A stretch of DNA of 64,000 nucleotides from contig NZ_QGGB01000005.1 of the NCBI RefSeq assembly GCF_003150675.1, positions 124,001 through 188,000 of the forward strand, written 5' to 3'. Origin of the DNA: Rhodohalobacter mucosus. Its GTDB lineage: Bacteria > Bacteroidota > Rhodothermia > Balneolales > Balneolaceae. The position numbers were made by a program, and so were the translations under genes. Positions 1-64,000 of the stretch are shown one piece after another; within the stretch, counting starts at the first letter, position 1; each line of letters starts with the position of its first letter. The notes below the pieces were generated by a model. That model was not told where the DNA came from. It saw nothing but the letters and a program-made list of their open reading frames with translations, and did not search any database.

Positions 1-2
1 TA

Positions 3-1676
3 CGTAAGGAAGGTGAGATAAGTCCGGATCTGTTATCGTCACCACCCGTTTTTATTGTTGTTTGTAACAACACATCCGTTTCTCGTGAGATGTATAAAGC
101 GATAGCCGGTTACGAGATTCTGAATGAGGATGATGAAATAGAACGGGTTGTTGGAGGAAAACTGGACTTATTTTCCAACTATGATGAGCAAACCAATCGC
201 CCTAAGAGAAAATCACCTACTCTCTTGATTGATAGTGAAGCGCTGGATGATGCTGATCAGATTAATAAGGATTTTAAAAAGATTTTCGCATCGGAAATTG
301 AAGAATTTAAGAAACAGTACGCTAATCAATATGGACAGGGGACGGCTGATCGGATTGATGATGCAGATATATTACGAGAGGTGGTAAATACAGTTGGTAA
401 ACCCGGAAAACTTGGAGGACACATTCGCTGTGTAGTCTCAGTTTCGATGCTTACTGAGGGGTGGGATGCTAACACTGTAACTCACATTATGGGTTTGCGT
501 GCTTTTGGCTCTCAACTATTGTGTGAACAGGTGGCTGGTCGGGCTTTGCGGAGAATGAGATACGATCTGGTTGGGTATGATAAAGAAGGAAACCCGACGA
601 AAGATCAGCGGAAAATAGTAGAGTATAAATTTCCACCTGAATATGCCCAGATCATCGGTGTTCCCTTTAAACTGTTTAAACAAGGTGCTACGGAACTGCC
701 TGAGCCTGTTGAAACACATCGAATTTATGCCATGCCGGAGAGGCAAAAAGAGCACGAAATTACGTTTCCTGTATTGAGCGGTTATCGTAAAGAGTTTTCA
801 GAAGATGAATTGACTTGTGACTATACAGATGTTGAGCCGTATGAAGTAGATTTAACGGACTTACCACTTGGGACAACTATGGGATCTGCTTTTACGGATG
901 ATGACCGGCAGCTAAAAGTTCAATCTGTGAAAGAAAAACGGGATCAGGAAGTTATTTTCAATTTGACCCGACACGTTCTTCGTTATCATTTCTCAGATGG
1001 CGAAAAGAATCTAAACTTTGGCCTGTTCAACAGGGTGAAAAAGATAGTTGAGAAGTGGTATGATGAGCGATTGACGGTTATAGGGCATGAAGACAATGTG
1101 TATAAACGGCTGATTGAAATCTATGATCCCATCGCGGTTACAGATCACATTATGAGAGGTGTGAATGCGGTAAAGAACACGGAAGAGTTTATTCGGCCCA
1201 TTTTTGCCCGTTCCTCAGAAAAGTTTGGCAGTACCCGGTATGTAAATGGTGTAACGCAACGTGAAGTACGGCCTACAACCAAAAGCCATGTGAATGCGGT
1301 TGTAGCTGATTCCGACTGGGAGCAAATCGCCGCTAAAGAGATGGAGAATCTGGATGAGATCCTGAGCTATGTAAAAAACGACTATCTCGGTTTTTTTATC
1401 CCATACCTCAAAGATGGTTCGGAGCGAAATTACCAGCCGGACTTTCTATGCCGGTGCAAAACACCATCCGGAAAAATCATAAATCTGATTCTCGAAATCA
1501 GCGGTTACAATAAGGATAAAGCTGAAAAGAAATTCTATACAGAAAAATTCTGGCTGCCGGCCGTGAATGCGGTTCGGGATAAATACAAGTATGATGAATG
1601 GCATTTCCTTGAGGTGGCCAACGATATTCGCAATACGCGGCAGCTTTTGATCGATAAAATCAGGTCGATAACATGA
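3..1676 (+). CDS. Type III-like restriction enzyme, helicase-nuclease subunit (C-terminal part; gene cut by window edge)
   Basis: The frame is open from the first bases, so the N-terminus, including Walker A and the DEAD-type box, lies outside the window. 557 codons are visible. Superfamily 2 helicase motif V (EGWDANTVTHI, near 460) and motif VI (QVAGRALRR, near 530) are clear, and they define the ATP-dependent translocase core. The C-terminal part has a PD-(D/E)XK-like signature: YQPDF near 1430-1445, then LILEISG near 1487-1507. The usual ExK lysine is not obvious, and a downstream lysine (NKDKAEKK) may substitute. The overall pattern fits the BPTD_3080-like group of type III-type restriction endonucleases. 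The cognate methyltransferase is probably the gene at 3579. Three toxin-antitoxin-chaperone genes separate the two, which is unusual for a res/mod pair. Family assignment is confident; cleavage activity is inferred. Confidence 0.85.
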   Translation, partial: RKEGEISPDLLSSPPVFIVVCNNTSVSREMYKAIAGYEILNEDDEIERVVGGKLDLFSNYDEQTNRPKRKSPTLLIDSEALDDADQINKDFKKIFASEIEEFKKQYANQYGQGTADRIDDADILREVVNTVGKPGKLGGHIRCVVSVSMLTEGWDANTVTHIMGLRAFGSQLLCEQVAGRALRRMRYDLVGYDKEGNPTKDQRKIVEYKFPPEYAQIIGVPFKLFKQGATELPEPVETHRIYAMPERQKEHEITFPVLSGYRKEFSEDELTCDYTDVEPYEVDLTDLPLGTTMGSAFTDDDRQLKVQSVKEKRDQEVIFNLTRHVLRYHFSDGEKNLNFGLFNRVKKIVEKWYDERLTVIGHEDNVYKRLIEIYDPIAVTDHIMRGVNAVKNTEEFIRPIFARSSEKFGSTRYVNGVTQREVRPTTKSHVNAVVADSDWEQIAAKEMENLDEILSYVKNDYLGFFIPYLKDGSERNYQPDFLCRCKTPSGKIINLILEISGYNKDKAEKKFYTEKFWLPAVNAVRDKYKYDEWHFLEVANDIRNTRQLLIDKIRSIT

Positions 1677-1737
1677 AGAGAAGGAATGAATATGCGATTA
1701 GTTGGGAACTTTTTAGTCAACCTATAAGTTGATTACC

Positions 1738-2301
1738 ATGAAAATTGTTCCTATAATCGAAGATCCTGAGCCGATACTGTATACTGTTCAGTATCTTAAT
1801 GAAGAAAAAGATGAGTTAGACAAGGCGTTTGATGAATGGATGGATCCCGAGTTTTTGAAGCATTTCTTTGAATTAAACTCAGAGGACTTGAAAGCGTATA
1901 ATAATTTTCATGGCACCCATTACACGGTAGATGAAGCAGTATCAAAGACAATTGACGATGCCTTTGATTTTCAAGATCTATTATACGAGGCTGCAGACCC
2001 TGGAAATAAAACTGAGTTGAAAATTCTTCAGGATTTATTTGAACCTCTGCGCAATCATGAAAACGAATATTATTCGCTGCAAAAAAGTAAAGCAAGAAAC
2101 TCCTGGCTCCGTTTTTATGCCATACGAATTGAAGAGAATTTATACGTTATAACAGGTGGATGTATAAAACTCACACAAAAAATGAAAGAACGCACTCATA
2201 CCGATTTGGAATTGAAAAAAATCGATCAAGTGAAACGGTATTTGAAGAATAAAGGGCTTATCAATAAAAAAGCGTTTAAAGAATTAGAATTAGGTATTTA
2301 A
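1738..2301 (+). CDS. HigB/RelE-like toxin of a toxin-antitoxin-chaperone (TAC) cassette
   Basis: This is a 187-residue protein. The ATG at 1738 is preferred over an in-frame TTG at 1729. The N-terminal 100 residues are acidic and not recognised. The C-terminal third reads like the Gp49/HigB branch of the RelE superfamily: WLRFYAIRIE (123-132), a hydrophobic strand LYVITGGCIKLTQK (135-148), then a charged helix ERTHTDLELKKI (151-162). In such toxins the arginine and the GxxKxTQK-type strand build the mRNA-cleaving site. It lies 4 nt upstream of an XRE-type gene that is itself followed by a SecB-like chaperone. That toxin-antitoxin-chaperone order matches the HigB1-HigA1-Rv1957 system. At 187 residues it is longer than usual HigB proteins (roughly 95-125). 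RNase activity is inferred, and an N-terminal fusion domain remains possible. Confidence 0.65.
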   Translation: MKIVPIIEDPEPILYTVQYLNEEKDELDKAFDEWMDPEFLKHFFELNSEDLKAYNNFHGTHYTVDEAVSKTIDDAFDFQDLLYEAADPGNKTELKILQDLFEPLRNHENEYYSLQKSKARNSWLRFYAIRIEENLYVITGGCIKLTQKMKERTHTDLELKKIDQVKRYLKNKGLINKKAFKELELGI

Positions 2302-2305
2302 TACC

Positions 2306-3022
2306 ATGACTGATATAAAGAAAAAAATAGCTGAAGTAGCTGAGAAAGATAAAAGCAAGTGGCTTGAAAAAGCTAAATATCGTCGTGAAAATCGTGATTG
2401 GTTAGTGAAATCAAAGCGTATAGCTCTGCGTGTACTCGGTGTGCTCAAGGAAAGAGGTATGCAGCAGAAAGAGTTGGCGGAAAAGTTAGGGGTATCCAAA
2501 CAGCAGGTGAGCAAAATTGTGAAAGGAAAAGAGAACCTGACTCTCGAAACAATTTCAAAGCTTGAGAAAGCTTTGGAGATATCTTTGTTAATAATTCCAA
2601 GCCATAAATCTGAATCAGATCAACAAGAGAAACCAGCTAGAGCTCAAGTAGATCAATTTAGTAAATTAAAGGAAACAGCAACTATTCTTTCACAAATTGA
2701 ACCGCAATTGATTAGTTATCTGCAAGTAGCCATGGATTCTGAAGAATATGCTGCTCGTGAAAGTGTCAAAAGAACATTTATTAATCTTTTTGATGAAATC
2801 AGAAGAGATGAGACTAAAGATAACAAGTACTTGTTTAGTTATTTGTTATCTGATGTACGTCATCAATACATTAACACAGTTAAAGAAGAGGTTAGGAATA
2901 GTTTTGCAAAAAATATCCCTACTGTTAAAACACACTTCTCCTCTAAAGTCAAATGGACTCAAGCAAATAAGCAGGTTTGGGAATCACCTGAGGATAAACC
3001 AAAAATGATGCTTGTTGGATGA
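2306..3022 (+). CDS. XRE-family HigA-like antitoxin with long C-terminal extension
   Basis: This 238-residue protein has a classical helix-turn-helix at about 40-93 (QKELAEKLGVSKQQVSKIVKG), typical of XRE/HigA antitoxins that bind their own promoter. A predicted helical stretch follows (about 115-205). The tail ends in a tryptophan-bearing segment (KVKWTQANKQVWESPEDK, about 215-232). In known TAC systems the antitoxin carries a short C-terminal chaperone-addiction (ChAD) sequence that exposes aromatic residues and makes the antitoxin unstable unless a SecB-like chaperone binds it. The W-containing tail is a plausible ChAD, but that is inference. The stop codon overlaps the start of the SecB-like gene by ATGA, so translation is probably coupled. 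It is much longer than an ordinary HigA (about 100 residues), and the middle region has no assigned role. Confidence 0.75.
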   Translation: MTDIKKKIAEVAEKDKSKWLEKAKYRRENRDWLVKSKRIALRVLGVLKERGMQQKELAEKLGVSKQQVSKIVKGKENLTLETISKLEKALEISLLIIPSHKSESDQQEKPARAQVDQFSKLKETATILSQIEPQLISYLQVAMDSEEYAARESVKRTFINLFDEIRRDETKDNKYLFSYLLSDVRHQYINTVKEEVRNSFAKNIPTVKTHFSSKVKWTQANKQVWESPEDKPKMMLVG

Positions 3023-3480
3023 GTACAAAAAAAGATTTAGTGTTTGGCTTTAAATTTTCAGATATCGATACTCATGAGTTTGCCACAATTGATGAAAATT
3101 TTAAAGACTCGGAACCATCTAACCTTGCACTGTCCATTAATTATGGTGTGAATCCGGAGCTTCGGGGTGTCGGCATCAAATTCAAAGTTCAATTTGAACA
3201 AAAGAAGAAACCTTTCCTCATTATTGCAGCCACATGTGGATTTGAAATTGAAAAGAAAGCGTGGGCTAAGCTGCTGGATAAAGAGTCAAACAAATTAATC
3301 CTCCCTGAGGACTTTGCCTCCCACCTTGCCGTTTTAACCGTGGGAACCATTCGGGGAATTTTACACGAAAAAACAAAGGGTACTCCTTACAACAAATTTA
3401 TTCTACCTCCGATCAACCTGACAGAGTTGATTAAACAGGATGTTGAGATTGATTTAGAAAAGCTGGAAGAACCTGAATAG
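3019..3480 (+). CDS. SecB-like chaperone of TAC system
   Basis: This 153-residue protein resembles SecB. It has an extended beta-sheet region (FKVQFEQKKKPFLIIAATC, about 55-73) followed by a helical C-terminal part, HLAVLTVGTIRGILHEKT (105-122), and then NKFILPPINLTEL (126-138). This mirrors the SecB C-terminal pattern in which a helix containing an Arg is followed by a P-x-N-F/L segment. General export SecB genes do not normally sit beside XRE regulators, whereas SecB-TA chaperones of TAC systems (for example Rv1957 or CmdC) do. It begins within the antitoxin stop codon (ATGA overlap), so the two are likely made together. Expected role: hold the antitoxin until it can neutralise the toxin, with release on envelope stress or phage infection. 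It could also serve as a true export chaperone; a genome-wide check for another secB would help decide. Confidence 0.75.
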   Translation: MSTKKDLVFGFKFSDIDTHEFATIDENFKDSEPSNLALSINYGVNPELRGVGIKFKVQFEQKKKPFLIIAATCGFEIEKKAWAKLLDKESNKLILPEDFASHLAVLTVGTIRGILHEKTKGTPYNKFILPPINLTELIKQDVEIDLEKLEEPE

Positions 3481-3578
3481 GCACATTCCTGGATATATTG
3501 ACGTCAGAATGTTGGCGACTCGATTGGGGGTTTTGGTTTAATTACATTCATTTTTTTATAAATACCTATTAATCTGCT

Positions 3579-6332
3579 ATGGCTAAATCCTACCGGCATT
3601 CCGATAAGCGCGCTCACATTCCTTCAAAAGAAGAAGCGGGGTACGAAGATGCCAACCCCAATGTGCAAAAGGGAAAAAAGAAGTTACAAATTCCGGTAAA
3701 CCCGGTCATTGAGCGTGGCCGAGATCCGGAACTGTTCTGGATGCACAAATACAATAACGATAAGGAGATTGCTCTGCTACTGGATGCCATTGCCGGCAGC
3801 AATGATAAAGAGGAGATTAAGGAACTGGCCGCAGAGCTTCGCGAAATCGTACTGAATCCCGATTCCGGCAATGAACGCTGGAAAGAACTGCTGGAAGTGG
3901 ACATTCGCTCACTCTACCGGTATGAACACATTGCGCCCGAAAAATTGATTAAGGGGTTACATCGTCTGGTAGAGGAAAAACAGGATCAGCCTGATCTGTT
4001 TTCTACCAATGAACTATTTGGCAATGCACTTGAGAAGGATGAGCTTGAAAAGGTAAGCGAATATTACAAGCATAATGATGGTTGGAGTAACCGCCTGATA
4101 CAGGGCGACAGCCTTCTGGTAATGAGCAGCTTGTTGGAACGCGAAGGCATGGCCGGACAAGTACAGATGATTTACATTGACCCACCCTACGGCATTAAGT
4201 ACGGCAGCAACTGGCAGATGAAAGTTAATGATCGCTCGATGTCGTATTCTGATCCTGATAAGGATTTATCTGGAGAACCAGAAGTGATTAAAGCCTACCG
4301 CGATACCTGGGAACTGGGGATTCACTCCTACCTGAGCTATCTGAAAGAACGTCTGCTGGCCGCCAGGGAATTGTTAAAAGAGAGTGGGTCCTGCTTTGTA
4401 CAGATCAGTGATGAAAATGTGCACCTCGTAAGGAATTTGATGGATGAGGTGTTTGGAAGTGAGAATTTTTCATCAATGATATACTATGCTACTACCAGTG
4501 GATTTACTACTAACACGCTGAGTAGAGTTGGTGATTATATTTTATGGTATGGGAAAAATCTTAAAGAAATAAAGTACCGACAATTATTTGACGAATTAGA
4601 TCTTCCAGTAAATGACCCGAATTATCGATTTATAGAGCTCAAGAGTGGAGAAAGAAGAAAAATGACTAAACTTGAGAGAGAAAATCCTCAAAATATTCCA
4701 GATGGTGCAAGAATTTACAGGATAGGAGACCCAACCTCTCAGGGTAAAGCTTCAGAAGATGAACCATTTGAATATAAAGGTGAAATATATAGACCTGGAA
4801 ATAGGCACTGGACACATACAGTAAAGGGATTGCAAAATCTTGTTGATAAGAATCTAGTTGTAAAAACTGGAAATAATCTTGGTCTCGTAAGGTATTTTGA
4901 TAATTATAAATTAAAAGAATTGAGCAACAATTGGTTAGATACTGGAACCGGCGGCTTTAATGAGACAAAACGGTACGTTGTTCAAACTAACGCGAAAGTT
5001 GTAAAACGGTGCATTTTAATGGCTACTGATCCGGGTGATTTAGTTTTAGATCCTACTTGTGGTAGTGGTACAACGGCGTATGTTGCCGAAGAATGGGGAC
5101 GTAGATGGATAACTATTGAAACTTCTCGCATAGCACTTAATATTGCTAAAACTCGATTAATGACAGCAGCATATCCTTATTATTACTTGCATAGTGAGGT
5201 TAATATAAATCGGGGATTTAAAAAGGATGGTTCTATAAAGAAAGAGGTGACCTATAAGCCTGAATTAGACCAAATTCAAGATATCCGTCAAGGTTTTGTA
5301 TACAAGGAAGAACCGAATGTATCAATGCGACAACTTGCTTATGATGAGCCTCCAGATACAGAGACACTATATGATAAACCTTTATTAGATCAAGATAAAC
5401 TCCGTGTAACTGGTCCATTTACAGTAGAGACTCTTCAAAATTTTGAACCGGTTGCTCCCGAACAGTTGGAAGACAAAACCAACTCCGATGAAAATGGCCA
5501 GCGATTCGAAGAGCTGGTGTTTGAGCATTTGAAGTCGGCCGGTGTAAAGAATGGTATTAAAAATGAACAGGCGGTATTTAAACGAATTGAGTCGCTGGCG
5601 GATGTGTGGCTGAACGCTGAAGGATTTTATGATACCGAGCATGGTGAGCGAAAGGCGTATATGCATATCGGTCCCAAGTTCGGTACGGTGAGTAAAGAGG
5701 CTGTCAACAATGCCGTAAAAGAGTGCCGTGCCCGCGGTGATGCCGACTGGCTCATCATTCTCGGTTTCAGCTTTGAAAGCGACATCCAGAACCAGACTCA
5801 TACAACCAGTATGGGTACTTTCGAAGTCACCAAAGTACGCATGCATGATGATCTATTGCAGGAAGGCCTACTCAAAAAAGACAAAAAAGCGGCCTCCTTC
5901 ATAACAATTGGTGAACCCGATATCAAAGTGTCACCGTTGGAGGAAGATACTGACAAAGTGCAAGTCGAAATCCTCGGCCTCGATATCTACGATCCCATCA
6001 AAGACCAGGTAAAAGCCCGTAACCGCAAAGACATTGCCTACTGGATGGTGGACGATGATTATGATGGCAGCAATTTCGTTGTGAAACAGATTTTCTTTTG
6101 TGGCGGCAGTAAAGATGAATTCAAGGATTGGGAAAAAGGCCTCAGCGATCTGGCCAAACAGAGCCAAAAACGAAATGCCGAACGCACTCTCAAAATTGAA
6201 ATCGACGACGAAGCCTTCGACCGGCTATACGGATTTAAATCCCACCTCATCAAGAAGAAAGAAGGCCAAAAAATTGCGGTTCGGGTTGTGAGTCAGTTTG
6301 GGGAGGAGAGTACGAAAGTTGTGGGGGTTTAA
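3579..6332 (+). CDS. Site-specific DNA methyltransferase (type III-like Mod, beta class)
   Basis: This 917-residue protein transfers methyl groups from S-adenosylmethionine to adenine or cytosine amino groups. The catalytic motif IV is DPPY at residues 201-204 ([13 protein letters not shown]). The SAM-binding motif I ([10 protein letters not shown]) lies near residues 488-497. Motif IV before motif I is the beta-class order used by type III Mod subunits. The segment between them holds the target-recognition region. About 300 residues of C-terminal extension follow, as seen in partners of BPTD_3080-like nucleases. The gene is separated from the nuclease gene by the TAC cassette. Base composition shifts inside the gene: roughly 4440-5460 is visibly AT-richer than both flanks (for example 20 G+C in 4741-4800 against 34 in 5701-5760), consistent with recombinational exchange of the recognition domain. 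The modified sequence is unknown. Confidence 0.9.
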
Positions 6333-6473
6333 TATTGTTTATTTATGCATTTCATTACATAATTTAATTTGAAATGTATCTAGATGCACTGCGCAAGCTG
6401 CGTCATCACAATCGCAGCGCCGCACTCCGCGCTTATCTGGGCTGATCCATCCCTCAACCTATGAGTTTATCGA

Positions 6474-6505
6474 AGCCGCTCTCCCAATCGGGAGCGGCTT
6501 TTTTT
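6474..6505 (+). terminator. Rho-independent terminator
   Basis: A GC-rich hairpin with arms AGCCGCT(CT)CCC and GGGAGCGGCT, a 4-nt AATC loop and a 2-nt bulge is followed by a run of seven T. It lies about 140 nt after the methyltransferase gene and 60 nt before the sensor kinase gene, so it insulates the restriction locus from the two-component locus. Confidence 0.85.
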
Positions 6506-6512
6506 ATGATGC

Positions 6513-6532
6513 AATCACATGAACATGTGATT
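6513..6532. promoter_or_regulatory. Inverted repeat, putative response-regulator site 1 (upstream of sensor kinase)
   Basis: A perfect inverted repeat has 9-bp arms around an AA spacer. Its core is TCACATG-AA-CATGTGA at 6515-6530, a 7-2-7 layout typical of NarL-family operators. It ends 35 nt before the sensor kinase start, so it may overlap the promoter or leader and serve autoregulation. Near-identical sites precede three downstream lipoprotein genes. Confidence 0.55.
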
Positions 6533-6565
6533 TGACCCTGTCTGTGAACTTGTTAGCTTTTATGG

Positions 6566-9442
6566 ATGCTGAAATACTGGCTGATCATACAGTTTGGGTT
6601 TCTTTTCACAGTGTTGTCACTCCCTGTGAACGGGCAGATCATGCCGTTCCGAAACTACTCCATTGATGTGGGTCTGAGTGAATCCGTGGCTCACGACCTT
6701 ATTCAGGATGAGCGGGGATATGTATGGGTTGCAACCGGTTACGGCTTGAACCGGTTTGATGGCAATTACTTCAGGCAGTTCTACGAGGATGACGGGCTTG
6801 CCAATAATAAGGTCAACTCACTCTACCAGGATTCAGAGAAAAAAATTTGGGTAGGCACTGAAACCGGCATCTCACTACTTGAAGATGATTCTTTGCACAC
6901 TCCTTCCCATCTCACAGGACTGAATCAATTTGCGATACGCTCCATTTTTGAAGACAATCAAGGCTCATTCTGGTTCGGCACGGACGAAAACGGACTTTGG
7001 AAACTGGGCCCTGATAACGAGCTCTATTCTGTTTCAGAACGATTGAATATCCCGGCGGTCTCGGTAAGGGCTATTGATCAGTCGGCAGACAATACCATCT
7101 GGGTGGCATCACGTGAAGGTGTTGTTCGGATAAATGATGGTGAGGTTGTTCATTACGATAAGGATGACGGACTGCCTGAATTAAGGGTGAGAGATATCGT
7201 TGCAGATGATTATGGACGTGTTTGGGCAGGTTCAAGGTCGGGCCTGGCTCTTTATCAGAACGGGAGTTTTCGTCTCTACACGCAGAATGACGGACTCAAT
7301 GACAATCGGATTCAATCGATTACGGTAGAATCGGAAAACCGTATATGGCTGGGCACAGAAAATGGCGTTTCCCTTTTTAACGGACAGGATTTTGTGAATT
7401 ATACGCGTGAAAACGGACTGCCTGCTACCATCATCTATGATACCATGAAGGACCGCGAAGGCAATATATGGTTCGGCACCCTGGGCGGCGGAATAAGCAT
7501 CTATTCCGGCGATATCTTCTACAGCTATACGATAGACAACGGGCTTCCAAATAACGTGGTAAACGGTTTTGAAGAAGATGAAATGGGCAGAATCTGGGCG
7601 GCTACGTTTGGCGGGGGGTTGGTCATTATTGATGACGGAGAATTTTCCTATTTCACTGAAGAAAACGGACTGATTGACAATAAAGTCTATGCGATTTACA
7701 GAGATAGTTTTAACCGAATGTGGATCGGGACCAATGAGGGGATATCAGTCTACGAAAATGGTGAGTTTCGCACATTTGAGCTAGACGGAGTTCAGCTCAG
7801 AACCGTAAGGAAATTTTTCGAGGACCCCGAAACCGGCGACTTCTGGATCGCTACCTACAATGACGGACTATTTCGTCTTCGGGATGGTGGGTATGAGCAA
7901 TACCATACAGGAAATGTATTGACCAATAATACGGTGATGGATATCAAAAAACATTTCAATGGTGATATGTGGTTTGCCACCTACGGCGGCGCGGTACGCT
8001 ACGACGGGGAAGAATTTCACTTTGTTACCATTGCGGACAATCTTCCAAGTAACGGCGTAATTCACATTCATATTGATCAGAATGGGGAAGTCTGGTTTTC
8101 CACCTTTAACGGGCCCGCTTACTATAAAGACGGGCGGGTACAGCGAATTCTGCGAACCGACAGAACCGAGTCGATTTTCTACTACACCGAGCAGGATTCT
8201 TTTTTCCGGTACTGGTTTGGTACCAATACGGGGTTATATCTGTTCAGGAAGTCTGAATTTGATACGCACACCACAGAGCTGGAGAGAATGCTTTCATACC
8301 GATTGTATACCACAAAGCAGGGCCTTATAGCCAATGAGCTCAATGCAGGGGCTTCGCTGCTCGCATCTGACGGCAGTATGTGGCTGGGCACGGTTGAAGG
8401 ATTGAGCCGTTTTTTTCCGGATAGAATTCAGAAAAACAGAGTGCCGCCCGGACTTGAATTTCAGGAGCTGCTGATGAGCGGTACGCCCGTTCAAAATAAC
8501 CGGAAATGGCAGTTCAAATACGATCAGAACTTTCTTCAGGCTACATTTATCGGCCTTACTTATGAGGCCCCTGAGCAGATTATTTATGAACACAGATTGA
8601 GAGGGTATAACGACTGGCAGCTTACAATGGAAAACAGTGTAAACTACCCGGAACTTCCTTCTGGTGACTACCGTCTTGATGTGAGGGCCTACAATGCAGA
8701 CGGTACGCGAAGTACGAAAACAGCATCCTTTGAGTTTAAAATATTCCCTCCCTTTTATTTGCAGACATGGTTTTTGCTGCTGGTCATTGCTGCGATTATC
8801 GGGTTGGTATTATTCTCCGTTCGTTATTTCAGGGTTACCAAACAGGTGGATATGGAAAAGATGCGGGTTCAGATTGCAAGCGATCTGCACGACGATGTGG
8901 GATCTTCACTGACTGAGCTGGCGCTGCAGACAGATTTTCTTCAGGCTGTTGAGCTCAACCCGGAAGTGAAAGACACGCTCAAACAGATTGGTGAACACAG
9001 CAGGAAAATCGTTTCGAGCCTGGATGATATTGTTTGGTCGATCGATTCCCGGAATGATACGGCCGGAGACCTTACAGACAGAATGCAGGATTACGTGAAC
9101 CACATTTTTGTAAACGGCCACGCTGACGTGTTTTATCACTTCGAAGATCTGCAGATGGACCAGAAGCTGCCTGTGGACGTTAAAGAAAATATTTACCTGA
9201 TATTCAAGGAGTCCGTTAACAATGTAGTGAAACACTCCAATGCGACCCGGGTGGATATCTATTTTTCATTCAATGGCAAAAACTATGAACTTGTGATCCG
9301 CGACAACGGAACGGACAGCAATACAAACCGGAAATCGGGCCAGGGTTTAAGGAATATGAAAATGCGCGCCGAAAGGATCGGAGCGGATATATCCATCGAG
9401 CCGGGAGACGGATTTACGGTGGAAATGAAGGGAACCGCGTAG
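6566..9442 (+). CDS. Two-component sensor histidine kinase with periplasmic beta-propeller (Reg_prop/Y_Y_Y) domain
   Basis: This 958-residue protein has a signal peptide (1-24). A long series of propeller repeats with the recurring I/MW-x-G/A-T/S-x-x-G signature runs through about residue 640, followed by a Y_Y_Y-type immunoglobulin-like domain (about 655-722). One transmembrane helix lies at about 730-752. The cytoplasmic kinase has a HisKA_3 H-box, ASDLHDDVGSSL, with His775 as the likely phosphorylated residue, and a GHKL ATPase with N-box KESVNNVVKHS and a GQGLRNMKMRAERIG region. This is the layout of one-membrane-span propeller sensors common in Bacteroidota, here without a fused response regulator. 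The partner regulator follows 46 nt downstream. The signal sensed is unknown. In gut relatives such sensors detect glycans, but the neighbours here are lipoproteins and not glycan-use genes, so an envelope cue is as likely. Confidence 0.93.
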   Translation: MLKYWLIIQFGFLFTVLSLPVNGQIMPFRNYSIDVGLSESVAHDLIQDERGYVWVATGYGLNRFDGNYFRQFYEDDGLANNKVNSLYQDSEKKIWVGTETGISLLEDDSLHTPSHLTGLNQFAIRSIFEDNQGSFWFGTDENGLWKLGPDNELYSVSERLNIPAVSVRAIDQSADNTIWVASREGVVRINDGEVVHYDKDDGLPELRVRDIVADDYGRVWAGSRSGLALYQNGSFRLYTQNDGLNDNRIQSITVESENRIWLGTENGVSLFNGQDFVNYTRENGLPATIIYDTMKDREGNIWFGTLGGGISIYSGDIFYSYTIDNGLPNNVVNGFEEDEMGRIWAATFGGGLVIIDDGEFSYFTEENGLIDNKVYAIYRDSFNRMWIGTNEGISVYENGEFRTFELDGVQLRTVRKFFEDPETGDFWIATYNDGLFRLRDGGYEQYHTGNVLTNNTVMDIKKHFNGDMWFATYGGAVRYDGEEFHFVTIADNLPSNGVIHIHIDQNGEVWFSTFNGPAYYKDGRVQRILRTDRTESIFYYTEQDSFFRYWFGTNTGLYLFRKSEFDTHTTELERMLSYRLYTTKQGLIANELNAGASLLASDGSMWLGTVEGLSRFFPDRIQKNRVPPGLEFQELLMSGTPVQNNRKWQFKYDQNFLQATFIGLTYEAPEQIIYEHRLRGYNDWQLTMENSVNYPELPSGDYRLDVRAYNADGTRSTKTASFEFKIFPPFYLQTWFLLLVIAAIIGLVLFSVRYFRVTKQVDMEKMRVQIASDLHDDVGSSLTELALQTDFLQAVELNPEVKDTLKQIGEHSRKIVSSLDDIVWSIDSRNDTAGDLTDRMQDYVNHIFVNGHADVFYHFEDLQMDQKLPVDVKENIYLIFKESVNNVVKHSNATRVDIYFSFNGKNYELVIRDNGTDSNTNRKSGQGLRNMKMRAERIGADISIEPGDGFTVEMKGTA

Positions 9443-9487
9443 CGAACAGGCTGTGCGGACAATTAAATCAGAGAAGGAGGAACAGAT

Positions 9488-10120
9488 ATGATTGAAGTAG
9501 GAATCGTTGAAGACAATGTAAAAATCAGAAATCTTATCCAGCGCTACCTGGACATGCAGGAGAATATGAGCTGCAAGGCCGCCATGGATTCTGTTGAAGA
9601 GATGCAGGAGCACCTGAGCAAGCATGATCCGCCGGATGTGCTTTTGATGGATATCCAGCTCCCCGGAATGTCAGGGATTGAGGGTATCGGACTGATCAAG
9701 AAAGAGTATCCTGAAATTGAAATACTGATGCTCACCGTCTATCATGACTCGCACAAGATTTTTGACTCCCTTGTTGCCGGTGCATCCGGGTATCTGTTGA
9801 AGCATACCTCTCTGCCGGAGATCAAGGAGTCGATCGAAAATCTGATCGAAGGCGGCGCACCCATGTCGCCCCAGATTGCACGCAAGGTGATTCAGCACTT
9901 TAACAAACCCGAGACGGAAAAAAAGCCGGAAAGTGATCTTACGGCAAGGGAACAGGATATTGTAAACGGGCTGGTGGATGGCCTGAGCTACAAAATGATC
10001 GCCGATCGCTTTGATATCTCCATCGATACGGTACGCGCCCATATCCGGAATATTTACAAGAAACTGCATGTGAACTCGAAAGCAGAGGTCATTGCCAAGT
10101 CACTGAGGGGGGAAATATGA
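9488..10120 (+). CDS. NarL/LuxR-family response regulator
   Basis: This 210-residue protein has a receiver domain at about 1-120. The acidic pocket is E8/D9, the phosphoacceptor is Asp55 (LLMDIQLPG), Thr83 is the switch residue and Lys105 completes the site. The C-terminal GerE helix-turn-helix (about 150-206) carries LTAREQDIVNGLVDG and TVRAHIRNIYKKLHV. A strong Shine-Dalgarno sequence (AAGGAGG at about 9474-9480) precedes the start. The gene forms an operon with the upstream propeller kinase, its likely phosphodonor. NarL-type regulators bind heptamer pairs in a 7-2-7 arrangement, and exactly such a motif occurs upstream of the kinase and of the three lipoprotein genes that follow. One copy begins 3 nt after this stop codon. 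Those genes are therefore its inferred targets. Confidence 0.93.
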   Translation: MIEVGIVEDNVKIRNLIQRYLDMQENMSCKAAMDSVEEMQEHLSKHDPPDVLLMDIQLPGMSGIEGIGLIKKEYPEIEILMLTVYHDSHKIFDSLVAGASGYLLKHTSLPEIKESIENLIEGGAPMSPQIARKVIQHFNKPETEKKPESDLTAREQDIVNGLVDGLSYKMIADRFDISIDTVRAHIRNIYKKLHVNSKAEVIAKSLRGEI

Positions 10121-10122
10121 TG

Positions 10123-10138
10123 TCACATGATCATGCGA
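10123..10138. promoter_or_regulatory. Inverted repeat, putative response-regulator site 2
   Basis: TCACATG-AT-CATGCGA is a 7-2-7 inverted repeat with one mismatch between the arms. It begins 3 nt after the response regulator stop codon and ends 65 nt before the first lipoprotein start. The spacing matches sites 3 and 4, which supports activator binding upstream of the promoter. Confidence 0.55.
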
Positions 10139-10203
10139 TAAAAAGCCATCATTATTATGAATACTCTTTAGTAATTAATTACGCTAACTAATAGAGTGCC
10201 ACA

Positions 10204-11235
10204 ATGAAATCCAGTATAATACATCTGTTGATATATATTACGGGGCTGTTGGCTTTATCAGGTTGTTACACATCGTTTAAAACAATTACGCCGGAAGAAT
10301 CTGAGTATATTAACGGGATGGGGGAGGCGACACCCGTTGATGATCGCTGGATTGAGGCGAGCGGTCCATATTATTTTGTCGATTACAGTGCAAGAGAGTG
10401 GTACGGATATGCCGGAATCGATTTGGCAGGTGATACCACGTCTTCAGTAATGGCCAGTTTCCGCCAGCAAAACCCAACCAGATCCTACTGGTTTTCAACC
10501 TACGGAGGTTCATTTTTTTACAACTACCCCGGATATACAAACAGCTACCTGTATAGCACGTTCGGACCCTTTGTACTGGGCAATGCCAATATTATTCCTG
10601 GCGTCTTTCATCCGCCCTACTTTTCGAACCAGTATACGTACAGCTTCTTTTATGACAGATGGGCACAGTGGTATTACTGGGATAGTGAGCGGCCGAACAG
10701 TTGGTGTTACAACCCATTCCAGCTATCCGCATTTTATGGGTCAAGCCTTCCTTGCGGTGAATCGACAAGTACATCTTTAGCACATTCAAACTATGATAAT
10801 AATAAGGTTTTAAGGGATAGATTGGGTGTGAATCCTGCTTTTAACAGAAGTGAAAAAGACAGAGTGGGTGAGGACCCTGATCTTAATATAGGTGAAAGGG
10901 ACAGGGTTCTTGCGAGAAAATTTGACGAAAATGGCGTAAGGGCACTCCGAAGCCGGACAGAGATATTACGCAACAGGATTAATAATGTGAGAGTGGAACA
11001 GATAGAGACCGGCATTAGTCGTGAAGCTCAAATGATAAGATGGGCCATCGAGTATCATGAGAGAAACCGCTCATCAAGGAGCACATTTTCAAATTACAAC
11101 CGGAATTCTTCCAGAAACAGCGGTGTCTCTCACAATTCAGGTATCAGCAGAACAGGCTCCTCGGTTAACACTTCATCCGGATCATCAGGCCGCACCAGGA
11201 GCGGTACTTCAACTACAAGAGAGAATAATAATTAA
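10204..11235 (+). CDS. Lipoprotein, paralogue 1 of 3 (unknown function)
   Basis: This 343-residue protein has a lipoprotein signal: hydrophobic segment 5-18, then LALSGC with Cys21 as the lipidated residue. The mature start, CYTSFKTI, is nearly the same in the two following paralogues. The middle part is rich in Tyr, Trp, Phe and Gly (about 60-185) and suggests a compact surface or periplasmic domain. The C-terminal third is charged, then Ser/Arg/Asn-rich, ending in GRTRSGTSTTRENNN. It shares the motifs WI(D/E)A, YFVD and a W-Y pair with paralogues 2 and 3 but is the most divergent of the three. It has its own promoter region with a 7-2-7 operator-like site. No known domain was recognised. 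An outer-membrane or cell-surface stress role is a guess from the lipobox and the two-component context. Confidence 0.8.
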   Translation: MKSSIIHLLIYITGLLALSGCYTSFKTITPEESEYINGMGEATPVDDRWIEASGPYYFVDYSAREWYGYAGIDLAGDTTSSVMASFRQQNPTRSYWFSTYGGSFFYNYPGYTNSYLYSTFGPFVLGNANIIPGVFHPPYFSNQYTYSFFYDRWAQWYYWDSERPNSWCYNPFQLSAFYGSSLPCGESTSTSLAHSNYDNNKVLRDRLGVNPAFNRSEKDRVGEDPDLNIGERDRVLARKFDENGVRALRSRTEILRNRINNVRVEQIETGISREAQMIRWAIEYHERNRSSRSTFSNYNRNSSRNSGVSHNSGISRTGSSVNTSSGSSGRTRSGTSTTRENNN

Positions 11236-11426
11236 CGATATGTCCTGAGATTCCGAAGGGATTCATCACGGGTTGTTTTAGAGTACTGATTTTGGCTGAC
11301 TGTCCTGCTTTGGATCAGTCAGCCTTTTTTAATATATGGGCTTTTGAAACGGGTGCAGCCTACTACGCTATCCACTATGCTAAAGCTTCGCAGGCCAAGG
11401 GGCTACAGGGTTCAAGGTACAAGGTA

Positions 11427-11533
11427 CCCCGAAGACTCGGAGCTGCGAACAGCACGCAGCAGGTTCAGGGTGAAATCTAAATCAAAGATCTCCGACCACT
11501 AATCTCCAATCGGATATCTTGATGGTTCAGGCT
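11427..11533 (-). repeat. Dispersed intergenic repeat, copy A
   Basis: This segment lies in the 712-nt spacer between lipoprotein paralogues 1 and 2. It closely matches copy B at 13002-13107, with the landmarks CTGCGAACAGCACGCAGCAG, CAAAGATCTCC and CCAATCGGATATCTT in the same order. Read on the minus strand it also resembles the copy near 57.0 kb, which has the corresponding CTGCGTGCAGTTCGCAG and a CCCGAGACTTCGGG-like hairpin. Short trailing repeats (CAGGCTGCAGGC, CATCAGGCGGCAGG) extend it to about 11560. There is no coding signal. Confidence 0.7.
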
Positions 11534-11577
11534 GCAGGCATCAAGCATCAGGCGGCAGGTTTAATTATCGGTGCCAC

Positions 11578-11816
11578 TCTTTAGCCAGGAATTGACAAAC
11601 GCTGCAGGCGTGGCCATATCATAGCCGCCGATTTTAATCAGCGGTTCGTTGATCGCCAACTAAGGTTCCTCCGGGGCCGGATTTAATCAGAACCTCTTTT
11701 CGTATCGAGGAGGCAATGGGAAAGATTCTATAGGTCGCCGACGCCATCTTTTTGGTTATCATCATGCTTTGACTGGCAAACGTATTCGTGAAAACGGAAG
11801 CATCAGGGTAGGACAC
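11578..11816 (-). pseudogene. Possible degraded gene fragment in spacer
   Basis: On the minus strand two protein-like segments sit in different frames: a run containing YPDASVFTNTFASQSMM and IFPIASSIRKEVLI, then, after a frame change near 11650, IKIGGYDMATPAAFVNSWL. The pattern suggests a frameshifted and truncated remnant. The original family is not recognised. It could equally be chance open frame in a spacer. The rest of the 11236-11947 spacer holds repeat copy A and the operator-like site. Confidence 0.25.
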
Positions 11817-11867
11817 CCGTTAAAATTATGTGACTGGTAAAATGTCTTGTAACAGAGTGAAAATTGC

Positions 11868-11885
11868 ATCACATGGAAATGCGAT
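11868..11885. promoter_or_regulatory. Inverted repeat, putative response-regulator site 3
   Basis: The core is TCACATG-GA-AATGCGA at 11869-11884. It is followed by the same ATATGAT tail as site 4. It ends 63 nt before the start of lipoprotein paralogue 2. The left heptamer is identical at all four sites; the right heptamer varies at two positions. Confidence 0.55.
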
Positions 11886-11947
11886 ATGATAAAACTCAAT
11901 GAGGTATTATTTTTTCAGAACATATATAAAATAAGCCGGTACCTGCT

Positions 11948-12955
11948 ATGACATTAACATTTCGGATTCACACAGTTCTGCTGCTCTCCACCCTGTTTTT
12001 TGTATCAGGCTGCTATACACATATGCAGACTACAGAAAGGGAATCAGATGCCGGATACTATGAAACCGGACAGCAAAAGGTACCTGAAAGATATACAGAT
12101 ATTGAGAACCGTGAAGATGAAGCAGTAAACACGGAGGAGTATGTAGCCGGTGACAAGAGCGGATGGATAGACGCGGACGTGGCCTATTTTGTAGATGAAG
12201 AAAGCCGCAACTGGTACCTGGAGCACGGCATTTCACTCGCCTACGGCCATAGCTATCCCTATCGTGCCGGTTACCGGCAGGTGTACGATCCAAACTGGTT
12301 TTTTTCACCCTACGCGTATTACACATATGAGGGCGAATACTTCATTGTTCCGGGTTTGAGGAATCCATACAGCAATTATTTCGGCGGGTGGAAGCCATGG
12401 AGAAACATAGGTTACAATCACCTCTATGCCTATTACAACTACCGCCCGTTATTTTTCTGGGGCAGGCTCAACTACGATTATTATGGTGGTTTATACTATA
12501 GTCCGCACATTTTTGCCGGATATCAGAAGGGTTGGAACAGCTACAACAATCGTATTACAGCAGAGGCGAGGGTCCATAATGATGATCGGGAGTACAACTT
12601 CACAAGCAACCCGCGAATAATAAGGCCGGTTGATGATAGATTAGGTTCAGTGCGGACAGAAATATTGCGAAACAGGATATTACACCGGGATTTTGAAAGG
12701 GTACAGAGAGACGCCGCCCGCGTAAACCTTACCGAGAGACGGGCTGAAGAGTATCGCGAAAGACTGGAGAGAAACAGGGCGGCCAGAAAAATGCATCTGA
12801 ATGCAGGACGCAGTACATTTTCAACAAGGCGCAGTGAAGCGGGCGGTAACCGATCCGGATCCGTTGAAAGAAGGTCATCAGGTCATGTTTCATCCGGATC
12901 ATCGTCCGGCCGAAGCAGAAGCGGTACATCCACTACAAGAGAGAATAATAATTGA
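11948..12955 (+). CDS. Lipoprotein, paralogue 2 of 3 (unknown function)
   Basis: This 335-residue protein has a lipobox FFVSGC with Cys22 lipidated after a 15-residue hydrophobic core. An acidic linker follows (about 30-70), then a block shared with paralogue 3: ADVAYFVDEESRNWYLEHG (about 77-95) and YDPNWFFSPYAYYTY (about 112-126), then a Tyr/Gly/Trp-rich region. The C-terminus is basic and helical (about 225-280), then Ser/Arg/Gly-rich, ending in the same RSGTSTTRENNN tail as paralogue 1. It is preceded by an operator-like site at 63 nt. Gene and spacer look like products of tandem duplication, since the downstream spacer carries a repeat (copy B) matching the spacer after paralogue 1. No enzymatic motif was seen; function is unknown. 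Confidence 0.8.
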   Translation: MTLTFRIHTVLLLSTLFFVSGCYTHMQTTERESDAGYYETGQQKVPERYTDIENREDEAVNTEEYVAGDKSGWIDADVAYFVDEESRNWYLEHGISLAYGHSYPYRAGYRQVYDPNWFFSPYAYYTYEGEYFIVPGLRNPYSNYFGGWKPWRNIGYNHLYAYYNYRPLFFWGRLNYDYYGGLYYSPHIFAGYQKGWNSYNNRITAEARVHNDDREYNFTSNPRIIRPVDDRLGSVRTEILRNRILHRDFERVQRDAARVNLTERRAEEYRERLERNRAARKMHLNAGRSTFSTRRSEAGGNRSGSVERRSSGHVSSGSSSGRSRSGTSTTRENNN

Positions 12956-13001
12956 TGAAATAGCATTGACAGAGTTGTAAGAGGAGATTATTTACAGGGT
13001 G

Positions 13002-13107
13002 CCCCGAAGTCTCGGAACTGCGAACAGCACGCAGCAGGGTCAGGGTAAAATTTAAATCAAAGATCTCCGATCACTAATCTCCAATCGGATATCTTCATGG
13101 TTCAGGC
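13002..13107 (-). repeat. Dispersed intergenic repeat, copy B
   Basis: Near-identical to copy A over about 105 nt and in the same position relative to the upstream lipoprotein gene. This indicates that gene plus spacer were duplicated together, or that the same repeat was retained in both. The remaining 12956-13419 spacer holds only an AT-rich stretch (13200-13260) and the operator-like site at 13335. Confidence 0.7.
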
Positions 13108-13334
13108 GGCAGGTTTGATTTAAGGCAACACTATTTATTCCGGAAATTTCTCACATCGCTCATCATTCATCACTCATCGTCCATCAACCACTGTCTATTC
13201 GCGCCCGCGCTTATTTATCAGTATCTTTTAACTTTAATTAAAAGAATTCTATTGCTGCAAGTGGAACAAATCAGGTTGTGCACCCGTTAACTATATACAA
13301 TTGGCAAAAAAGGAGATAAAGCCAGCAAAAGTGC

Positions 13335-13352
13335 ATCACATGGAAATGCGAT
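13335..13352. promoter_or_regulatory. Inverted repeat, putative response-regulator site 4
   Basis: Identical over the site and its tail to site 3 (TCACATG-GA-AATGCGA, then TATGAT). It ends 68 nt before the start of lipoprotein paralogue 3. Confidence 0.55.
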
Positions 13353-13419
13353 ATGATGCTACAGGATGAGACGTTATTTTATAAGTAGAACATACAAGTG
13401 ACATGAGCCGGAGGCTGTT

Positions 13420-15078
13420 ATGACATCAAGAATACTAAACCATACAGTACTACTACTTTTTACCGCAATGTTTGCGTCAAGCTGCTACACACAGCTTGAA
13501 ACCGTGGATAGAAGGGGGTATGACGGATACTATCCCGCAACACAGAGAGCAGCTCCTGAAAGACGCGCACCGGTGGAGGAGCGCGCAGACGAAATTGAGA
13601 ATGTGGAAGACTACGAGCTGGGCTATGAAGACGGCTGGGTAGATGCGGAATCCTTCTATTTTGTAGACGAAGAGACCCGCGACTGGTACCTGGAACACGG
13701 CGCTTCCCTTGCCCACACAAAAAGCCATTCATACCGCTCAAACTACATGCGTCCGTATGATCCGGACTGGTTCTACTCACCCTACCATTACTACACCTAC
13801 TATGGTGTGCCGCACTGGAGACACGGGTTTTCCATCCACTTCGGCTGGAGCAGGCCATGGGGATACTTTGGATTCGGATCCCATTTCGCCTATAACCGTT
13901 ACTACTATGGTGGGTTTTATGACTATGGATACTATCGCTACCCGTTTTACGATCCATTTTACTATGGCGGGTACTGGAGCGGATGGTACGGTTACTACAA
14001 TCGCCCGGTCGTGATCTATAACAACAATATTGTTAGCAATCGCAATTACAGTGCCAGAAGTACAGGCCTGGCTTCTTCAAGACGATCCACCATCAACCGT
14101 ACGCGTCCCGATATTAACAGCAGCCGTTCTGCAGTTCGTGCCAATGCAAGATCTTCACGAATCGACAGCCGGTCGGCCGCACGCAGCACGGTTAGAAGCA
14201 GAGGCACGAGTACCCGAAGCAGCGTAGGCAGCCGATCAACCGGCCGTACCACAAATCGGGGGACCGTGAACCGTTCGGGCTCTTCAAGCCGCGGAAGCAG
14301 CGGTTCTGTGGGCAGAACACGCAGCAATAATCGTTCTTCCGGCAGCTCGGTAAATCGCAGCCGAAGCAACAATAATCGATCATCCGGAAGTTCAGTGAAC
14401 CGAAGCCGGAGCAGTAACCGCTCTTCAGGCAGTGCAGTGAATCGCAGCCGAAGCAGCAGTCGTTCAAGCGGTTCATCCGCATCGCGAAGCCGATCCAATA
14501 ACCGGCAGGCGGCAGCCGTTCAGTCGTCATCACGTTCAGATGTCCGATCAGACGTACGGTCCAGCATCATCAGCGGTCAAGGCAGCAGCGCAATCATCCG
14601 AAGAGGAGAAATAGCAAACCGTGAAAATACAGGCCGCACAATCAGAACAGAACGTTCATCAGGAAGATCAATGGAATCGACTTCTGCAAGGGAAAGCTTA
14701 CTAAACCGTGCAGTTCCAGGTCAGCGCAGTTCCGGTATTGATATCGAAAATCTCCGGCCTGTAAACGTACCCCTGCGATCTGCGACGCGATTAAACCGTG
14801 AAGCGGCCCGGTCAGGATCAAGCTCGTTCGGCAGAATACTGCTGCGTGGAGCTACCCAGGCGGCATCGTCTGTGTTGCGTGAAGCAGCGGGCAGCAGCCG
14901 CTCTTCCAGATCCTCGTCTGTTGGCAGGTCATCATCAAGAAGTTCATCCGGTTCATCCGCAGTCCGAAGTTCCGGATCGTCAAGCCGGTCATCCGGAGTG
15001 TCCAGGTCTTCAGGCAAATCAGGCAGCAGCCGCGGAACGTCATCATCAAGAAGCCGATCATCGTCAAGAAACAACTAA
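13420..15078 (+). CDS. Lipoprotein, paralogue 3 of 3, with very long Ser/Arg/Asn-rich tail
   Basis: This 552-residue protein has lipobox MFASSC with Cys22 lipidated. The N-terminal half matches paralogue 2: FYFVDEETRDWYLEHG, YDPDWFYSPYHYYTY, then a Tyr/Gly/Phe-rich segment (about 140-205) containing repeats such as YYYGGFYDYGYYRYPF. From about residue 210 to the end the protein is almost entirely Ser, Arg, Asn, Gly and Thr, including a 14-16-residue tandem repeat (NRSSGSSVNRSRSN type). A short non-repetitive island (about 435-490) interrupts the tail. Such a positively charged, disordered tail could bind lipopolysaccharide, nucleic acid or peptidoglycan; this is speculative. The gene has its own operator-like site. 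The FadL-like gene starts 68 nt downstream and may be co-transcribed. Confidence 0.8.
   Translation: MTSRILNHTVLLLFTAMFASSCYTQLETVDRRGYDGYYPATQRAAPERRAPVEERADEIENVEDYELGYEDGWVDAESFYFVDEETRDWYLEHGASLAHTKSHSYRSNYMRPYDPDWFYSPYHYYTYYGVPHWRHGFSIHFGWSRPWGYFGFGSHFAYNRYYYGGFYDYGYYRYPFYDPFYYGGYWSGWYGYYNRPVVIYNNNIVSNRNYSARSTGLASSRRSTINRTRPDINSSRSAVRANARSSRIDSRSAARSTVRSRGTSTRSSVGSRSTGRTTNRGTVNRSGSSSRGSSGSVGRTRSNNRSSGSSVNRSRSNNNRSSGSSVNRSRSSNRSSGSAVNRSRSSSRSSGSSASRSRSNNRQAAAVQSSSRSDVRSDVRSSIISGQGSSAIIRRGEIANRENTGRTIRTERSSGRSMESTSARESLLNRAVPGQRSSGIDIENLRPVNVPLRSATRLNREAARSGSSSFGRILLRGATQAASSVLREAAGSSRSSRSSSVGRSSSRSSSGSSAVRSSGSSSRSSGVSRSSGKSGSSRGTSSSRSRSSSRNN
14326..14505 (+). repeat. In-frame tandem repeat within lipoprotein 3
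   Basis: About four imperfect copies of a 42-48-nt unit encode NRSSGSSVNRSRSN-like peptides. Synonymous drift between copies (for example TCTTCCGGC, TCATCCGGA and TCTTCAGGC for the same Ser-Ser-Gly) shows that the amino-acid pattern is kept while the DNA diverges. This argues for selection on the protein. Confidence 0.75.
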
Positions 15079-15146
15079 CTGACCGGGAACTTAATCTGAT
15101 TTAAGCATCTATTCGATTGAATCATCTTCAACTACAGAGGAGACGT

Positions 15147-16712
15147 ATGTCCGAAAATTCCATAAAAATTACCATTCTGTCGGTTTCCCTGATTCTTACC
15201 GCAGGAGTGGGTACTTCATTAGCCCAGGTTACCGGCGCCAATCCGAATAACAGGCTTCTATACAGCAATCAGGCTACACTGTTTGGGGATTATGGGCAGC
15301 CGCTGGATCCTGTATCCCTCATATTACCGGGTACAGCCTTTGGCGCGGGATTCGGATCCTATCAGGATAATCCGGCCAGTGCGGCATTCTTCAGGGAGAG
15401 TTTTGGAGAAGCGGGCTTCTCTCTCAGAAGTGTTGAGGAAGAGTCAATCTATCGCGGCAACAGCCGTCTTGCAGATGATCAGCAGACCACGCTGTCAAAC
15501 CTGGGCGTTGTGTACGTTTTTCCAACCACCAGGGGAAGCCTGGTAGCAGGTGCAGGGTATACGCAGCACTCATCTTTTAACCGTGCACTCTCACTGAGAG
15601 CCCGGAATAACGTGAGCTCGATAACGGATAATTTTAAAACACCCGGCTCAAGCTACGCGGATATCGCATTTAACACATTTGCGACTGATTACGGAGATGA
15701 ATTTCAGGATTGGGACGAATCCATTTTCCGGATTGGTTTTGACCAGCCCGGCGATTTTCTGGGAATCGACCAGAATGCAGAAATTTTCGAGAGCGGTTAC
15801 GGAGGTGAATTTTCCGCGTTTCTGGGCACGGAGATTCGTAAAAATCTGATGATTGGGTTCAGTCTGGGATTATTAAATGGAAATTACACCTACACCAGGG
15901 CTTTTCAGGAGATTGATGGATTCAATGATTACAGCTCCGACTTTCTGGATGTGGACGGAGACGGTACAGGCGAAACCGATATTGACAGGATTTTACTGGA
16001 CGACCGGATTGAGGTCGATTATTCCGGCATAAGACTGCGCCTTGGCGCCATTTACAAAATCAACAAGCACCTCAATGCAGGCGCAAGTTATGCATTTGGT
16101 ACACGGATTCAGGTAGACGAACTTTTTTCAGCCAACATAGCCACCACTTTTGATAACGGTGAGATGTTCGAAGACGATATCGATTCAGAATTCCGATACT
16201 TTTTTACTTTTCCGGCCAGAACATCACTTGGATTGGCTGTAACCGATTATAAAGGCTTGACAATTTCAGCCTCGGCTGAGTATGTGGACTATTCGGGAAC
16301 TGAAATCGACTTTGTGCAAAGCCGGCTTCTGGAAGATCAGCAGATCGAAAATGAATTTATCAGTGAAACTTTTTCCCCGGTATGGAACGTAAGGGTTGGC
16401 GCTGCCTATGATCTGAGCCCGTTTGCTACATTGCGGGGTGGATTTGCAGTTTATCCCGATAAGTTTGAGACGAGCGATAATGACCGGGGTGTGTTACTGT
16501 TCGGAGCAGGCTTTACACTCACGGACAATGTTCGTCTGGAACTTGCCGCACAATACACAAACTGGGAAGAGACCTCTGCGGTTTATGATTATGCCGAGTA
16601 TGATTACTCCGATCTTCCGGACTCCTCGCCCTCGTTTACAATTGGATCGGAAAATGCAAACCGCAATGCAGACCGCTGGAACATGCTGGCCACGATAAAA
16701 TTCGGGCTGTAA
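15147..16712 (+). CDS. FadL/OmpP1-like outer-membrane beta-barrel protein
   Basis: This protein has 521 residues from the ATG at 15147, which has an AGAGGAGA ribosome-binding site just upstream. An upstream TTG at 15117 would add ten residues ahead of the signal peptide and is rejected. The signal peptide is about 1-27 (hydrophobic core ending SLAQ). The mature N-terminus contains PLDPVSLILPGTAFGAGFGS and QDNPAS, resembling the N-terminal hatch of FadL/TodX transporters (NPAA-type motif). The rest alternates in beta-strand fashion and ends with an aromatic-hydrophobic strand (MLATIKFGL) typical of barrels. Expected role: uptake of hydrophobic compounds across the outer membrane. It follows lipoprotein 3 and may belong to the same regulon, although no operator-like site lies directly upstream. 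Confidence 0.8.
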   Translation: MSENSIKITILSVSLILTAGVGTSLAQVTGANPNNRLLYSNQATLFGDYGQPLDPVSLILPGTAFGAGFGSYQDNPASAAFFRESFGEAGFSLRSVEEESIYRGNSRLADDQQTTLSNLGVVYVFPTTRGSLVAGAGYTQHSSFNRALSLRARNNVSSITDNFKTPGSSYADIAFNTFATDYGDEFQDWDESIFRIGFDQPGDFLGIDQNAEIFESGYGGEFSAFLGTEIRKNLMIGFSLGLLNGNYTYTRAFQEIDGFNDYSSDFLDVDGDGTGETDIDRILLDDRIEVDYSGIRLRLGAIYKINKHLNAGASYAFGTRIQVDELFSANIATTFDNGEMFEDDIDSEFRYFFTFPARTSLGLAVTDYKGLTISASAEYVDYSGTEIDFVQSRLLEDQQIENEFISETFSPVWNVRVGAAYDLSPFATLRGGFAVYPDKFETSDNDRGVLLFGAGFTLTDNVRLELAAQYTNWEETSAVYDYAEYDYSDLPDSSPSFTIGSENANRNADRWNMLATIKFGL

Positions 16713-16855
16713 CACACCAGAATAGTCTGCCGTTAGACGGCTTTATTCAGCAGATGAAGCAAGCTTCAATTGACTAACTGCAGGATGCAAGCCGCAATGG
16801 GAAGGGAAGGGGGCTGGTGTACCCTTTCATCCTAATTTAACGTGCATATCATTCG

Positions 16856-17755
16856 TCACTCATCCGTGTCGACCACGATCTCTTCATCCTCTTCCTGGCG
16901 CGGGTTTACGCTCAGTACGGCCGTTTTTACATGGCGAACCAGGTTGGCCGTAGTACTTCCCATCATGAGATAGTTAATGCCCGTGCGGCCCACGGTCGAC
17001 ATCACAATGAGATTGTAGGGGTTATCCTGCACATAGTTATAAATGGCTTCGTGCGGTGAATCCTGCGATACAATCACTTTAGAGGTAATATTGCCTTTGA
17101 ACTTATGGAAATGCTCTTTTTCAAGCAGCTTGATACGGTCTTCCCTTATTTTCTGGAGTGACCGGTCCTCCTCGATGGTGTCGAACTGATCGAAGCTGAG
17201 AATATGGATCAGGTCGAGGTCGGCGCCGGTTTTTTCGGCGATATTCACAGCATGCGGGTAGGCAACGGTTGCATTATCGGAGAAATCGGTTGTAACCAGG
17301 ATTTTTTTGAAAGATCCCACATCCGATTCATCTTCCACCACCATAACCGGTGTATGAGAGAGCCGCAGCACTTTTTCGGCAACGGATCCGAGCAGAAAAC
17401 GCGTGAAACCGGTTCTGCCGTGAGTACTCATAATCACATAGTCGAAATCGGCCGAAATATCGATGATGCTTTGTGCCGGATTCCCCATGGCCACAACAGG
17501 GTCGCTCAGCCTGGATTCGTCTACTTTTTCTGCTGAAACGGACTTTAGCCGGTGTGTCAGATTATCTTCAATGGATTCAAAATCCTGATAAACCTGAGAA
17601 CTCATTCCCAGGGCATAGGGTTCATCGAGTTCGGAGATGGGAATGTGTGAATGAAAAGGGGTAACCGTTCCATCCATCACTTTGGCAAACGTATCGGCCA
17701 CTTCGAGGGCTTTTTCACTCAGTTCGGAAAAATCGACGGGAACAAGGATTTTCAT
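16856..17755 (-). CDS. Tandem-domain universal stress protein (UspA family)
   Basis: This 299-residue protein contains two UspA domains. The first begins MKILVPVDFSELSEKAL and contains VIMSTHGRTGFTRFLLGSVAEKVLR (given here as a region, about 130-155). The second begins near KKILVTTDFSDNA (about 168) and contains VMSTVGRTGINYLMMGS. Both have the G-x2-G-x9-G-(S/T) style nucleotide-binding pattern of ATP-binding Usp proteins. It is convergent with the FadL-like gene and divergent from hsdR. Such cytoplasmic proteins support survival under energy or envelope stress. No operon partner is present. Confidence 0.92.
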   Translation of the reverse strand: MKILVPVDFSELSEKALEVADTFAKVMDGTVTPFHSHIPISELDEPYALGMSSQVYQDFESIEDNLTHRLKSVSAEKVDESRLSDPVVAMGNPAQSIIDISADFDYVIMSTHGRTGFTRFLLGSVAEKVLRLSHTPVMVVEDESDVGSFKKILVTTDFSDNATVAYPHAVNIAEKTGADLDLIHILSFDQFDTIEEDRSLQKIREDRIKLLEKEHFHKFKGNITSKVIVSQDSPHEAIYNYVQDNPYNLIVMSTVGRTGINYLMMGSTTANLVRHVKTAVLSVNPRQEEDEEIVVDTDE

Positions 17756-17958
17756 GGCTCTCAGCTGTAAGTGTTAGGATTATACAGTAAAGTGATAAAA
17801 ATACCTGAAAAGAGAAAGAAGCTCACAAAATGTTCCTGTTTCTCCTGATGGACCGGTAGGGAAAAGGATGACCGGGTTTTAAATTTCATTTTTTTCGTTC
17901 CGCCATATCATTCTTTTTGATTATACTATTCAGGAAATAAAAGAATAGTATTGGTTTT

Positions 17959-20673
17959 ATGACACTTACTCCTGAACAAAATGCACGGCTTGAAATAGAC
18001 CGCATGCTAGATTATTCTGGCTGGATCGTTCAGGACTATAAAAAAATCAATTTTGGGGCAGGGAAAGGAGTTGCAGTTCGTGAGTATCCCACGGAATCGG
18101 GGCCGGCCGATTACATCCTGTTTGTGAATAAGCAGCCGGTGGGTGTGATCGAAGCCAAACGGGATGATGAAGGACATCGAATTACCAAAGTGGAAGAACA
18201 GTCGGCGGGATATGCCACCAGCGGCCTGAAACACATCGGGGATGCCGACCTGCCTTTTGTGTATGAAAGCACCGGGGAGATTACCCGGTTTACCGACCGC
18301 AGGGATCCAAAGCCGCGATCAAGAGACGTGTTCTCCTTTCATCAGCCCGACACGCTGGAAGAGTGGATCCAGAATCCATCATTACGAGAACGGCTGCAGC
18401 ATTTACCCGGCTTGAATTTTGAGGGACTGAGAAAGTGCCAGGTTTCGGCAATTGAAAATATAGAGACGTCATTTAAAGATGCGCGGCCAAGAGCCCTGGT
18501 ACAGATGGCCACAGGATCCGGGAAAACATTTACGGCGATCACCATGATCTACCGCCTGCTTAAGTTTGCCGGAGCCAAACGTATTCTTTTCCTTGTGGAT
18601 ACCAAAAACCTGGGCGAACAGGCCGAGCAGGAGTTCATGAAGTACACACCATCGGATGATAACCGCAAGTTTACTGAACTCTACCCCGTACAGCGTCTGC
18701 AGTCCAACTACATTGCACCCGACAATAAGGTGTGCATCAGCACCATCCAGCGTCTCTACTCCATGATGAAGGGAGAGGAGCCGGATGAGCAGGTTGACGA
18801 AGAAAACCCCAATGAGCGGTATCAGCCGAAAGAACCGATGCCGGTGGTGTACAGTGAAAATATCCCGGTTGAGTTCTTTGATGTGATTGTGATCGACGAG
18901 TGTCACCGCTCGATCTACAACTTGTGGAAACAGGTGCTTGACTATTTTGACAGTTTCCTGATCGGCCTTACGGCTACGCCTGATAAGCGAACCTTCGGGT
19001 TCTTCAACGAGAATGTAGTGAGCGAATATTCCCATGAAGATGCGGTGGCCGATGGGGTGAATGTTGGGCACGATCTCTACACCATTGAAACGAAGATCAC
19101 CAAAGAGGGTTCCCGGCTTGAGGCAGAAGAGTTCGTGGACAAGCGGGAAAAACTGACCCGCAAAACCCGCTGGGAGAAGCTCGAGGATGAAGTTGAGTAC
19201 AGCTCCACGGCTCTCGACAAGGATGTGGTAAACCCGAGCCAGATTCGGAATATCATCCGCGCGTTTCGCGATAAACTGCAGGAGATCTTCCCCGACCGCG
19301 ATGAAATTCCCAAAACGCTCATCTTCGCCAAGACCGACAGCCATGCCGACGACATCATTCAGATGGTGCGCGAGGAGTTTGCCGAGGGAAATGAGTTCTG
19401 CAAAAAGGTGACCTATAAGATTGAGGAAGACCCCAAATCGGTGCTGGCCCAGTTCCGGAATGAGTACTACCCGCGCATCGCGGTAACCGTGGATATGATT
19501 GCTACAGGCACCGATGTGAAACCGCTGGAGTGCCTGCTCTTTATGCGGGATGTGAAGAGCCGGAATTACTTTGAACAGATGAAAGGTCGCGGCACCCGCA
19601 CGCTCGACCGTGAAGGACTGATCAAAGTTTCCCCGTCAGCCAAAACCGATAAAACCCACTTTGTGATTGTAGATGCCGTGGGGGTATCGAAAAGCGTGAA
19701 GACCGACAGTCGTCCGCTGGAGCGCAAACGAACGGTTCCGCTGAAGGATCTGCTGATGGGCATCATGATGGGATCGGAGGATGAAGATTTCTTCACCTCA
19801 GCTGCGAGCCGATTTGCCAGGCTGGAAAAGCAACTGAGTGACTCGGATAAACAAGAGTTCAATATGAAAACCGGTAAAACCATCAACCGTGTAACCCATG
19901 AACTGCTGGATGCCTTTAACCCCGATGCGATTGAGGATGAAGCGGAGCGATCCGGTGTGGATCACGGGCAGGCCAAAAAGAAACTGATCGAAAAAGCCTC
20001 TGCAACATTTACCGGTGAGATTATCGACTACATCGATAATGTGCGCAAGGTGCACGAACAGATTATCGACCGCGTGAACCAGGATCTGGTGACCTATGCC
20101 GGGTGGGATAAAGAGCAGAAGAAACAGGCCGAACAACTGGTGGCCGGTTTCAGGGAGTTCCTTGAGGAACATAAGGACGAAATCACGGCGCTCTCCATTT
20201 TTTACAACCAGCCACACCGCAGGCGAGAGGTGACGTACCGCATGATCCGCGACGTGCTTGAGGTATTGAAACGGGAAAAACCGCAGCTCGCCCCGCTGAA
20301 TGTGTGGCAGGCGTGGCAGGCTGTGGAGAAGGTGAATGGCAATTCACCCAAAAATGAATTGATCGCCCTGGTATCCCTGATCCGTCGTGTAACGGAAATT
20401 GACGATGAACTGACTCCCTACGATGCCATCGTGAACAGGAACTTCCAGGATTGGGTGTTCGGAAAACAGGCCGGCAATCTGAAGTTCAATGAGGAACAGA
20501 TGAACTGGCTGCGGATGATAAAAGACCACATTGCCACCTCGGTTCACTTCAACAAAGAGGATTTGAATATGGCACCTTTTGATGCAAAGGGCGGCATCGG
20601 GAAAATGTATCAGCTGTTTGGGGATGAGATCGACCACATCATTGAAGAGATGAACGAGGAGCTGGTGGCATGA
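17959..20673 (+). CDS. hsdR: Type I restriction enzyme R subunit (HsdR, EcoEI-like)
   Basis: This 904-residue protein has an N-terminal PD-(D/E)XK nuclease (Asp51, then Glu65-Ala-Lys67 in VIEAKR). A helicase motor follows, with Walker A ATGSGKT (about 184-190), DEAD-type box DECH at 313-316, and motif VI as QMKGRGTRT. The C-terminal region (about 700-900) matches the EcoEI-type HsdR C-terminal domain that docks to the methylase core. It translocates DNA from unmethylated sites recognised by HsdS and cuts at a distance. The partner genes hsdS (24270) and hsdM (26450) lie downstream on the same strand, separated by six accessory or mobile genes. The motor shows no sign of damage. Confidence 0.95.
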   Translation: MTLTPEQNARLEIDRMLDYSGWIVQDYKKINFGAGKGVAVREYPTESGPADYILFVNKQPVGVIEAKRDDEGHRITKVEEQSAGYATSGLKHIGDADLPFVYESTGEITRFTDRRDPKPRSRDVFSFHQPDTLEEWIQNPSLRERLQHLPGLNFEGLRKCQVSAIENIETSFKDARPRALVQMATGSGKTFTAITMIYRLLKFAGAKRILFLVDTKNLGEQAEQEFMKYTPSDDNRKFTELYPVQRLQSNYIAPDNKVCISTIQRLYSMMKGEEPDEQVDEENPNERYQPKEPMPVVYSENIPVEFFDVIVIDECHRSIYNLWKQVLDYFDSFLIGLTATPDKRTFGFFNENVVSEYSHEDAVADGVNVGHDLYTIETKITKEGSRLEAEEFVDKREKLTRKTRWEKLEDEVEYSSTALDKDVVNPSQIRNIIRAFRDKLQEIFPDRDEIPKTLIFAKTDSHADDIIQMVREEFAEGNEFCKKVTYKIEEDPKSVLAQFRNEYYPRIAVTVDMIATGTDVKPLECLLFMRDVKSRNYFEQMKGRGTRTLDREGLIKVSPSAKTDKTHFVIVDAVGVSKSVKTDSRPLERKRTVPLKDLLMGIMMGSEDEDFFTSAASRFARLEKQLSDSDKQEFNMKTGKTINRVTHELLDAFNPDAIEDEAERSGVDHGQAKKKLIEKASATFTGEIIDYIDNVRKVHEQIIDRVNQDLVTYAGWDKEQKKQAEQLVAGFREFLEEHKDEITALSIFYNQPHRRREVTYRMIRDVLEVLKREKPQLAPLNVWQAWQAVEKVNGNSPKNELIALVSLIRRVTEIDDELTPYDAIVNRNFQDWVFGKQAGNLKFNEEQMNWLRMIKDHIATSVHFNKEDLNMAPFDAKGGIGKMYQLFGDEIDHIIEEMNEELVA

Positions 20674-20736
20674 AAACATTAAAATGCGAGCCGGCCACAC
20701 ATATTTTGTATATATTAAATTCTAACAAATAATGAT

Positions 20737-21414
20737 ATGGGTGTGGATTTCGAAAATGAACTTTCAATAGGTAACGGAATTTATACTATCCGGGAAATTG
20801 CACGAATTTTGCGCTTGCCTTATTCAAAAGTACATCGATGGCTGAATACATATTGGGAAGGCGAGCTCGGAAAATTTTTTGAGGGGAACTATTCCTGGAA
20901 AGTAGAAAACTCACAAGCGGTAGGTTTCCATACACTGATAGAATTCTATATTCTGGTTCAGTTTGCCGAAGCCGGGGTCAAAACAAGGGAAGTGTTAAAA
21001 GCACATATTGAACTCTCAAAGGAACTGCAAACTCCCTTTCCTTTTGCACAGCGGAATGTTCTTGAGAAAATACGAACGGACGGCAAGAAGATCTTTTTGA
21101 CCAGTAACGGCATTACCTGCACACTTGACGGGACAAAACAGCTCAATCTCTCCTTTATACGCCTGTTTCTGAAGAACCTTGAATTTGACAGTGATCTGGT
21201 GGCTTCCAGATTCTGGCCGCTTGGAAAGGATAAGGGCATTTTGGTAGATCCCAGGCGAAAATTCGGACATCCGGTCGTGAATACATCCAATATTTATCCC
21301 GAGACGATTTACAACTTGTACAAGGCAGGTGAACCGGAAAAATTCATTGCATTTACCTACGAAATAAGTGAAGAGGATGTGAGGCACGCAATTGAATATT
21401 GCGAGGCTGCATGA
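20737..21414 (+). CDS. DUF433-type antitoxin with N-terminal MerR-like helix-turn-helix
   Basis: This 225-residue protein has an N-terminal winged-helix-like DNA-binding segment (YTIREIARILRLPYSKVHRW, about 12-31). The C-terminal DUF433-like part (about 170-225) contains GHPVVNTSNIYPETIYNLY and ISEEDVRHAIEYCE. DUF433 proteins are usually antitoxins paired with PIN-like (DUF5615-type) toxins. The next gene is such a toxin, with the start codon inside this gene's stop (ATGA), so this is likely a coupled toxin-antitoxin operon. It lies 63 nt after hsdR, inside the type I restriction locus. Likely roles are neutralising the toxin and repressing the shared promoter. It is longer than minimal DUF433 antitoxins (about 75-120 residues). 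Confidence 0.75.
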   Translation: MGVDFENELSIGNGIYTIREIARILRLPYSKVHRWLNTYWEGELGKFFEGNYSWKVENSQAVGFHTLIEFYILVQFAEAGVKTREVLKAHIELSKELQTPFPFAQRNVLEKIRTDGKKIFLTSNGITCTLDGTKQLNLSFIRLFLKNLEFDSDLVASRFWPLGKDKGILVDPRRKFGHPVVNTSNIYPETIYNLYKAGEPEKFIAFTYEISEEDVRHAIEYCEAA

Positions 21415-21821
21415 TTATTTACGTGGATGAAAACATGTCGCCTTACCTGGCCAGAGGGTTCGACATTTTACAGCGCCCGGAGAGTACAAAACTCCGGGAC
21501 CCGATTGAGGTCAAATCCATTAAAGACGAATTCGGGGAAGGAGCATTGGACGAGGATTGGATTCCGCTCGCCGGTGAGCAAAACGCATGCATCATCACAC
21601 AGGATTATAACATCCAGCGTATCACGCATCAGCGTGAACTTTGTGAGCAGTACGGCTTGGGGATGTTCTATTTCCGGCCGCCATCCAGGAAAGGTTTTCG
21701 ATATTGGGATATGCTGAAAATGATGGTAAAGCACTGGCCGGACATCATCAAAATCTCCCAAAAGAAGAAACGACCGTTTGCATACAAAGCAAGCTCGAAG
21801 GGTAAATTGGAGGCGTTGTAA
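21411..21821 (+). CDS. PIN-like toxin (DUF5615-type) paired with DUF433 antitoxin
   Basis: This protein has 136 residues from the ATG at 21411, which overlaps the antitoxin stop codon. The in-frame TTG at 21399 is rejected. It begins MIIYVDENMS with Asp6 in the position of the first PIN catalytic acid. It has IITQDYNIQR with Asp65, and both fit the metal-binding acids of PIN-like nucleases. Length is close to the usual 110-140. Expected activity is Mg-dependent RNA cleavage, restrained by the DUF433 partner. Nuclease activity is inferred from family resemblance. Placement directly behind hsdR suggests it could back up restriction or stabilise the locus. Confidence 0.72.
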   Translation: MIIYVDENMSPYLARGFDILQRPESTKLRDPIEVKSIKDEFGEGALDEDWIPLAGEQNACIITQDYNIQRITHQRELCEQYGLGMFYFRPPSRKGFRYWDMLKMMVKHWPDIIKISQKKKRPFAYKASSKGKLEAL

Positions 21822-21854
21822 CATTTTTAATCCAGTCTGCTGGACTATGGATTT

Positions 21855-21890
21855 CCTTAGTCTAATGAAAGGCGTTTTATTAGACTAAGG
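21855..21890. repeat. 36-nt inverted repeat between toxin and tcmP genes
   Basis: The left arm CCTTAGTCTAATGAAA and the right arm TTTTATTAGACTAAGG match at 15 of 16 positions (the mismatch is a G-U pair in RNA) around a 4-nt GGCG loop. It lacks a trailing T-run, so it is not a standard terminator. It could be an operator for the downstream genes (TcmP starts 51 nt later) or an mRNA processing hairpin. Confidence 0.7.
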
Positions 21891-21940
21891 GGTGACAGGG
21901 TGTAGTCAGTATAAATCAGTAAAATGTAAAAGAGGTCGTT

Positions 21941-22792
21941 ATGAACCAATTTGGCGGAGATTGGACAGCACTGAAAATTGAAATATTAGTTGAGTACGCC
22001 AAAGCTTACTTGACCATAATGAAAAAGCATATCTATTGGCGTACACTTTATTTTGACGGGTTTGCAGGTACGGGATTTATTGTGAGAGGCAAAGCTGAAA
22101 ACCCTGAATTAACGATAGGTGCGGCTCGCAGAATTGTAGAAATTGATAAGCCCAAAAGTTTTGACGGATACTATTTTGTTGAAAAAGATGCTAAAAATGT
22201 GAAGGAATTAAGGAAAAATACTCAAGAGGCATTTCCTCAAAAGACAATCCATATTGTAGAAGATGATTGCAATATTAAACTGTCGGACATGGCTGAGCAC
22301 TTGAAAAAGCCAAAAGATCAACGAAACTACGACAAGGTGCTTTCTTATATCGATCCTTGTGGCATGCAACTGGATTGGGACTCATTGAAAAAGCTGGAGG
22401 GCGTTGGCGCTGATGTTTGGATTCTTGTACCTACGGGAATGGGAGTAAATCGTCTGTTAAAGAAAGATGGTGAAATAAGTGATAAATGGATTGACAAGCT
22501 TGAACGGTTCCTGGGTTTAACTGAACAACAAATAAAGAATTTCTTTTTTCGTGAAAAGGTAGAATTAACACTTTTTGGGGAAGAAACTCGTGTAACCAAA
22601 ATAGAAAAAGCGGTCCAAAGGGCTGCAGAATTATATCAGAATAGATTGGGTGATGTTTTTGAGTTTGTCACAGAACCTTTTGAACTGCGAAATGAAAAGA
22701 ATTCAATTATGTATCATCTTATTTTTGTCTCGAATAATTCAGCAGCTTTGAAAATAGCTACAGATATCCTAAACAAATACAAACACCAGTAA
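21941..22792 (+). CDS. tcmP: Three-Cys-motif partner protein TcmP
   Basis: This 283-residue protein matches the TcmP family. It has an N-terminal helix-rich start, then WRTLYFDGFAGTG (about 34-46), a methyltransferase-like glycine-rich strand-loop. Further on are YYFVEKDAKNVKEL and DKVLSYIDPCGMQLDW, the latter holding a DPCG segment like a DPPY-type loop. The family was defined by adjacency to proteins with a three-cysteine motif, and the next gene, 2 nt downstream, is such a protein. The biochemical role is not established. A Rossmann-like methyltransferase fold is plausible from the motifs. The pair lies inside the type I restriction locus, in AT-richer DNA than hsdR. Family assignment is confident; function is not. 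Confidence 0.85.
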   Translation: MNQFGGDWTALKIEILVEYAKAYLTIMKKHIYWRTLYFDGFAGTGFIVRGKAENPELTIGAARRIVEIDKPKSFDGYYFVEKDAKNVKELRKNTQEAFPQKTIHIVEDDCNIKLSDMAEHLKKPKDQRNYDKVLSYIDPCGMQLDWDSLKKLEGVGADVWILVPTGMGVNRLLKKDGEISDKWIDKLERFLGLTEQQIKNFFFREKVELTLFGEETRVTKIEKAVQRAAELYQNRLGDVFEFVTEPFELRNEKNSIMYHLIFVSNNSAALKIATDILNKYKHQ

Positions 22793-22794
22793 AA

Positions 22795-23529
22795 ATGTCA
22801 AAATCATCTATCGAATGGACAGAATTAACCTGGAATCCTGTAACCGGATGTACGAAAGTCTCCCAGGGGTGCAAATTTTGCTATGCAGAAGTGATGGCAA
22901 AACGTCTTAAAGCCATGGGTGTTGAAAAGTACAAAGATGGATTCAAGGTTCGAACGCATCCTGATACGCTCGAAGAACCATACAAATGGAAAAAATCCCG
23001 TGTGGTATTTGTGAATTCCATGAGTGATCTGTTCCACCCGGAGGTGCCGATTGAGTTTATTCAGGATGTATTCAAAGTCATGAATGAAAATCCCCGCCAT
23101 GTATTTCAGATACTGACCAAGAGAACGGAACTACTGTTTGAATACGATAAAGCAGGATACATGAACTGGACGGATAATATCTGGATGGGTACGTCGGTGG
23201 AAGACAACCGTGTGAAGGAGCGGATTGATACTCTCAGTAAAACGAAAGCGGATACAAAATTCCTTTCTTGTGAACCGCTGATCGGGCCATTGACTGATAT
23301 GAATTTATCCAATATTGATTGGGTCATTGTGGGCGGGGAAAGCGGCCACAACCCGCGCCCGATGAAAGCGGAGTGGGTGATTGATATCAAAGAGCAGTGT
23401 GCGGTTGCAAACGTACCGTTTTTCTTTAAGCAATGGGGAGGACGGAATAAGAAGAAAAACGGGCGGGAGTTAATGAAACAAACCTGGGATGAAATGCCGG
23501 AAATGCCTGAAGATTTTGTTGAAGTTTAA
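22795..23529 (+). CDS. DUF5131 (phage Gp37/Gp68-like) three-Cys-motif protein
   Basis: This 244-residue protein begins MSKSSIEWTELTWNPVTGC and carries the defining three-cysteine motif GCTKVSQGCKFCYAE (Cys-x5-Cys-x2-Cys, about 19-29), resembling the iron-sulfur site of radical SAM enzymes. Further family landmarks are VNSMSDLFHPEVP and VGGESGHNPRPM. The gene starts 2 nt after tcmP, so the two are surely one transcript. Homologues occur in phages and bacterial accessory regions. Radical SAM-like chemistry on a nucleic acid or protein has been suggested by family resemblance, but substrate and outcome are unknown. Position within a restriction locus makes a defence or modification role worth considering. 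Confidence 0.88.
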   Translation: MSKSSIEWTELTWNPVTGCTKVSQGCKFCYAEVMAKRLKAMGVEKYKDGFKVRTHPDTLEEPYKWKKSRVVFVNSMSDLFHPEVPIEFIQDVFKVMNENPRHVFQILTKRTELLFEYDKAGYMNWTDNIWMGTSVEDNRVKERIDTLSKTKADTKFLSCEPLIGPLTDMNLSNIDWVIVGGESGHNPRPMKAEWVIDIKEQCAVANVPFFFKQWGGRNKKKNGRELMKQTWDEMPEMPEDFVEV

Positions 23530-23561
23530 ATTTATATGAAGTTTTTAATAAATAATTACTT

Positions 23562-24260
23562 ATGCAGTTGATAAATAAATCAAAAGTAAAAAAGTGGTCT
23601 GTGATATCGGGTAAAATAAAAGTTCCTAAATCAATAAGTACGAATTGTCCACATAATGATTGCAGAGCGAAAGTCACATTTTCAGTTACAGATCTAAATG
23701 ATGACAAAAAAAGAAATGCTGTTGCAGCTTCAGCTAATTGTCCGGATTGTAATAGAAAAGTTCACTTTTGGACGTTGAGAGATGAAACTAACACTACGAG
23801 CAAAAGTGAGCACCCAGCAGATATATACATGTATCCCCCTGCAAGTAATTTTTATCCAAACCCTGAATTTATTGATGATATTCCAGAACCTTTGCAAAGA
23901 TCATTAATATCTACTATCGATTCATATAATGGTAAAAATTACGTAGCAACAGCTGTTGGATGTCGCCGAACTCTTGAAGGGATATTTAAATACTTACTTC
24001 CCAAGGAAAAGAGGAATGAAGTACTTGCAAAGCTAATAAACTACACAAAAGAAGAGGTTGACCTTGCAGCTCCATTATCTTCACTATCACATGCAATTAG
24101 AGATGGTGGAAATTTAGGAGCTCATTTTGATATGGAAAAAGAACCGGATGAAAATATGGCCCGACAAATGGTTGAATTAATAGATTATCTTATTTCTTAT
24201 TTGTACGTCTTACCGAAGGAGATCGAAAAATTAGAAGAAAGCTTGGCAAAGGGGAAGTAG
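23562..24260 (+). CDS. DUF4145-like protein with N-terminal zinc-binding cysteines
   Basis: This 232-residue protein has an N-terminal zinc-ribbon-like part with CPHNDC (about 29-34) and CPDCNRKVHFW (about 60-70), followed by a helical C-terminal domain. Key stretches are AVGCRRTLEGIFKYLL and LSSLSHAIRDGGNLGAHF, the R/H-rich helices characteristic of DUF4145, a HEPN-like fold often found next to restriction enzymes. The gene lies 9 nt before hsdS and 32 nt after the DUF5131 gene. HEPN-like proteins can be RNases, but a full Rx4-6H motif is only suggested here (RDGGNLGAH), so activity is unproven. It is AT-rich like its upstream neighbours. Confidence 0.72.
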   Translation: MQLINKSKVKKWSVISGKIKVPKSISTNCPHNDCRAKVTFSVTDLNDDKKRNAVAASANCPDCNRKVHFWTLRDETNTTSKSEHPADIYMYPPASNFYPNPEFIDDIPEPLQRSLISTIDSYNGKNYVATAVGCRRTLEGIFKYLLPKEKRNEVLAKLINYTKEEVDLAAPLSSLSHAIRDGGNLGAHFDMEKEPDENMARQMVELIDYLISYLYVLPKEIEKLEESLAKGK

Positions 24261-24269
24261 TAAATATTT

Positions 24270-25730
24270 ATGGCGTTAGGACTCACACCAAAGGAAATTA
24301 TTGATTCGGGAAGGCATCCCCTTTTAGAATGTTCAAAAGAATGGGAAAGGATTGAACTACAAGAAATTGCAGAGGTGCAAAATGGTTACGCATTCAAATC
24401 TGAGTACTTCAATCATGAATCAGGATTACCCCTTATAAGAATAAGAGACGTTGGCAAAAGTAAGGCAGAGGAGCTTTATTCAGGCGACTACAATGATGAT
24501 TACTTAGTGAATAAGGGAGACATATTAATTGGTATGGACGGAGACTTCAGAGCTGCCTATTGGGTTGGAGAACCTGGGCTTTTGAACCAGCGGGTTTGTA
24601 GGATTCGAAACATCGATGATAGTTACTCAAAAAAGTTCCTTTACTATTTACTTCAACCTTATTTAGAGGCAATTCATGCAGAAACATCAGCAGTAACTGT
24701 AAAACATTTGTCTTCTCGGACTATTCAATCGATTCCACTCCCAAATCCCCCACTCCCCACCCAACACCGCATCGTCGAAAAAATAGAAGAACTATTCAGC
24801 GAGCTTGATCATGGTATGGAGAACCTGAAGAAAGCCCAGAAACAGCTCAAGACCTACCGCCAGGCGGTGCTGAAGGATGCCTTTGAAGGCAAGCTCACAA
24901 AAGAGTGGCGCGAGCAGCAGGACGACCTGCCCACCCCGGAAGAACTCCTCCAACAAATCAAAGCCGAACGCAAAGCCCACCGCGAACGGGAACTCGCCGA
25001 ATGGGAAAAGGAAGTGGAGCAGTGGGAGAAGGATGGGAAGCCTGGGAGGAAACCGAGGAAGCCGAGGAAAACAAGAAAATTACCCCCAATCACTGAAGAA
25101 GAGCTGGATAGTCTTCCTGAATTACCATCATACTGGACTTACATTAGGAATGAAGAATGTATATCTGAAGTAAAAGATGGTACTCATGATACACCAGATT
25201 ATGTAGACAAAGGGATACCTTTTATAACTCAGAAAAATATTAAGTCAGACAAAGTAGATTTTTCAGATACAAGGTATATATCACAGGAAGAGCACCAGAA
25301 GTTTTATAAAAGATCAAATGTTGAAAAAGGTGACATTATAATTGCTATGATTGGCCATAACCGAGGCAACTCAACAATCGTAAATACTGACAAAATTTTC
25401 AGTATTAAAAATGTAGGACTATTTAAATTCTATTCTGAATTTCAGAATAATCGATTCTATCTGTACTACTATAGATCCCAAGATGCTCTGAACCAAATTC
25501 TTTCTAAGTCTAAAGGAGGAGCACAACCTTTTATTGGGTTAACTGAGTTAAGAAAGTGGCCAGTTATAATATGTTCAAACAAAGAACAAGATAGAATTGT
25601 TGAGGAAATCGAATCTCGCCTTTCTGTTGTCGATCAATTAGAACAAACCATCAAAGAAAACCTACAAAAAGCTGAGGCTCTCCGGCAGAGTATTTTGAAG
25701 AAGGCGTTTGGTGGGGAGTTGGTGCAATGA
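24270..25730 (+). CDS. hsdS: Type I restriction enzyme specificity subunit (HsdS)
   Basis: This 486-residue protein sets the DNA target of the HsdR/M complex. It has two target-recognition domains. TRD1 spans about residues 25-155 and contains WERIELQEIAEVQNGYAF. TRD2 spans about 285-445 and contains SEVKDGTHDTPDYVDKGIPF. Conserved helical spacers follow each domain: PLPTQHRIVEKIEELFSELD (about 161-180) and EQDRIVEEIESRLSVVDQLE near the end. A Lys/Arg/Pro-rich linker (GRKPRKPRKTRK) sits between the halves. The two TRDs are AT-rich, and the central spacer (about 24740-25090) is GC-rich. This mosaic is expected if TRDs are exchanged by recombination. The stop codon overlaps the start of the transposase-like gene (ATGA). 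Confidence 0.93.
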   Translation: MALGLTPKEIIDSGRHPLLECSKEWERIELQEIAEVQNGYAFKSEYFNHESGLPLIRIRDVGKSKAEELYSGDYNDDYLVNKGDILIGMDGDFRAAYWVGEPGLLNQRVCRIRNIDDSYSKKFLYYLLQPYLEAIHAETSAVTVKHLSSRTIQSIPLPNPPLPTQHRIVEKIEELFSELDHGMENLKKAQKQLKTYRQAVLKDAFEGKLTKEWREQQDDLPTPEELLQQIKAERKAHRERELAEWEKEVEQWEKDGKPGRKPRKPRKTRKLPPITEEELDSLPELPSYWTYIRNEECISEVKDGTHDTPDYVDKGIPFITQKNIKSDKVDFSDTRYISQEEHQKFYKRSNVEKGDIIIAMIGHNRGNSTIVNTDKIFSIKNVGLFKFYSEFQNNRFYLYYYRSQDALNQILSKSKGGAQPFIGLTELRKWPVIICSNKEQDRIVEEIESRLSVVDQLEQTIKENLQKAEALRQSILKKAFGGELVQ

Positions 25731-26386
25731 AAGCCAAAAAGGTTCTTCCTGATCGCCGATCCATTCGTTTGCAAGGGTACGATTATTCAAACCCCGGCGA
25801 ATATTTTGTGACCATTTGTACGCAGAACAGGGAATGTGTATTTGGCGATGTGGTGAAACACAAAATGGCACTAAATGAAATCGGTGACATTGCAAGGTAT
25901 TATTGGTATCGTATACCTGAAAGGTATGATGATGTCGTTATAGATGCATTTGTGGTGATGCCGAATCATGTTCATGGAATCATTGGCATTGAATACAATC
26001 CGGTTCGTGATGCCCATTCGGCCGGGATAAATAAACCGGATGGGGCAAATCAATCGGTAGGGGCAATTCATGAATTGCCCCTACCGGAAATGCCCCAACG
26101 TGACAATATGTCCCCACCGGGCGTTGCCACAGATTTCGAAACCTACCGCAAACAACGCAGGCAGATGTTGTTATCCAAAATCATCGGATGGTACAAAATG
26201 AATGTGGCAAAACGGGCCAATATGTTATTACACAATTCGGGAAATCGGTTTTGGCAGCGCAATTATTACGAACATATCATTCGCGATGAACAGTCTCTGA
26301 ACCGAATCAGGGAATACATTGTCAGCAATCCCGAACGATGGGATGATGACATGAATCATCCGGAAAACATCAATCCCAAACCGTAG
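25727..26386 (+). CDS. REP-associated tyrosine transposase (RAYT, Y1_Tnp family)
   Basis: This 219-residue protein is a single-strand DNA transposase-like enzyme of the IS200/IS605 superfamily. It has the start RRSIRLQGYDYSNPGEYFVT, the HUH motif HVH at 81-83 in VVMPNHVHGI, and the C-terminal FWQRNYYEHIIRDE with Tyr180/181 as candidate nucleophile. The motif LNRIREYIVSNPERW then follows. Between the HUH motif and the C-terminal helix lies an insertion (about 93-140) whose coding DNA includes a perfect REP-type palindrome, translated as VGAIHELPLPE. A second palindrome crosses its stop codon. It overlaps hsdS by ATGA and precedes hsdM by 63 nt, so it sits inside the type I operon. It has the usual RAYT layout plus the insertion. 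Confidence 0.9.
   Translation: MKAKKVLPDRRSIRLQGYDYSNPGEYFVTICTQNRECVFGDVVKHKMALNEIGDIARYYWYRIPERYDDVVIDAFVVMPNHVHGIIGIEYNPVRDAHSAGINKPDGANQSVGAIHELPLPEMPQRDNMSPPGVATDFETYRKQRRQMLLSKIIGWYKMNVAKRANMLLHNSGNRFWQRNYYEHIIRDEQSLNRIREYIVSNPERWDDDMNHPENINPKP
26055..26086. repeat. REP-type palindrome inside the RAYT coding sequence
   Basis: A perfect 32-bp palindrome has 16-nt arms: CGGTAGGGGCAATTCA and its reverse complement. The core TAGGGGCAATTCATGAATTG is identical to the copy at 26375-26418. It is read in frame as part of the transposase, so a REP element has been absorbed into the protein it presumably serves. Confidence 0.9.
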
Positions 26387-26418
26387 GGGCAATTCATGAA
26401 TTGCCCCTACGGTTTGGG
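26375..26418. repeat. REP-type palindrome across the RAYT stop codon
   Basis: A perfect 44-bp palindrome has 22-nt arms (the left arm begins CCCAAACCGTAGGGGC). It shares its central 28 bp with the internal copy. The TAG stop codon of the transposase (26384-26386) lies in the left arm. It also sits just before hsdM and could act as an mRNA hairpin affecting hsdM expression. Confidence 0.9.
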
Positions 26419-26449
26419 TCATCAATTACTGTAATTCTAATCATTGAAT

Positions 26450-27925
26450 ATGACCACCAACGGCATCGTACAAAAAATCTGGAATTTTTGTCATACGCTA
26501 AGAGATGATGGGGTTGGCTACGGAGACTATCTGGAGCAGATCACCTACCTGCTGTTTCTGAAGATGGCGCATGAATACAGTCAGCCGCCTTATAACAGAG
26601 ATACTAACATTCCGGAGGAGTACAACTGGGAGAGCCTCGTAAAGCGCAGTGGTGCCGACCTTGAGCAACATTACGTTACACTGCTTCGTGAGTTGGGCAG
26701 GGAGAGCGGCATGCTGGGTCAGATCTTTGTGAAGGCACAGAATAAAATTCAGGACCCGGCCAAGCTCTACAAGCTGATCCAAATGCTGGATGCCGAAAAT
26801 TGGGTGATGCTGGGCGCTGATGTGAAAGGGGACATTTATGAAGGCCTGCTCGAAAAGAATGCGGAGGACACCAAAAGCGGGGCCGGACAGTATTTCACCC
26901 CGAGGGCGCTCATTCGGGCTATGGTGGAGTGCGTGCGTCCCGAACCGATGAAATCCATTGCAGATCCTGCAGCCGGTACCGGTGGTTTCTTCCTTGCGGC
27001 CTACGACTATCTGCTCGATAACTACGACCTGGATCGCGATCAAAAAGAATTCCTGAAGTACCATACATTTAAAGGATGGGAAATAGTGCCCAATACCGCG
27101 CGCATGGCCCTGATGAATCTTTTCCTGCACAACATCGGGGATATCAACTCAGAGCCGCCCATTCAGCGGGACGACAGCCTCAATTCGGAGCCGTCCGTGA
27201 AGTTCGATTACGTGCTGGCCAATCCGCCTTTTGGGAAAAAGAGCAGCATCACGGTCACAAATGAAGATGGAACCCAGTCGAAAGAGGCGCTCACCTACAA
27301 CCGCCAGGATTTTTGGGCCACATCATCCAACAAACAGCTCAATTTTGTGCAGCACATCAATGCCATGCTGAAAGCCGATGGACAGGCAGCCGTGGTTCTG
27401 CCAGATAATGTGCTATTTGAAGGCGGTGCCGGTGAGACGGTACGGAAGAAGCTGCTGCAAAATGCGGACGTGCACACCGTGCTGCGATTGCCGACCGGGA
27501 TCTTTTACGCCCAGGGCGTGAAGGCGAACGTGGTCTTCTTTGACGCAAAGCCCGCATCCAAGGAGCCGTGGACCAAAGAGGTGTGGTATTATGATTACCG
27601 GACAAATATCCATCACACGCTCAAAAAGAATCCGCTCCGGTTTGACGACCTGAAAGAGTTCGTCGAACTCTACAATCCCGAAAACCGCCACAACCGCAAA
27701 GAGACCTGGAGCGAAGAGAATCCCGACGGCCGCTGGAGAAAGTACAGTTACGAAGAGATTACCGGTCGCGACAAAACCAGTATGGATATCTTCTGGATCA
27801 AAGACGACAGCCTCACCGACTTAGACAACCTACCCGACCCCGATATATTAGCCGCAGAGATTGTAGAAAATATCGAAGCAGGGCTGGAGAGTTTCCGGGA
27901 GATTGTGAATGGGTTGGAGGAGTGA
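26450..27925 (+). CDS. hsdM: Type I restriction enzyme methylation subunit (HsdM)
   Basis: This protein has 491 residues from the ATG at 26450. An in-frame TTG at 26444 is ignored. It begins TNGIVQKIWNFCHTLRDDGV, then YLEQITYLLFLKMAHE, the helical HsdM N-terminal domain. SAM-binding motif I is DPAAGTGGFF (from Asp172) and catalytic motif IV is NPPF at 258-261, an N6-adenine gamma-class pair. The AGQYFTPRALIRAMVE segment precedes motif I, as is usual. It methylates the host site defined by HsdS and is required for both modification and cleavage. The REP palindrome lies just upstream of its start. The gene overlaps or nearly touches the MauJ-like gene. Confidence 0.95.
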   Translation: MTTNGIVQKIWNFCHTLRDDGVGYGDYLEQITYLLFLKMAHEYSQPPYNRDTNIPEEYNWESLVKRSGADLEQHYVTLLRELGRESGMLGQIFVKAQNKIQDPAKLYKLIQMLDAENWVMLGADVKGDIYEGLLEKNAEDTKSGAGQYFTPRALIRAMVECVRPEPMKSIADPAAGTGGFFLAAYDYLLDNYDLDRDQKEFLKYHTFKGWEIVPNTARMALMNLFLHNIGDINSEPPIQRDDSLNSEPSVKFDYVLANPPFGKKSSITVTNEDGTQSKEALTYNRQDFWATSSNKQLNFVQHINAMLKADGQAAVVLPDNVLFEGGAGETVRKKLLQNADVHTVLRLPTGIFYAQGVKANVVFFDAKPASKEPWTKEVWYYDYRTNIHHTLKKNPLRFDDLKEFVELYNPENRHNRKETWSEENPDGRWRKYSYEEITGRDKTSMDIFWIKDDSLTDLDNLPDPDILAAEIVENIEAGLESFREIVNGLEE

Positions 27926-27927
27926 TT

Positions 27928-29040
27928 GTGAAACCAAGTGAGAGAAACTTTACAAATTCAGAGGCTTGTAAAATTCTCAATTTGTCTCAAGAATACTTTT
28001 CTGCAATAGCAAACAGTGGGCTTTTAGGGTTTTATGAAAATGATAAAATCCCAGCCATCTCTGTTCATCACTTTGGATTGTATGGAACGCAATGGCGACC
28101 TGAACTTGGAATAAGGTCCGCTAAATCGGATATGCAAAATGCACAAAGTGGTTATGTACATGAGTTATACCCTGGAACAGTTACTGAAAGTAGAATTATG
28201 CCACAAGGCTCTTCAGCCAAGCAGCTTGAAAATGATGTAAAATGGATTGCTCAGTTTTATATAATTCCTAACAGATTTTATTTTGCGGATCCTTACTCCC
28301 TTGCTTTAAATGGGCCAACGTCAATTAATTTAGAAAGCAGATTTGAAGTTTCAGGTACGGCTTTACAATGCTTTCTCTGTCCAGACCCGTGGGGTAAATT
28401 GGCAATGGTTATGGTTTTTGGAACTGATGCACCTAGTTCAACTATGTGGGAAACTGCTTTTGATGTGGTAATTCCTGTTTTAGATGAAATCTCATTTAAA
28501 TACGATCAGCCTCTACCCATAGCGCATTCAATAATTGTAGGTGTACCTTCTGGAGTAGTCTATACTTATCAATTTGCTTTACCTAATGAAGTAACTATTT
28601 CTATAGGTAGTGAAATAGATTTAAAAGAATCTTTTGTTGAGACTAGGGATGCTAAAGCTCTGTATCGTGAAGCCATCTCGTCTAATAATCCTTTCCATAA
28701 GTTTTTGACTTTTTGGAAGGTTTATGAAAATGTTGTTGCTCTTCGAACTGAATGGAGGCAGAAGCATAGAAAGGCTGATAACAAAAAGACCAAAGAGATA
28801 ATACCAAGTGGGTTTTCATTTAAAGGTTACGAAGGATTGTCCTTTGATAAAGTCAGGCAAAAAATGGAGAAGTCTAAAAGACATGCGATTGCTCATGGTG
28901 GTTTAAAAGATTCAGCTCCATTAACTTCTTCTGCTTTTGATAAAATTCAGGATGTTGGGACAAGTGTTCCAGTAATTCAGTACATGGCAAAGATTATTTT
29001 AGAAAATTTTGAGGCAACGCTACGGGGCATAAAGCATTGA
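27928..29040 (+). CDS. MauJ-like protein of unknown function
   Basis: This protein has 370 residues from the GTG at 27928. The Shine-Dalgarno-like TTGGAGGAG ends 7 nt before it, better spaced than the GTG at 27922. The N-terminus looks like a small helix-turn-helix or excisionase-type segment (NSEACKILNLSQEYFSAI). The C-terminal part has HKFLTFWKVYENVVALRTEW and a K-x-RHAIAHGG stretch (about 335-342), resembling proteins annotated as methylamine utilisation MauJ. No other methylamine genes are present, so the name is historical. The RHAIAH stretch suggests a HEPN-like or DUF4145-related helical fold. It ends the type I locus and probably shares its transcript. Family assignment is moderate and function unknown. 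Confidence 0.6.
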   Translation: MKPSERNFTNSEACKILNLSQEYFSAIANSGLLGFYENDKIPAISVHHFGLYGTQWRPELGIRSAKSDMQNAQSGYVHELYPGTVTESRIMPQGSSAKQLENDVKWIAQFYIIPNRFYFADPYSLALNGPTSINLESRFEVSGTALQCFLCPDPWGKLAMVMVFGTDAPSSTMWETAFDVVIPVLDEISFKYDQPLPIAHSIIVGVPSGVVYTYQFALPNEVTISIGSEIDLKESFVETRDAKALYREAISSNNPFHKFLTFWKVYENVVALRTEWRQKHRKADNKKTKEIIPSGFSFKGYEGLSFDKVRQKMEKSKRHAIAHGGLKDSAPLTSSAFDKIQDVGTSVPVIQYMAKIILENFEATLRGIKH

Positions 29041-29076
29041 TTTTTTAAAAATAGTAACCGGATTGTAATCTAGATT

Positions 29077-29241
29077 CTATCGACTATGCTGCCTTCTCTT
29101 CAAAATCCAGTGAATAACCGGCGGGGCCACCACAATGGCCACAAATACATGACCGGTATACATCCAGACCAGAACTGCGATCAGGATACAGACCAGGATC
29201 ACGATAAATGTTATGAGCCAGACGGATTGGTTTGTGGTCAT
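29077..29241 (-). CDS. Small two-helix membrane protein
   Basis: This is a 54-residue protein from the ATG at 29241. Two hydrophobic segments (SVWLITFIVILVCILIAVLV and HVFVAIVVAPPVIHWIL, the second containing PP) are followed by a basic end KRRQHSR. The topology suggests two membrane helices with a cytoplasmic basic C-terminus. It is oriented opposite to the type I locus. Similar short hydrophobic proteins are common in this phylum. Its function is not recognised. The hydrophobic pattern supports it being real, but its shortness keeps confidence moderate. An upstream GTG-type start adding nine residues is possible. Confidence 0.45.
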   Translation of the reverse strand: MTTNQSVWLITFIVILVCILIAVLVWMYTGHVFVAIVVAPPVIHWILKRRQHSR

Positions 29242-29510
29242 GCCGGAGTTATTTTGATGTGGTCCCACATGATATTTACTTTTCCATTTCCCATAATCTG
29301 TTCCTTTTGTAGTGCTTTCATTTAACGTGAGTTTAACAAAATCCCTCCAGGTGGGGGATAAAATCGTTGAATCTGGCGACTACAATAACCATTATCCCTC
29401 TTAGGGAAGGTTGATTAAGGTTATAATGAGCTCATTTCTGATTTATAAATCGGCTATGAGTTCTGAAACCACCCCTGTCCTCCGTACGAGACTTCGGAAG
29501 GCAAGCCCAG

Positions 29511-29531
29511 CCCCTCCTTGAAAAGGAGGGG
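29511..29531. repeat. Short hairpin element in the 29242-29572 spacer
   Basis: CCCCTCCTT-GAA-AAGGAGGGG is a perfect 9-bp stem with a 3-nt loop and no T-run. A similar but weaker element (CCTCCCGAAAAAGGAGAGGGG) occurs near 33870. The rest of this spacer holds no coding signal. It contains a CCCTCTTAGGGAAGG stretch near 29396 and a TTCGGAAGG segment near 29493. Confidence 0.5.
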
Positions 29532-29572
29532 AGACACCCCGCCCATACTTTTAATCCTGATACACGCTGCAT

Positions 29573-32131
29573 TTACGTGGTTATGGTTTCATTTCGCAGC
29601 ACCTCAATGGGGGAGGATTTGAAAATGTGGCGGCTGCCGCTCCAGCCTATGATGACTGCGGCTGCGGTAATCAGCATGGAGATCACAAAGAGTGATAGAA
29701 AGTCGGGCACAAAGGCCAGGTCGAACCAGAAGTAGGCGAGCGCCCAGCTTGCACCAAGAGCCAGTATGAGTCCTGTGAGACTTGCCAGCAGCCCAAGCAA
29801 TGCATACTCAATCGTCTGTATTTTGCTTACCTGCGATTTAACAGCCCCCAGCGTTCGAAGCAGAACCGATTCCCTGCTGCGCTGCTTGCGGCTGATAGAG
29901 ATGGAGCTGGCCAGCACGATAAATCCGGTTAGTATGCTGAAAAGAGCCATAAACTCGATCGCCATGGAGATCTTGTCCAGAAATTCACGGATGCTGCGGA
30001 TGGCCACGCTGATGTCAATAGCCGATACGTTGGGATATTGCCTGACGGCTGCCTGCTGAATGGCGGGCGACTGGCTCTCACCGGTAGTGCGTACCAGCGT
30101 TGCAAAAAACTGCGGGGCAGCTTCGAGTACATTGACCGGGAATACAACAAAAAAGTTGGGCTCAGGGCGCTGAAAATCCACTTCCCGTATGCTGGCAACA
30201 TAGGTATCCACCGGTACTCCCTGTACATTAAAGGTGAGTGTATCGCCGATCTCTACCTGCAAATCATCGTCTATCTGATCAGCAATGGAAACCGGTACAA
30301 GCGAATTGAACCCGTCGCCTTCACCGATCCATTCACCTTCCAGAATGGTTTCCGCATCGGTGAGATGATCGCGATAGGTAACCCTGTAATCTCTCCTCAA
30401 TGCCCATCCTCTTACGTCAACGGTAGTGTCTGCACGCACTTCAGCAACCGGCCTGTTTTTCCAGCGCTCCAGCCGCATTGAGATAATGGGTACATTTTGC
30501 AGAATGCGCGCTCCTTCATCTTCGATGATTCGGTTCATTCCCTCATTTTGATCCGACTGGATGTCATACAGCACCAGATCGGGTGTATCATCTCCAAACT
30601 CCACATTAATCCTCTGCAGAAGCATCTCCTGAGACAGATAGAGTGTTCCGATCAAAAGCATACCCATGCCAAGCGTGGTCATCAGCATGGCGGTCTGATT
30701 GTTGGGACGAAACAGGTTTGCAGTACCCTGCCGCCATACATAAGAGAATGATTTGAGCCGAAGCCCCTTTACGGCTGCCATCAGTAAACCCGCTATCACC
30801 CATAGCAACGAGGCAAAAAAGAGGATGCTGAACGTGAAAACGGCTGCCACCAGAAAGTTTTCTGTGAGTGAACCGATCACGACAATAAGTATGGCCAGGG
30901 TGATTCCTGCAAAGGAGTATTTCACTTTCGGGGAGAGAGACTTCACCGGGGAGAATTCAGAGCTTCTCAGCGTCAGCATGGGAGAGACGGAGCTCACACC
31001 CGCAAGCGGCAGCAATGAGAACGCAACGCTGATCAGTACACCGGTAAAAAGGCCGAGTGCAATTGCCTGTACGGAGATGCTCTGAACAATACTGAATGGC
31101 AAAAAGTCGGTAAACAGGGCTGGCAGGTAAGACTGTATCACAAGCCCGATCAATGTTCCGGTAACGGCACCGATGAGGCCCAGAGCGGCTATCTGAATGG
31201 CGATCGATGCCAATATTTTCTCAGAGGGCATCCCGATGCAGCGCAGCGTTGCCACCATCTGACTTTTGCGCTTGATGTAGACATAAATCGCGCTCGCAAC
31301 ACCCAGACCGCCGAGCAGAAGCGCAATAAAGGCAATGAGTCCCAGAAAGCGGCTCAGATTGCTCACAATTTCATCAAAATCTTCCTTTCTCTCCTCAACC
31401 GTATCGAAACCAACCCGGTTTTCGCGTGCGATGGGGCGGAGGGCTGCCACAACATCTTCGGTCATCTGGGGATCGTCAAAACGGAAGTACTCCTTATACT
31501 CCACACGGCTTCCGCGGTCGAGCAGGCCGGTACCCTCGAGCAGGTGCCGCGGTACATAGACTCGCGGGCCGATCAGGGAGAAGGCGGCCGCTTCGCCGGG
31601 CACGCTGAGAAGAGCACCGCGAATGGGTATGGACCTGTTGCCAACCAGGATAGAGTCGCCCGGCATCAGCCCGTACTGCTCCATGGCCGACTTTTCGAGC
31701 AGCGCACCGTTTGTCTCACGGTATTCTGCAGCTGCTTCAACAGGTTCTGTTTCAATGGTTCCATAAAGGGGAAAAGGACCTTCAATGGCGCGCACCTGTG
31801 AGAGCCTTGTTTGTCCGCCATCACCAAAGATCACCATCGAATTAAATTCCACAGCACTGGCATCGCTGCCTCCTATAGAATCGATAAATGCGGTAATGGT
31901 ATCGTTGAACGGCTCGGAGGACTCAATTTCAAGATCCGCACCCAGCAACTCTCTGGACTGATCCTCAACGGTGAGAAGTACATCATTCCGGAACGAGAGG
32001 ATGGCTACCAGCGCAGCCACACCGGCAATAACGGCGGAAGTGTATAGGAAAAGGCTTTTCCACTGCGGCCGCGCATCGCGATAGGCCAGCTTCCAGCTGA
32101 ACGAATCAAATAGTTGCCTTAGTAATTTCAT
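29573..32131 (-). CDS. ABC transporter permease, FtsX/YbbP-like (852 residues)
   Basis: The protein begins with a membrane anchor after an aromatic-rich start (SFSWKLAYRDARPQWKSLF). A large extracytoplasmic domain follows (about 55-255), then blocks of transmembrane helices at about 263-290, 305-365, 415-460, 490-510, and a final FtsX-type bundle near 735-840. This is the two-module permease layout of YbbP/macrolide-type exporters. The ATPase gene directly upstream (32128-32889) overlaps it by 4 nt, and the two are a transcription unit. The divergent TesA-like gene next door completes the same neighbourhood found in Escherichia coli (tesA, ybbA, ybbP). The likely role is transport or extraction of lipophilic molecules in the envelope. 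The substrate is unknown. Confidence 0.9.
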   Translation of the reverse strand: MKLLRQLFDSFSWKLAYRDARPQWKSLFLYTSAVIAGVAALVAILSFRNDVLLTVEDQSRELLGADLEIESSEPFNDTITAFIDSIGGSDASAVEFNSMVIFGDGGQTRLSQVRAIEGPFPLYGTIETEPVEAAAEYRETNGALLEKSAMEQYGLMPGDSILVGNRSIPIRGALLSVPGEAAAFSLIGPRVYVPRHLLEGTGLLDRGSRVEYKEYFRFDDPQMTEDVVAALRPIARENRVGFDTVEERKEDFDEIVSNLSRFLGLIAFIALLLGGLGVASAIYVYIKRKSQMVATLRCIGMPSEKILASIAIQIAALGLIGAVTGTLIGLVIQSYLPALFTDFLPFSIVQSISVQAIALGLFTGVLISVAFSLLPLAGVSSVSPMLTLRSSEFSPVKSLSPKVKYSFAGITLAILIVVIGSLTENFLVAAVFTFSILFFASLLWVIAGLLMAAVKGLRLKSFSYVWRQGTANLFRPNNQTAMLMTTLGMGMLLIGTLYLSQEMLLQRINVEFGDDTPDLVLYDIQSDQNEGMNRIIEDEGARILQNVPIISMRLERWKNRPVAEVRADTTVDVRGWALRRDYRVTYRDHLTDAETILEGEWIGEGDGFNSLVPVSIADQIDDDLQVEIGDTLTFNVQGVPVDTYVASIREVDFQRPEPNFFVVFPVNVLEAAPQFFATLVRTTGESQSPAIQQAAVRQYPNVSAIDISVAIRSIREFLDKISMAIEFMALFSILTGFIVLASSISISRKQRSRESVLLRTLGAVKSQVSKIQTIEYALLGLLASLTGLILALGASWALAYFWFDLAFVPDFLSLFVISMLITAAAVIIGWSGSRHIFKSSPIEVLRNETITT

Positions 32132-32889
32132 GAAGTAAGATCTGCGGCTGAAACGGTTTCAATTTCGGAGACACCGGTTTCGGGATCAACACCCGCATCG
32201 GGGAGCGAGTCGTGCAGAATCTCACCGTTCTTCAGCTCAATGGTACGATTGCATTTGGCAGCCAGTTCACGGTCGTGCGTAACAATAATCAGTGTGGTAC
32301 CCTGACTCTCATTTAGTTCAAAGAGCAATTTTTCAATTTGCGCGCCTGTTTCACCATCAAGGTTTCCTGTGGGCTCATCCGCAAACAGAATGGCCGGCTG
32401 ATGGATGAACGCCCTCGCCAGCCCCACACGCTGCTGCTCACCCCCCGACAGCTGAGTGGGATAGTGGTGGGTACGGTCGGCCAGACCTACCTTGCCGAGA
32501 AGTTCCAGTGCAAGAGCTTCCACTTCACGGTAGGGTGTACCCCTCAATTCAATGGGAACCATCACGTTTTCCAGTGCGGTAAGTGTGGAAATAAGCTGAA
32601 ATGACTGAAATACGAACCCGATCTGCTCGTTTCGAACTTTTGAAAGGGAGGCTTCGTCAAGGTTGGAAATTGACTGACCCTTCAGGATAACGCTTCCGGA
32701 GCTGGGTTTATCAAGGCCGGCACACAACCCCAGCAGAGTGGTTTTACCGCTGCCAGACGGTCCGACGATGGCACAGGATGTCCCCTCATCAACCGAAAAA
32801 GATATATTTTTCAGCACGGTGAGATCTTTATCCCCGCTCTTGAATTTTTTTGTAAGATTCTGGACGTCTAGGATGGAACTGTTTTTCAT
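32128..32889 (-). CDS. ABC transporter ATP-binding protein (YbbA/LolD-like)
   Basis: This 253-residue protein has Walker A GPSGSGKTTLLG (about 40-51), Q-loop FVFQSFQL, signature LSGGEQQRVGLARA (about 142-155), and Walker B ILFADEPTGNLD (about 162-173), followed by the H-loop in IIVTHDRELA. The sequence is typical of MacB/LolD/YbbA-type ATPases that power FtsX-like permeases. The stop overlaps the permease start by 4 nt. It is divergently transcribed from the TesA-like gene, with a 234-nt spacer holding the promoters. The C-terminus has an unusual acidic extension after the core (DAGVDPETGVSEIETV). Confidence 0.95.
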   Translation of the reverse strand: MKNSSILDVQNLTKKFKSGDKDLTVLKNISFSVDEGTSCAIVGPSGSGKTTLLGLCAGLDKPSSGSVILKGQSISNLDEASLSKVRNEQIGFVFQSFQLISTLTALENVMVPIELRGTPYREVEALALELLGKVGLADRTHHYPTQLSGGEQQRVGLARAFIHQPAILFADEPTGNLDGETGAQIEKLLFELNESQGTTLIIVTHDRELAAKCNRTIELKNGEILHDSLPDAGVDPETGVSEIETVSAADLTS

Positions 32890-33123
32890 TATTCAGGTTT
32901 TATTATTCAATAGTGAGGGTAACAAAGAACAGGGCTAAAACCATTCCGCACAATGCGTTTGAAATTCATTAATTTTGAACAGAACGGGAATAGGGCTTAA
33001 AATCTTATAAATTGACCTGCGTTACCAAGAAAATCATAATTTTTTACAGTTTGTGCGATGCTGGGGCGGCTGAACCTTACGATGGTCCGGAACCCGGATT
33101 GCAAATCTGAGATTACATTTAAT

Positions 33124-33777
33124 ATGGACATAAAACACTTTTTATACGGAGGAATACCGATTCTGTTACTGGTATTGTTTTCACTTGCTCCGGCTGGATT
33201 GGCTGCCCAAAATGGCGCGCAGGAAGAAAATGAAACCATTCTCTTTTTCGGAGACAGCATTACGGCCGGATACGGCCTGGAAGAGGGGCGTGCCTTTCCG
33301 GCAATTATTCAGGAAAAAATCGATTCGCTGGGTCTGTCATACGAAGTGATCAACTCGGGGCTGAGCGGTGAAACGTCAGCCGGAGGACTTCGGCGTATCG
33401 ACTGGGTGCTGCAGCAGGGGGTGGATATCTTTGTTCTGGAACTGGGAGGAAATGACGGTCTGCGGGGAATTGATCCTGCCTCTACAAAGCAAAACCTGCA
33501 AGGTATCATCGACAGGGTGGAAGCAAGGTACCCGGACGCCACAATAATTCTAACGGGAATGGAGTCTCCGCCAAATATGGGGGAAACCTACACATCTGAA
33601 TTTCGATCCATCTATGGTGAGCTGGCCCGGTCGAACGATGTCATTTTTCTGCCGTTTATTCTGGAGGGGGTTGCGGGGGAACCGGAACTGAATCTGCCTG
33701 ACGGTATCCATCCAACGGCCGAAGGTCACCGGATACTGGCAGAGAATGTTTGGCAAGTGCTCCGGCCTGTGCTATGA
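33124..33777 (+). CDS. tesA: TesA-like SGNH lipase/thioesterase
   Basis: This protein has 217 residues from the ATG at 33124, chosen because it directly precedes a signal peptide (KHFLYGGIPILLLVLF, cleavage near AAQ). An upstream ATG at 33058 would add a 22-residue non-signal tail. The SGNH motifs are complete: catalytic Ser in FFGDSITAGYGL, Gly block in NSGLSGETSAGG, Asn in ELGGNDGLRG, and the Asp-His pair in DGIHPTAEGH. The enzyme hydrolyses esters or thioesters in the periplasm. It is divergent from ybbA/ybbP-type genes, as in enterobacteria, which supports joint function in lipid handling. Confidence 0.9.
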   Translation: MDIKHFLYGGIPILLLVLFSLAPAGLAAQNGAQEENETILFFGDSITAGYGLEEGRAFPAIIQEKIDSLGLSYEVINSGLSGETSAGGLRRIDWVLQQGVDIFVLELGGNDGLRGIDPASTKQNLQGIIDRVEARYPDATIILTGMESPPNMGETYTSEFRSIYGELARSNDVIFLPFILEGVAGEPELNLPDGIHPTAEGHRILAENVWQVLRPVL

Positions 33778-33966
33778 AGTACGTATTGTTGATATTAAAT
33801 TAAAAAGGAAAGAGAGTCAGACTTCAATCTTCTGACTTCAAAGACAGAGTTTTGAATAATCACTCCATCCTCCCGAAAAAGGAGAGGGGACTCTATTCCC
33901 AAATTACCATGATCATCAGAATTGAATTCTTCAGAAAACTCCGGTTAGATAAGAAAGAGCACTTTT

Positions 33967-34668
33967 TTAATTCGCCAGACGGAAGATAACCCTGACATTC
34001 TCCCTTACCGGAATGGTGGTCTGAAACTGAAGCATGCCACCGTCATCTGCCGTGGCCGACATGGCAAGTGCACCCGACTCACGATATATGGGGCCGCGTG
34101 TGCTTGTGTGTTCTATTCCGATAACACCTCCCAGCTGTTTTCCGGCTGCCTGCGCAAGGATTCGTGCTTTCCTCTGTGCCGTTTCAACGGCATTGGCGAT
34201 AGCCTCTTCAACAGCCTCTTCCTGTTCGCTTGATCCAAATGCGCCTGAAAAGTTATCAAAACCGTTTTCAATGAGGTCAACCTGCATCTGCTCAAATTCA
34301 CCGATGTCGTCCAGCTCAACCGTTACGCGCTGACGCGTTTCATATCCCTGGCCTTCTGAATAACGACGCGGTGAGATACTGATCGGATTGGCCTGAATAC
34401 GCTCATCCTCAATACCTTTATCCAGTAAAAGATCAGTCAGATATCTCTCCAGCTCCTTGTGGCGGTTAAATGCAGTTTGAGCATTTTCATGAAAGCGGCT
34501 AAGGTTTATTTGGAACGTAATGCGGTCGGCGGCCGCGGTTGACATACCGGTTGCATCAATAACGATTTTGCTCTCATCAGCTCCCGTAGTGTTGGTTAAT
34601 ACTGCCTGCGCAGAGGTTGAACAAGCTGTGGCGAAAACCATCAGGGAGAAAAAAAGTATATTCTTCAT
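33967..34668 (-). CDS. SIMPL-domain (DUF541) periplasmic protein
   Basis: This 233-residue protein has a signal peptide (1-19, with a possible lipobox at VFATACS, Cys16). The SIMPL/DUF541 fold is shown by VIDATGMSTAAADRITFQINL near the start, and later by ARILAQAAGKQLGGVIGIEH and IPVRENVRVIFRL at the end. Proteins of this family (YggE-like) reduce oxidative damage or act in membrane-protein quality control; the exact role is not settled. It is a single-gene unit between the TesA-like and TonB-receptor genes. Confidence 0.88.
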   Translation of the reverse strand: MKNILFFSLMVFATACSTSAQAVLTNTTGADESKIVIDATGMSTAAADRITFQINLSRFHENAQTAFNRHKELERYLTDLLLDKGIEDERIQANPISISPRRYSEGQGYETRQRVTVELDDIGEFEQMQVDLIENGFDNFSGAFGSSEQEEAVEEAIANAVETAQRKARILAQAAGKQLGGVIGIEHTSTRGPIYRESGALAMSATADDGGMLQFQTTIPVRENVRVIFRLAN

Positions 34669-34903
34669 AGCTATGCGAGGTTTGTAAAATGCAGGTTCTG
34701 TTTAATTTATGAAACGCTTAAGTACGACCAAAAGTTGCCGCGTAAATTTTTATAAAAGGGCGGTATGCTGCAAAAAATGTTGTGGAAGCGCTTGCAAATG
34801 CCAAAAAATGCATTTTATTTACGGTTGACTCATGCTGAAAAAATATTCTACTTTCACGGCCTAAATCTTGGACGAACTAAACAGTTAACCTAATCACACA
34901 TCT

Positions 34904-37855
34904 ATGACTAATTGGATACGGAACCTTTTTGCATGCAGTGTTCTCTTCCTGATCCTGTTTGCCACAACCGGTACAGAAGCAAAGGCTGCCACCATGATGC
35001 AGCAAACTAATGAACGAATTACGGTTTCCGGCACAGTTCTGGATGCTGAAACCGGTGAAACGCTTGCCGGTGTCAATATTGCCGTAAGAGGCAGGGTAGT
35101 TGGGGTTGCCAGCGGCCCGGAGGGCGAATTCACGCTTCGCGTAAATGATACTCCTCCGATAACGCTTGTGGTTTCCATTATCGGCTACCGCACGCAGGAG
35201 ATTGAAATTACAGAGATGAATGTTTCGGATTTAAGGATTGAGCTTGTTGAGGAGACGATCCTGGGATCCGATGTGGTGGTATCTGCATCCCGTGTAGAGG
35301 AGAGTATCCTGGAAGCCCCGGTCTCGATTGAAAAGATGGACATACTGGCTATCAATCAGACAGCTTCACCAAACTACTACCAGGGCATAGCCAATTTGAA
35401 GGGTGTGGACGTTACAACGAGCAGTATCAACTTCCAGATTATCAATGCGCGCGGTTTCAACTCAACCGGAAATACGCGCATGGTTCAGCTAACGGACGGT
35501 ATGGACACACAGGCACCAGCCCTCAACTTTCCCATAGGTAACCTGAACGGCCCGTCTGAGCTGGATGTAGAGAGCCTTGAATTTATTCCTGGTGCCTCTT
35601 CTGCGCTTTATGGACCCAATGCATTCAACGGTATCCTGCTGGTAAACAGCAAGAGCCCGTTCGAATACCCGGGCCTTAGTGTTTTTGTACGAAGCGGTGT
35701 GAATCATATTGATAGTCAGGATAACCTGGGTGAACCCGCCAACCCGCGCCCTATGTATGAATTTTCGGGAAGATATGCGGACGTAATCGGCGACCGTTTT
35801 GCCTACAAACTGAACGTAACCTACAGTACAGCCGATGACTGGCGTGGAATCAACTATTCGGATAAGAATGCCGAACTGCAGGGTGGTCTGAGCGTTAACC
35901 CGGCGTACGACGGCGTACACCTTTACGGTGACGATGGCACCTTTAATATTGGTCTGTTAAGTTTTAACCCCGATTTTGTTGCCGCCGTATCGCAGGGGCT
36001 GGTCAATGCAGGTGTACCGCAAACTTCAGCCGTACAGTTTGCGCAGAGCCTGCCTTCTCAACCCGTAGCGCGTACCGGTTACCGCGAGCAGTACCTTGTA
36101 GACTTTGACGCGGAAAACCTGAAGTTCAACGGTTCGCTTCACTATCGTCTCAGTGACAATGTGGAAGCAAGCTATTCGCTTAACTACGGATACGGTACCT
36201 CCATATATTCAGGAGCACAGCGCTACAGTCTGAATAATTTCAGTATTGCACAGCACAAGGTTGAAGTTCGAGGTGATAACTTTATGGTTCGGGCGTACGG
36301 TACCTTTGAAGATTCAGGCGACTCCTACATTGCCGATTTTGTGGGCTTCTCTGTAAATGATCAGTATTTAAATACCACCCAATGGTATGGTTTGTACGGC
36401 GGCAACTTCATTCAGGGACTGGTTGGAGCCTATGTGCAGACGTTTGGCACACCTGTTTTTGATGCCAACAATGTTCAGGCATTGCTTTCCAACCCACAGC
36501 TCGTCAGCAATCTTCACAACTGGGCAAGAAACGGAAATGCGGGCGCAGGAATTACCGGTGCCGATGCCAACCGGTTTGAGCCGGGAACGCAGGCATTCGA
36601 AAACGCGAAAGAGAATGCACTCGAGGGAGTTGTACCCAACGGTGCACGGTTTGATGATCAATCGCGCTTTCTGCACACTGAGGGGCAATACGATTTCAAG
36701 AATGAGATCAAGTTTATGGATCTGCAGGCCGGCCTCAGCTTCCGTCAGTATCAGCTTCGTTCAAACGGAACCATTTTTGCAGATGCAGACGGCGGTGTAA
36801 ATATCAATGAGTACGGCGGATACCTTCAGGGAGCCAAATCATTTATTGATGACAGGCTGCGGCTGACCGGTTCTGTACGATATGATAAAAACGAGAATTT
36901 CGACGGACAGTTTAACCCGCGGATTGCCTCGGTAATCCGGATTGCCGATAATCAGAATATCCGTGCGTCTTATCAGACCGGTTTCAGAAACCCCACCACA
37001 CAGGGCCAGTATATAGACCTGAATGTACTTACTGCACGACTGCTTGGCGGCTTGCCTGAGATCGTTGCGCCTTATGATGTGACGACCAACTCGTTCCGTC
37101 TCGATTCTGTGGAGCGTTTCACAAACGAGCTGCTTGCAGGCAATCCGAATGCTGCGGCGGAACTGGTACCCTACACCAATTTCGAAAAAGTAAAACCTGA
37201 GCAGATTCAAAGCTACGAAGTGGGATACAAGGGACTGATTGGTAACAAGCTTCTGATCGACACCGCGTTTTACTACAATGTGTACGATGATTTTATTGCA
37301 CAGTTCAGGGTGAGGAAAGCAGCAGGTGCATTCACCGGAAACCCGGCGAACGATCAGGCGGTAGCTGCATCGCTTCTTTCGGGAGATGCATCGAATACAT
37401 TTCAGCTGTACACCAACCTGGATGAGACGGTGAAGTCGCGCGGTGCTGTTTTCGGATTTGATTACAGCCTGCCCGCCAGCTTTCTGCTAACGGCAAACTA
37501 CAACTGGAATGAGCTTATCACAAACCAGGAAGACAGCTTCATTTTTGATTTCAATACTCCCGAGCATAAAGTGAATGTTTCGTTCGGTAACCGCAGGATA
37601 ACCGATCAGATTGGTTTCAACCTCACATGGAGATGGCAGGATGAGTTTGACTGGACATCCTCTTTTGCCAATGGCACCGTGCCCTCTGTTTCAACCTTCG
37701 ATGCGCAGGTAAGCTATCGGGTTCCCGATCTGCGATCCGTTGTTAAAGTGGGCGGGTCAAATATTTTCAACAACCGCCATTTTCTGAACTACGGCGGACC
37801 GAATCTGGGAGCGATTTACTACGTATCCTTAACGTTCGATCAGTTCCTGAATTAA
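34904..37855 (+). CDS. TonB-dependent outer-membrane receptor with carboxypeptidase-like N-terminal domain
   Basis: This 983-residue protein has a signal peptide (about 1-28). A CarbopepD_reg-like beta-sandwich follows (about 40-115) with ISGTVLD-type start VSGTVLDAETGETLAGVNI and GYRTQEIEI. The plug domain (about 125-250) is recognisable from VVVSASRVEESILEAPVS and the FIPGASSALYGPNAFNGILLV block. The barrel ends in a C-terminal strand with terminal aromatic residue (YYVSLTFDQFLN). The substrate is unknown: no SusD-like partner or siderophore gene is adjacent, so this is probably not a glycan-utilisation pair. A strong terminator follows at 37878, and the gene stands alone. Confidence 0.93.
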   Translation: MTNWIRNLFACSVLFLILFATTGTEAKAATMMQQTNERITVSGTVLDAETGETLAGVNIAVRGRVVGVASGPEGEFTLRVNDTPPITLVVSIIGYRTQEIEITEMNVSDLRIELVEETILGSDVVVSASRVEESILEAPVSIEKMDILAINQTASPNYYQGIANLKGVDVTTSSINFQIINARGFNSTGNTRMVQLTDGMDTQAPALNFPIGNLNGPSELDVESLEFIPGASSALYGPNAFNGILLVNSKSPFEYPGLSVFVRSGVNHIDSQDNLGEPANPRPMYEFSGRYADVIGDRFAYKLNVTYSTADDWRGINYSDKNAELQGGLSVNPAYDGVHLYGDDGTFNIGLLSFNPDFVAAVSQGLVNAGVPQTSAVQFAQSLPSQPVARTGYREQYLVDFDAENLKFNGSLHYRLSDNVEASYSLNYGYGTSIYSGAQRYSLNNFSIAQHKVEVRGDNFMVRAYGTFEDSGDSYIADFVGFSVNDQYLNTTQWYGLYGGNFIQGLVGAYVQTFGTPVFDANNVQALLSNPQLVSNLHNWARNGNAGAGITGADANRFEPGTQAFENAKENALEGVVPNGARFDDQSRFLHTEGQYDFKNEIKFMDLQAGLSFRQYQLRSNGTIFADADGGVNINEYGGYLQGAKSFIDDRLRLTGSVRYDKNENFDGQFNPRIASVIRIADNQNIRASYQTGFRNPTTQGQYIDLNVLTARLLGGLPEIVAPYDVTTNSFRLDSVERFTNELLAGNPNAAAELVPYTNFEKVKPEQIQSYEVGYKGLIGNKLLIDTAFYYNVYDDFIAQFRVRKAAGAFTGNPANDQAVAASLLSGDASNTFQLYTNLDETVKSRGAVFGFDYSLPASFLLTANYNWNELITNQEDSFIFDFNTPEHKVNVSFGNRRITDQIGFNLTWRWQDEFDWTSSFANGTVPSVSTFDAQVSYRVPDLRSVVKVGGSNIFNNRHFLNYGGPNLGAIYYVSLTFDQFLN

Positions 37856-37877
37856 GGAAATCCGGCATATAATCCTC

Positions 37878-37908
37878 AAAAAAAAGAGGCCTTCGGGCCT
37901 CTTTTTTT
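37878..37908 (+). terminator. Strong bidirectional-type terminator hairpin
   Basis: AGAGGCC-TTCG-GGCCTCT is a 7-bp stem with an extra-stable TTCG tetraloop, extended by an A-run on the left and seven T on the right. It terminates the TonB receptor gene and, read from the other strand, may serve the convergent rhodanese gene. Confidence 0.92.
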
Positions 37909-38053
37909 ATACTTACAGATGTGTGTTGTATCTGCTTTGTCTGGACAGGGGATAGATTTTACATCTGAAACGTATTAAGCCCGATATTCCGCATATGTTG
38001 GAATCCGGTCAGCCCCAAATCCCGGCCTGACTGATTGATTTGCGAACCGGCAG

Positions 38054-38401
38054 TTATACGTTCCTGCCCGTCAGCTCATAACCTTCATTTCGCCACCCGG
38101 CAAGTCCGGCATCAAAATCACGCACGTCCGTAAAATTCAGATCCATCAATTTTCCTGCGAGTTCGGGTGATGCGGTGCAGTCGCTGTTTGCACAGTAAAC
38201 TACAATCGGCTGCTCCTTGTCGGGTACAACGGCGTTAATCAGGTTGGCCTTGTCGGAGGGGATATTAATGGAGCCGGGTATTCGCCTGGCCATATACGCC
38301 TCTTCATCAAGCGCATTAATCAGTACGGGCCTTTTATTGCTGTTCAGCTCCTGATTCAAATTTTCTGCGTTAATTTCTCTGATCTTGGTTTCTGTTTCCA
38401 T
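38054..38401 (-). CDS. Rhodanese-like domain protein
   Basis: This protein has 115 residues from the ATG at 38401. The GTG at 38416 would add five residues. It has a single rhodanese domain: GSINIPS matches the CH2A-type region, and the active loop is VYCANSDCTASPELAG with the catalytic cysteine in YCANSDC. The alternate second cysteine of the loop is unusual and could form a disulfide with the first. It may move sulfane sulfur or act as a regulatory sulfur carrier. It is a stand-alone gene, convergent with the TonB receptor gene. Confidence 0.88.
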   Translation of the reverse strand: METETKIREINAENLNQELNSNKRPVLINALDEEAYMARRIPGSINIPSDKANLINAVVPDKEQPIVVYCANSDCTASPELAGKLMDLNFTDVRDFDAGLAGWRNEGYELTGRNV

Positions 38402-38416
38402 AATGATCTGCGTCAC

Positions 38417-38913
38417 TTGAGTTTATCTCTCTGGTGTACTGTCATAACATTTGATATCCGGCAGTAATTCCGGGTTAAATCCTGTGACTATCGGGAATCA
38501 ATACGGCTTAAAGAGATACTGGATTTGCAAGACTCTCTAAGCCCCTTTTCAGGCAGCTGCTAAGTATTGGAATCTCTAAAGGGTTCTTCACACCCTTAAG
38601 CAAGCTTCAACTTGTTGTAAACGGGTTCGGAAAGTCCGGTGAGATCATCTGTGGTCCTCCGATACGCCATCCTTTGTAATAATACCCTCAACGCCTTTTT
38701 CTCTGGCTTCCTCCCGGATTGTTTTTTCTGCATCGGGGCCACAGTTAAAATTTCAGTACCGCAGTGAGTTATGAAGGCCTTCGGTAAATCAAATTTTTAA
38801 ACCAGGTGTGCCGGGTCCACGCGGGCGTGTGTTTCGATCAGATGATTATCCATTTGCAAACAAAGGCTTCAAAGAGAATTCCATTTACGGTGAAAGGTGC
38901 CCGGGGGGTGAGG
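38417..38913. other. 497-nt spacer with a possible gene remnant
   Basis: No intact gene is seen. On the minus strand, protein-like segments occur in more than one frame between about 38630 and 38860: MDNHLIETHARVDPAHLV, then FDLPKAFITHCGTEILTV, then EKTIREEAREKGVEGIITK. They are interrupted by stops and frame changes, which suggests a decayed gene of unrecognised family. The remaining sequence has no convincing hairpin or repeat. Confidence 0.3.
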
Positions 38914-39204
38914 TTATGAAACCTCGTCAAAGCTGAGTTCTGCTTCAGTAGCACCCCAGCCGCCACCCGATTCACCTGCCAGACGGTATCCTTTCACGTG
39001 CGGATTCCGTTCGAGCAGAGAGTGAACGCTTCTTCTGAGAGCTCCGGTGCCTTTGCCGTGGATGATTCTGATTTCGGTAATACTCTCTTTCAGACAGGCG
39101 TAAATAAATTCATCAATCAGTGTGGAGAGATCTGAAGGAGCGAAGGTATGAAGATCGAGAACGCCATTGATCGGTACTTTATGAGGTTCATCCTGCTGCG
39201 TCAT
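38914..39204 (-). CDS. Smr-domain protein (small MutS-related)
   Basis: This protein has 96 residues from the ATG at 39204. An upstream TTG at 39246 would add 14 residues. Smr landmarks are the LDLHTFAPSD start (the LDLH motif) and IRIIHGKGTGALRRSVHSLL (the HGKGTG motif), followed by GGGWGATEAEL. Stand-alone Smr proteins are nucleases or RNA/DNA-binding proteins in ribosome rescue or recombination. This short version lacks the MutS2 part. No operon partner is evident. Confidence 0.9.
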   Translation of the reverse strand: MTQQDEPHKVPINGVLDLHTFAPSDLSTLIDEFIYACLKESITEIRIIHGKGTGALRRSVHSLLERNPHVKGYRLAGESGGGWGATEAELSFDEVS

Positions 39205-39404
39205 GATCGGGTTGTTGGGTTGACTATTGAACTCAAATGGACGCAAAGTTTTTATGAGCCATACTCTGCCATATGAAGATCCCTCCGCGCGGGCTATCAG
39301 GATTATCGGATTATCGAGATCCCGGCCATATCCCGGCAGTTCGCCAAGTGACCTGATTCACCAGAACGAAGAGCAAATGGCCGGAGCCGGCTTCAGGGGT
39401 TCAT

Positions 39405-39716
39405 TTACAAATCCACGTTATAGTCAACAAATACCCGCTGTTCGGCAACCTCTTCTATAAAGTCTATTGCTTTTTTATGATGCGGATCCCGCGTATACAT
39501 TTTGAAGTCGAGTTCCGTTTCAAAGTCACAGATCAAAACAACGTCCAGGGCCTCTTTTTCGTCCGGGTTGATCTGAATACCCACTTCAACAGCCTTAATC
39601 TCATCGATATTGGTTCTGAGGCCTTCCAGGATCAGTTTTAGCTTTTCGGCATTCTTCTCCTTTGAAGCACCGCCGGCTTTATCCTTAAGTTTCCACATTA
39701 CTATATGGCGTATCAT
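39405..39716 (-). CDS. Dabb-family stress-responsive alpha/beta-barrel protein
   Basis: This protein has 103 residues from the ATG at 39716. Longer upstream frames add about 52 residues that do not resemble the family. It begins MIRHIVMWKLKDKAGG, the typical Dabb strand-helix start (HxVxWK). It ends with an acidic-helix and beta pattern containing DVVLICDFETELDFKMYTRD. Dabb dimers form ferredoxin-like barrels that bind small hydrophobic ligands. Role unknown. The gene follows the HU-LysM gene on the same strand, 31 nt away, and may be co-transcribed. Confidence 0.9.
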   Translation of the reverse strand: MIRHIVMWKLKDKAGGASKEKNAEKLKLILEGLRTNIDEIKAVEVGIQINPDEKEALDVVLICDFETELDFKMYTRDPHHKKAIDFIEEVAEQRVFVDYNVDL

Positions 39717-39747
39717 AACGGTTCCTTTTGGTTTTGATGAAGGGGGA

Positions 39748-41250
39748 TTAACGACGTACTGCAAACTGCCAGTCATCGGGGTCAACCCGGTTCTGAGCAT
39801 CTCTGAGCACATCTGTAGAATACACACCGACGGCCCAAAGGAAAAAACGGGCATTATCAGGTTGATTGTCAACAGCCCAATCGTACATTAAGAGGTAGCC
39901 TCTTGCAACCTCTTCGAGCTGTTGGGAGGTCAGATTCTCCGGATTGGAAATGAAAGGTACGGATAGTTCTGCATTTGCAGGAATTAAATTCGGATTATTG
40001 GTTATACCCGAATTAAGATTATAAATAACAGGCCAGTAGTAGGGGTTGCTCATCCGGACTTCAGAAATGGACCATAGCGACTCACCGCGGTTTACTGTAT
40101 AGGGGGATGTGTTAAATGCCGTTTCACCGTCAATTCCGGGTTCAGCGTCAGATTCCTGCTGATCCTGACTTTCCGTACCGACAGCATCCTCAGCTTCAGT
40201 ATCCGCAGGCTCGGGTTCATCGGCAGCTTGTGCCTGCTCTTCCATTTCCGATTCCGTCTCCGTCTGTAGGTCAGATACAGGTTCCTGATCTGTTTCAGGT
40301 TCAGGGTCGGGCTCAGAATCAAGCATCTGTTCCTGTTGTTGTTCCGTTGTTATTCCGGGAGATTCAGTATCCTGGGGCTGTTGAATGAAGTAGAGCAGAG
40401 CGGCAAAGGCCAGGATTACTATAATGACTGCAGCAGCTGCATACGACCAGTTTACTCGAGATTTTTTATCAAATTTTTTAACCGGCCTGCCTGCTTTCCG
40501 CGGTTGGGAAGGGGTTGCTGTAGAAACAGGGATGGCCCGGGGTTCCTTTTCGGCCTCAACGGGTTCGGGAATACTGAAAAGAGATTCCGGAATTACCTCA
40601 CCCGAACGATCGGGAGCATAAAGAAGCCCTTCATAATTGCTCTCTTCTTCAGCAATTATCTTCTCTTCATCCCCGCCGTCTTCCTCATCCTCACCTTCAT
40701 CTCTGTGAACTTGTTCCGAGCTGTCCGGAACGGGACGTTCAATAAGCAGATGGTCACCGTTATCTTCCTCTTCCGGTTCTTCGAGGGGACCCAGAGGTAT
40801 TGGGGTTTCAATTTTTGATTCAGCCGGTTCTTTCTTTTCCTTTTCCTGCTTTTCAGGGGAGTGCGGCTTCTCTGCGGCCTGTTCCTTTTCCTTCTTTGGT
40901 TCAGACTCGGCTTCGCTATCGTCGCTTTCATCTTGCAGTATCTGCGACTCCATTTTGGAATAGGGGCGGTTTACATCTTCACGAAGTGCTTTGTAAGGTT
41001 TGAAGTAGACCTTGTTCTGACCGGGAATCGTTATCGGTTCTCCGGTTTGCGGATTTCTGCCCTGACGCTCCTTCATCCATCTCAGCTCAAATTTACCGAA
41101 ACCTGAAATGCTGACCGAACCGGATTCGCGAAGGCCGTTTTCAATGACCCCCACCAGCTCACTGACAAAACTGTTGGTGGAGTTCTGACTCTGCTTAGAC
41201 TGCTCTGCAATCAGTTCAACAAGTTCCCTGAAGGTAATTTTTTCACTCAT
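39748..41250 (-). CDS. HU-like domain fused to transmembrane helix and LysM domain
   Basis: This 500-residue protein has an N-terminal HU/IHF-type DNA-binding fold (about 1-95): MSEKITFRELVELIAEQSKQ, GFGKFEL, then RNPQTGEPITIPGQNKVYFK, which matches the HU beta-arm. A long acidic, disordered linker follows (about 100-260), then a basic RPVKKFDKKSRVNW stretch and one transmembrane helix (about 268-289), then another acidic linker. A LysM domain (about 382-433) contains YTVNRGESLWSISEVRM and NPNLIPANAELSV. This places an HU domain in the cytoplasm and a peptidoglycan-binding LysM in the periplasm, a potential chromosome-to-envelope tether. It overlaps the preceding small HU gene (41243-41536) by 8 nt. 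Such HU-LysM fusions have no settled function. Confidence 0.9.
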   Translation of the reverse strand: MSEKITFRELVELIAEQSKQSQNSTNSFVSELVGVIENGLRESGSVSISGFGKFELRWMKERQGRNPQTGEPITIPGQNKVYFKPYKALREDVNRPYSKMESQILQDESDDSEAESEPKKEKEQAAEKPHSPEKQEKEKKEPAESKIETPIPLGPLEEPEEEDNGDHLLIERPVPDSSEQVHRDEGEDEEDGGDEEKIIAEEESNYEGLLYAPDRSGEVIPESLFSIPEPVEAEKEPRAIPVSTATPSQPRKAGRPVKKFDKKSRVNWSYAAAAVIIVILAFAALLYFIQQPQDTESPGITTEQQQEQMLDSEPDPEPETDQEPVSDLQTETESEMEEQAQAADEPEPADTEAEDAVGTESQDQQESDAEPGIDGETAFNTSPYTVNRGESLWSISEVRMSNPYYWPVIYNLNSGITNNPNLIPANAELSVPFISNPENLTSQQLEEVARGYLLMYDWAVDNQPDNARFFLWAVGVYSTDVLRDAQNRVDPDDWQFAVRR

Positions 41251-41536
41251 CCTCGCGGCCTGTAAACTTTAGTTCGTCCTTGAGTCCGCTGGCCGGTGTA
41301 AATTCCACAACCCGTTTGGGCGGGATCAGCATATACTTGTCGTAATGCGGGTTATACACTTTTTTTACATCATTTACTTTCACGCTGAAGGTGCCAAGAT
41401 CGGGAATAGACACACCATTACCCTTGCTTAACTGATCGGAAAGTACTGAGAAAACATCCTCTGCAAGCTCTTTGGCCTGTTTATTCGAATTCCCCGTAGC
41501 CTCCGCAAGCCGGCTGATGAAGTCACTGTAATTCAT
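41243..41536 (-). CDS. HU-family DNA-binding protein (short)
   Basis: This 97-residue protein has an HU/IHF-like fold: MNYSDFISRLAEATGNSNKQ, then GVSIPDLGTFSVKV, and KRVVEFTPASGLKDEL in place of the canonical arm and C-terminal helix. It is shorter and more divergent than housekeeping HU, with few canonical arm residues. It overlaps the HU-LysM gene, so the two are probably co-translated and may form a heterodimer. The C-terminal LKFTGREDE tail is acidic. Confidence 0.88.
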   Translation of the reverse strand: MNYSDFISRLAEATGNSNKQAKELAEDVFSVLSDQLSKGNGVSIPDLGTFSVKVNDVKKVYNPHYDKYMLIPPKRVVEFTPASGLKDELKFTGREDE

Positions 41537-41717
41537 GAAGTAGATGATTTCCTGATTAGATGAATAAACGAAAAAAAAGCCTAAAAATCCTAACAGACCC
41601 TGTTAACGCCATTAAATTGATGGAATCGTATGGGATAATAATGACCAAGCGGTGCATATGAACGATATTACCCCGTATAACCTTTTATCGTACAAAGGGA
41701 TAACCAAATAAAACGAT

Positions 41718-43673
41718 ATGGGCAGCACAAGAAATGTAACTCAAAAACTAATTGAATCACATCTGGTAGACGGTGAAATGAATCCCGGGGCAGAGATTGG
41801 TCTCAAAATTGATCAAACCCTGACACAGGATGCCACCGGAACCATGGTGATGCTTGAACTTGAGGCCATGGGGCTCGACAAGGCAAAGACCGACCTTTCC
41901 TGCCAGTATGTGGATCACAATCTGCTGCAGACAGACTTCAAAAATCCCGACGACCATGTTTTCCTGAAATCAGCTGCCGACCGTTTTGGCATCTGGTACA
42001 GCCGGCCGGGAAACGGAGTGAGTCATCCGGTTCATACAGAGCATTTTGCCATACCGGGTAAAACCATGGCCGGTTCCGACAGTCATACGCCTGCATCAGG
42101 ATGTATGGGAATGCTGGCCCTGGGTGCTGGCGGACTCGATGTGGCTTTCTCCATAGCGGGCGAGCCAATGTATCTGAAGATGCCGAAGGTACTGGGAGTA
42201 AAACTGACGGGCAAAATGCCCGACTGGGTCAGCGCCAAAGATGTGGTGCTTGAGATGCTGAGGCGGTACGACGTGAAGGGTGCACGTGGGTATGTAATTG
42301 AATATTACGGCCCGGGACTGAAAGAGCTGGATACCATGGACCGTCACGTTATTGCCAATATGGGAACCGAGATGGGAGCAACGTCCACGGTATTTCCATC
42401 TGATGAGGAAGTGCGGCGATTTATGAAACAGAACAATCGCGAAGATGAATGGATTGAACTGAAAGCCGACGACGGGGCAGAATACGACAAAGATGAAGAG
42501 ATCGTGCTTGATGATATTGTTCCGATGATCGCACTGCCGAGCAGCCCCGGAAATGTTGTACCGGTAAGCGAAGTGGAGGGCAGGGAGATCTATCAGTCGT
42601 ACATCGGGTCATCGGCCAATCCCGGATACAGGGATTTCTGGATTGCCTCGGAAATTGTTAAGAATCGCCGTGTGCATGAAGACGTCAGCTTTGACGTGAA
42701 CCCAACATCGCGCCAGATTATTGAGAATATGGTGAAAAACGGTGCAATGCTATATCTGGTGCAATCAGGAGCACGTATCCACCAGGCCGGCTGCAACGGA
42801 TGCATCGGGATGGGACAGGCACCGGCAACCGGGCGGAACAGCCTGCGAACCGTACCCCGAAATTTTCCTTCACGTTCCGGAACCTCAGAAGATTGCGTTT
42901 ACCTTTGCAGTCCGGAAACCGCAGCAGCCTCTGCGCTGACCGGCAAAATTACCGATCCCCGTAATTTGGAAGATCTGTTCGGTTTAACCTATCCGGAGTA
43001 CCATGAACCGGAGGACTATATCATTAACAAAGAGATGCTGATTGCACCATCGGAAAACGGAGAGGAAAAAGAGCTGGTGAAAGGGCCCAATATTTCCACC
43101 ATGCCCGATTTTGATAAAATCAGCGATTTTAATGTACCCGTACTCTTAAAAATGGGCGATGACATTTCTACGGATGAAATTCTAAAAGCGGGTGCCGAAG
43201 TGCTTCCCTACCGAAGCAACATACCGGAAATCAGCAAATTTTCGTTCACGGTTGTGGATGATACGTTTTACGACAGGGCCATGGAAGCAAAAGAGGAGCA
43301 TGGCGGACACATTGTAGTGGCAGGTTCCAACTATGCACAGGGCTCAAGCCGTGAGCACGCAGCCATTGCGCCCCGATACCTGGGTCAAAAGGCAGTAATT
43401 GCTAAAAATTACGCCCGTATAGGCTGGCAAAACCTTGCTAATTTTGGAATTGCTCCCCTTGAGTTTACTGACGAATCCGATTACGATGCCATTGACAAGG
43501 GAGATTTAATCAGGATCGAGAACCTGCGCGAGCAGCTCAAAAGCGGCGATACGGTTCAGGTCAAAAACGAAACCAAAGACACTGAGCTTACGGTGAAGCA
43601 TACCCTTAGCGGACGCCAGCTTGAAGCACTACTGGCGGGCAGTGTTATAAACCTGTACAAAGAGCAAAATTAG
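41718..43673 (+). CDS. acn: Aconitate hydratase (short-form aconitase)
   Basis: This 651-residue enzyme interconverts citrate and isocitrate with a [4Fe-4S] cluster. Landmarks are SDSHTPASGCMGMLALGAGG near residues 118-137, with one cluster cysteine, and AGCNGCIGMG near 357-366, with two more. The C-terminal swivel domain contains GDDISTDEILKAGAEVLPYRSN and GSNYAQGSSREHAA. The 650-residue length matches the mitochondrial/archaeal-like form. It lies 6.5 kb upstream of the isocitrate dehydrogenase gene, so both TCA steps are encoded in the window but not as an operon. Confidence 0.95.
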   Translation: MGSTRNVTQKLIESHLVDGEMNPGAEIGLKIDQTLTQDATGTMVMLELEAMGLDKAKTDLSCQYVDHNLLQTDFKNPDDHVFLKSAADRFGIWYSRPGNGVSHPVHTEHFAIPGKTMAGSDSHTPASGCMGMLALGAGGLDVAFSIAGEPMYLKMPKVLGVKLTGKMPDWVSAKDVVLEMLRRYDVKGARGYVIEYYGPGLKELDTMDRHVIANMGTEMGATSTVFPSDEEVRRFMKQNNREDEWIELKADDGAEYDKDEEIVLDDIVPMIALPSSPGNVVPVSEVEGREIYQSYIGSSANPGYRDFWIASEIVKNRRVHEDVSFDVNPTSRQIIENMVKNGAMLYLVQSGARIHQAGCNGCIGMGQAPATGRNSLRTVPRNFPSRSGTSEDCVYLCSPETAAASALTGKITDPRNLEDLFGLTYPEYHEPEDYIINKEMLIAPSENGEEKELVKGPNISTMPDFDKISDFNVPVLLKMGDDISTDEILKAGAEVLPYRSNIPEISKFSFTVVDDTFYDRAMEAKEEHGGHIVVAGSNYAQGSSREHAAIAPRYLGQKAVIAKNYARIGWQNLANFGIAPLEFTDESDYDAIDKGDLIRIENLREQLKSGDTVQVKNETKDTELTVKHTLSGRQLEALLAGSVINLYKEQN

Positions 43674-43747
43674 CGGCTCTTGCAACAGATGTGTGGATTT
43701 GAGACGGCCTGTGGTCAACGAGTGATCTGTGAAGCTTGCAGCCGGGC

Positions 43748-43975
43748 AGAAAAGGCAAAAGGCAGAAGGGAAACGTCAAACGTCAAACGTGAGACGTGAG
43801 AAGGGAAATTTCGACTGGTCCCGAATTCTCGGGAGCAATATTCGATTTGTGATTTCAGAAAAATTTCCCATCCTGCCCGTTGTAGCTTGTAGCCTGTAGC
43901 CTGTAGCCTGTAGCCTGTAGCCTGTAGCCTGTAGCCTGTAGCCTGTAGCCTGTAGCCTGTAGCCTGTAGCCCGCT
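43748..43975 (+). repeat. Dispersed intergenic repeat, copy C, with heptamer array
   Basis: In the 400-nt spacer between acn and folE, modules appear in the same order as in copy D (56958-57150): AGGCAAAAGGCAGAAGG, then CGTCAAACGTGAGACG, then a GGTCCCGA-hairpin (TCCCGA-ATTC-TCGGGA at 43819-43834), a short AT-rich gap, and finally tandem GTAGCCT units. The heptamer array starts with an imperfect unit at 43882 and has 11 perfect GTAGCCT units (43889-43965) plus one more imperfect unit. No open frame is found. Confidence 0.75.
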
Positions 43976-44073
43976 CCGCTCAGCAGCGCAGATCTCGCCT
44001 ATTATGATATTGAAGCAGGATCCCGTAAATTTATATGCTATAGAATTTTATAAAATCGACCCATTTCAACCAG

Positions 44074-44775
44074 ATGAGCAAGGACAAGAATATATTGGAT
44101 ACACTTGATTTAAATCATTCTGAGGCTGAAGAGATCGGGGATAATCATCTCTCGACCTCCGTTCAAACTCCATTGAGAAAAGATGCATTTGAGCTGACGG
44201 ACAGTGAAAAGATTGAAGTCATAGAAAAGCATTTCGCTGAAATTATGCACGCTCTCGGTCTCGATCTGACCGACGAAAGCCTGAGCGGCACTCCCCGCCG
44301 GGTAGCCAAGATGTATGTGAAGGAGATTTTTCAGGGCCTGAACCCCGTAAACCGCCCCGATACCAGAAAGTTCGGTAATAAGTATGAATATGGTGACATG
44401 GTTGTTGTAAAGAACATCAACGTCACCTCGTTTTGCGAACATCATTTTCTGCCCTTTATCGGGAAAGCGCACGTAGCATATTTCAGCAGCGGTAAAGTGA
44501 TCGGCCTCTCAAAAATTAACCGGATGGTGGATTACTACGCCCGCCGTCCCCAAGTTCAGGAACGGCTGACGCTTCAAATTGCAGAAGAGCTTCAGGAATC
44601 ACTCGAGACGGATGATGTGGCCGTATTTATTGAGAGCAAACATTTTTGTGTATCCACGCGCGGCATTCAGGACAGGGAAAGCAGCACCGTAACAACGGAA
44701 TACCGCGGCCGTTTTAAGGAAAAAGAGATTCAGCAGCGCTTTATCGATTATATGAAGGCGGAGATGATGGTTTAA
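44074..44775 (+). CDS. folE: GTP cyclohydrolase I
   Basis: This 233-residue protein makes 7,8-dihydroneopterin triphosphate from GTP, the first step of folate (and often queuosine) synthesis. Zn-binding residues are Cys121 and His124 in SFCEHHFLPFIG and Cys192 in KHFCVSTRGIQD. KMSKS-like confusion is excluded, and the GTP-binding SKINRMVDYYARRPQVQERL block is conserved. The N-terminal 40 residues are a longer, charged extension. The gene is alone, with repeats on both sides of its neighbourhood. Confidence 0.95.
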   Translation: MSKDKNILDTLDLNHSEAEEIGDNHLSTSVQTPLRKDAFELTDSEKIEVIEKHFAEIMHALGLDLTDESLSGTPRRVAKMYVKEIFQGLNPVNRPDTRKFGNKYEYGDMVVVKNINVTSFCEHHFLPFIGKAHVAYFSSGKVIGLSKINRMVDYYARRPQVQERLTLQIAEELQESLETDDVAVFIESKHFCVSTRGIQDRESSTVTTEYRGRFKEKEIQQRFIDYMKAEMMV

Positions 44776-44811
44776 GGATTCAGGCCTCTTTGTGATTTTA
44801 GTGTTCTCTAT

Positions 44812-44872
44812 TGAGTTGCCGGTTGCGGGTTGCCGGTTACGGTCACTCCCGAAATAACGTGACCAGTTAACC
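44812..44872. repeat. Inverted-repeat left flank of the S23 gene
   Basis: GTTGCCGGTTGCGGGTTGCC-rich sequence ending in ACCAGTTAAC, with an inserted hairpin GGTCAC-N12-GTGACC. The right flank (45303-45400) contains the reverse complement of the same words (GTTAACTGGTAACCGGCAAC). The two flanks thus form an interrupted inverted repeat around the four-helix gene. Confidence 0.65.
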
Positions 44873-44894
44873 ATTCATAAAAACATAGAGAAAA

Positions 44895-45269
44895 ATGGCT
44901 AAAACATATAGAGAACTGGATATTTATAGGGTTTCATTTGACCTTTTTATTGAGACGCACAGATTTACGTTGAAACTTCCCAAATATGAGCTTTATGAAT
45001 TGGGTAGTCAGTTGAGAAGGTCATCAGATTCAGTTAATACCAATATTGTTGAAGGATACGGCAGAAAACGATACAAGAAAGATTTTGTAAAGTTTTTAAC
45101 CTACTCTCACGCAAGTAACGATGAAACGGTGAATCATTTAAGAAAACTGTTAATTCTTTATCCAGAATTAAACAATGAAATCAGAGCACTGTGTCAAAAA
45201 TACGATCAGTTGGGCGGAAGGATTTACGCATTCACCGATTATGTGGAGAAAAACTGGCGAACAAAATAA
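44895..45269 (+). CDS. Four-helix-bundle protein (S23 / 23S rRNA intervening-sequence family)
   Basis: This 124-residue protein is predicted all-helical, with the family start [15 protein letters not shown] and the characteristic [19 protein letters not shown] (about 37-55), [13 protein letters not shown] and a final [21 protein letters not shown]23-type proteins form pentamers of four-helix bundles; they were first found in 23S rRNA intervening sequences, and related proteins accompany diversity-generating retroelements. No reverse transcriptase is nearby and this is not within an rRNA gene. It is flanked by inverted repeats, suggesting a mobile or recurrent cassette. Function in isolation is unknown. 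Confidence 0.88.
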
Positions 45270-45302
45270 CTTCTACAGGCATTAAAAATTTGTCAAGTGA
45301 TT

Positions 45303-45400
45303 ATTGGTCCCGATGTCCGAGATTTACTATCAACTGTTAACTGGTAACCGGCAACTGTCAACCGGCAACCGACAACTAACCACGCACAACCCACAACCCA
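45303..45400. repeat. Inverted-repeat right flank of the S23 gene, reaching the cysS start
   Basis: TTGGTCCCGAT is shared with copies C and D. Then come GTTAACTGGTAACCGGCAAC, CTGTCAACCGGCAACCGACA and CACGCACAACCCACAACCCA. It ends about 12 nt before the cysS start and can be translated in frame with it, which explains a spurious 36-residue N-terminal extension. Confidence 0.65.
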
Positions 45401-45411
45401 CAATAACCAAC

Positions 45412-46923
45412 ATGCAGCAAGCGGAGCAATCCAAACTACACCTTTACAACAGCCTGACGCGCAAAAAAGAAAAATTTGAGCCGATCAATGCGCCTTTTGT
45501 TGGAATGTACGTTTGCGGGCCAACTGTGTACGGTGAGCCTCATTTGGGTCACGCACGGGCCGCTATAACTTTCGACATTGTATTCAGATATCTGAAACAC
45601 CTGGGATATAAAGTGCGGTATGTAAGGAATATCACGGATGTCGGGCATCTTGAAGATGAGGAGACAGAGCAGGGTGAGGATAAAATAGCCAAAAAGGCAC
45701 GCATCGAGCAGCTTGAGCCGATGGAGATTGTACAGACCTACACCATACGGTATCACCGCGGTATGGATGCGCTGAACTGCCTGCGTCCGAGTATCGAACC
45801 AACGGCTTCCGGTCACATTATAGAACAGATTGGGCTGATTGAAGAGATCCTGGAAAACGGACTGGCGTATGAGGTGAACGGGAATGTCTATTTCGATCTT
45901 GAGAAATACAGGGAGACAAACGACTACGGCACGCTGTCGGGCAAGGTACTTGAAGACCTCCAGTCGGGCAGCCGCGATACGGAAGGAATGGAGGAGAAGA
46001 AGAGTCCGCACGATTTTGCACTTTGGAAAAAAGCGTCTCCTTCGCACATTATGCGCTGGCCATCGCCCTGGAGTGAAGGATTTCCGGGATGGCATCTTGA
46101 GTGCACCACGATGAGCACAAAGTACCTCGGCGATACGTTCGATATTCATGGCGGCGGACTGGATCTGCAGTTTCCACACCATGAGGCTGAAATCGCTCAA
46201 AGCCGCGGAGCGCGCGGATGCGACCCGGCCCGATACTGGCTCCATAACAATATGGTGACTATCGACGGGGCCAAGATGAGCAAAAGCGCAGGGAACTTTA
46301 TCACGCTTAGTCAGCTGTTTAAGGGAGAGCACGACCTTCTTGAAAAGGGATTCGACCCCATGGTGGTGCGGTTTCTTATGCTCCAGTCGCATTACAGAAG
46401 TAAAATTGATTTCTCCAACGATGCCCTGCTGGCCGCTGAAAAAGGCTACAAGCGGCTTATGAACGCTTCCGATGTGCTGCACTCTATGGATACGGGCACG
46501 TTCAAAAAGGAGGGAGAAGGAAGCGGGGATACTGAGATCCTCGAGCAGTGCAGATTGTGCCACGAAACAATGAATGATGATTTTAACACAGCGCAAACGC
46601 TCGCTTCGCTCTTCGAACTTGCATCCAAAATCAATGCAATTCAGCATGCGCAGCTGGATGCAGACAATGTGTCGCTGCAGGCTTTCACAACCCTATCCAA
46701 AACGTTTGATGATTTTGTATTCGACATTTTCGGACTGAAAGAGACCGATTCCGGGAAAAACGGCAAGACGGAAGAGCTGGTAAAGCTTCTCATTCAGATC
46801 CGTGCTGAAGCGAGGGAGAGGAAAGATTTTGCCACCTCCGATAAAATTCGTGACGACCTGCAGAAAATCGGCATTCAGCTGAAGGATGACAAGTCGGGCG
46901 AAACCACATTCACGATCAACTGA
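45412..46923 (+). CDS. cysS: Cysteinyl-tRNA synthetase
   Basis: This protein has 503 residues from the ATG at 45412. An upstream in-frame start at 45304 would add 36 residues encoded by the repeat (TGNRQLSTGNRQ) and is rejected. The class I catalytic site has Cys35 in YVCGPTVYG (zinc ligand) and the HIGH motif as PHLGHARA (44-47 region). Cys/His zinc ligands WHLECTTMS and GGLDLQFPHHEAEIAQ are intact, and KMSKSAGN is the ATP loop. It charges tRNA-Cys in the cytoplasm. Translation start lies right after the intergenic repeat, so expression may depend on sequences inside it. Confidence 0.96.
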   Translation: MQQAEQSKLHLYNSLTRKKEKFEPINAPFVGMYVCGPTVYGEPHLGHARAAITFDIVFRYLKHLGYKVRYVRNITDVGHLEDEETEQGEDKIAKKARIEQLEPMEIVQTYTIRYHRGMDALNCLRPSIEPTASGHIIEQIGLIEEILENGLAYEVNGNVYFDLEKYRETNDYGTLSGKVLEDLQSGSRDTEGMEEKKSPHDFALWKKASPSHIMRWPSPWSEGFPGWHLECTTMSTKYLGDTFDIHGGGLDLQFPHHEAEIAQSRGARGCDPARYWLHNNMVTIDGAKMSKSAGNFITLSQLFKGEHDLLEKGFDPMVVRFLMLQSHYRSKIDFSNDALLAAEKGYKRLMNASDVLHSMDTGTFKKEGEGSGDTEILEQCRLCHETMNDDFNTAQTLASLFELASKINAIQHAQLDADNVSLQAFTTLSKTFDDFVFDIFGLKETDSGKNGKTEELVKLLIQIRAEARERKDFATSDKIRDDLQKIGIQLKDDKSGETTFTIN

Positions 46924-46957
46924 TTTCAGATATAATTATTTCCAAAAGCCGGGCAGA

Positions 46958-47230
46958 ATGGTTGTTAGGCATCTAAAACAAATATTGAGCTGGATGATTA
47001 TCCTGCCGGTTCGCGGGTATCAGCTTATCCTGTCTCCCTGGCTGGGGCCATCATGCCGACATTCCCCATCCTGTTCGGTCTACATGATAGGGGCTGTGAA
47101 AGAGTGGGGACCGCTTAAAGGATTCTGGCTCGGTTTAAAGCGAATTGGAAGATGTCACCCATGGGGAACGTCAGGTTATGATCCTGTACCCCGGTCCGGG
47201 TCAGGTGATGGTGATCAGGCACCGGATTGA
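46958..47230 (+). CDS. yidD: Membrane protein insertion efficiency factor YidD
   Basis: This protein has 90 residues from the ATG at 46958, with a longer frame from 46886 overlapping cysS rejected. The YidD family pattern is complete: PVRGYQLILSPWLGPSCRHS, then PSCSVYMIGAVKEWGPLKGF and IGRCHPWGTSGYDPVP. Conserved cysteines lie in SCRHSPSC and RCHPWG. It probably aids YidC-dependent membrane-protein insertion. It is not linked to rnpA/yidC here, which is uncommon, but stand-alone copies exist. Confidence 0.92.
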   Translation: MVVRHLKQILSWMIILPVRGYQLILSPWLGPSCRHSPSCSVYMIGAVKEWGPLKGFWLGLKRIGRCHPWGTSGYDPVPRSGSGDGDQAPD

Positions 47231-47279
47231 GTGGGTTGCCGATAGCCGGACGTTCAAAAATAATTGACCTGCCGCAGCG

Positions 47280-48173
47280 CTACTGCAAATTCTGCTTGCG
47301 CTCAAGGAAACTCAAAAAATGTTCGGTTACGGGGTTTACCTCACGCCCTTTGCGATAGATGGCGTGCCAGTGTGTGTTCACCGGTAGTCCGCTGATATCC
47401 AGTACGCTTATCTTCTCAAGACGGCGTTCGGAAGTCAGGCTTAGCTCCGATACCAGTGAGACGCCAATTCCGGCCATAATGGCCTGCTTTACCGCTTCGT
47501 TTGTGCCCAGTTCCATGCCGATCCTTGGCTGCAAACCCGCCTCAGATAAAAGCTTTTCCATTACCATGCGCGTACCCGATCCCTGCTCCCTGATGATGAA
47601 TGTCTCGTCTTGAAGTTCTTTCAGGCTTCCTATTTGTTTGTTTGCCAACGGATGGGAAGGATGTGCAGCAAACACAAGAGGGTTTTTAAGAAACGGAATG
47701 GATTCAAGGTTGTCGCGGTCGGGTACCTGTGTGAGAATCGCAAGGCTGTAATCCTGATTTGTTATATGATTGATTACTTCAAAGCGGTTGGTGACTTTCA
47801 GCGATATCTCAACTTCTTCAAACTCCTTCTGAAATTCCCCCAAAAGATAGGGCATCACGTACATGGCCGTTGAAGCGGCGGAAATTGACAGTGTTCCTTT
47901 CAGGCCTCCCTTGATTTGTGAAAGAGTGGAGTCGAACGTATTCATCCGGTTCATAAAGGAGAGATAGAGCTGATAGAGCTCTTCGCCTGCATCAGTTAGC
48001 CTGAACTGTTTGCCGCGGTTTTCATAAAGATCCATGCCGATGTGCTGCTGCAGCTGTTTCATTTGGATGGAGACTGCAGGCTGGGTCATATGAAGCTTCC
48101 TGGCGGCACCCGTAATACTGCGCTCCATCACTACTGCGCCAAAAATCTGTAGCTGATGAATTGTAAAATCCAT
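47280..48173 (-). CDS. LysR-family transcriptional regulator
   Basis: This 297-residue protein has an N-terminal winged helix (QLQIFGAVVMERSITGAARKL, MTQPAVSIQMKQLQ; about 5-40) and a C-terminal effector domain with a periplasmic-binding-like fold (about 88-290). It is divergent from the isocitrate dehydrogenase gene with a short, very AT-rich spacer (48174-48222). A LysR regulator in this position usually controls the divergent gene and its own promoter. It resembles the CysB/CbbR-type part of the family only loosely. The effector is unknown. The spacer contains the palindrome ATAATTAATTAT (48206-48217). Confidence 0.92.
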   Translation of the reverse strand: MDFTIHQLQIFGAVVMERSITGAARKLHMTQPAVSIQMKQLQQHIGMDLYENRGKQFRLTDAGEELYQLYLSFMNRMNTFDSTLSQIKGGLKGTLSISAASTAMYVMPYLLGEFQKEFEEVEISLKVTNRFEVINHITNQDYSLAILTQVPDRDNLESIPFLKNPLVFAAHPSHPLANKQIGSLKELQDETFIIREQGSGTRMVMEKLLSEAGLQPRIGMELGTNEAVKQAIMAGIGVSLVSELSLTSERRLEKISVLDISGLPVNTHWHAIYRKGREVNPVTEHFLSFLERKQNLQ

Positions 48174-48279
48174 TGCATAAATAATGGTTTATATATCCGA
48201 TTAATATAATTAATTATTATTTATGATGAGTAAAGGATATCATTGCGCGACCCAAAAAACTAAATCTCTTTACAACCGG

Positions 48280-49752
48280 ATGAAAAGCAATACAACAATC
48301 ACAGTTGCATACGGCGACGGAATCGGACCCGAAATTATGACCGCAACCCTGAATATTCTGAATGCCGCAGGTGCAAACCTTACCTACGACGTCATTGAAA
48401 TAGGGGAAAAGGTATACCGGAGAGGGATCAAATCAGGAATTGAACCATCGGCATGGGATCCGATCCGAAAAAACCGGGTCCTCCTGAAAGCACCGATTAC
48501 AACCCCTCAGGGCGGAGGCGTAAAAAGCCTGAATGTAACCATGAGAAAAACCCTGGGCCTCTATGCCAACGTGAGGCCGTGCAGATCGTATGCACCTTTT
48601 GTGAGGACCAAACATCCTGGTATGGATGTTGTGATCGTAAGGGAAAATGAAGAGGATACCTATGGCGGGATAGAACATCGCCAGACATATGATGTATTTC
48701 AGTGCCTGAAGCTGATCACCATGCCGGGTACCGAAAAGATTGTTCGATACGCTTTTGAATATGCCCGGCGCAATGACCGGAAAAAATTAACCTGTTTCAC
48801 CAAAGACAATATCATGAAACTGACCGACGGTCTTTTTCACGATATGTTCAAGCAGGTGGGAGCTGAGTATCCGGAAATCGAATCCGAGAACATGATTGTG
48901 GACATTGGTGCGGCACGGCTGGCAGATACTCCCGAAAGGTTTGACGTCGTGGTGATGCCCAACCTGTATGGGGATATTATCAGCGACATTGCAGCCCAGA
49001 TTGCAGGTTCCGTCGGACTTGCAGGTTCTGCAAACATTGGTGAACAGTGTGCCATGTTCGAAGCCATTCATGGGTCTGCACCTGATATTGCAGGGCAGAA
49101 TATTGCGAACCCGTCCGGATTGCTGATGGCCTCCGTCATGATGCTCATTCACCTGGGGGATACCGAAACGGCTGAAACCATTCAAAATGCGTGGCTTAAA
49201 ACACTCGAAGAGGGGCTGCATACGGCCGATATTTATGACAAAAAGATCTCAGATAAGCTGCTGACAACCGATGAGTTCGAAAAAGCCGTAATTGAAAGGC
49301 TTGGCAAGGAGCCTGAGGCACTCCGTCCCGTGCATTATCCTGAAAGTGATGAACCGCTCAATGTTCAGCTGACTTTTAGCCGGGGTGAGAACCAGCCCTC
49401 TAAAAACGTTGAAAGAAAGCTGAAAGGCGTGGATTTGTTTGCCTGCTGGCAGCCCGGTGAGCCTGATGATCTTGCCAAGATGCTGAAAGAGGGTCTTGGA
49501 TCTCTTTCAGACAAGATGGAGCTGATCATGATTACAAACAGGGGGACCAAGGTGTGGCCCGAAGGCCTTGAGGAAACGTTTTGTACAGATCACTGGAGAT
49601 GCCGTTTTGTCTCTGTAAACGGCGATCTGCAGCCTTCAGACATCATTGCACTGTTGAGCGGAATGGATGAGCATAACATCGATATCGTTAAAACCGAGAA
49701 CCTCTATGAGTTTGACGGACAACGCGCCTACTCTCTGGGTCAGGGTGAATAA
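48280..49752 (+). CDS. icd: Isocitrate dehydrogenase, Thermus-type with C-terminal extra domain
   Basis: This protein has 490 residues from the ATG at 48280. An ATG at 48223 would add 19 residues not like the family. The enzyme core is intact: VAYGDGIGPEIM, VTMRKTLGLYANVRPCRSY with the substrate arginines, VIVRENEEDTYGGIEH, and the metal-binding MPNLYGDIISDIAAQI. NAD/NADP binding is in IFEAIHGSAPDIAGQNIANP-like sequence (here FEAIHGSAPDIAGQNIANPS). The C-terminal about 110 residues (LKGVDLFACWQPGEPDDLAK onward, ending in the EFDGQRAYSLGQGE tail) match the extra domain of Thermus isocitrate dehydrogenase. This oxidises isocitrate to 2-oxoglutarate. It is divergent from the LysR gene. Confidence 0.93.
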   Translation: MKSNTTITVAYGDGIGPEIMTATLNILNAAGANLTYDVIEIGEKVYRRGIKSGIEPSAWDPIRKNRVLLKAPITTPQGGGVKSLNVTMRKTLGLYANVRPCRSYAPFVRTKHPGMDVVIVRENEEDTYGGIEHRQTYDVFQCLKLITMPGTEKIVRYAFEYARRNDRKKLTCFTKDNIMKLTDGLFHDMFKQVGAEYPEIESENMIVDIGAARLADTPERFDVVVMPNLYGDIISDIAAQIAGSVGLAGSANIGEQCAMFEAIHGSAPDIAGQNIANPSGLLMASVMMLIHLGDTETAETIQNAWLKTLEEGLHTADIYDKKISDKLLTTDEFEKAVIERLGKEPEALRPVHYPESDEPLNVQLTFSRGENQPSKNVERKLKGVDLFACWQPGEPDDLAKMLKEGLGSLSDKMELIMITNRGTKVWPEGLEETFCTDHWRCRFVSVNGDLQPSDIIALLSGMDEHNIDIVKTENLYEFDGQRAYSLGQGE

Positions 49753-50017
49753 CAAAGTTTCGTGATCCCGTTGCCGGCAGGACCGGAGTGCGCGATGTAA
49801 AATGGTCTCTTATTAAGCACTTTCACATCTTTGCGACTTCAGCGTGAATCGTGCCGTATGGCAGCAATTGTCGATTCATTATTCCCTAATAAAAAAAGAC
49901 TTCAGTCGTAAACTGCAGGTGACGGGGTACGACACTGCCTGCAATTCAGTATAAGTTATTGAGGGTAGCCGGGATGCCGTGAGATCGGCCGTCATGATGC
50001 GTTGGCAAAGTGCTTGT

Positions 50018-50401
50018 TCAGTACATTGGATTTCCACTCTTCGTTTCATCAGGTACCACTTGAATCGAATCCCAATGTTCAACGATTTTTCCATTCTCAT
50101 CAAAGCGAAAGAAATCCATCGTTACATACTCTTCATCATTCGGCCAGGTTTGATGGGTATGGACTGCTACTAAATCATCTTCTGCCACTGCTCTCAGGAA
50201 TTCAATCTCCTTATTCGGATACTCTTTTGCCATTTTTTCGAAATAGGCAATAAATGCTTTTTTACCGTTGCCTATTAGAGGGTTGTGCTGGATGTAGTCA
50301 GCACCCACATACAATTCAACAGCCTTTTCAGGTTTACCCATGTAGGCGGTGCGATAAAAGGAAATAGCATTCTGTTTGTTCTTTTCGGAATCTTGTTTCA
50401 T
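50018..50401 (-). CDS. SnoaL-like (NTF2-fold) protein
   Basis: This 127-residue protein has the SnoaL/NTF2-like signature: NAISFYRTAYMGKPEKAVEL at the start, then DYIQHNPLIGNGKKAFIAYF, and the end DFFRFDENGKIVEHWDSIQ. The cone-shaped alpha+beta fold serves cyclases, isomerases or ligand-binding proteins. No pathway partner is next to it. The 265-nt spacer between icd and this gene (49753-50017) holds no gene. Confidence 0.85.
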   Translation of the reverse strand: MKQDSEKNKQNAISFYRTAYMGKPEKAVELYVGADYIQHNPLIGNGKKAFIAYFEKMAKEYPNKEIEFLRAVAEDDLVAVHTHQTWPNDEEYVTMDFFRFDENGKIVEHWDSIQVVPDETKSGNPMY

Positions 50402-50471
50402 TTCTTCTCCGGTACTTTTGGATTACGGACACGCCACCAGAAACAAATCTGAACCGTAAGAAAGCCGGAAT

Positions 50472-51095
50472 TCAGGAGTAAGCGTCTATGTAGGTTTCCT
50501 GTCCGCTGGTAATGTTGAGGTCATTGATAAGGCCTGTACTCAGGTCATAGACCCAACCGTGCACCCAAAGGTCGCGATGCGTTGCCCATTCATGCTGCAC
50601 AAACGGGTTCTCCTTCACATGTTTTACCTGGCTTTTCACATTCAGCTCAACGAGCCGTTTGGCCCGGTCTGTTTCATCTTCAATTGAATCGATTTCATCC
50701 CTGTGCCCAACATAGATTGTTTTGATATTACTGAGCCAGTTATCGATCAGCCCCAGCCTGTCTTTTCCAAGTGCTGCCTGCACACCACCGCATCCGTAGT
50801 GCCCGCAAACAATAATATGCCGAACCCTGAGCACCTGAACCGAATATTGAATGACCGACTGACAATTGATATCACTGTGAAGAACCAGGTTCGCAATATT
50901 TCGGTGTACAAAAATAGAACCGGGTTCAGCATTTACGATCTGGGTTGCGGGAACACGGCTGTCAGAACATCCAATCCAGAGAACATCAGGAGACTGCGAC
51001 CGTGAAAGATTGGAAAAGTAATCCGGGTCGTGTTTTTTGATTTTTTCTGCCCATAGCCGGTTCGCAGATAAAAGATTATTCGCAGTTTTTGGCAT
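50472..51095 (-). CDS. can: Beta-class carbonic anhydrase
   Basis: This 207-residue enzyme interconverts CO2 and bicarbonate. The zinc ligands and catalytic residues are conserved: Cys43-Ser-Asp45-Ser-Arg47 in WIGCSDSRVPA, and His99 and Cys102 in VCGHYGCGG. This gives the usual Cys2-His plus Asp/Arg arrangement. There is no signal peptide, so it is cytoplasmic. Divergent from the pseudouridine synthase gene. Confidence 0.95.
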   Translation of the reverse strand: MPKTANNLLSANRLWAEKIKKHDPDYFSNLSRSQSPDVLWIGCSDSRVPATQIVNAEPGSIFVHRNIANLVLHSDINCQSVIQYSVQVLRVRHIIVCGHYGCGGVQAALGKDRLGLIDNWLSNIKTIYVGHRDEIDSIEDETDRAKRLVELNVKSQVKHVKENPFVQHEWATHRDLWVHGWVYDLSTGLINDLNITSGQETYIDAYS

Positions 51096-51234
51096 GGATC
51101 GTTCTAAGTTGTATGTTTTCTCCGAACAGGTTATCGAAAGGTAACTTTTTTATATTTACCTGACCACTCATTATACGTATTGTTACCTTATTCGGGATGT
51201 TTGATTCGGTCCCGGAATCATCTTTATTGAATAC

Positions 51235-52167
51235 ATGCAAAAGAAAAAAAGAAGACCTACACCGGATTCACGCAAGAGAAATACGCGCGGCAATCGAAGC
51301 GGTGGAAATGAGGAAAAACCGAACAGGCGAAAGCGGCCATCAAAATCTTATGGACGCAAAGCCAAAAAAGCGGACTCATCTCCCCAAAAATCGAATCGTG
51401 CCGATCAAAAGCCCTATTTGAAAGATGAAATTCGTATTAATAAATATATTGCGCATGCGGGGCTCTGTTCCCGAAGAGACGCTGATCTTCTGATTGAGGA
51501 AGGAAAGGTTTTTTTGAATGACAGGCAGGTAAAAGAGCCCGGAATCAAAGTAAAACCTTCCGATAAAGTGGTGGCAGACGGCCAGCGGCTTACACTTGAA
51601 CCATTTGTCTATATTCTGCTGAATAAGGGAAAAGATACCATAAGCACCACAAGTGATGAAAAAGACCGAAATACGGTTCTGGATGCCGTAGAAGATGCAA
51701 CCGGTTACCGGGTCTATCCCGTAGGAAGGCTGGACCGCAATACGATGGGCCTTCTTATCCTGACAAATGACGGGGATCTTGCCCACAGGCTTATGCATCC
51801 CAGTTACAGGGTGAAAAAGACCTATGAGGTAACGAGCGACAGATTACTGAGTGATGAAGAACTGGAAAAGATGCAGTCGGGAATCGAGCTGGACGACGGT
51901 CCCGTAAAACCTGCAAAGGTAAAACGCGATCTGCTCAGGCCCGACACTATTGAGATATCTGTTTTTGAAGGCAGAAATCATCTTATACGGCGAATAATCG
52001 GCTATTTTGGTGCAGATGTTGTAAAACTTAAACGCACGCGGTATGCGGGGCTTACTGATGCGGACCTGAAGGTGGGGCGCTGGAGATATTTGCGGCAGAA
52101 GGAGATCAATGACCTGAGAAAACTCGTAAAACTGGATACACTCGACTTTAACAAACAGGAAGCATGA
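51235..52167 (+). CDS. RsuA/RluB-family pseudouridine synthase
   Basis: This 310-residue protein has a basic N-terminal extension (1-65; RGNRSGGNEEKPNRRKRP). An S4 RNA-binding domain follows (INKYIAHAGLCSRRDADLLI, about 68-87). The catalytic domain has Asp167 in YPVGRLDRNTMGLLILTN and the second motif VFEGRNHLIRRIIGYFG. It converts uridine to pseudouridine in rRNA. RluB, RluE/F and RsuA subtypes cannot be distinguished by eye, although the length and S4 domain favour RluB. The extension is typical for this phylum. It overlaps the hydrolase gene by ATGA. Confidence 0.93.
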   Translation: MQKKKRRPTPDSRKRNTRGNRSGGNEEKPNRRKRPSKSYGRKAKKADSSPQKSNRADQKPYLKDEIRINKYIAHAGLCSRRDADLLIEEGKVFLNDRQVKEPGIKVKPSDKVVADGQRLTLEPFVYILLNKGKDTISTTSDEKDRNTVLDAVEDATGYRVYPVGRLDRNTMGLLILTNDGDLAHRLMHPSYRVKKTYEVTSDRLLSDEELEKMQSGIELDDGPVKPAKVKRDLLRPDTIEISVFEGRNHLIRRIIGYFGADVVKLKRTRYAGLTDADLKVGRWRYLRQKEINDLRKLVKLDTLDFNKQEA

Positions 52168-53039
52168 GTTACACAAGCGTACTAAAAAAAACCGGATCCG
52201 TACCGTCACGCGAAAACCTGCCCATTTATTATGATCTATATGCCCCGGTAAACAGTCCCGGATCTGTTTTGCCGGTAGTGCTGTTTATACACGGTTTTAA
52301 AGGGTTCAAAGACTGGGGAGCTTTTCCCGATGCCTGTGAAGAGTTTGCAAGGGCAGGATTTGCAATAGTTGCCATTAACCTGTCACGCAACGGGGTAGGA
52401 AAAGGAATGACAGACTTTGATGAACCGGAACTATTTGCAGGCCAGACGCTGACCGGCGACCTGGAAGATATCGGTACGGTAATCGAAGCCATTAAAACGC
52501 GCGAGATAAGCAGCGATAAATTTACGCTCGACACAGACCGGATTGCAATCATAGGTCACTCCCGGGGCGGCTACACAGCCGTTGCAGCCGCTGCAGAGTA
52601 CTCAGAGATCCAGTGTTTGGTAACCTGGAATGCAGTAGCTGATTACAATAAACGATGGACTGAGGAGATGATCGGTGACTGGACAAAGAAAGGATATACA
52701 GAGATCAAAAATGCGAGGACCGGTCAAACCATGAGAATGGATAAAGTGGTTTACGAGGATGCCGTCCAAAATGCAGGTCGCCTGACGGCGCTTACCCGTA
52801 TTCAGGAGCTTCACATACCATCCCTGTTCATTGCGGCAAAAGACGACGAAGCGGTGCCCGGTACCGATACAGAGCAACTCTTCAGGCAATCACCCTCCGA
52901 CGACAAGGAGATTCGCATTATTCAGGATACGGGACATACCTTTGGCGTTTCTCATCCGTTTGAAGAAGACGACTTCCCCGAACCTTTTTCCGAGGTAATC
53001 GACCTTACGGAGGGATGGTTGCTGGAATACCTCAAGTAA
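52164..53039 (+). CDS. Alpha/beta-hydrolase (dienelactone hydrolase-like)
   Basis: This 291-residue protein has the alpha/beta-hydrolase nucleophile elbow GHSRGGYTA with Ser133. Oxyanion segment FIHGFKGFKDWGAF lies at about 41-54. The remaining triad is likely Asp in IAAKDDEAVPG (about 232) and His in DTGHTFGVSHPF (about 260). Substrate is unknown; such proteins cleave esters or peptides. There is no signal peptide, so it is likely cytoplasmic. Its start overlaps the pseudouridine synthase stop, so the two are coupled. Confidence 0.88.
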   Translation: MSYTSVLKKTGSVPSRENLPIYYDLYAPVNSPGSVLPVVLFIHGFKGFKDWGAFPDACEEFARAGFAIVAINLSRNGVGKGMTDFDEPELFAGQTLTGDLEDIGTVIEAIKTREISSDKFTLDTDRIAIIGHSRGGYTAVAAAAEYSEIQCLVTWNAVADYNKRWTEEMIGDWTKKGYTEIKNARTGQTMRMDKVVYEDAVQNAGRLTALTRIQELHIPSLFIAAKDDEAVPGTDTEQLFRQSPSDDKEIRIIQDTGHTFGVSHPFEEDDFPEPFSEVIDLTEGWLLEYLK

Positions 53040-53086
53040 TACCGAGCTTACAGACATCGGATAAGCGTTTAAAGACCTATTTTGCA

Positions 53087-54265
53087 ATGAAAATCCTGAA
53101 GAGAATACTGTTTGCGGCAGGGACCGTCATCTTATTGCTCGGTGCCTGTACAAACGGGGTGCAAGCCCAGGTACCCGTCTTGATAAAGGATGAAGCTTTT
53201 AAAGATCACGCTCGCCAGGCGATAGATTCACTTTACAACAGAAATTCGGAAGCAGCTCTCGATATTCTTTCCCCATGGATGGATCAGTATCCCGATCACC
53301 CGATGTGGGATCTTTGGGAGGGAATGCAGTATTGGTGGTATGTACTTCAGGATTTGCCCGGTACAGAATATGATGAAGCGTTTTTTACAAAGATGAAGGA
53401 GGCTGATTTTGAAGCGGGCAGGGTGCTCAGAAGATCTCCCGATCACCCCGATGCACTTATTGTCAGGGCCGTTTCGAACGCTTATGCAGCCCGGCACAAT
53501 TCGAACAGGGAAAACTGGATTACCAGTATGAATCTGGGGAGACGTGCTTTTCAGGCTCATGAGCGTCTGGTGGAGGTTATGCCGGATTTGCCGGACAACG
53601 ATTTCGCAGAGGGATTAAAAAAGTACTATTCAGCCTATATCCCCGAGAATTATCCGGTAGTACGGGCTGTATCCTGGTTTCTGCCTGAAGGTGATTATGA
53701 AGAGGGGCTCAGAATGTTGCGCATTGCATCGGAAAATGGAATTTTCGCGCGTCCCGAGGCATCCTACTTCCTCGGATATATTCTGCTTAACTACGAAAAT
53801 GAATATGAAGATGCATCCTTTATCTTTAAGGATATTGTGGAATCCTATCCTGATAACGGGTATTACAGGCGGCTCTATGCAAGGTCACTGATACAGATGG
53901 ACAAGTACAGCGAAGCCCGGGAGTTTGCGCTTGAAACAATCAGTTACTGGGATTCACTGGGACCCCAGGCTGAATTTTATACGGTGCTTCGGGAAGAAAT
54001 ATTTCACTGGCTGGGAAGAGCCTATTATCATACGGGAGAATACCGGCTTGCATTGGAAGCATTTATCACATCCTACCGGGCCGGCCTGGATTTGCCAAAT
54101 CGCAGAGAGAGGGAGTTCCATACGTTTTCCGCATATTTTGCAGGAAGAACCAACGAACTGCTCAACAATCCGGAATCTGCAAAACGATATTACCTGGCAA
54201 CACTTGAGCAGAGGGCAGCCGAAGAAGCTATCGACAGGGCAAAGGAGCGACTTGACAGACTGTGA
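53087..54265 (+). CDS. TPR-repeat exported protein
   Basis: This protein has 392 residues from the ATG at 53087. A longer frame from 53015 is rejected because it overlaps the hydrolase gene and adds a non-signal segment. The start KRILFAAGTVILLLGACTNG has a lipobox-like LLGAC, with an alternative signal-peptidase I site at VQAQ. The rest is helical with TPR-type A-helix/B-helix pairs in the C-terminal half (for example EASYFLGYILLNYENEYEDA, REEIFHWLGRAYYHTGEYRL). Likely an envelope scaffold or assembly factor; no partner is identified. Confidence 0.8.
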   Translation: MKILKRILFAAGTVILLLGACTNGVQAQVPVLIKDEAFKDHARQAIDSLYNRNSEAALDILSPWMDQYPDHPMWDLWEGMQYWWYVLQDLPGTEYDEAFFTKMKEADFEAGRVLRRSPDHPDALIVRAVSNAYAARHNSNRENWITSMNLGRRAFQAHERLVEVMPDLPDNDFAEGLKKYYSAYIPENYPVVRAVSWFLPEGDYEEGLRMLRIASENGIFARPEASYFLGYILLNYENEYEDASFIFKDIVESYPDNGYYRRLYARSLIQMDKYSEAREFALETISYWDSLGPQAEFYTVLREEIFHWLGRAYYHTGEYRLALEAFITSYRAGLDLPNRREREFHTFSAYFAGRTNELLNNPESAKRYYLATLEQRAAEEAIDRAKERLDRL

Positions 54266-54430
54266 AGGTGAATTGAAAATTGATGGCGGCACGATTACAC
54301 CCACTCTGCCGTTGAGAGACACATAAACATTCTTCAATGTAAAAATGTTGGTTCTTTCAATGCATGCATCCGAATCTTTCAGCGAAAAATCTTATTTTCA
54401 GAGGTTTTTAAAAGCACAGTCAACGTCTTA

Positions 54431-56938
54431 ATGCACAAACTAATCCGGTTTTTCAGGCCAATTGTTCGGTACAATGTGAGCCACCCCTACCTGGTTGTTA
54501 CTTTTTCTATTATTCTGGCAGCTGTTGCGGCTATTTTTGCTTCCCGTTTAACTGTAGATACGGACATTGCAAACCTGCTTCCCGAATCGAATGAGAATGT
54601 GCAGGCACTCCGGGAGCTGGAACAGACTGCAGGCGGTGAAACACCGATGCAGGTTGCAATCAAGTCACCCGATTTTGAGGCCAATATCCGGTTTGCTGAA
54701 AGGTTGGTGCAGGAAAGCCTGAATATGGAGTATTCAAGAACGGGCAATCCTTTTTTTAACCGGGCTGATCTCAGGCGGGAAACAGATGTTTTGAAAGATA
54801 ACGCACTCTACCTGGCTACAATCGAGGAACTTCAGGAGATCGAACGGTATCTGGAGAACGAAATTGAAACGGCTCGCGAGGAAGCCAATCCCTTCCTGGT
54901 AGACTTTTTTGATGATTTTGAAGAAGAGGGGGATAGCGATGAGCCGGAGATAGATGACTTCCGGGAAAGTTACGATGAATTTATCCCCTCGGAATACCCT
55001 GTAAATGATGACAGCACGCTAGTCGTTTTCGACCTCTACCCGGCCGGTTCAAAAAGCGATATCCGCTACCTGGAAGACCTATTCAGCAGCTATGAGTCAT
55101 TGGTTGAACGGCTGGACCCTGAATCCTACCACCCGGAGATGGAGGTTCAGTACGGCGGAAGGCTTAAACGGCATCTGAATGAGTTCCAGTCAATAATGAA
55201 TGATGTTTTCAACAGCTTCGGCCTTGGAATATCGGGCGTTATACTGCTGGTTATGCTCTACTTTTTCATCAAAAAATATCTCAATTATCAGCAGGCAGAT
55301 GAGAAATACAGAAAGCACTCTTTCCTGGGACACGTTTTAAGAATGCCGGTGCCTGTACTTGTAATTGGCATCCCGCTTCTGATTAGCCTGATGTGGACAT
55401 TCGGAATCACCTATTTCTACCTTGGCCTTTTGAATACAATGACCTCCGTACTTTTTGTGATCCTGTTCGGGCTTGGCATCGACTACGGTATTCACTATTA
55501 CGCGCGCTACATTGAGTACAGATCGGACGGTGTGACGATAGAAGACAGCGTGATCGCAGCCTATGAGAAAACCGGATCCGCAATCATCGTTTCAGCGCTT
55601 ACTACGGCATCGGCACTGTTTGTGCTCATGTTTGCAGACTTCAGGGGATTCTCCGAATTCGGGTTTATTTCGGGCATCGGGATCCTTTTTGCGGTATCCT
55701 GCATGCTTTTTATACTGCCTGCACTACTGGTGATTTTTGAACGATGGAACTGGATTCTTCTGAATCCAAAATCAGAGGACTACGAGTCCAGGGCATTAAT
55801 CAAACGCTACCCGTATGCCCGTACGGTGGTAACGGCAGGGGTTCTGGTGTCGGCGGTTGTACTGTTCTTTTCGACCAACCTCAGGTTTGAATATAACTTC
55901 TCGAATCTTGAGCCTACATTTCCCGAATATGAGCAATTCAAAGAGTTTTCAAGCGGAGTGGATGAGAGTACCCGCAGCAATCCTGCATATATCATTGCTG
56001 AGAATGATCAGGATGTTTTTCGGCTGCTGGAGGAGATCCGCGAGATAAAAAATGAAAATCCTGACACAATGATTGATGAGGTGGAGGCACTTCAGGAACG
56101 ATTTCCGCCAAACAACGAGATGGCTCAGGAAAAACTGGGATACATAGCAGAAATCAGGGAGTTGCTTCAAAACGACTTTATCCGGGATCAGCAGGACGAA
56201 AATCTGGATATACTCAGAAGAGGTTCACAGACAAAAGAACCGCTGGATGAAAACCGGATACCTGACTATCTGAAAAACCGGTTTATGACCCGCGAAGGGG
56301 AGATCGGCCGCTTTGTCATTATATATCCCAAATCGGGTTTGTCGGACGGACTTAAATCGATAGCCTTCAAAGAGGAGGTGGGTGAAGTTGTTCTGGATAA
56401 CGGCCGTGAGTATCACGCGGCCAGTACATCCATTGTAGCAGCCACCATGCTTGATCTGATGCGCACCGAAAGTCCGTATATGGTTACGGCTACGTTCATC
56501 ATTGTGTTTCTGTTTATCTGGATATCGTTCGGGCATATCAGGTGGACAATGATTGCCCTGATTCCTCTGATCGTCGGGCTTCTCTGGCTTTTCGGGATAC
56601 AGCTGCTGTTCGGCCTGAAATTCAATTTTTATAATCTGGTTGTGCTTCCCGCCATTTTGGGAATTGGCTGCGATAACGGGGTACACCTTGCACACAGATA
56701 CCGTGACGAGGGACGAAAAAGCATGTGGAACGTACTTTCAAGTACGGGGCAGCATATCAGTATCGGTTCGTTTACCACAATGATGGGTTTTGCGGGATTG
56801 TTGTTTACAAGTCATCCCGGTCTGCAATCGATAGGAATTATGGCTACAATCGGTATCGGTATGACCCTTCTTTCCGCCCTTACTTTTCTGCCTGCCATGG
56901 TGCAGTTTTTGGAAGACCGCGGCTGGATACATGATTAG
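54431..56938 (+). CDS. MMPL/RND-superfamily transporter
   Basis: This 835-residue protein has two RND halves, each with a periplasmic loop after the first helix. Helices lie at about 18-38, 265-285, 300-400 (several), and again at about 460-480 and 675-830. The sequence is typical of MMPL-like or hopanoid/lipid-type RND exporters: FGLGIDYGIHYYARYIEYRS (about 345-364) and the second GIGCDNGVHLAHRYRDEG (about 739-756) mark the two symmetric membrane modules. It uses the proton gradient to move lipids or other amphipathic molecules. The upstream 165-nt spacer is AT-rich. No fusion-protein or outer-membrane partner is adjacent. Confidence 0.93.
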   Translation: MHKLIRFFRPIVRYNVSHPYLVVTFSIILAAVAAIFASRLTVDTDIANLLPESNENVQALRELEQTAGGETPMQVAIKSPDFEANIRFAERLVQESLNMEYSRTGNPFFNRADLRRETDVLKDNALYLATIEELQEIERYLENEIETAREEANPFLVDFFDDFEEEGDSDEPEIDDFRESYDEFIPSEYPVNDDSTLVVFDLYPAGSKSDIRYLEDLFSSYESLVERLDPESYHPEMEVQYGGRLKRHLNEFQSIMNDVFNSFGLGISGVILLVMLYFFIKKYLNYQQADEKYRKHSFLGHVLRMPVPVLVIGIPLLISLMWTFGITYFYLGLLNTMTSVLFVILFGLGIDYGIHYYARYIEYRSDGVTIEDSVIAAYEKTGSAIIVSALTTASALFVLMFADFRGFSEFGFISGIGILFAVSCMLFILPALLVIFERWNWILLNPKSEDYESRALIKRYPYARTVVTAGVLVSAVVLFFSTNLRFEYNFSNLEPTFPEYEQFKEFSSGVDESTRSNPAYIIAENDQDVFRLLEEIREIKNENPDTMIDEVEALQERFPPNNEMAQEKLGYIAEIRELLQNDFIRDQQDENLDILRRGSQTKEPLDENRIPDYLKNRFMTREGEIGRFVIIYPKSGLSDGLKSIAFKEEVGEVVLDNGREYHAASTSIVAATMLDLMRTESPYMVTATFIIVFLFIWISFGHIRWTMIALIPLIVGLLWLFGIQLLFGLKFNFYNLVVLPAILGIGCDNGVHLAHRYRDEGRKSMWNVLSSTGQHISIGSFTTMMGFAGLLFTSHPGLQSIGIMATIGIGMTLLSALTFLPAMVQFLEDRGWIHD

Positions 56939-56957
56939 TTTTGTTTTTTTTAGTGAA

Positions 56958-57150
56958 AAGGCAAAAGGCAAAAGGAAGACGTCAGAGGTCAAACGTGAGA
57001 CGGAATATCAGCGATTGGTCCCGATCCCGAAAGCTTTCGGGACGGGAGCGGTTGTAGATCTCTGATTTATTTTCCATTCTGACCGCTGAAGCCTGAAGCC
57101 TGAAGCCTGCTGCGTGCAGTTCGCAGTCCCGAGACTTCGGGAAAGCCTGA
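56958..57150 (+). repeat. Dispersed intergenic repeat, copy D
   Basis: Same module order as copy C: GGCAAAAGGCAAAAGG, then GTCAAACGTGAGACGG, then GGTCCCGA and a hairpin TCCCGAAAGCTTTCGGGA (57025-57042), an AT-rich gap, then GAAGCCT heptamers. It continues into CTGCGTGCAGTTCGCAGTCC and CCCGAGACTTCGGG, which are the reverse complement of landmarks in copies A and B. It ends about 17 nt before recO. Confidence 0.75.
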
Positions 57151-57167
57151 AGCCTAAACCATGATCC

Positions 57168-57920
57168 ATGATCACGAAAACCGAAGCCATTGTTTTAAGG
57201 TCTGTCGACTTTCAGGAGTCGAGCCTGATCGTGACACTTTTTACCCGAAAGCATGGTAAAGTTGCGGTTATTGCAAAGGGAGCAAGGCGTCCAAAAAGTA
57301 AACTGGCTGCTTTTTTTGTGCCGGGTCAGATCCTCGAAGCGGTTATTTTTATGAAGGAAACGCGGGAGGTTCAGACACTCTCGGACGTTTCATACCTCCT
57401 CAAGCTTGATAATCTTAGGACCGACCTTGAGAAGATGGCGCTTTCCGTTACTGCACTTGAACTTACATCTCAGATCATACACAGCCATGAACCGAATGAA
57501 GACCTTTTTCAGCTGCTTGTGAAGATGCTCTCCTGGATCAACGATCGTGAGCATGTATCAAGGATCATGTTTCCCTATCTGCAAATCAGGCTGGCCGATG
57601 CGGCGGGGGTCGGGCTTCAGCCGGATACTACAATTTCAAATGATTCGGGAACAGAATCCGGATCAGGGTATATGAACATTGAAAGCGGAACGATTTCTGA
57701 AATCGCAGAGGGAAGTGAGTCGATACGGCTTACACCCCTGCAGTTTGCCTTTGTGCGGGAATCGCTGCATTCTATGAATTCAGGTATTTTTACATTAAAA
57801 TTGTCACAAAGTGAACTAAGTGAGCTCATTGAGTATTTAGACAGATACTTTCGGTACCATTTCGAGGGCACCCGGCCCAGAAAATCGGATGCCATTTTTG
57901 AGCAGATACTAAAAAACTAA
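57168..57920 (+). CDS. recO: DNA repair protein RecO
   Basis: This 250-residue protein has the OB-fold N-terminus with family start KTEAIVLRSVDFQESSLIVT and the TREVQTLSDVSYLL segment. The zinc-finger region found in some RecO proteins is not conserved as a Cys cluster here. RecO loads RecA with RecR on gapped DNA. It starts a transcript shared with the DegP-like gene, which begins 2 nt after the stop. Its 5' leader is formed by repeat copy D. Confidence 0.9.
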   Translation: MITKTEAIVLRSVDFQESSLIVTLFTRKHGKVAVIAKGARRPKSKLAAFFVPGQILEAVIFMKETREVQTLSDVSYLLKLDNLRTDLEKMALSVTALELTSQIIHSHEPNEDLFQLLVKMLSWINDREHVSRIMFPYLQIRLADAAGVGLQPDTTISNDSGTESGSGYMNIESGTISEIAEGSESIRLTPLQFAFVRESLHSMNSGIFTLKLSQSELSELIEYLDRYFRYHFEGTRPRKSDAIFEQILKN

Positions 57921-57921
57921 C

Positions 57922-59478
57922 ATGAAGATTCGCGATAAAATACTTTCCGGAATCCTGCTGGTGCTCATCGGAGTGCTTTTGGGTATGATCCTGATGTTTT
58001 TCAGACAGGGTACCTTTTCCTTCGACCTTGCTGAAGTGAAGGTGACGGAGGTAAACAGAAGTGAATCTCCAATATGGACGGATGATGAGCTGGAAAAGAT
58101 TGATGACCGGTTTGTTTTCAAAACGATTGCTAAAACCGTAACCCCGTCGGTTGTTTATATCGAAACACTGATCAATGCGCGCGATCGAAGAGAAATGAGT
58201 CCCGGAGAGGAGGAAGATGGTGGAAATTTTTGGGACCGGTATCTTCCGCGAACCCGTACGGTTGGCTCCGGTGTAATTATCACGGCCGACGGATATATTC
58301 TCACAAACAATCATGTTATTGAAAGTGCGGTACGGGATGGAATTAATGTTACGCTGGATGATAAGCGTACTTTTGATGCAAGGGTGGTGGGACGAGACCC
58401 CAGTACGGACCTGGCCGTGCTTAAAATTGATGCTGAAAACCTTCAGAATGCAGTGATTGGAAACTCAGATCGTCTGGAAGTGGGCGAATGGGTTCTGGCT
58501 ATTGGCAATCCGTTCAGGCTCAGGTCTACGGTAACGGCAGGAATTGTAAGTGCCCTGAGCCGTGAAGTGCAAATCATAGATGACCTGAGGCGAATCGAAA
58601 GCTTTATTCAGACGGATGCGGCCATTAACCGCGGCAACAGCGGGGGTGCCCTGGTGAACACCAGCGGTGAACTGATTGGTATCAATACCGCCATAGCCAC
58701 TCAGACGGGAAGCTATCAGGGATACGGTTTTGCAGTTCCCAGCAACCTGGCCCTCAAAATCGCGCGCGATATCATTGAATTCGGTGAGGTGAAAAGAGGA
58801 CTTTTGGGTGTCACCATTGAATCGGTTACGGCAAGTACAGCCCGGAGAGCGGGGCTCAATGAAATTTCGGGCGTTCTTATCATAGATACGGTGGAGGACG
58901 GTGCGGCTGCAAAGGCCGGTGTACAATCATCCGATATCATTCTTAAAGTGAACGGTGTGGCGGTGAGTGAATCCAATCAGCTGCAGGAAAAAGTGGCCAT
59001 GTTCCGTCCCGATGATCAGGTTACATTAACCATCTGGCGAGACCGGGAAGAGCTGGAAACGGATGTTGTGCTTGAAGAGATGCAGCCTATTGTGCAGGAG
59101 ACGCAGACAATACCCGAAAACAACTTTGATGAAGAACAACTGGGGCCTGAGCCCGAGATGTGGGAAGAAATTCCAGGAGATGAGAACAGCGGCATTGAAC
59201 AGCAAAGCTTCCGTGAACTTGGATTCAGCATTCGCGCACTTGCCACACCTGAAGATCCGGATCGTTTCAACCTCTATTTGCACCGTGTTCAAAGAGGTTC
59301 AGAAGCATGGAACAGAGGACTCAGGGAAGGAGGTGAAATTACGGAAATCAACGGGAATCGGGTTCATACCCTGGATGAAGTTGAAAAAGAGATTACCGAT
59401 TCATTAAAAAACCATCGATCTTTGACATTCAAAATACGAACCGGTCAGGGTACTGACGGTTATTATCAGTTGTTCTAA
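57922..59478 (+). CDS. DegP/HtrA-type serine protease with two PDZ domains
   Basis: This 518-residue protein has an N-terminal membrane anchor (about 8-28). The trypsin-like domain has triad His131 (TNNHVIES), Asp163 (PSTDLAVL) and Ser240 (NRGNSGGAL). PDZ1 covers about 285-375 (GLLGVTIESVTASTARRAG). A low-complexity acidic linker (about 390-420) follows and PDZ2 ends the protein (about 430-515, LREGGEITEINGNRVHTLDE). The acidic linker is longer than usual and may act as a flexible spacer. It degrades or refolds misfolded envelope proteins. It follows recO immediately and is probably co-transcribed. Confidence 0.93.
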   Translation: MKIRDKILSGILLVLIGVLLGMILMFFRQGTFSFDLAEVKVTEVNRSESPIWTDDELEKIDDRFVFKTIAKTVTPSVVYIETLINARDRREMSPGEEEDGGNFWDRYLPRTRTVGSGVIITADGYILTNNHVIESAVRDGINVTLDDKRTFDARVVGRDPSTDLAVLKIDAENLQNAVIGNSDRLEVGEWVLAIGNPFRLRSTVTAGIVSALSREVQIIDDLRRIESFIQTDAAINRGNSGGALVNTSGELIGINTAIATQTGSYQGYGFAVPSNLALKIARDIIEFGEVKRGLLGVTIESVTASTARRAGLNEISGVLIIDTVEDGAAAKAGVQSSDIILKVNGVAVSESNQLQEKVAMFRPDDQVTLTIWRDREELETDVVLEEMQPIVQETQTIPENNFDEEQLGPEPEMWEEIPGDENSGIEQQSFRELGFSIRALATPEDPDRFNLYLHRVQRGSEAWNRGLREGGEITEINGNRVHTLDEVEKEITDSLKNHRSLTFKIRTGQGTDGYYQLF

Positions 59479-59498
59479 ATTCAAATAAAATTTTATTC

Positions 59499-60035
59499 AT
59501 GAGACGTTTTTCTATCCTAATGTCGGGGATTCTGCTGCTCACACTTTCATCATGTGCAACCACTGATCAGGGAAGAGATGAAGGCGATGCATCTGTTGAA
59601 GAAACGGCGGGGACAAATCAACCGTCATGGTACAGTGCTCTCACCACCTCGAAATCGGACTCAGCTTCTTTTACAGGCTTTGCACGAGCTGTTTCTGCCG
59701 ACAGGGAGGAAGCCCGTGAACTTTCTGAACAGACAGCTATAAAAAATCTGCGTTTTGAAATCGACAGATATGCGGAAGAGATCAGAAGGGAACTAACAGC
59801 AGGCGGAGCAAACGGTTCACTTGAAAGCGCTGCGTTTATCAGAAACCTGAGAAATGCCGTGGAGTCAATGCCGGTGGGCGATGCGATGACTGAAACAGAA
59901 TTTTTCGGTGAGGGATCCGTGGTCCATGCATTCACGCGAGTCTCGATATCGTCACAGGCGGTTATTGACATGCTTTCAGCTCAGATAAATCATGATGATT
60001 TTGTTGAGTTACTCAGGCAGAAAGCAGCTTCCTGA
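59499..60035 (+). CDS. LPP20-like lipoprotein
   Basis: This 178-residue protein has lipobox LTLSSC with the lipidated Cys at about residue 19. The mature part is acidic, then contains QPSWYSALTTSKSDSASFTG (about 41-60) and a helix with SADREEARELSEQTAIKNLR (about 66-85), like LPP20-family lipoproteins that carry a W-Y start and an alanine-rich helix. Located 20 nt after the DegP-like gene, so possibly in the same transcript. Role unknown; envelope stress is plausible from context. Confidence 0.75.
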   Translation: MRRFSILMSGILLLTLSSCATTDQGRDEGDASVEETAGTNQPSWYSALTTSKSDSASFTGFARAVSADREEARELSEQTAIKNLRFEIDRYAEEIRRELTAGGANGSLESAAFIRNLRNAVESMPVGDAMTETEFFGEGSVVHAFTRVSISSQAVIDMLSAQINHDDFVELLRQKAAS

Positions 60036-60092
60036 TTTCAGATTGAAACCGATATATAAAACTAAAAAGTAAAAAACAGATTGATCCGTACC

Positions 60093-60533
60093 ATGAGCAA
60101 AGCAACAATCCGAACGGAAAAGGGTGACATGCAGGTGGAATTTTTTGATGACGATGCCCCCGGTACCGTGGCAAATTTTATTAAACTCTCGAAAGATGGA
60201 TTTTATGACGGATTAACATTCCATCGTGTGATTCCGGAATTTGTAATTCAGGGCGGATGCCCCAAAGGGGACGGCACCGGAGGACCGGGCTACAGCATCG
60301 ATTGTGAACTCGACGGAGAGAAGCAATACCATGACCGCGGTGTACTGTCGATGGCTCATGCAGGGCGCAATACGGGAGGATCTCAATTTTTTATCTGCTA
60401 CAATCGCGAAAATACCGCTCATCTCGACAGAAACCATACGGTATTCGGCAAAGTGACGGAGGGGCTCAATATTATTGACGATATCCGCCAGGGAGACAAA
60501 ATCAACGAGATCGTTATCGCCGACGAGGAGTAA
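60093..60533 (+). CDS. Cyclophilin-type peptidyl-prolyl isomerase
   Basis: This protein has 146 residues from the ATG at 60093. An upstream TTG at 60081 is rejected. The cyclophilin core is intact: GTVANFIKLSKDGFYDGLTF, FHRVIPEFVIQGGCP with the active-site arginine, and AHAGRNTGGSQFFICYNREN. There is no signal peptide, so it is cytoplasmic. It catalyses proline isomerisation during folding. Stands alone between the LPP20-like and GMC genes. Confidence 0.95.
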   Translation: MSKATIRTEKGDMQVEFFDDDAPGTVANFIKLSKDGFYDGLTFHRVIPEFVIQGGCPKGDGTGGPGYSIDCELDGEKQYHDRGVLSMAHAGRNTGGSQFFICYNRENTAHLDRNHTVFGKVTEGLNIIDDIRQGDKINEIVIADEE

Positions 60534-60720
60534 CAGCCGCAATGGCCTGCAAAATCGCTATGTGATTCCGTACCTGCCGGAGAGCAAGTGGCTGATAAAT
60601 TTGAGACAGCCTGAAAACTCCTGTCCGATAGTAAAAAATGGCGCTTTCCATTTTGATCTGTGGGAAAAATAAAACACATTCTGAATGATTGTTTTAAGAA
60701 TAAGCTAAAATTCATTTGGA

Positions 60721-62454
60721 ATGGAGATTAAGACACAGGGCGACCGGTATGATGTAGTTGTTGTCGGTTCGGGGGCCGGCGGTGGTATGGCCGCAAAAAT
60801 ACTTTCTGAACAGGGACTTTCTGTAGCCGTAGTTGAAGCCGGTGGGGATTATGACCCCGCATTGGATGAATATCGCACACAGCTCCGCTGGCCGTGGGAG
60901 TCACCCAGAAGAGGCGCAGGTACCGTTCGTCCGTTTGGAGATTTTGATGCAGCATGGGGAGGCTGGGATATTGACGGGGAGCCCTATACCCGTAAAAACG
61001 GCACCGGTTTCGACTGGTTCAGGTCACGCATGGTGGGAGGCCGCACCAATCACTGGGGCCGGATTTCGCTGCGCTTCGGGCCAAAGGATTTCAGGCGAAA
61101 AGAGATCGACGGACTGGGCGATAACTGGCCCATCAGTTATGAGGATATCAAGCCCTATTACGACCGTGTTGACAAGCTGATCGGGGTGTTCGGCACCAAT
61201 GAGGGACTTGAAGATGATCCGGATGGTTTTTTTCTGCCGCCACCCAAGCCAAGGCTTCACGAACTTTATGTAAAAAAAGGTGCCCGGCAGGTCGATATTC
61301 CGGTAATCCCGTCGCGGCTGTCCATACTTACGCGTCCCGTAAATAATCGCAGGGGCGCCTGCTTTTTCTGTAATCAGTGTAACCGCGGATGCAATGTGTA
61401 TGGTGATTTTTCCTCCGGATCCTGTCTGCTGCAACCGGCTATGGAGCGCGGGAAGGTGGATCTTTATACCATGGCGATGGTTCGCGAAGTTACCACGAAC
61501 GGCAGCGGCGAGGCCACCGGTGTAATCTATATCGACAAGCGCGATATGAAAGAGTACAGAATTGATGCAAGGGCAGTGGCCCTCGGAGCGTCGGCTTGTG
61601 AAACGGCACGAATAATGCTGAACTCTAAATCACCTGCGCATCCGAACGGCCTTGCAAACAGCAGCGGTGTAGTGGGCCGGTACCTTCATGATTCAACCGG
61701 CGCAGACCGGATGGCGATTCTTCCCGAACTGATTGACCGTGAGCGGTACAACGAGGACGGAGTTGGAGGGCTTCACGTCTATACGCCCTGGTGGCTTGAC
61801 AACAGTAAACTCGATTTTCCGAGGGGCTACCACCTGGAGTATTGGGGAGGTATGGGAATGCCGATGTACGGAACCGGTTTCGGGATGGATACCATGCGGC
61901 AGTACGTACGGGATGAAATGGGCAATCCATCGCCCAATGGCGGTTACGGTGTGGGCCTGATGCGGGATATCCGAAAATTATGGGGCTCAACGGTGGGTAT
62001 TTCAGGCCGGGGAGAGTGCATTGCGCGCTATGATAATTACTGTGAGATTGATCCCGGCACTGTCGATAAATACGGCATTCCGGTTCTGCGTTTCAACTAC
62101 ACGTGGAGTGATCATGAACGGCAGCAGGCCAGGCATATGCACGATACATTCGAGGAGATCCTTACTGCAATGGGCGGGACGCTTCTGGGTGATAAGCCGG
62201 GAGAAGACAGTGATTACGGACTGCATACGCCTGGAAGGATTATTCACGAAGTGGGAACAACCCGCATGGGTGACAATCCCGGCAGTTCGGTTTTGAACAG
62301 CTACGGCCAGGCACACGACTGTAAAAACCTGTTTGTTGTGGATGCAGGCTCTTTTGTGTCACAGGCTGACAAGAATCCAACCTGGACCATTCTTGCACTC
62401 TCCTGGAGAACATCGGAGTATATTGCCGATGAGATGCGGAAGGGAAATCTTTAA
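60721..62454 (+). CDS. GMC-family FAD oxidoreductase
   Basis: This 577-residue flavoprotein has an N-terminal Rossmann fold (VVVGSGAGGGMAAKILSEQG, about 14-33), a cysteine-rich region (GACFFCNQCNRGCNVYGDFS, about 212-231) not found in typical alcohol oxidases, and the C-terminal GMC substrate region with HEVGTTRMGDNPGSSVLNSY and FVVDAGSFVSQADKNPTWTI. The Cys cluster suggests a gluconate-2-dehydrogenase-like FAD subunit that passes electrons on. Its partner, subunit 3, is the next gene. The oxidised sugar or alcohol is not known. Confidence 0.92.
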   Translation: MEIKTQGDRYDVVVVGSGAGGGMAAKILSEQGLSVAVVEAGGDYDPALDEYRTQLRWPWESPRRGAGTVRPFGDFDAAWGGWDIDGEPYTRKNGTGFDWFRSRMVGGRTNHWGRISLRFGPKDFRRKEIDGLGDNWPISYEDIKPYYDRVDKLIGVFGTNEGLEDDPDGFFLPPPKPRLHELYVKKGARQVDIPVIPSRLSILTRPVNNRRGACFFCNQCNRGCNVYGDFSSGSCLLQPAMERGKVDLYTMAMVREVTTNGSGEATGVIYIDKRDMKEYRIDARAVALGASACETARIMLNSKSPAHPNGLANSSGVVGRYLHDSTGADRMAILPELIDRERYNEDGVGGLHVYTPWWLDNSKLDFPRGYHLEYWGGMGMPMYGTGFGMDTMRQYVRDEMGNPSPNGGYGVGLMRDIRKLWGSTVGISGRGECIARYDNYCEIDPGTVDKYGIPVLRFNYTWSDHERQQARHMHDTFEEILTAMGGTLLGDKPGEDSDYGLHTPGRIIHEVGTTRMGDNPGSSVLNSYGQAHDCKNLFVVDAGSFVSQADKNPTWTILALSWRTSEYIADEMRKGNL

Positions 62455-62525
62455 TTGACAGCTGATTCTGAAGCCTTTGGATAATGATGGCGAAAGAAAT
62501 AATCTTTTAAATCAATCAGAAAACG

Positions 62526-63242
62526 ATGGACAGAAGACAACATCTTAAACTGCTGCTTGCCGGTTCGTTTGGTGCCGGATTTCTTATGAGCGGCGGCTGC
62601 ACCGAGGAGGACCGCAGGACGAGCGAAGAAATTATAAGGAATAACGGGGGAGGTTACGGACGTACCCCTGAAGAAAAGGCCCTGGATGAAAAACTCAGGT
62701 CGGAGACCTTTTTTACAGAGGAGGAGATGAAGATGGTGGCGGTTCTGTCCGATATCATTATTCCGGCCGATGGAGACTCAGGAAGCGCAACGGATGCGGG
62801 GGTGCCCGACTTTATCGAGTTTATGATGAAAGATTACCCGCCTTTTCAGGTGCCGACGAGGGGAGGACTCATGTGGCTGAACAGTCAGTGCAGAAGCCGC
62901 TTCGGATCCGGTTTTCTGGACTGCAGCCAGGATCAGCGAATGGAGGTGATTGACGACATCGCGTGGCCCGACTCCGCATCATCCGATATGGAGTACGGTG
63001 TCAGGTTTTTTAACCGAATGAGAAATCTGGCCGCAACCGGCTTTTTCACCAGCGAGATGGGCATACAGTACCTGGGGTATGTCGGCAACCGGCCGGGATT
63101 CTGGGACGGTGTGCCTGACAATGTGCTTCGCAAGCATGGACTGAGCTATGACCGTAAAACGCTGGAAGAATGCATTAAGCTGGAGGAGCGCAGCCGCATT
63201 GCAGAGTGGGATGAAGACGGCAACCTGCTGAATCGCTCCTGA
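62526..63242 (+). CDS. Gluconate 2-dehydrogenase subunit 3-like protein with Tat signal
   Basis: This 238-residue protein has a twin-arginine export signal (MDRRQHLKLLLAG) with a possible lipobox SGGC at about residue 24. The mature domain matches subunit 3: FFTEEEMKMVAVLSDIIIPA and FIEFMMKDYPPFQVPTRGGL. It lies 71 nt after the GMC flavoprotein gene and the pair presumably forms one membrane-associated dehydrogenase. The Tat signal of subunit 3 can carry the folded flavoprotein across the membrane. No cytochrome gene is nearby. Confidence 0.9.
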   Translation: MDRRQHLKLLLAGSFGAGFLMSGGCTEEDRRTSEEIIRNNGGGYGRTPEEKALDEKLRSETFFTEEEMKMVAVLSDIIIPADGDSGSATDAGVPDFIEFMMKDYPPFQVPTRGGLMWLNSQCRSRFGSGFLDCSQDQRMEVIDDIAWPDSASSDMEYGVRFFNRMRNLAATGFFTSEMGIQYLGYVGNRPGFWDGVPDNVLRKHGLSYDRKTLEECIKLEERSRIAEWDEDGNLLNRS

Positions 63243-63291
63243 CCGGGATTTACATGAAGTGAGTTCGACAAACTTCTGTATTGAACTCAGG

Positions 63292-63798
63292 TTAAACGGC
63301 TTCGATTTTCTCTATCTCAAGCCTGAAAGGTCCTTCCTGCTTGTCGCTGATCAGGAAACCATACCGCATGATCTGGGATGCATTCAAGGCTGGAGCATCA
63401 GGAACGGACCGGCCCCGGAACACAGCACGAAACTCATTGAGGGGTAAATCAACGATTTCCCGGTCACCGTTTTTGGTGTCGAACCGATATTCATAACTCC
63501 AGCGATCCGGTTGCCCTGCAGTGCCGGTCTGCAGGCGAAAGCTGTACCTTTTTCCATCCCCCTTAAGGGTTATCCGAATGCTGCGGTATCCGGTCAGGTT
63601 CAGGGGTTCGTGATTTTTGACGGAAGCAAACCCGCCATTGTTTTCAAGCGAAACCCTGCCCAGAAATACCGCATGCCCCTCTGCGTTGATCTGGAACCCG
63701 CTGTCTGAGCGTCCACCCATCACCGAATCATTGGTTATCTGCCATTTCTGGTGAGCCAGGTTCGAAAAATCGGTAATCAGAAAGTGTGATTGATGCAT
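63292..63798 (-). CDS. CIA30-family protein (complex I intermediate-like)
   Basis: This 168-residue protein has the CIA30/NDUFAF1-like beta-sandwich: KWQITNDSVMGGRSDSGFQI near the start, FLGRVSLENNGGFASVKNHE, then YRSIRITLKGDGKRYSFRLQ and WSYEYRFDTK. The family binds carbohydrate-like or assembly ligands; in bacteria the role is unknown. It is convergent with the subunit 3 gene. Confidence 0.9.
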   Translation of the reverse strand: MHQSHFLITDFSNLAHQKWQITNDSVMGGRSDSGFQINAEGHAVFLGRVSLENNGGFASVKNHEPLNLTGYRSIRITLKGDGKRYSFRLQTGTAGQPDRWSYEYRFDTKNGDREIVDLPLNEFRAVFRGRSVPDAPALNASQIMRYGFLISDKQEGPFRLEIEKIEAV

Positions 63799-63890
63799 GA
63801 TGGATTTGTTCCGTCTGTTATTTCAGAAGCCGTATGCGGTGTGAGAAAGTGCCGAATCGCTGCCTGGGTGGGCACTTTAATGTCATCACT

Positions 63891-64000
63891 TTACTGGATG
63901 CCGAGTGCCCTGCCCAGCCTCCTGAAGAAGCCTCCTTTTTTCTTTGTACTGTCAGAATTCTGTTCTTCTCCTTCGATAATGCGGGGGTCATCGCTGTCAC
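63891..64000 (-). CDS. C-terminal end of an unknown protein (cut by window edge)
   Basis: The frame is open from the right edge to a TAA at 63891-63893. It reads DSDDPRIIEGEEQNSDSTKK then GGFFRRLGRALGIQ. An acidic linker precedes a basic, amphipathic tail, typical of a disordered C-terminus. It fits the coding sense better than an overlapping 60-codon frame. Family unknown, since the rest lies outside the window. Confidence 0.45.
   Translation of the reverse strand, partial: DSDDPRIIEGEEQNSDSTKKKGGFFRRLGRALGIQ

Follow-up and report, generated by a model that had tools for sequence, protein, structure and literature searches.

The window, the whole 64,000-nt stretch of Rhodohalobacter mucosus DNA that was analyzed, carries genes for a sensor kinase, a response regulator, three predicted lipoproteins (LP1, LP2 and LP3) and an outer-membrane protein, together with four copies of a palindrome (Table 1). 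In the 958-aa kinase, Pfam searches assigned the propeller repeats with an E-value of 1.6e-53 and the Y_Y_Y domain, located at 666-726 before HisKA_3, with 1.4e-09. Its relatives in the PDB are hybrid two-component propellers (3v9f/4a2l) for the sensor and DesK/VraS for the kinase core. The regulator has the NarL/FixJ-type architecture, with Response_reg (1.5e-22) followed by GerE (3.5e-15); among solved structures VraR is its nearest relative and NarL the second, and the phosphoacceptor Asp ('lmdi'/'LMDL') and the conserved Lys ('lk') of its receiver align with those of VraR.

No match to LP1 or LP2 was found in Pfam or NCBIfam. For LP3, AlphaFold2 run on 22 aligned N-terminal segments (235 LP3 residues) yielded a poor model (mean pLDDT 50.7, pTM 0.21). 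A gap of 38 nt separates LP3 from the FadL/TodX-like porin gene, with which it is probably co-transcribed, and the porin gene comes after the lipoprotein gene in most of the syntenic loci displayed; a search for solved relatives of the porin at E <= 0.1 returned none.

Table 1. Genes, palindromes and predicted promoter elements of the locus (positions in the window).
Feature	Position	Strand	Sequence	Remarks
Candidate operator 1	6515-6530	+	TCACATGAACATGTGA	0 mismatches, perfect palindrome, 5' of the kinase-regulator genes
Putative -33 element	6531-6534	+	TTTG	Directly abuts operator 1
Putative -7 box, kinase promoter	6554-6561	+	TAGCTTTT	TAnnTT at position 24 after the site
Sensor kinase	6566-9442	+		Reg_prop propeller repeats, Y_Y_Y, HisKA_3, HATPase_c (Pfam)
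Response regulator	9488-10120	+		Receiver and GerE (LuxR/NarL) HTH; recognition helix DTVRAHIRNIY, residues 180-190
Candidate operator 2	10123-10138	+	TCACATGATCATGCGA	1 mismatch, 2 nt past the regulator stop codon, 5' of LP1
Possible -7 box, LP1 promoter	10162-10169	+	TACTCTTT	Partial match, position 24 after the site
LP1, predicted lipoprotein	10204-11235	+		Lipobox LSGCYT; Ser/Arg-rich tail
Candidate operator 3	11869-11884	+	TCACATGGAAATGCGA	2 mismatches, 5' of LP2, inside duplicated block D4
Putative -7 box, LP2 promoter	11908-11915	+	TATTTTTT	Position 24 after the site
LP2, predicted lipoprotein	11948-12955	+		Lipobox VSGCYT
Candidate operator 4	13336-13351	+	TCACATGGAAATGCGA	2 mismatches, 5' of LP3, duplicate of operator 3
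Putative -7 box, LP3 promoter	13375-13382	+	TATTTTAT	Position 24 after the site
LP3, CYTQ lipoprotein, predicted conserved core target	13420-15078	+		Acidic N-terminal segment, Tyr/Gly-rich middle, Ser/Arg-rich tail
FadL/TodX-like outer-membrane protein	15117-16712	+		Pfam Toluene_X 3.5e-09

The palindrome in the window and in the genome

The original prediction had placed four palindromes 5' of the kinase gene and of the three lipoprotein genes, with an invariant left heptamer and with the lipoprotein sites ending 63-68 nt before the start codon. A motif search recovered all four at those positions, the left heptamer reads the same in each, and the distances to the ATG of LP1, LP2 and LP3 measure 65, 63 and 68 nt, respectively; operator 1 ends 35 nt from the kinase ATG. 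As operators 3 and 4 share a duplicated 59-nt promoter block (80% identical), they are not independent, which leaves about three independent sites in the window.

With up to 3 mismatches the window contains 7 matches, against 3.4 +/- 2.0 in shuffled sequences, and since 7 of 100 shuffles reach that count the loose motif alone proves little. A genome-wide scan, one of the checks named in advance, gave a divided answer: at <=3 mismatches the motif occurs in 109 places of the 3.9-Mb genome compared to 84 for the reversed control, whereas at <=1 mismatch only 3 places remain, each of them 5' of a gene: one at the kinase, one at LP1 and one at a lipoprotein gene that is unlinked. The decisive support for the palindromes as candidate operators comes from relatives, and not from the window alone.

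Conservation of the site in Balneolales

Of the 28 Rhodohalobacter genomes, 25 contain the strict motif, at 47 places in all, whereas the reversed control was found once. Across the Balneolales loci, the site lies 5' of 57 of 59 CYT-type ('CYTQ') lipoprotein genes (the two examined genes without it are L120 and L132), compared to 2 of 59 neighboring porin genes and 8 of 303 other ORFs. Among the 60 distinct exact sites in the loci fetched by then, 57 precede a kinase or lipoprotein gene, 11 of them being kinase sites. The sites are conserved across genera while their flanks diverge, and in one relative (G018), whose kinase-regulator locus (contig C4) is not linked to the lipoprotein locus (C23), exact sites are kept at both. 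This comparison of upstream regions, also named in advance as a check, strongly supports a site held at fixed promoter positions across Balneolales, and supports the view that the palindromes there behave as the operators of one shared trans-acting factor.

The conservation is not uniform. A site was found at no more than 23 of the 54 kinase genes and is missing from the kinase promoter in many genera, and thus autoregulation falls outside the conserved core. The 7-2-7 layout expected of NarL-family operators also holds in part: inverted heptamers with a 2-bp gap are kept in the promoters of the genus and the regulator is of NarL type, whereas outside the genus the bases beside the gap vary, leaving TMACAT-N4-ATGTGA as the constant, 6-4-6 core. 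The 42 genomes of the order that contain an exact site all belong to a single family; the regulator was found in 39, and the remaining 3 are draft assemblies from Rhodohalobacter. The strict motif is absent from 49 of the 88 regulator-positive genomes of the order, and the motif-negative loci that were read mostly have degenerate, less specific variants. One variant, TAACATNNNNATGTGA, occurs at 135 places compared to 28 control matches, summed over 128 genomes.

Unlinked candidate targets

The regulon had been described as self-contained, which does not hold: sites that are exact or nearly so were also found 5' of lipoprotein genes and of an ECF-type sigma gene that are not linked to the locus, R. 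mucosus included. The sensor, regulator, three candidate targets and four sites do span 6515-15078, within the predicted 9 kb, and further candidate targets lie elsewhere. In the R. mucosus genome, 12 places match with <=2 mismatches, 6 of them tied to plausible targets; the others (C2:28534, C3:131518, C5:105104, C5:363177, C6:35215 and C8:244959) were not counted, being inside genes or having no convincing target. At C5:105104 there is overlap with the start codon of an ORF that is predicted to encode a lipoprotein.

For the ECF-type sigma gene, 30 loci were fetched and 25 counted, leaving out four fragments (L287, L288, L290, L291) and a distant one (L289). A similar site lies 5' of the gene in 25 of the 25 genus loci read (shuffled mean 3.0, maximum 6). 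The gene product has Sigma70 regions 2 and 4, and the next ORF, of about 200 aa, occupies the anti-sigma position; as this ORF matches no Pfam family, the label anti-sigma is a guess from gene position. In other genera, 20 remote regions with variant sites, picked by hand from the variant-motif match list, had an ECF-type sigma gene downstream in 9 cases (two of these just over 200 nt away), a vWA-domain-type protein in 3 and a collagen-like lipoprotein in 2, with other or no clear targets in the rest.

The neighboring regulator as candidate binder

The recognition helix of the regulator is identical in all 64 Balneolales orthologues, 59 of which have a site (<=2 mismatches) close downstream; in 47 of these 59 loci the site begins <=16 nt from the regulator stop codon. 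Among 16 outgroup regulators, a comparison confounded by phylogeny, none keeps the helix Ala and none has such a site. Since regulator and lipoprotein gene are neighbors in almost every locus inspected, the co-distribution of regulator and site partly reflects linkage and shared ancestry. Matches (<=2 mismatches) were also found 93-123 nt 5' of 16 of 53 regulator genes; they were rejected as operators because they lie inside the 3' coding sequence of the kinase, where most read as Asn-Met-x-Met-Arg.

The palindrome could instead be the operator of some other transcription factor encoded elsewhere, for which the two-component system would be one target and the neighbor of another; the promoters that retain the site, those of lipoprotein, sigma-factor and kinase genes, are indeed not necessarily controlled by the neighboring regulator. 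We regard this as unlikely: exact sites occur almost only in regulator-bearing genomes (39/42), the helix is invariant wherever the site is present, the 7-2-7 layout suits a NarL-type dimer (PMC4549865), and the closest paralogue of the regulator in R. mucosus (41%) has Tyr at the helix Ala position and no nearby site at <=2 mismatches. Taken together, the invariant helix, the joint occurrence of regulator and site, and the 7-2-7 layout make the neighboring NarL/VraR-type regulator the best candidate binder.

Promoter geometry

A Bacteroidota-type -7 box begins 24 nt past the site in all 24 kinase promoters and in 32 of the 58 from lipoprotein genes, the largest shuffled counts being 4 and 6; two kinase rows that were in-gene matches (L103, L108) were left out. 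In the 24 aligned kinase promoters, the site is directly followed by a putative TTTG element (T, T, T and G at positions 1-4 in 24, 22, 23 and 20 promoters), stands at the same distance from the kinase ATG in 17, and is followed by a second TAnnTT at position 16 in 12. The lipoprotein promoters conserve the -7 box and not TTTG, which suggests dependence on an activator. Among the remote promoter orientations listed, the box is exact at just 2.

In Flavobacterium the -7 box occupies -12 to -5 (PMC9723704). The fixed 24-nt offset between site and -7 box would center the site near -43.5 (about -51 to -36), and the predicted +1 of the kinase promoter would be 6566, the A of the ATG, giving a putatively leaderless transcript. 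The predicted geometry, with fixed promoter spacing and a site abutting or overlapping the -33/-35 region, is that of a class II activator site. The 7-2-7 sites at two activated NarL promoters are placed at -40 to -49 (napF) and -38 to -47 (yeaR) in PMC4549865.

Binding by the regulator might alternatively repress, with a dimer covering the -33 region and blocking RNA polymerase until a signal relieves it. The site does abut the conserved TTTG in kinase promoters, so a bound dimer could exclude polymerase; however, a site at about -51 to -36 falls in the region of those at NarL-activated napF and yeaR (PMC4549865), and the lipoprotein promoters keep the -7 box without TTTG. We therefore rate repression as improbable, slightly more so than an unlinked factor.

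The notion that the repeats are incidental, being promoter copies spread by duplication of lipoprotein genes or chance matches, draws on the duplicated block around sites 3 and 4 and on the commonness of the loose motif, and has very little chance of being right given the conservation across genera with divergent flanks, the 47 strict matches against a single control match and the retention of the site at unrelated genes; shuffles, reversed controls and relatives led us to reject it as a whole explanation, with the one reservation that sites 3 and 4 are not independent. A perfect inverted repeat 5' of start codons might also act as an RNA hairpin in the 5' leader, which is hardly credible: in kinase and lipoprotein promoters alike the predicted +1 comes 36 nt beyond the end of the site, which would leave the site out of any transcript made from them, and Rfam at the gathering threshold found no match in window positions 6300-17000.

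Proposed regulatory circuit

Site conservation, promoter geometry, candidate targets and the co-occurrence of the site with an invariant recognition helix were established by computation. Very probably, the palindromes are operators through which the regulator encoded at 9488-10120 activates an envelope regulon and, in some genera, its own genes. The original interpretation thus survives where it took the sites for operators of a shared factor with the adjacent regulator as best candidate, and fails where it took the system as self-contained and two sites of one duplicated block as separate.

In the proposed circuit, the periplasmic propeller/Y_Y_Y domain of the kinase would sense some envelope state, presumably envelope stress, and its HisKA_3 core would phosphorylate the regulator, whose NarL/VraR-type domain would then bind TCACAT-N4-ATGTGA as a dimer. 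Bound near -43.5 at a promoter of the Bacteroidota type (-7 box TAnnTTTG), the dimer could contact RNA polymerase and would, we infer, activate rather than repress. The activated core would comprise the CYTQ lipoprotein and outer-membrane porin genes, with three site-bearing lipoprotein genes in the window, and might extend to other envelope lipoprotein genes and the ECF-type sigma gene. The kinase-regulator genes of Rhodohalobacter and some relatives are probably self-activated through their own site.

Among the matches listed in literature searches on Balneolales/Rhodohalobacter two-component systems, NarL-type 7-2-7 sites, propeller sensors and the heptamer, no study of this regulon was recognizable; the type of system is known, and the regulon itself seems undescribed. 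A broader reading, which we offer tentatively and do not hold as our expectation, is a Balneolales-wide envelope-stress circuit unlike Rcs, Cpx or VraSR, in which a propeller sensor like those of glycan HTCS (usually encoded near rpoD) would signal to a VraR-type activator of outer-membrane lipoproteins that form a new class, Tyr/Gly-rich and Ser/Arg-tailed, with an ECF-type sigma factor as second tier and, in Rhodohalobacter, a leaderless and self-activated kinase-regulator mRNA. If the circuit proposed here is real, its targets would make up a core regulon of the envelope in Balneolales. The analysis supplies a concrete candidate regulator, operator, promoter layout and candidate targets for this order, including the ECF-type sigma gene and several Pfam-less lipoprotein families, and offers a tractable case both for what propeller sensors detect beyond polysaccharide utilization and for how Bacteroidota-type -33/-7 promoters are activated.

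Comparison with known systems

VraSR/LiaSR kinases of Firmicutes are small, membrane-embedded and without a large extracellular sensor, and these systems belong to another phylum and act on other target genes. The system shares with them a regulator closest to VraR, a kinase core closest to DesK/VraS and predicted envelope targets; on the other hand, the 958-aa kinase has a large propeller sensor and scores 42.7 bits with the NCBIfam LiaS model (cut-off 450). With E. coli NarL/NarP (PMC4549865) it shares inverted heptamers with a 2-bp gap, a receiver-GerE regulator and the position of the site, and differs in its heptamer (TCACATG), its predicted envelope lipoprotein targets and its propeller-sensor kinase. 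Its site TCACATGNNCATGTGA does not agree with the engineered NarL 7-2-7 site TACCCCTAAAGGGGTA given in that paper, and the regulator scores 105.9 bits with the NCBIfam NarL equivalog (cut-off 250); its top NCBIfam model is MctR (128.2 bits, far under the cut-off of 300).

The Reg_prop propeller and Y_Y_Y sensor are shared with the glycan-sensing HTCS of Bacteroides (PDB 3v9f, described as hybrid, and 4a2l). Here, in contrast, sensor and regulator are separate proteins with a HisKA_3 core and a NarL-type output, and inspection of the list of adjoining ORFs revealed no polysaccharide-utilization genes. As for ECF sigma regulons, an ECF-type sigma gene with a similar site occurs in the family, and here this gene is unlinked and likely a target of the two-component system.

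The palindromes and the proteins encoded at the locus

The original prediction described four copies of a 7-2-7 palindrome with an invariant left heptamer, upstream of a propeller kinase gene and three lipoprotein genes (LP1 to LP3). The four palindromes were confirmed, with few mismatches to TCACATGNNCATGTGA and a left heptamer identical in 4/4 sites. Because sites 3 and 4 lie within a duplicated block of 59 nt (80% identical), they were counted as one. In the proposed genome-wide scan, the motif with up to 1 mismatch is rare in the 3.9-Mb genome, at 3 places, each 5' of a gene; with up to 3 mismatches it matches at 109 places, and its reversed control at 84. The same loose motif is only mildly enriched in the window (7 matches versus 3.4 expected). 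Conservation is the decisive test.

Coordinates of the features at the locus and of related sites in the genome of the window (G000; C, contigs; other positions are those of the window)
Feature	Position	Remarks
Site 1	6515-6530	0 mismatches; ends 35 nt before kinase ATG
Site 2	10123-10138	1 mismatch; ends 65 nt before LP1 ATG
Site 3	11869-11884	2 mismatches; ends 63 nt before LP2 ATG
Site 4	13336-13351	2 mismatches; ends 68 nt before LP3 ATG
Propeller kinase	6566-9442	Reg_prop repeats, Y_Y_Y, HisKA_3, HATPase_c
Regulator	9488-10120	receiver, GerE
LP1	10204-11235	
LP2	11948-12955	
LP3 (CYTQ-type)	13420-15078	
LP1/LP2 shared 3' ends	11181-11241; 12901-12961	84% identical over 61 nt
121-nt repeat	11418-11538; 12993-13113	92% identical
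rpoD-like gene	G000:C5:121556-122404	
rpoD-kinase gap	90-6332	
Type I restriction R-subunit-like gene	17959-20673	ResIII, EcoEI_R_C, HSDR_N
Unlinked site	C12:27160	1 mismatch; upstream of collagen-like lipoprotein gene
Unlinked site	C9:86682	2 mismatches; upstream of small lipoprotein gene
ECF site	~C6:38149	TAGCATGAAAATGTGA; upstream of 220-aa sigma protein

The nearest solved relatives of the kinase are two-component propellers and DesK/VraS, and those of the regulator are VraR, then NarL. None of the three lipoproteins matched a Pfam or NCBIfam family; they are followed by a FadL/TodX-like outer-membrane protein. In the CYTQ lipoproteins, represented by LP3, the N-terminal segment is acidic, the middle is rich in Tyr, Gly and His, and the long basic tail is rich in Ser and Arg; their predicted structure is poor. 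The near-identical 3' ends of LP1 and LP2 encode SGTSTTRENNN while the remaining protein sequence has diverged, a pattern that suggests gene conversion or recent recombination.

Conservation of the site in Rhodohalobacter and Balneolales

Homologues of LP2 were found in 23/78 genomes, including that of the window, and a comparison of upstream regions showed retention of the palindrome, which occurs with at most 1 mismatch ~70-110 nt 5' of the matched segment in 21 of the 22 best homologue loci of other genomes. The sole exception (locus L021, genome G060) belongs to another family and comes from a genome without a regulator match. The strict pattern TCACATGNNYATGTGA was counted by hand at 47 places in 25/28 Rhodohalobacter genomes (1-4 per genome; reversed control, 1), two of which may be one site: in G002, contigs C99 and C155 both stop close to an identical operator sequence, where the assembly probably broke. 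The regulator was found in 23/28 genomes of the genus, the window's own included, with 84-91% identity in the 22 others. Across the order, the strict motif occurs in 39/88 genomes with the regulator versus 3/40 without it, these three being draft genomes of Rhodohalobacter.

The usual order in the loci displayed is primary-type sigma gene (rpoD; Sigma70 regions 1.2, 2, 3 and 4), kinase, regulator, site, CYTQ lipoprotein and FadL-like porin, with other genes at times intervening between sigma gene and kinase. Outside the genus the core reads TMACAT-N4-ATGTGA. In 59/64 Balneolales loci the regulator stop is followed, after 2-149 nt, by a site with up to 2 mismatches (within 16 nt in 47 of them); the other five comprise the unlinked R. 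halophilus locus, three contig-end cut-offs and one 3-mismatch site. In the loci read, such sites stand within 220 nt upstream of 57/59 CYT-type lipoprotein, 23/54 kinase and 2/59 porin genes and 8/303 other ORFs, five of these eight being on the opposite strand beside such sites. Matches before 16/53 regulators fall in kinase coding sequence and were rejected as operators. In genome G018, the kinase-regulator pair (contig C4) and the lipoprotein-porin pair (C23) are separated, and the exact site is kept at both.

Among 80 regulator loci, the recognition-helix sequence DTVRAHIRNIY is identical in all 64 Balneolales proteins, while its Ala, at the position that matches a base-contacting residue of NarL, is kept in 0/16 outgroup regulators, a comparison confounded by phylogeny. 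Neither these 16 nor the closest paralogue in the window's genome, which has Tyr in place of the Ala, has a site nearby at the limit of 2 mismatches.

Promoter geometry and proposed regulation

When promoters are aligned by site, 24/24 distinct kinase promoters (two rows dropped) and 32/58 lipoprotein promoters have a TAnnTT that begins at downstream position 24, against largest counts at any offset of 4 and 6, respectively, in 1000 mononucleotide shuffles, although related sequences are not independent trials. A second TAnnTT occurs at position 16 in 12/24 kinase promoters; TTTG immediately follows the site in kinase promoters and is not conserved there in lipoprotein promoters. According to PMC9723704, the -7 box of Flavobacterium psychrophilum lies at -12 to -5. 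Such a placement would put the site at -51 to -36 (centre -43.5), and in 17/24 aligned promoters +1 would coincide with the first base of the kinase start codon (6566 in the window), which predicts a leaderless kinase mRNA. The 7-2-7 NarL sites of napF (-40 to -49) and yeaR (-38 to -47), as given in PMC4549865, occupy a similar region, and by this analogy the predicted position favours class II activation.

The analysis establishes site conservation, promoter geometry and a set of candidate targets. It is very probable that the propeller kinase and the VraR/NarL-type regulator use the palindromes to activate an envelope regulon. We infer that the regulator would be phosphorylated, bind the sites and act positively; envelope stress, suggested by just the nature of the targets and the similarity to VraR/VraS, would be the signal. 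Operators of 7-2-7 layout and NarL-family regulators are already known; searches of open-licence papers turned up neither this operator sequence nor this target set, nor their pairing with a propeller sensor. The regulon is well supported and unusually testable.

Candidate targets beyond the locus

The regulon had been described as self-contained, which was not borne out: sites also precede unlinked lipoprotein and ECF-type sigma genes. Among 60 distinct exact sites in a set of retrieved loci, 11 are upstream of kinase genes and 35 upstream of CYT-type lipoprotein genes; a further 11 precede genes for predicted lipoproteins of other kinds (collagen-like, with a Pfam Collagen match below cut-off; Gly-zipper/OmpA; small 'CMVSGG' and related), with one each before a TonB-plug-like protein, before an ECF-type sigma gene and at a contig end.

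The variant TAACAT-N4-ATGTGA occurs at 135 places versus 28 control matches in 128 genomes of the order (hand-summed), and an ECF-type sigma gene lies downstream in 9 of 20 regions hand-picked from these places. By our reading of the ORFs, this gene adjoins uvrC in the regions for which they were listed. In the genus, TNACATNNNNATGTGA is matched with up to 2 mismatches at all 25 ECF loci read (up to 1 in 22), whereas shuffled windows average 3.0 matching loci and never exceed 6; 24/25 sites stand at a near-constant distance. The ORF 3' of the sigma gene, in anti-sigma position, matched no Pfam family.

Genomic neighbourhood

The rpoD-like gene lies ~8 kb 5' of the kinase here and close by in most relatives displayed. 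The intervening gap is occupied by a DNA methylase gene (N6_N4_Mtase), a gene for a probable restriction subunit (RE_endonuc match below cut-off) and one for an HTH protein, suggesting that a restriction-modification island was inserted between the rpoD-like gene and the kinase. As the R-subunit-like gene lies directly downstream of the cluster and its UspA-like neighbour, the regulon is flanked by restriction genes on both sides. The 121-nt intergenic repeat between lipoprotein genes occurs, whole or in part, at 16 genomic places, the two window copies included, and is therefore a member of an interspersed repeat family.
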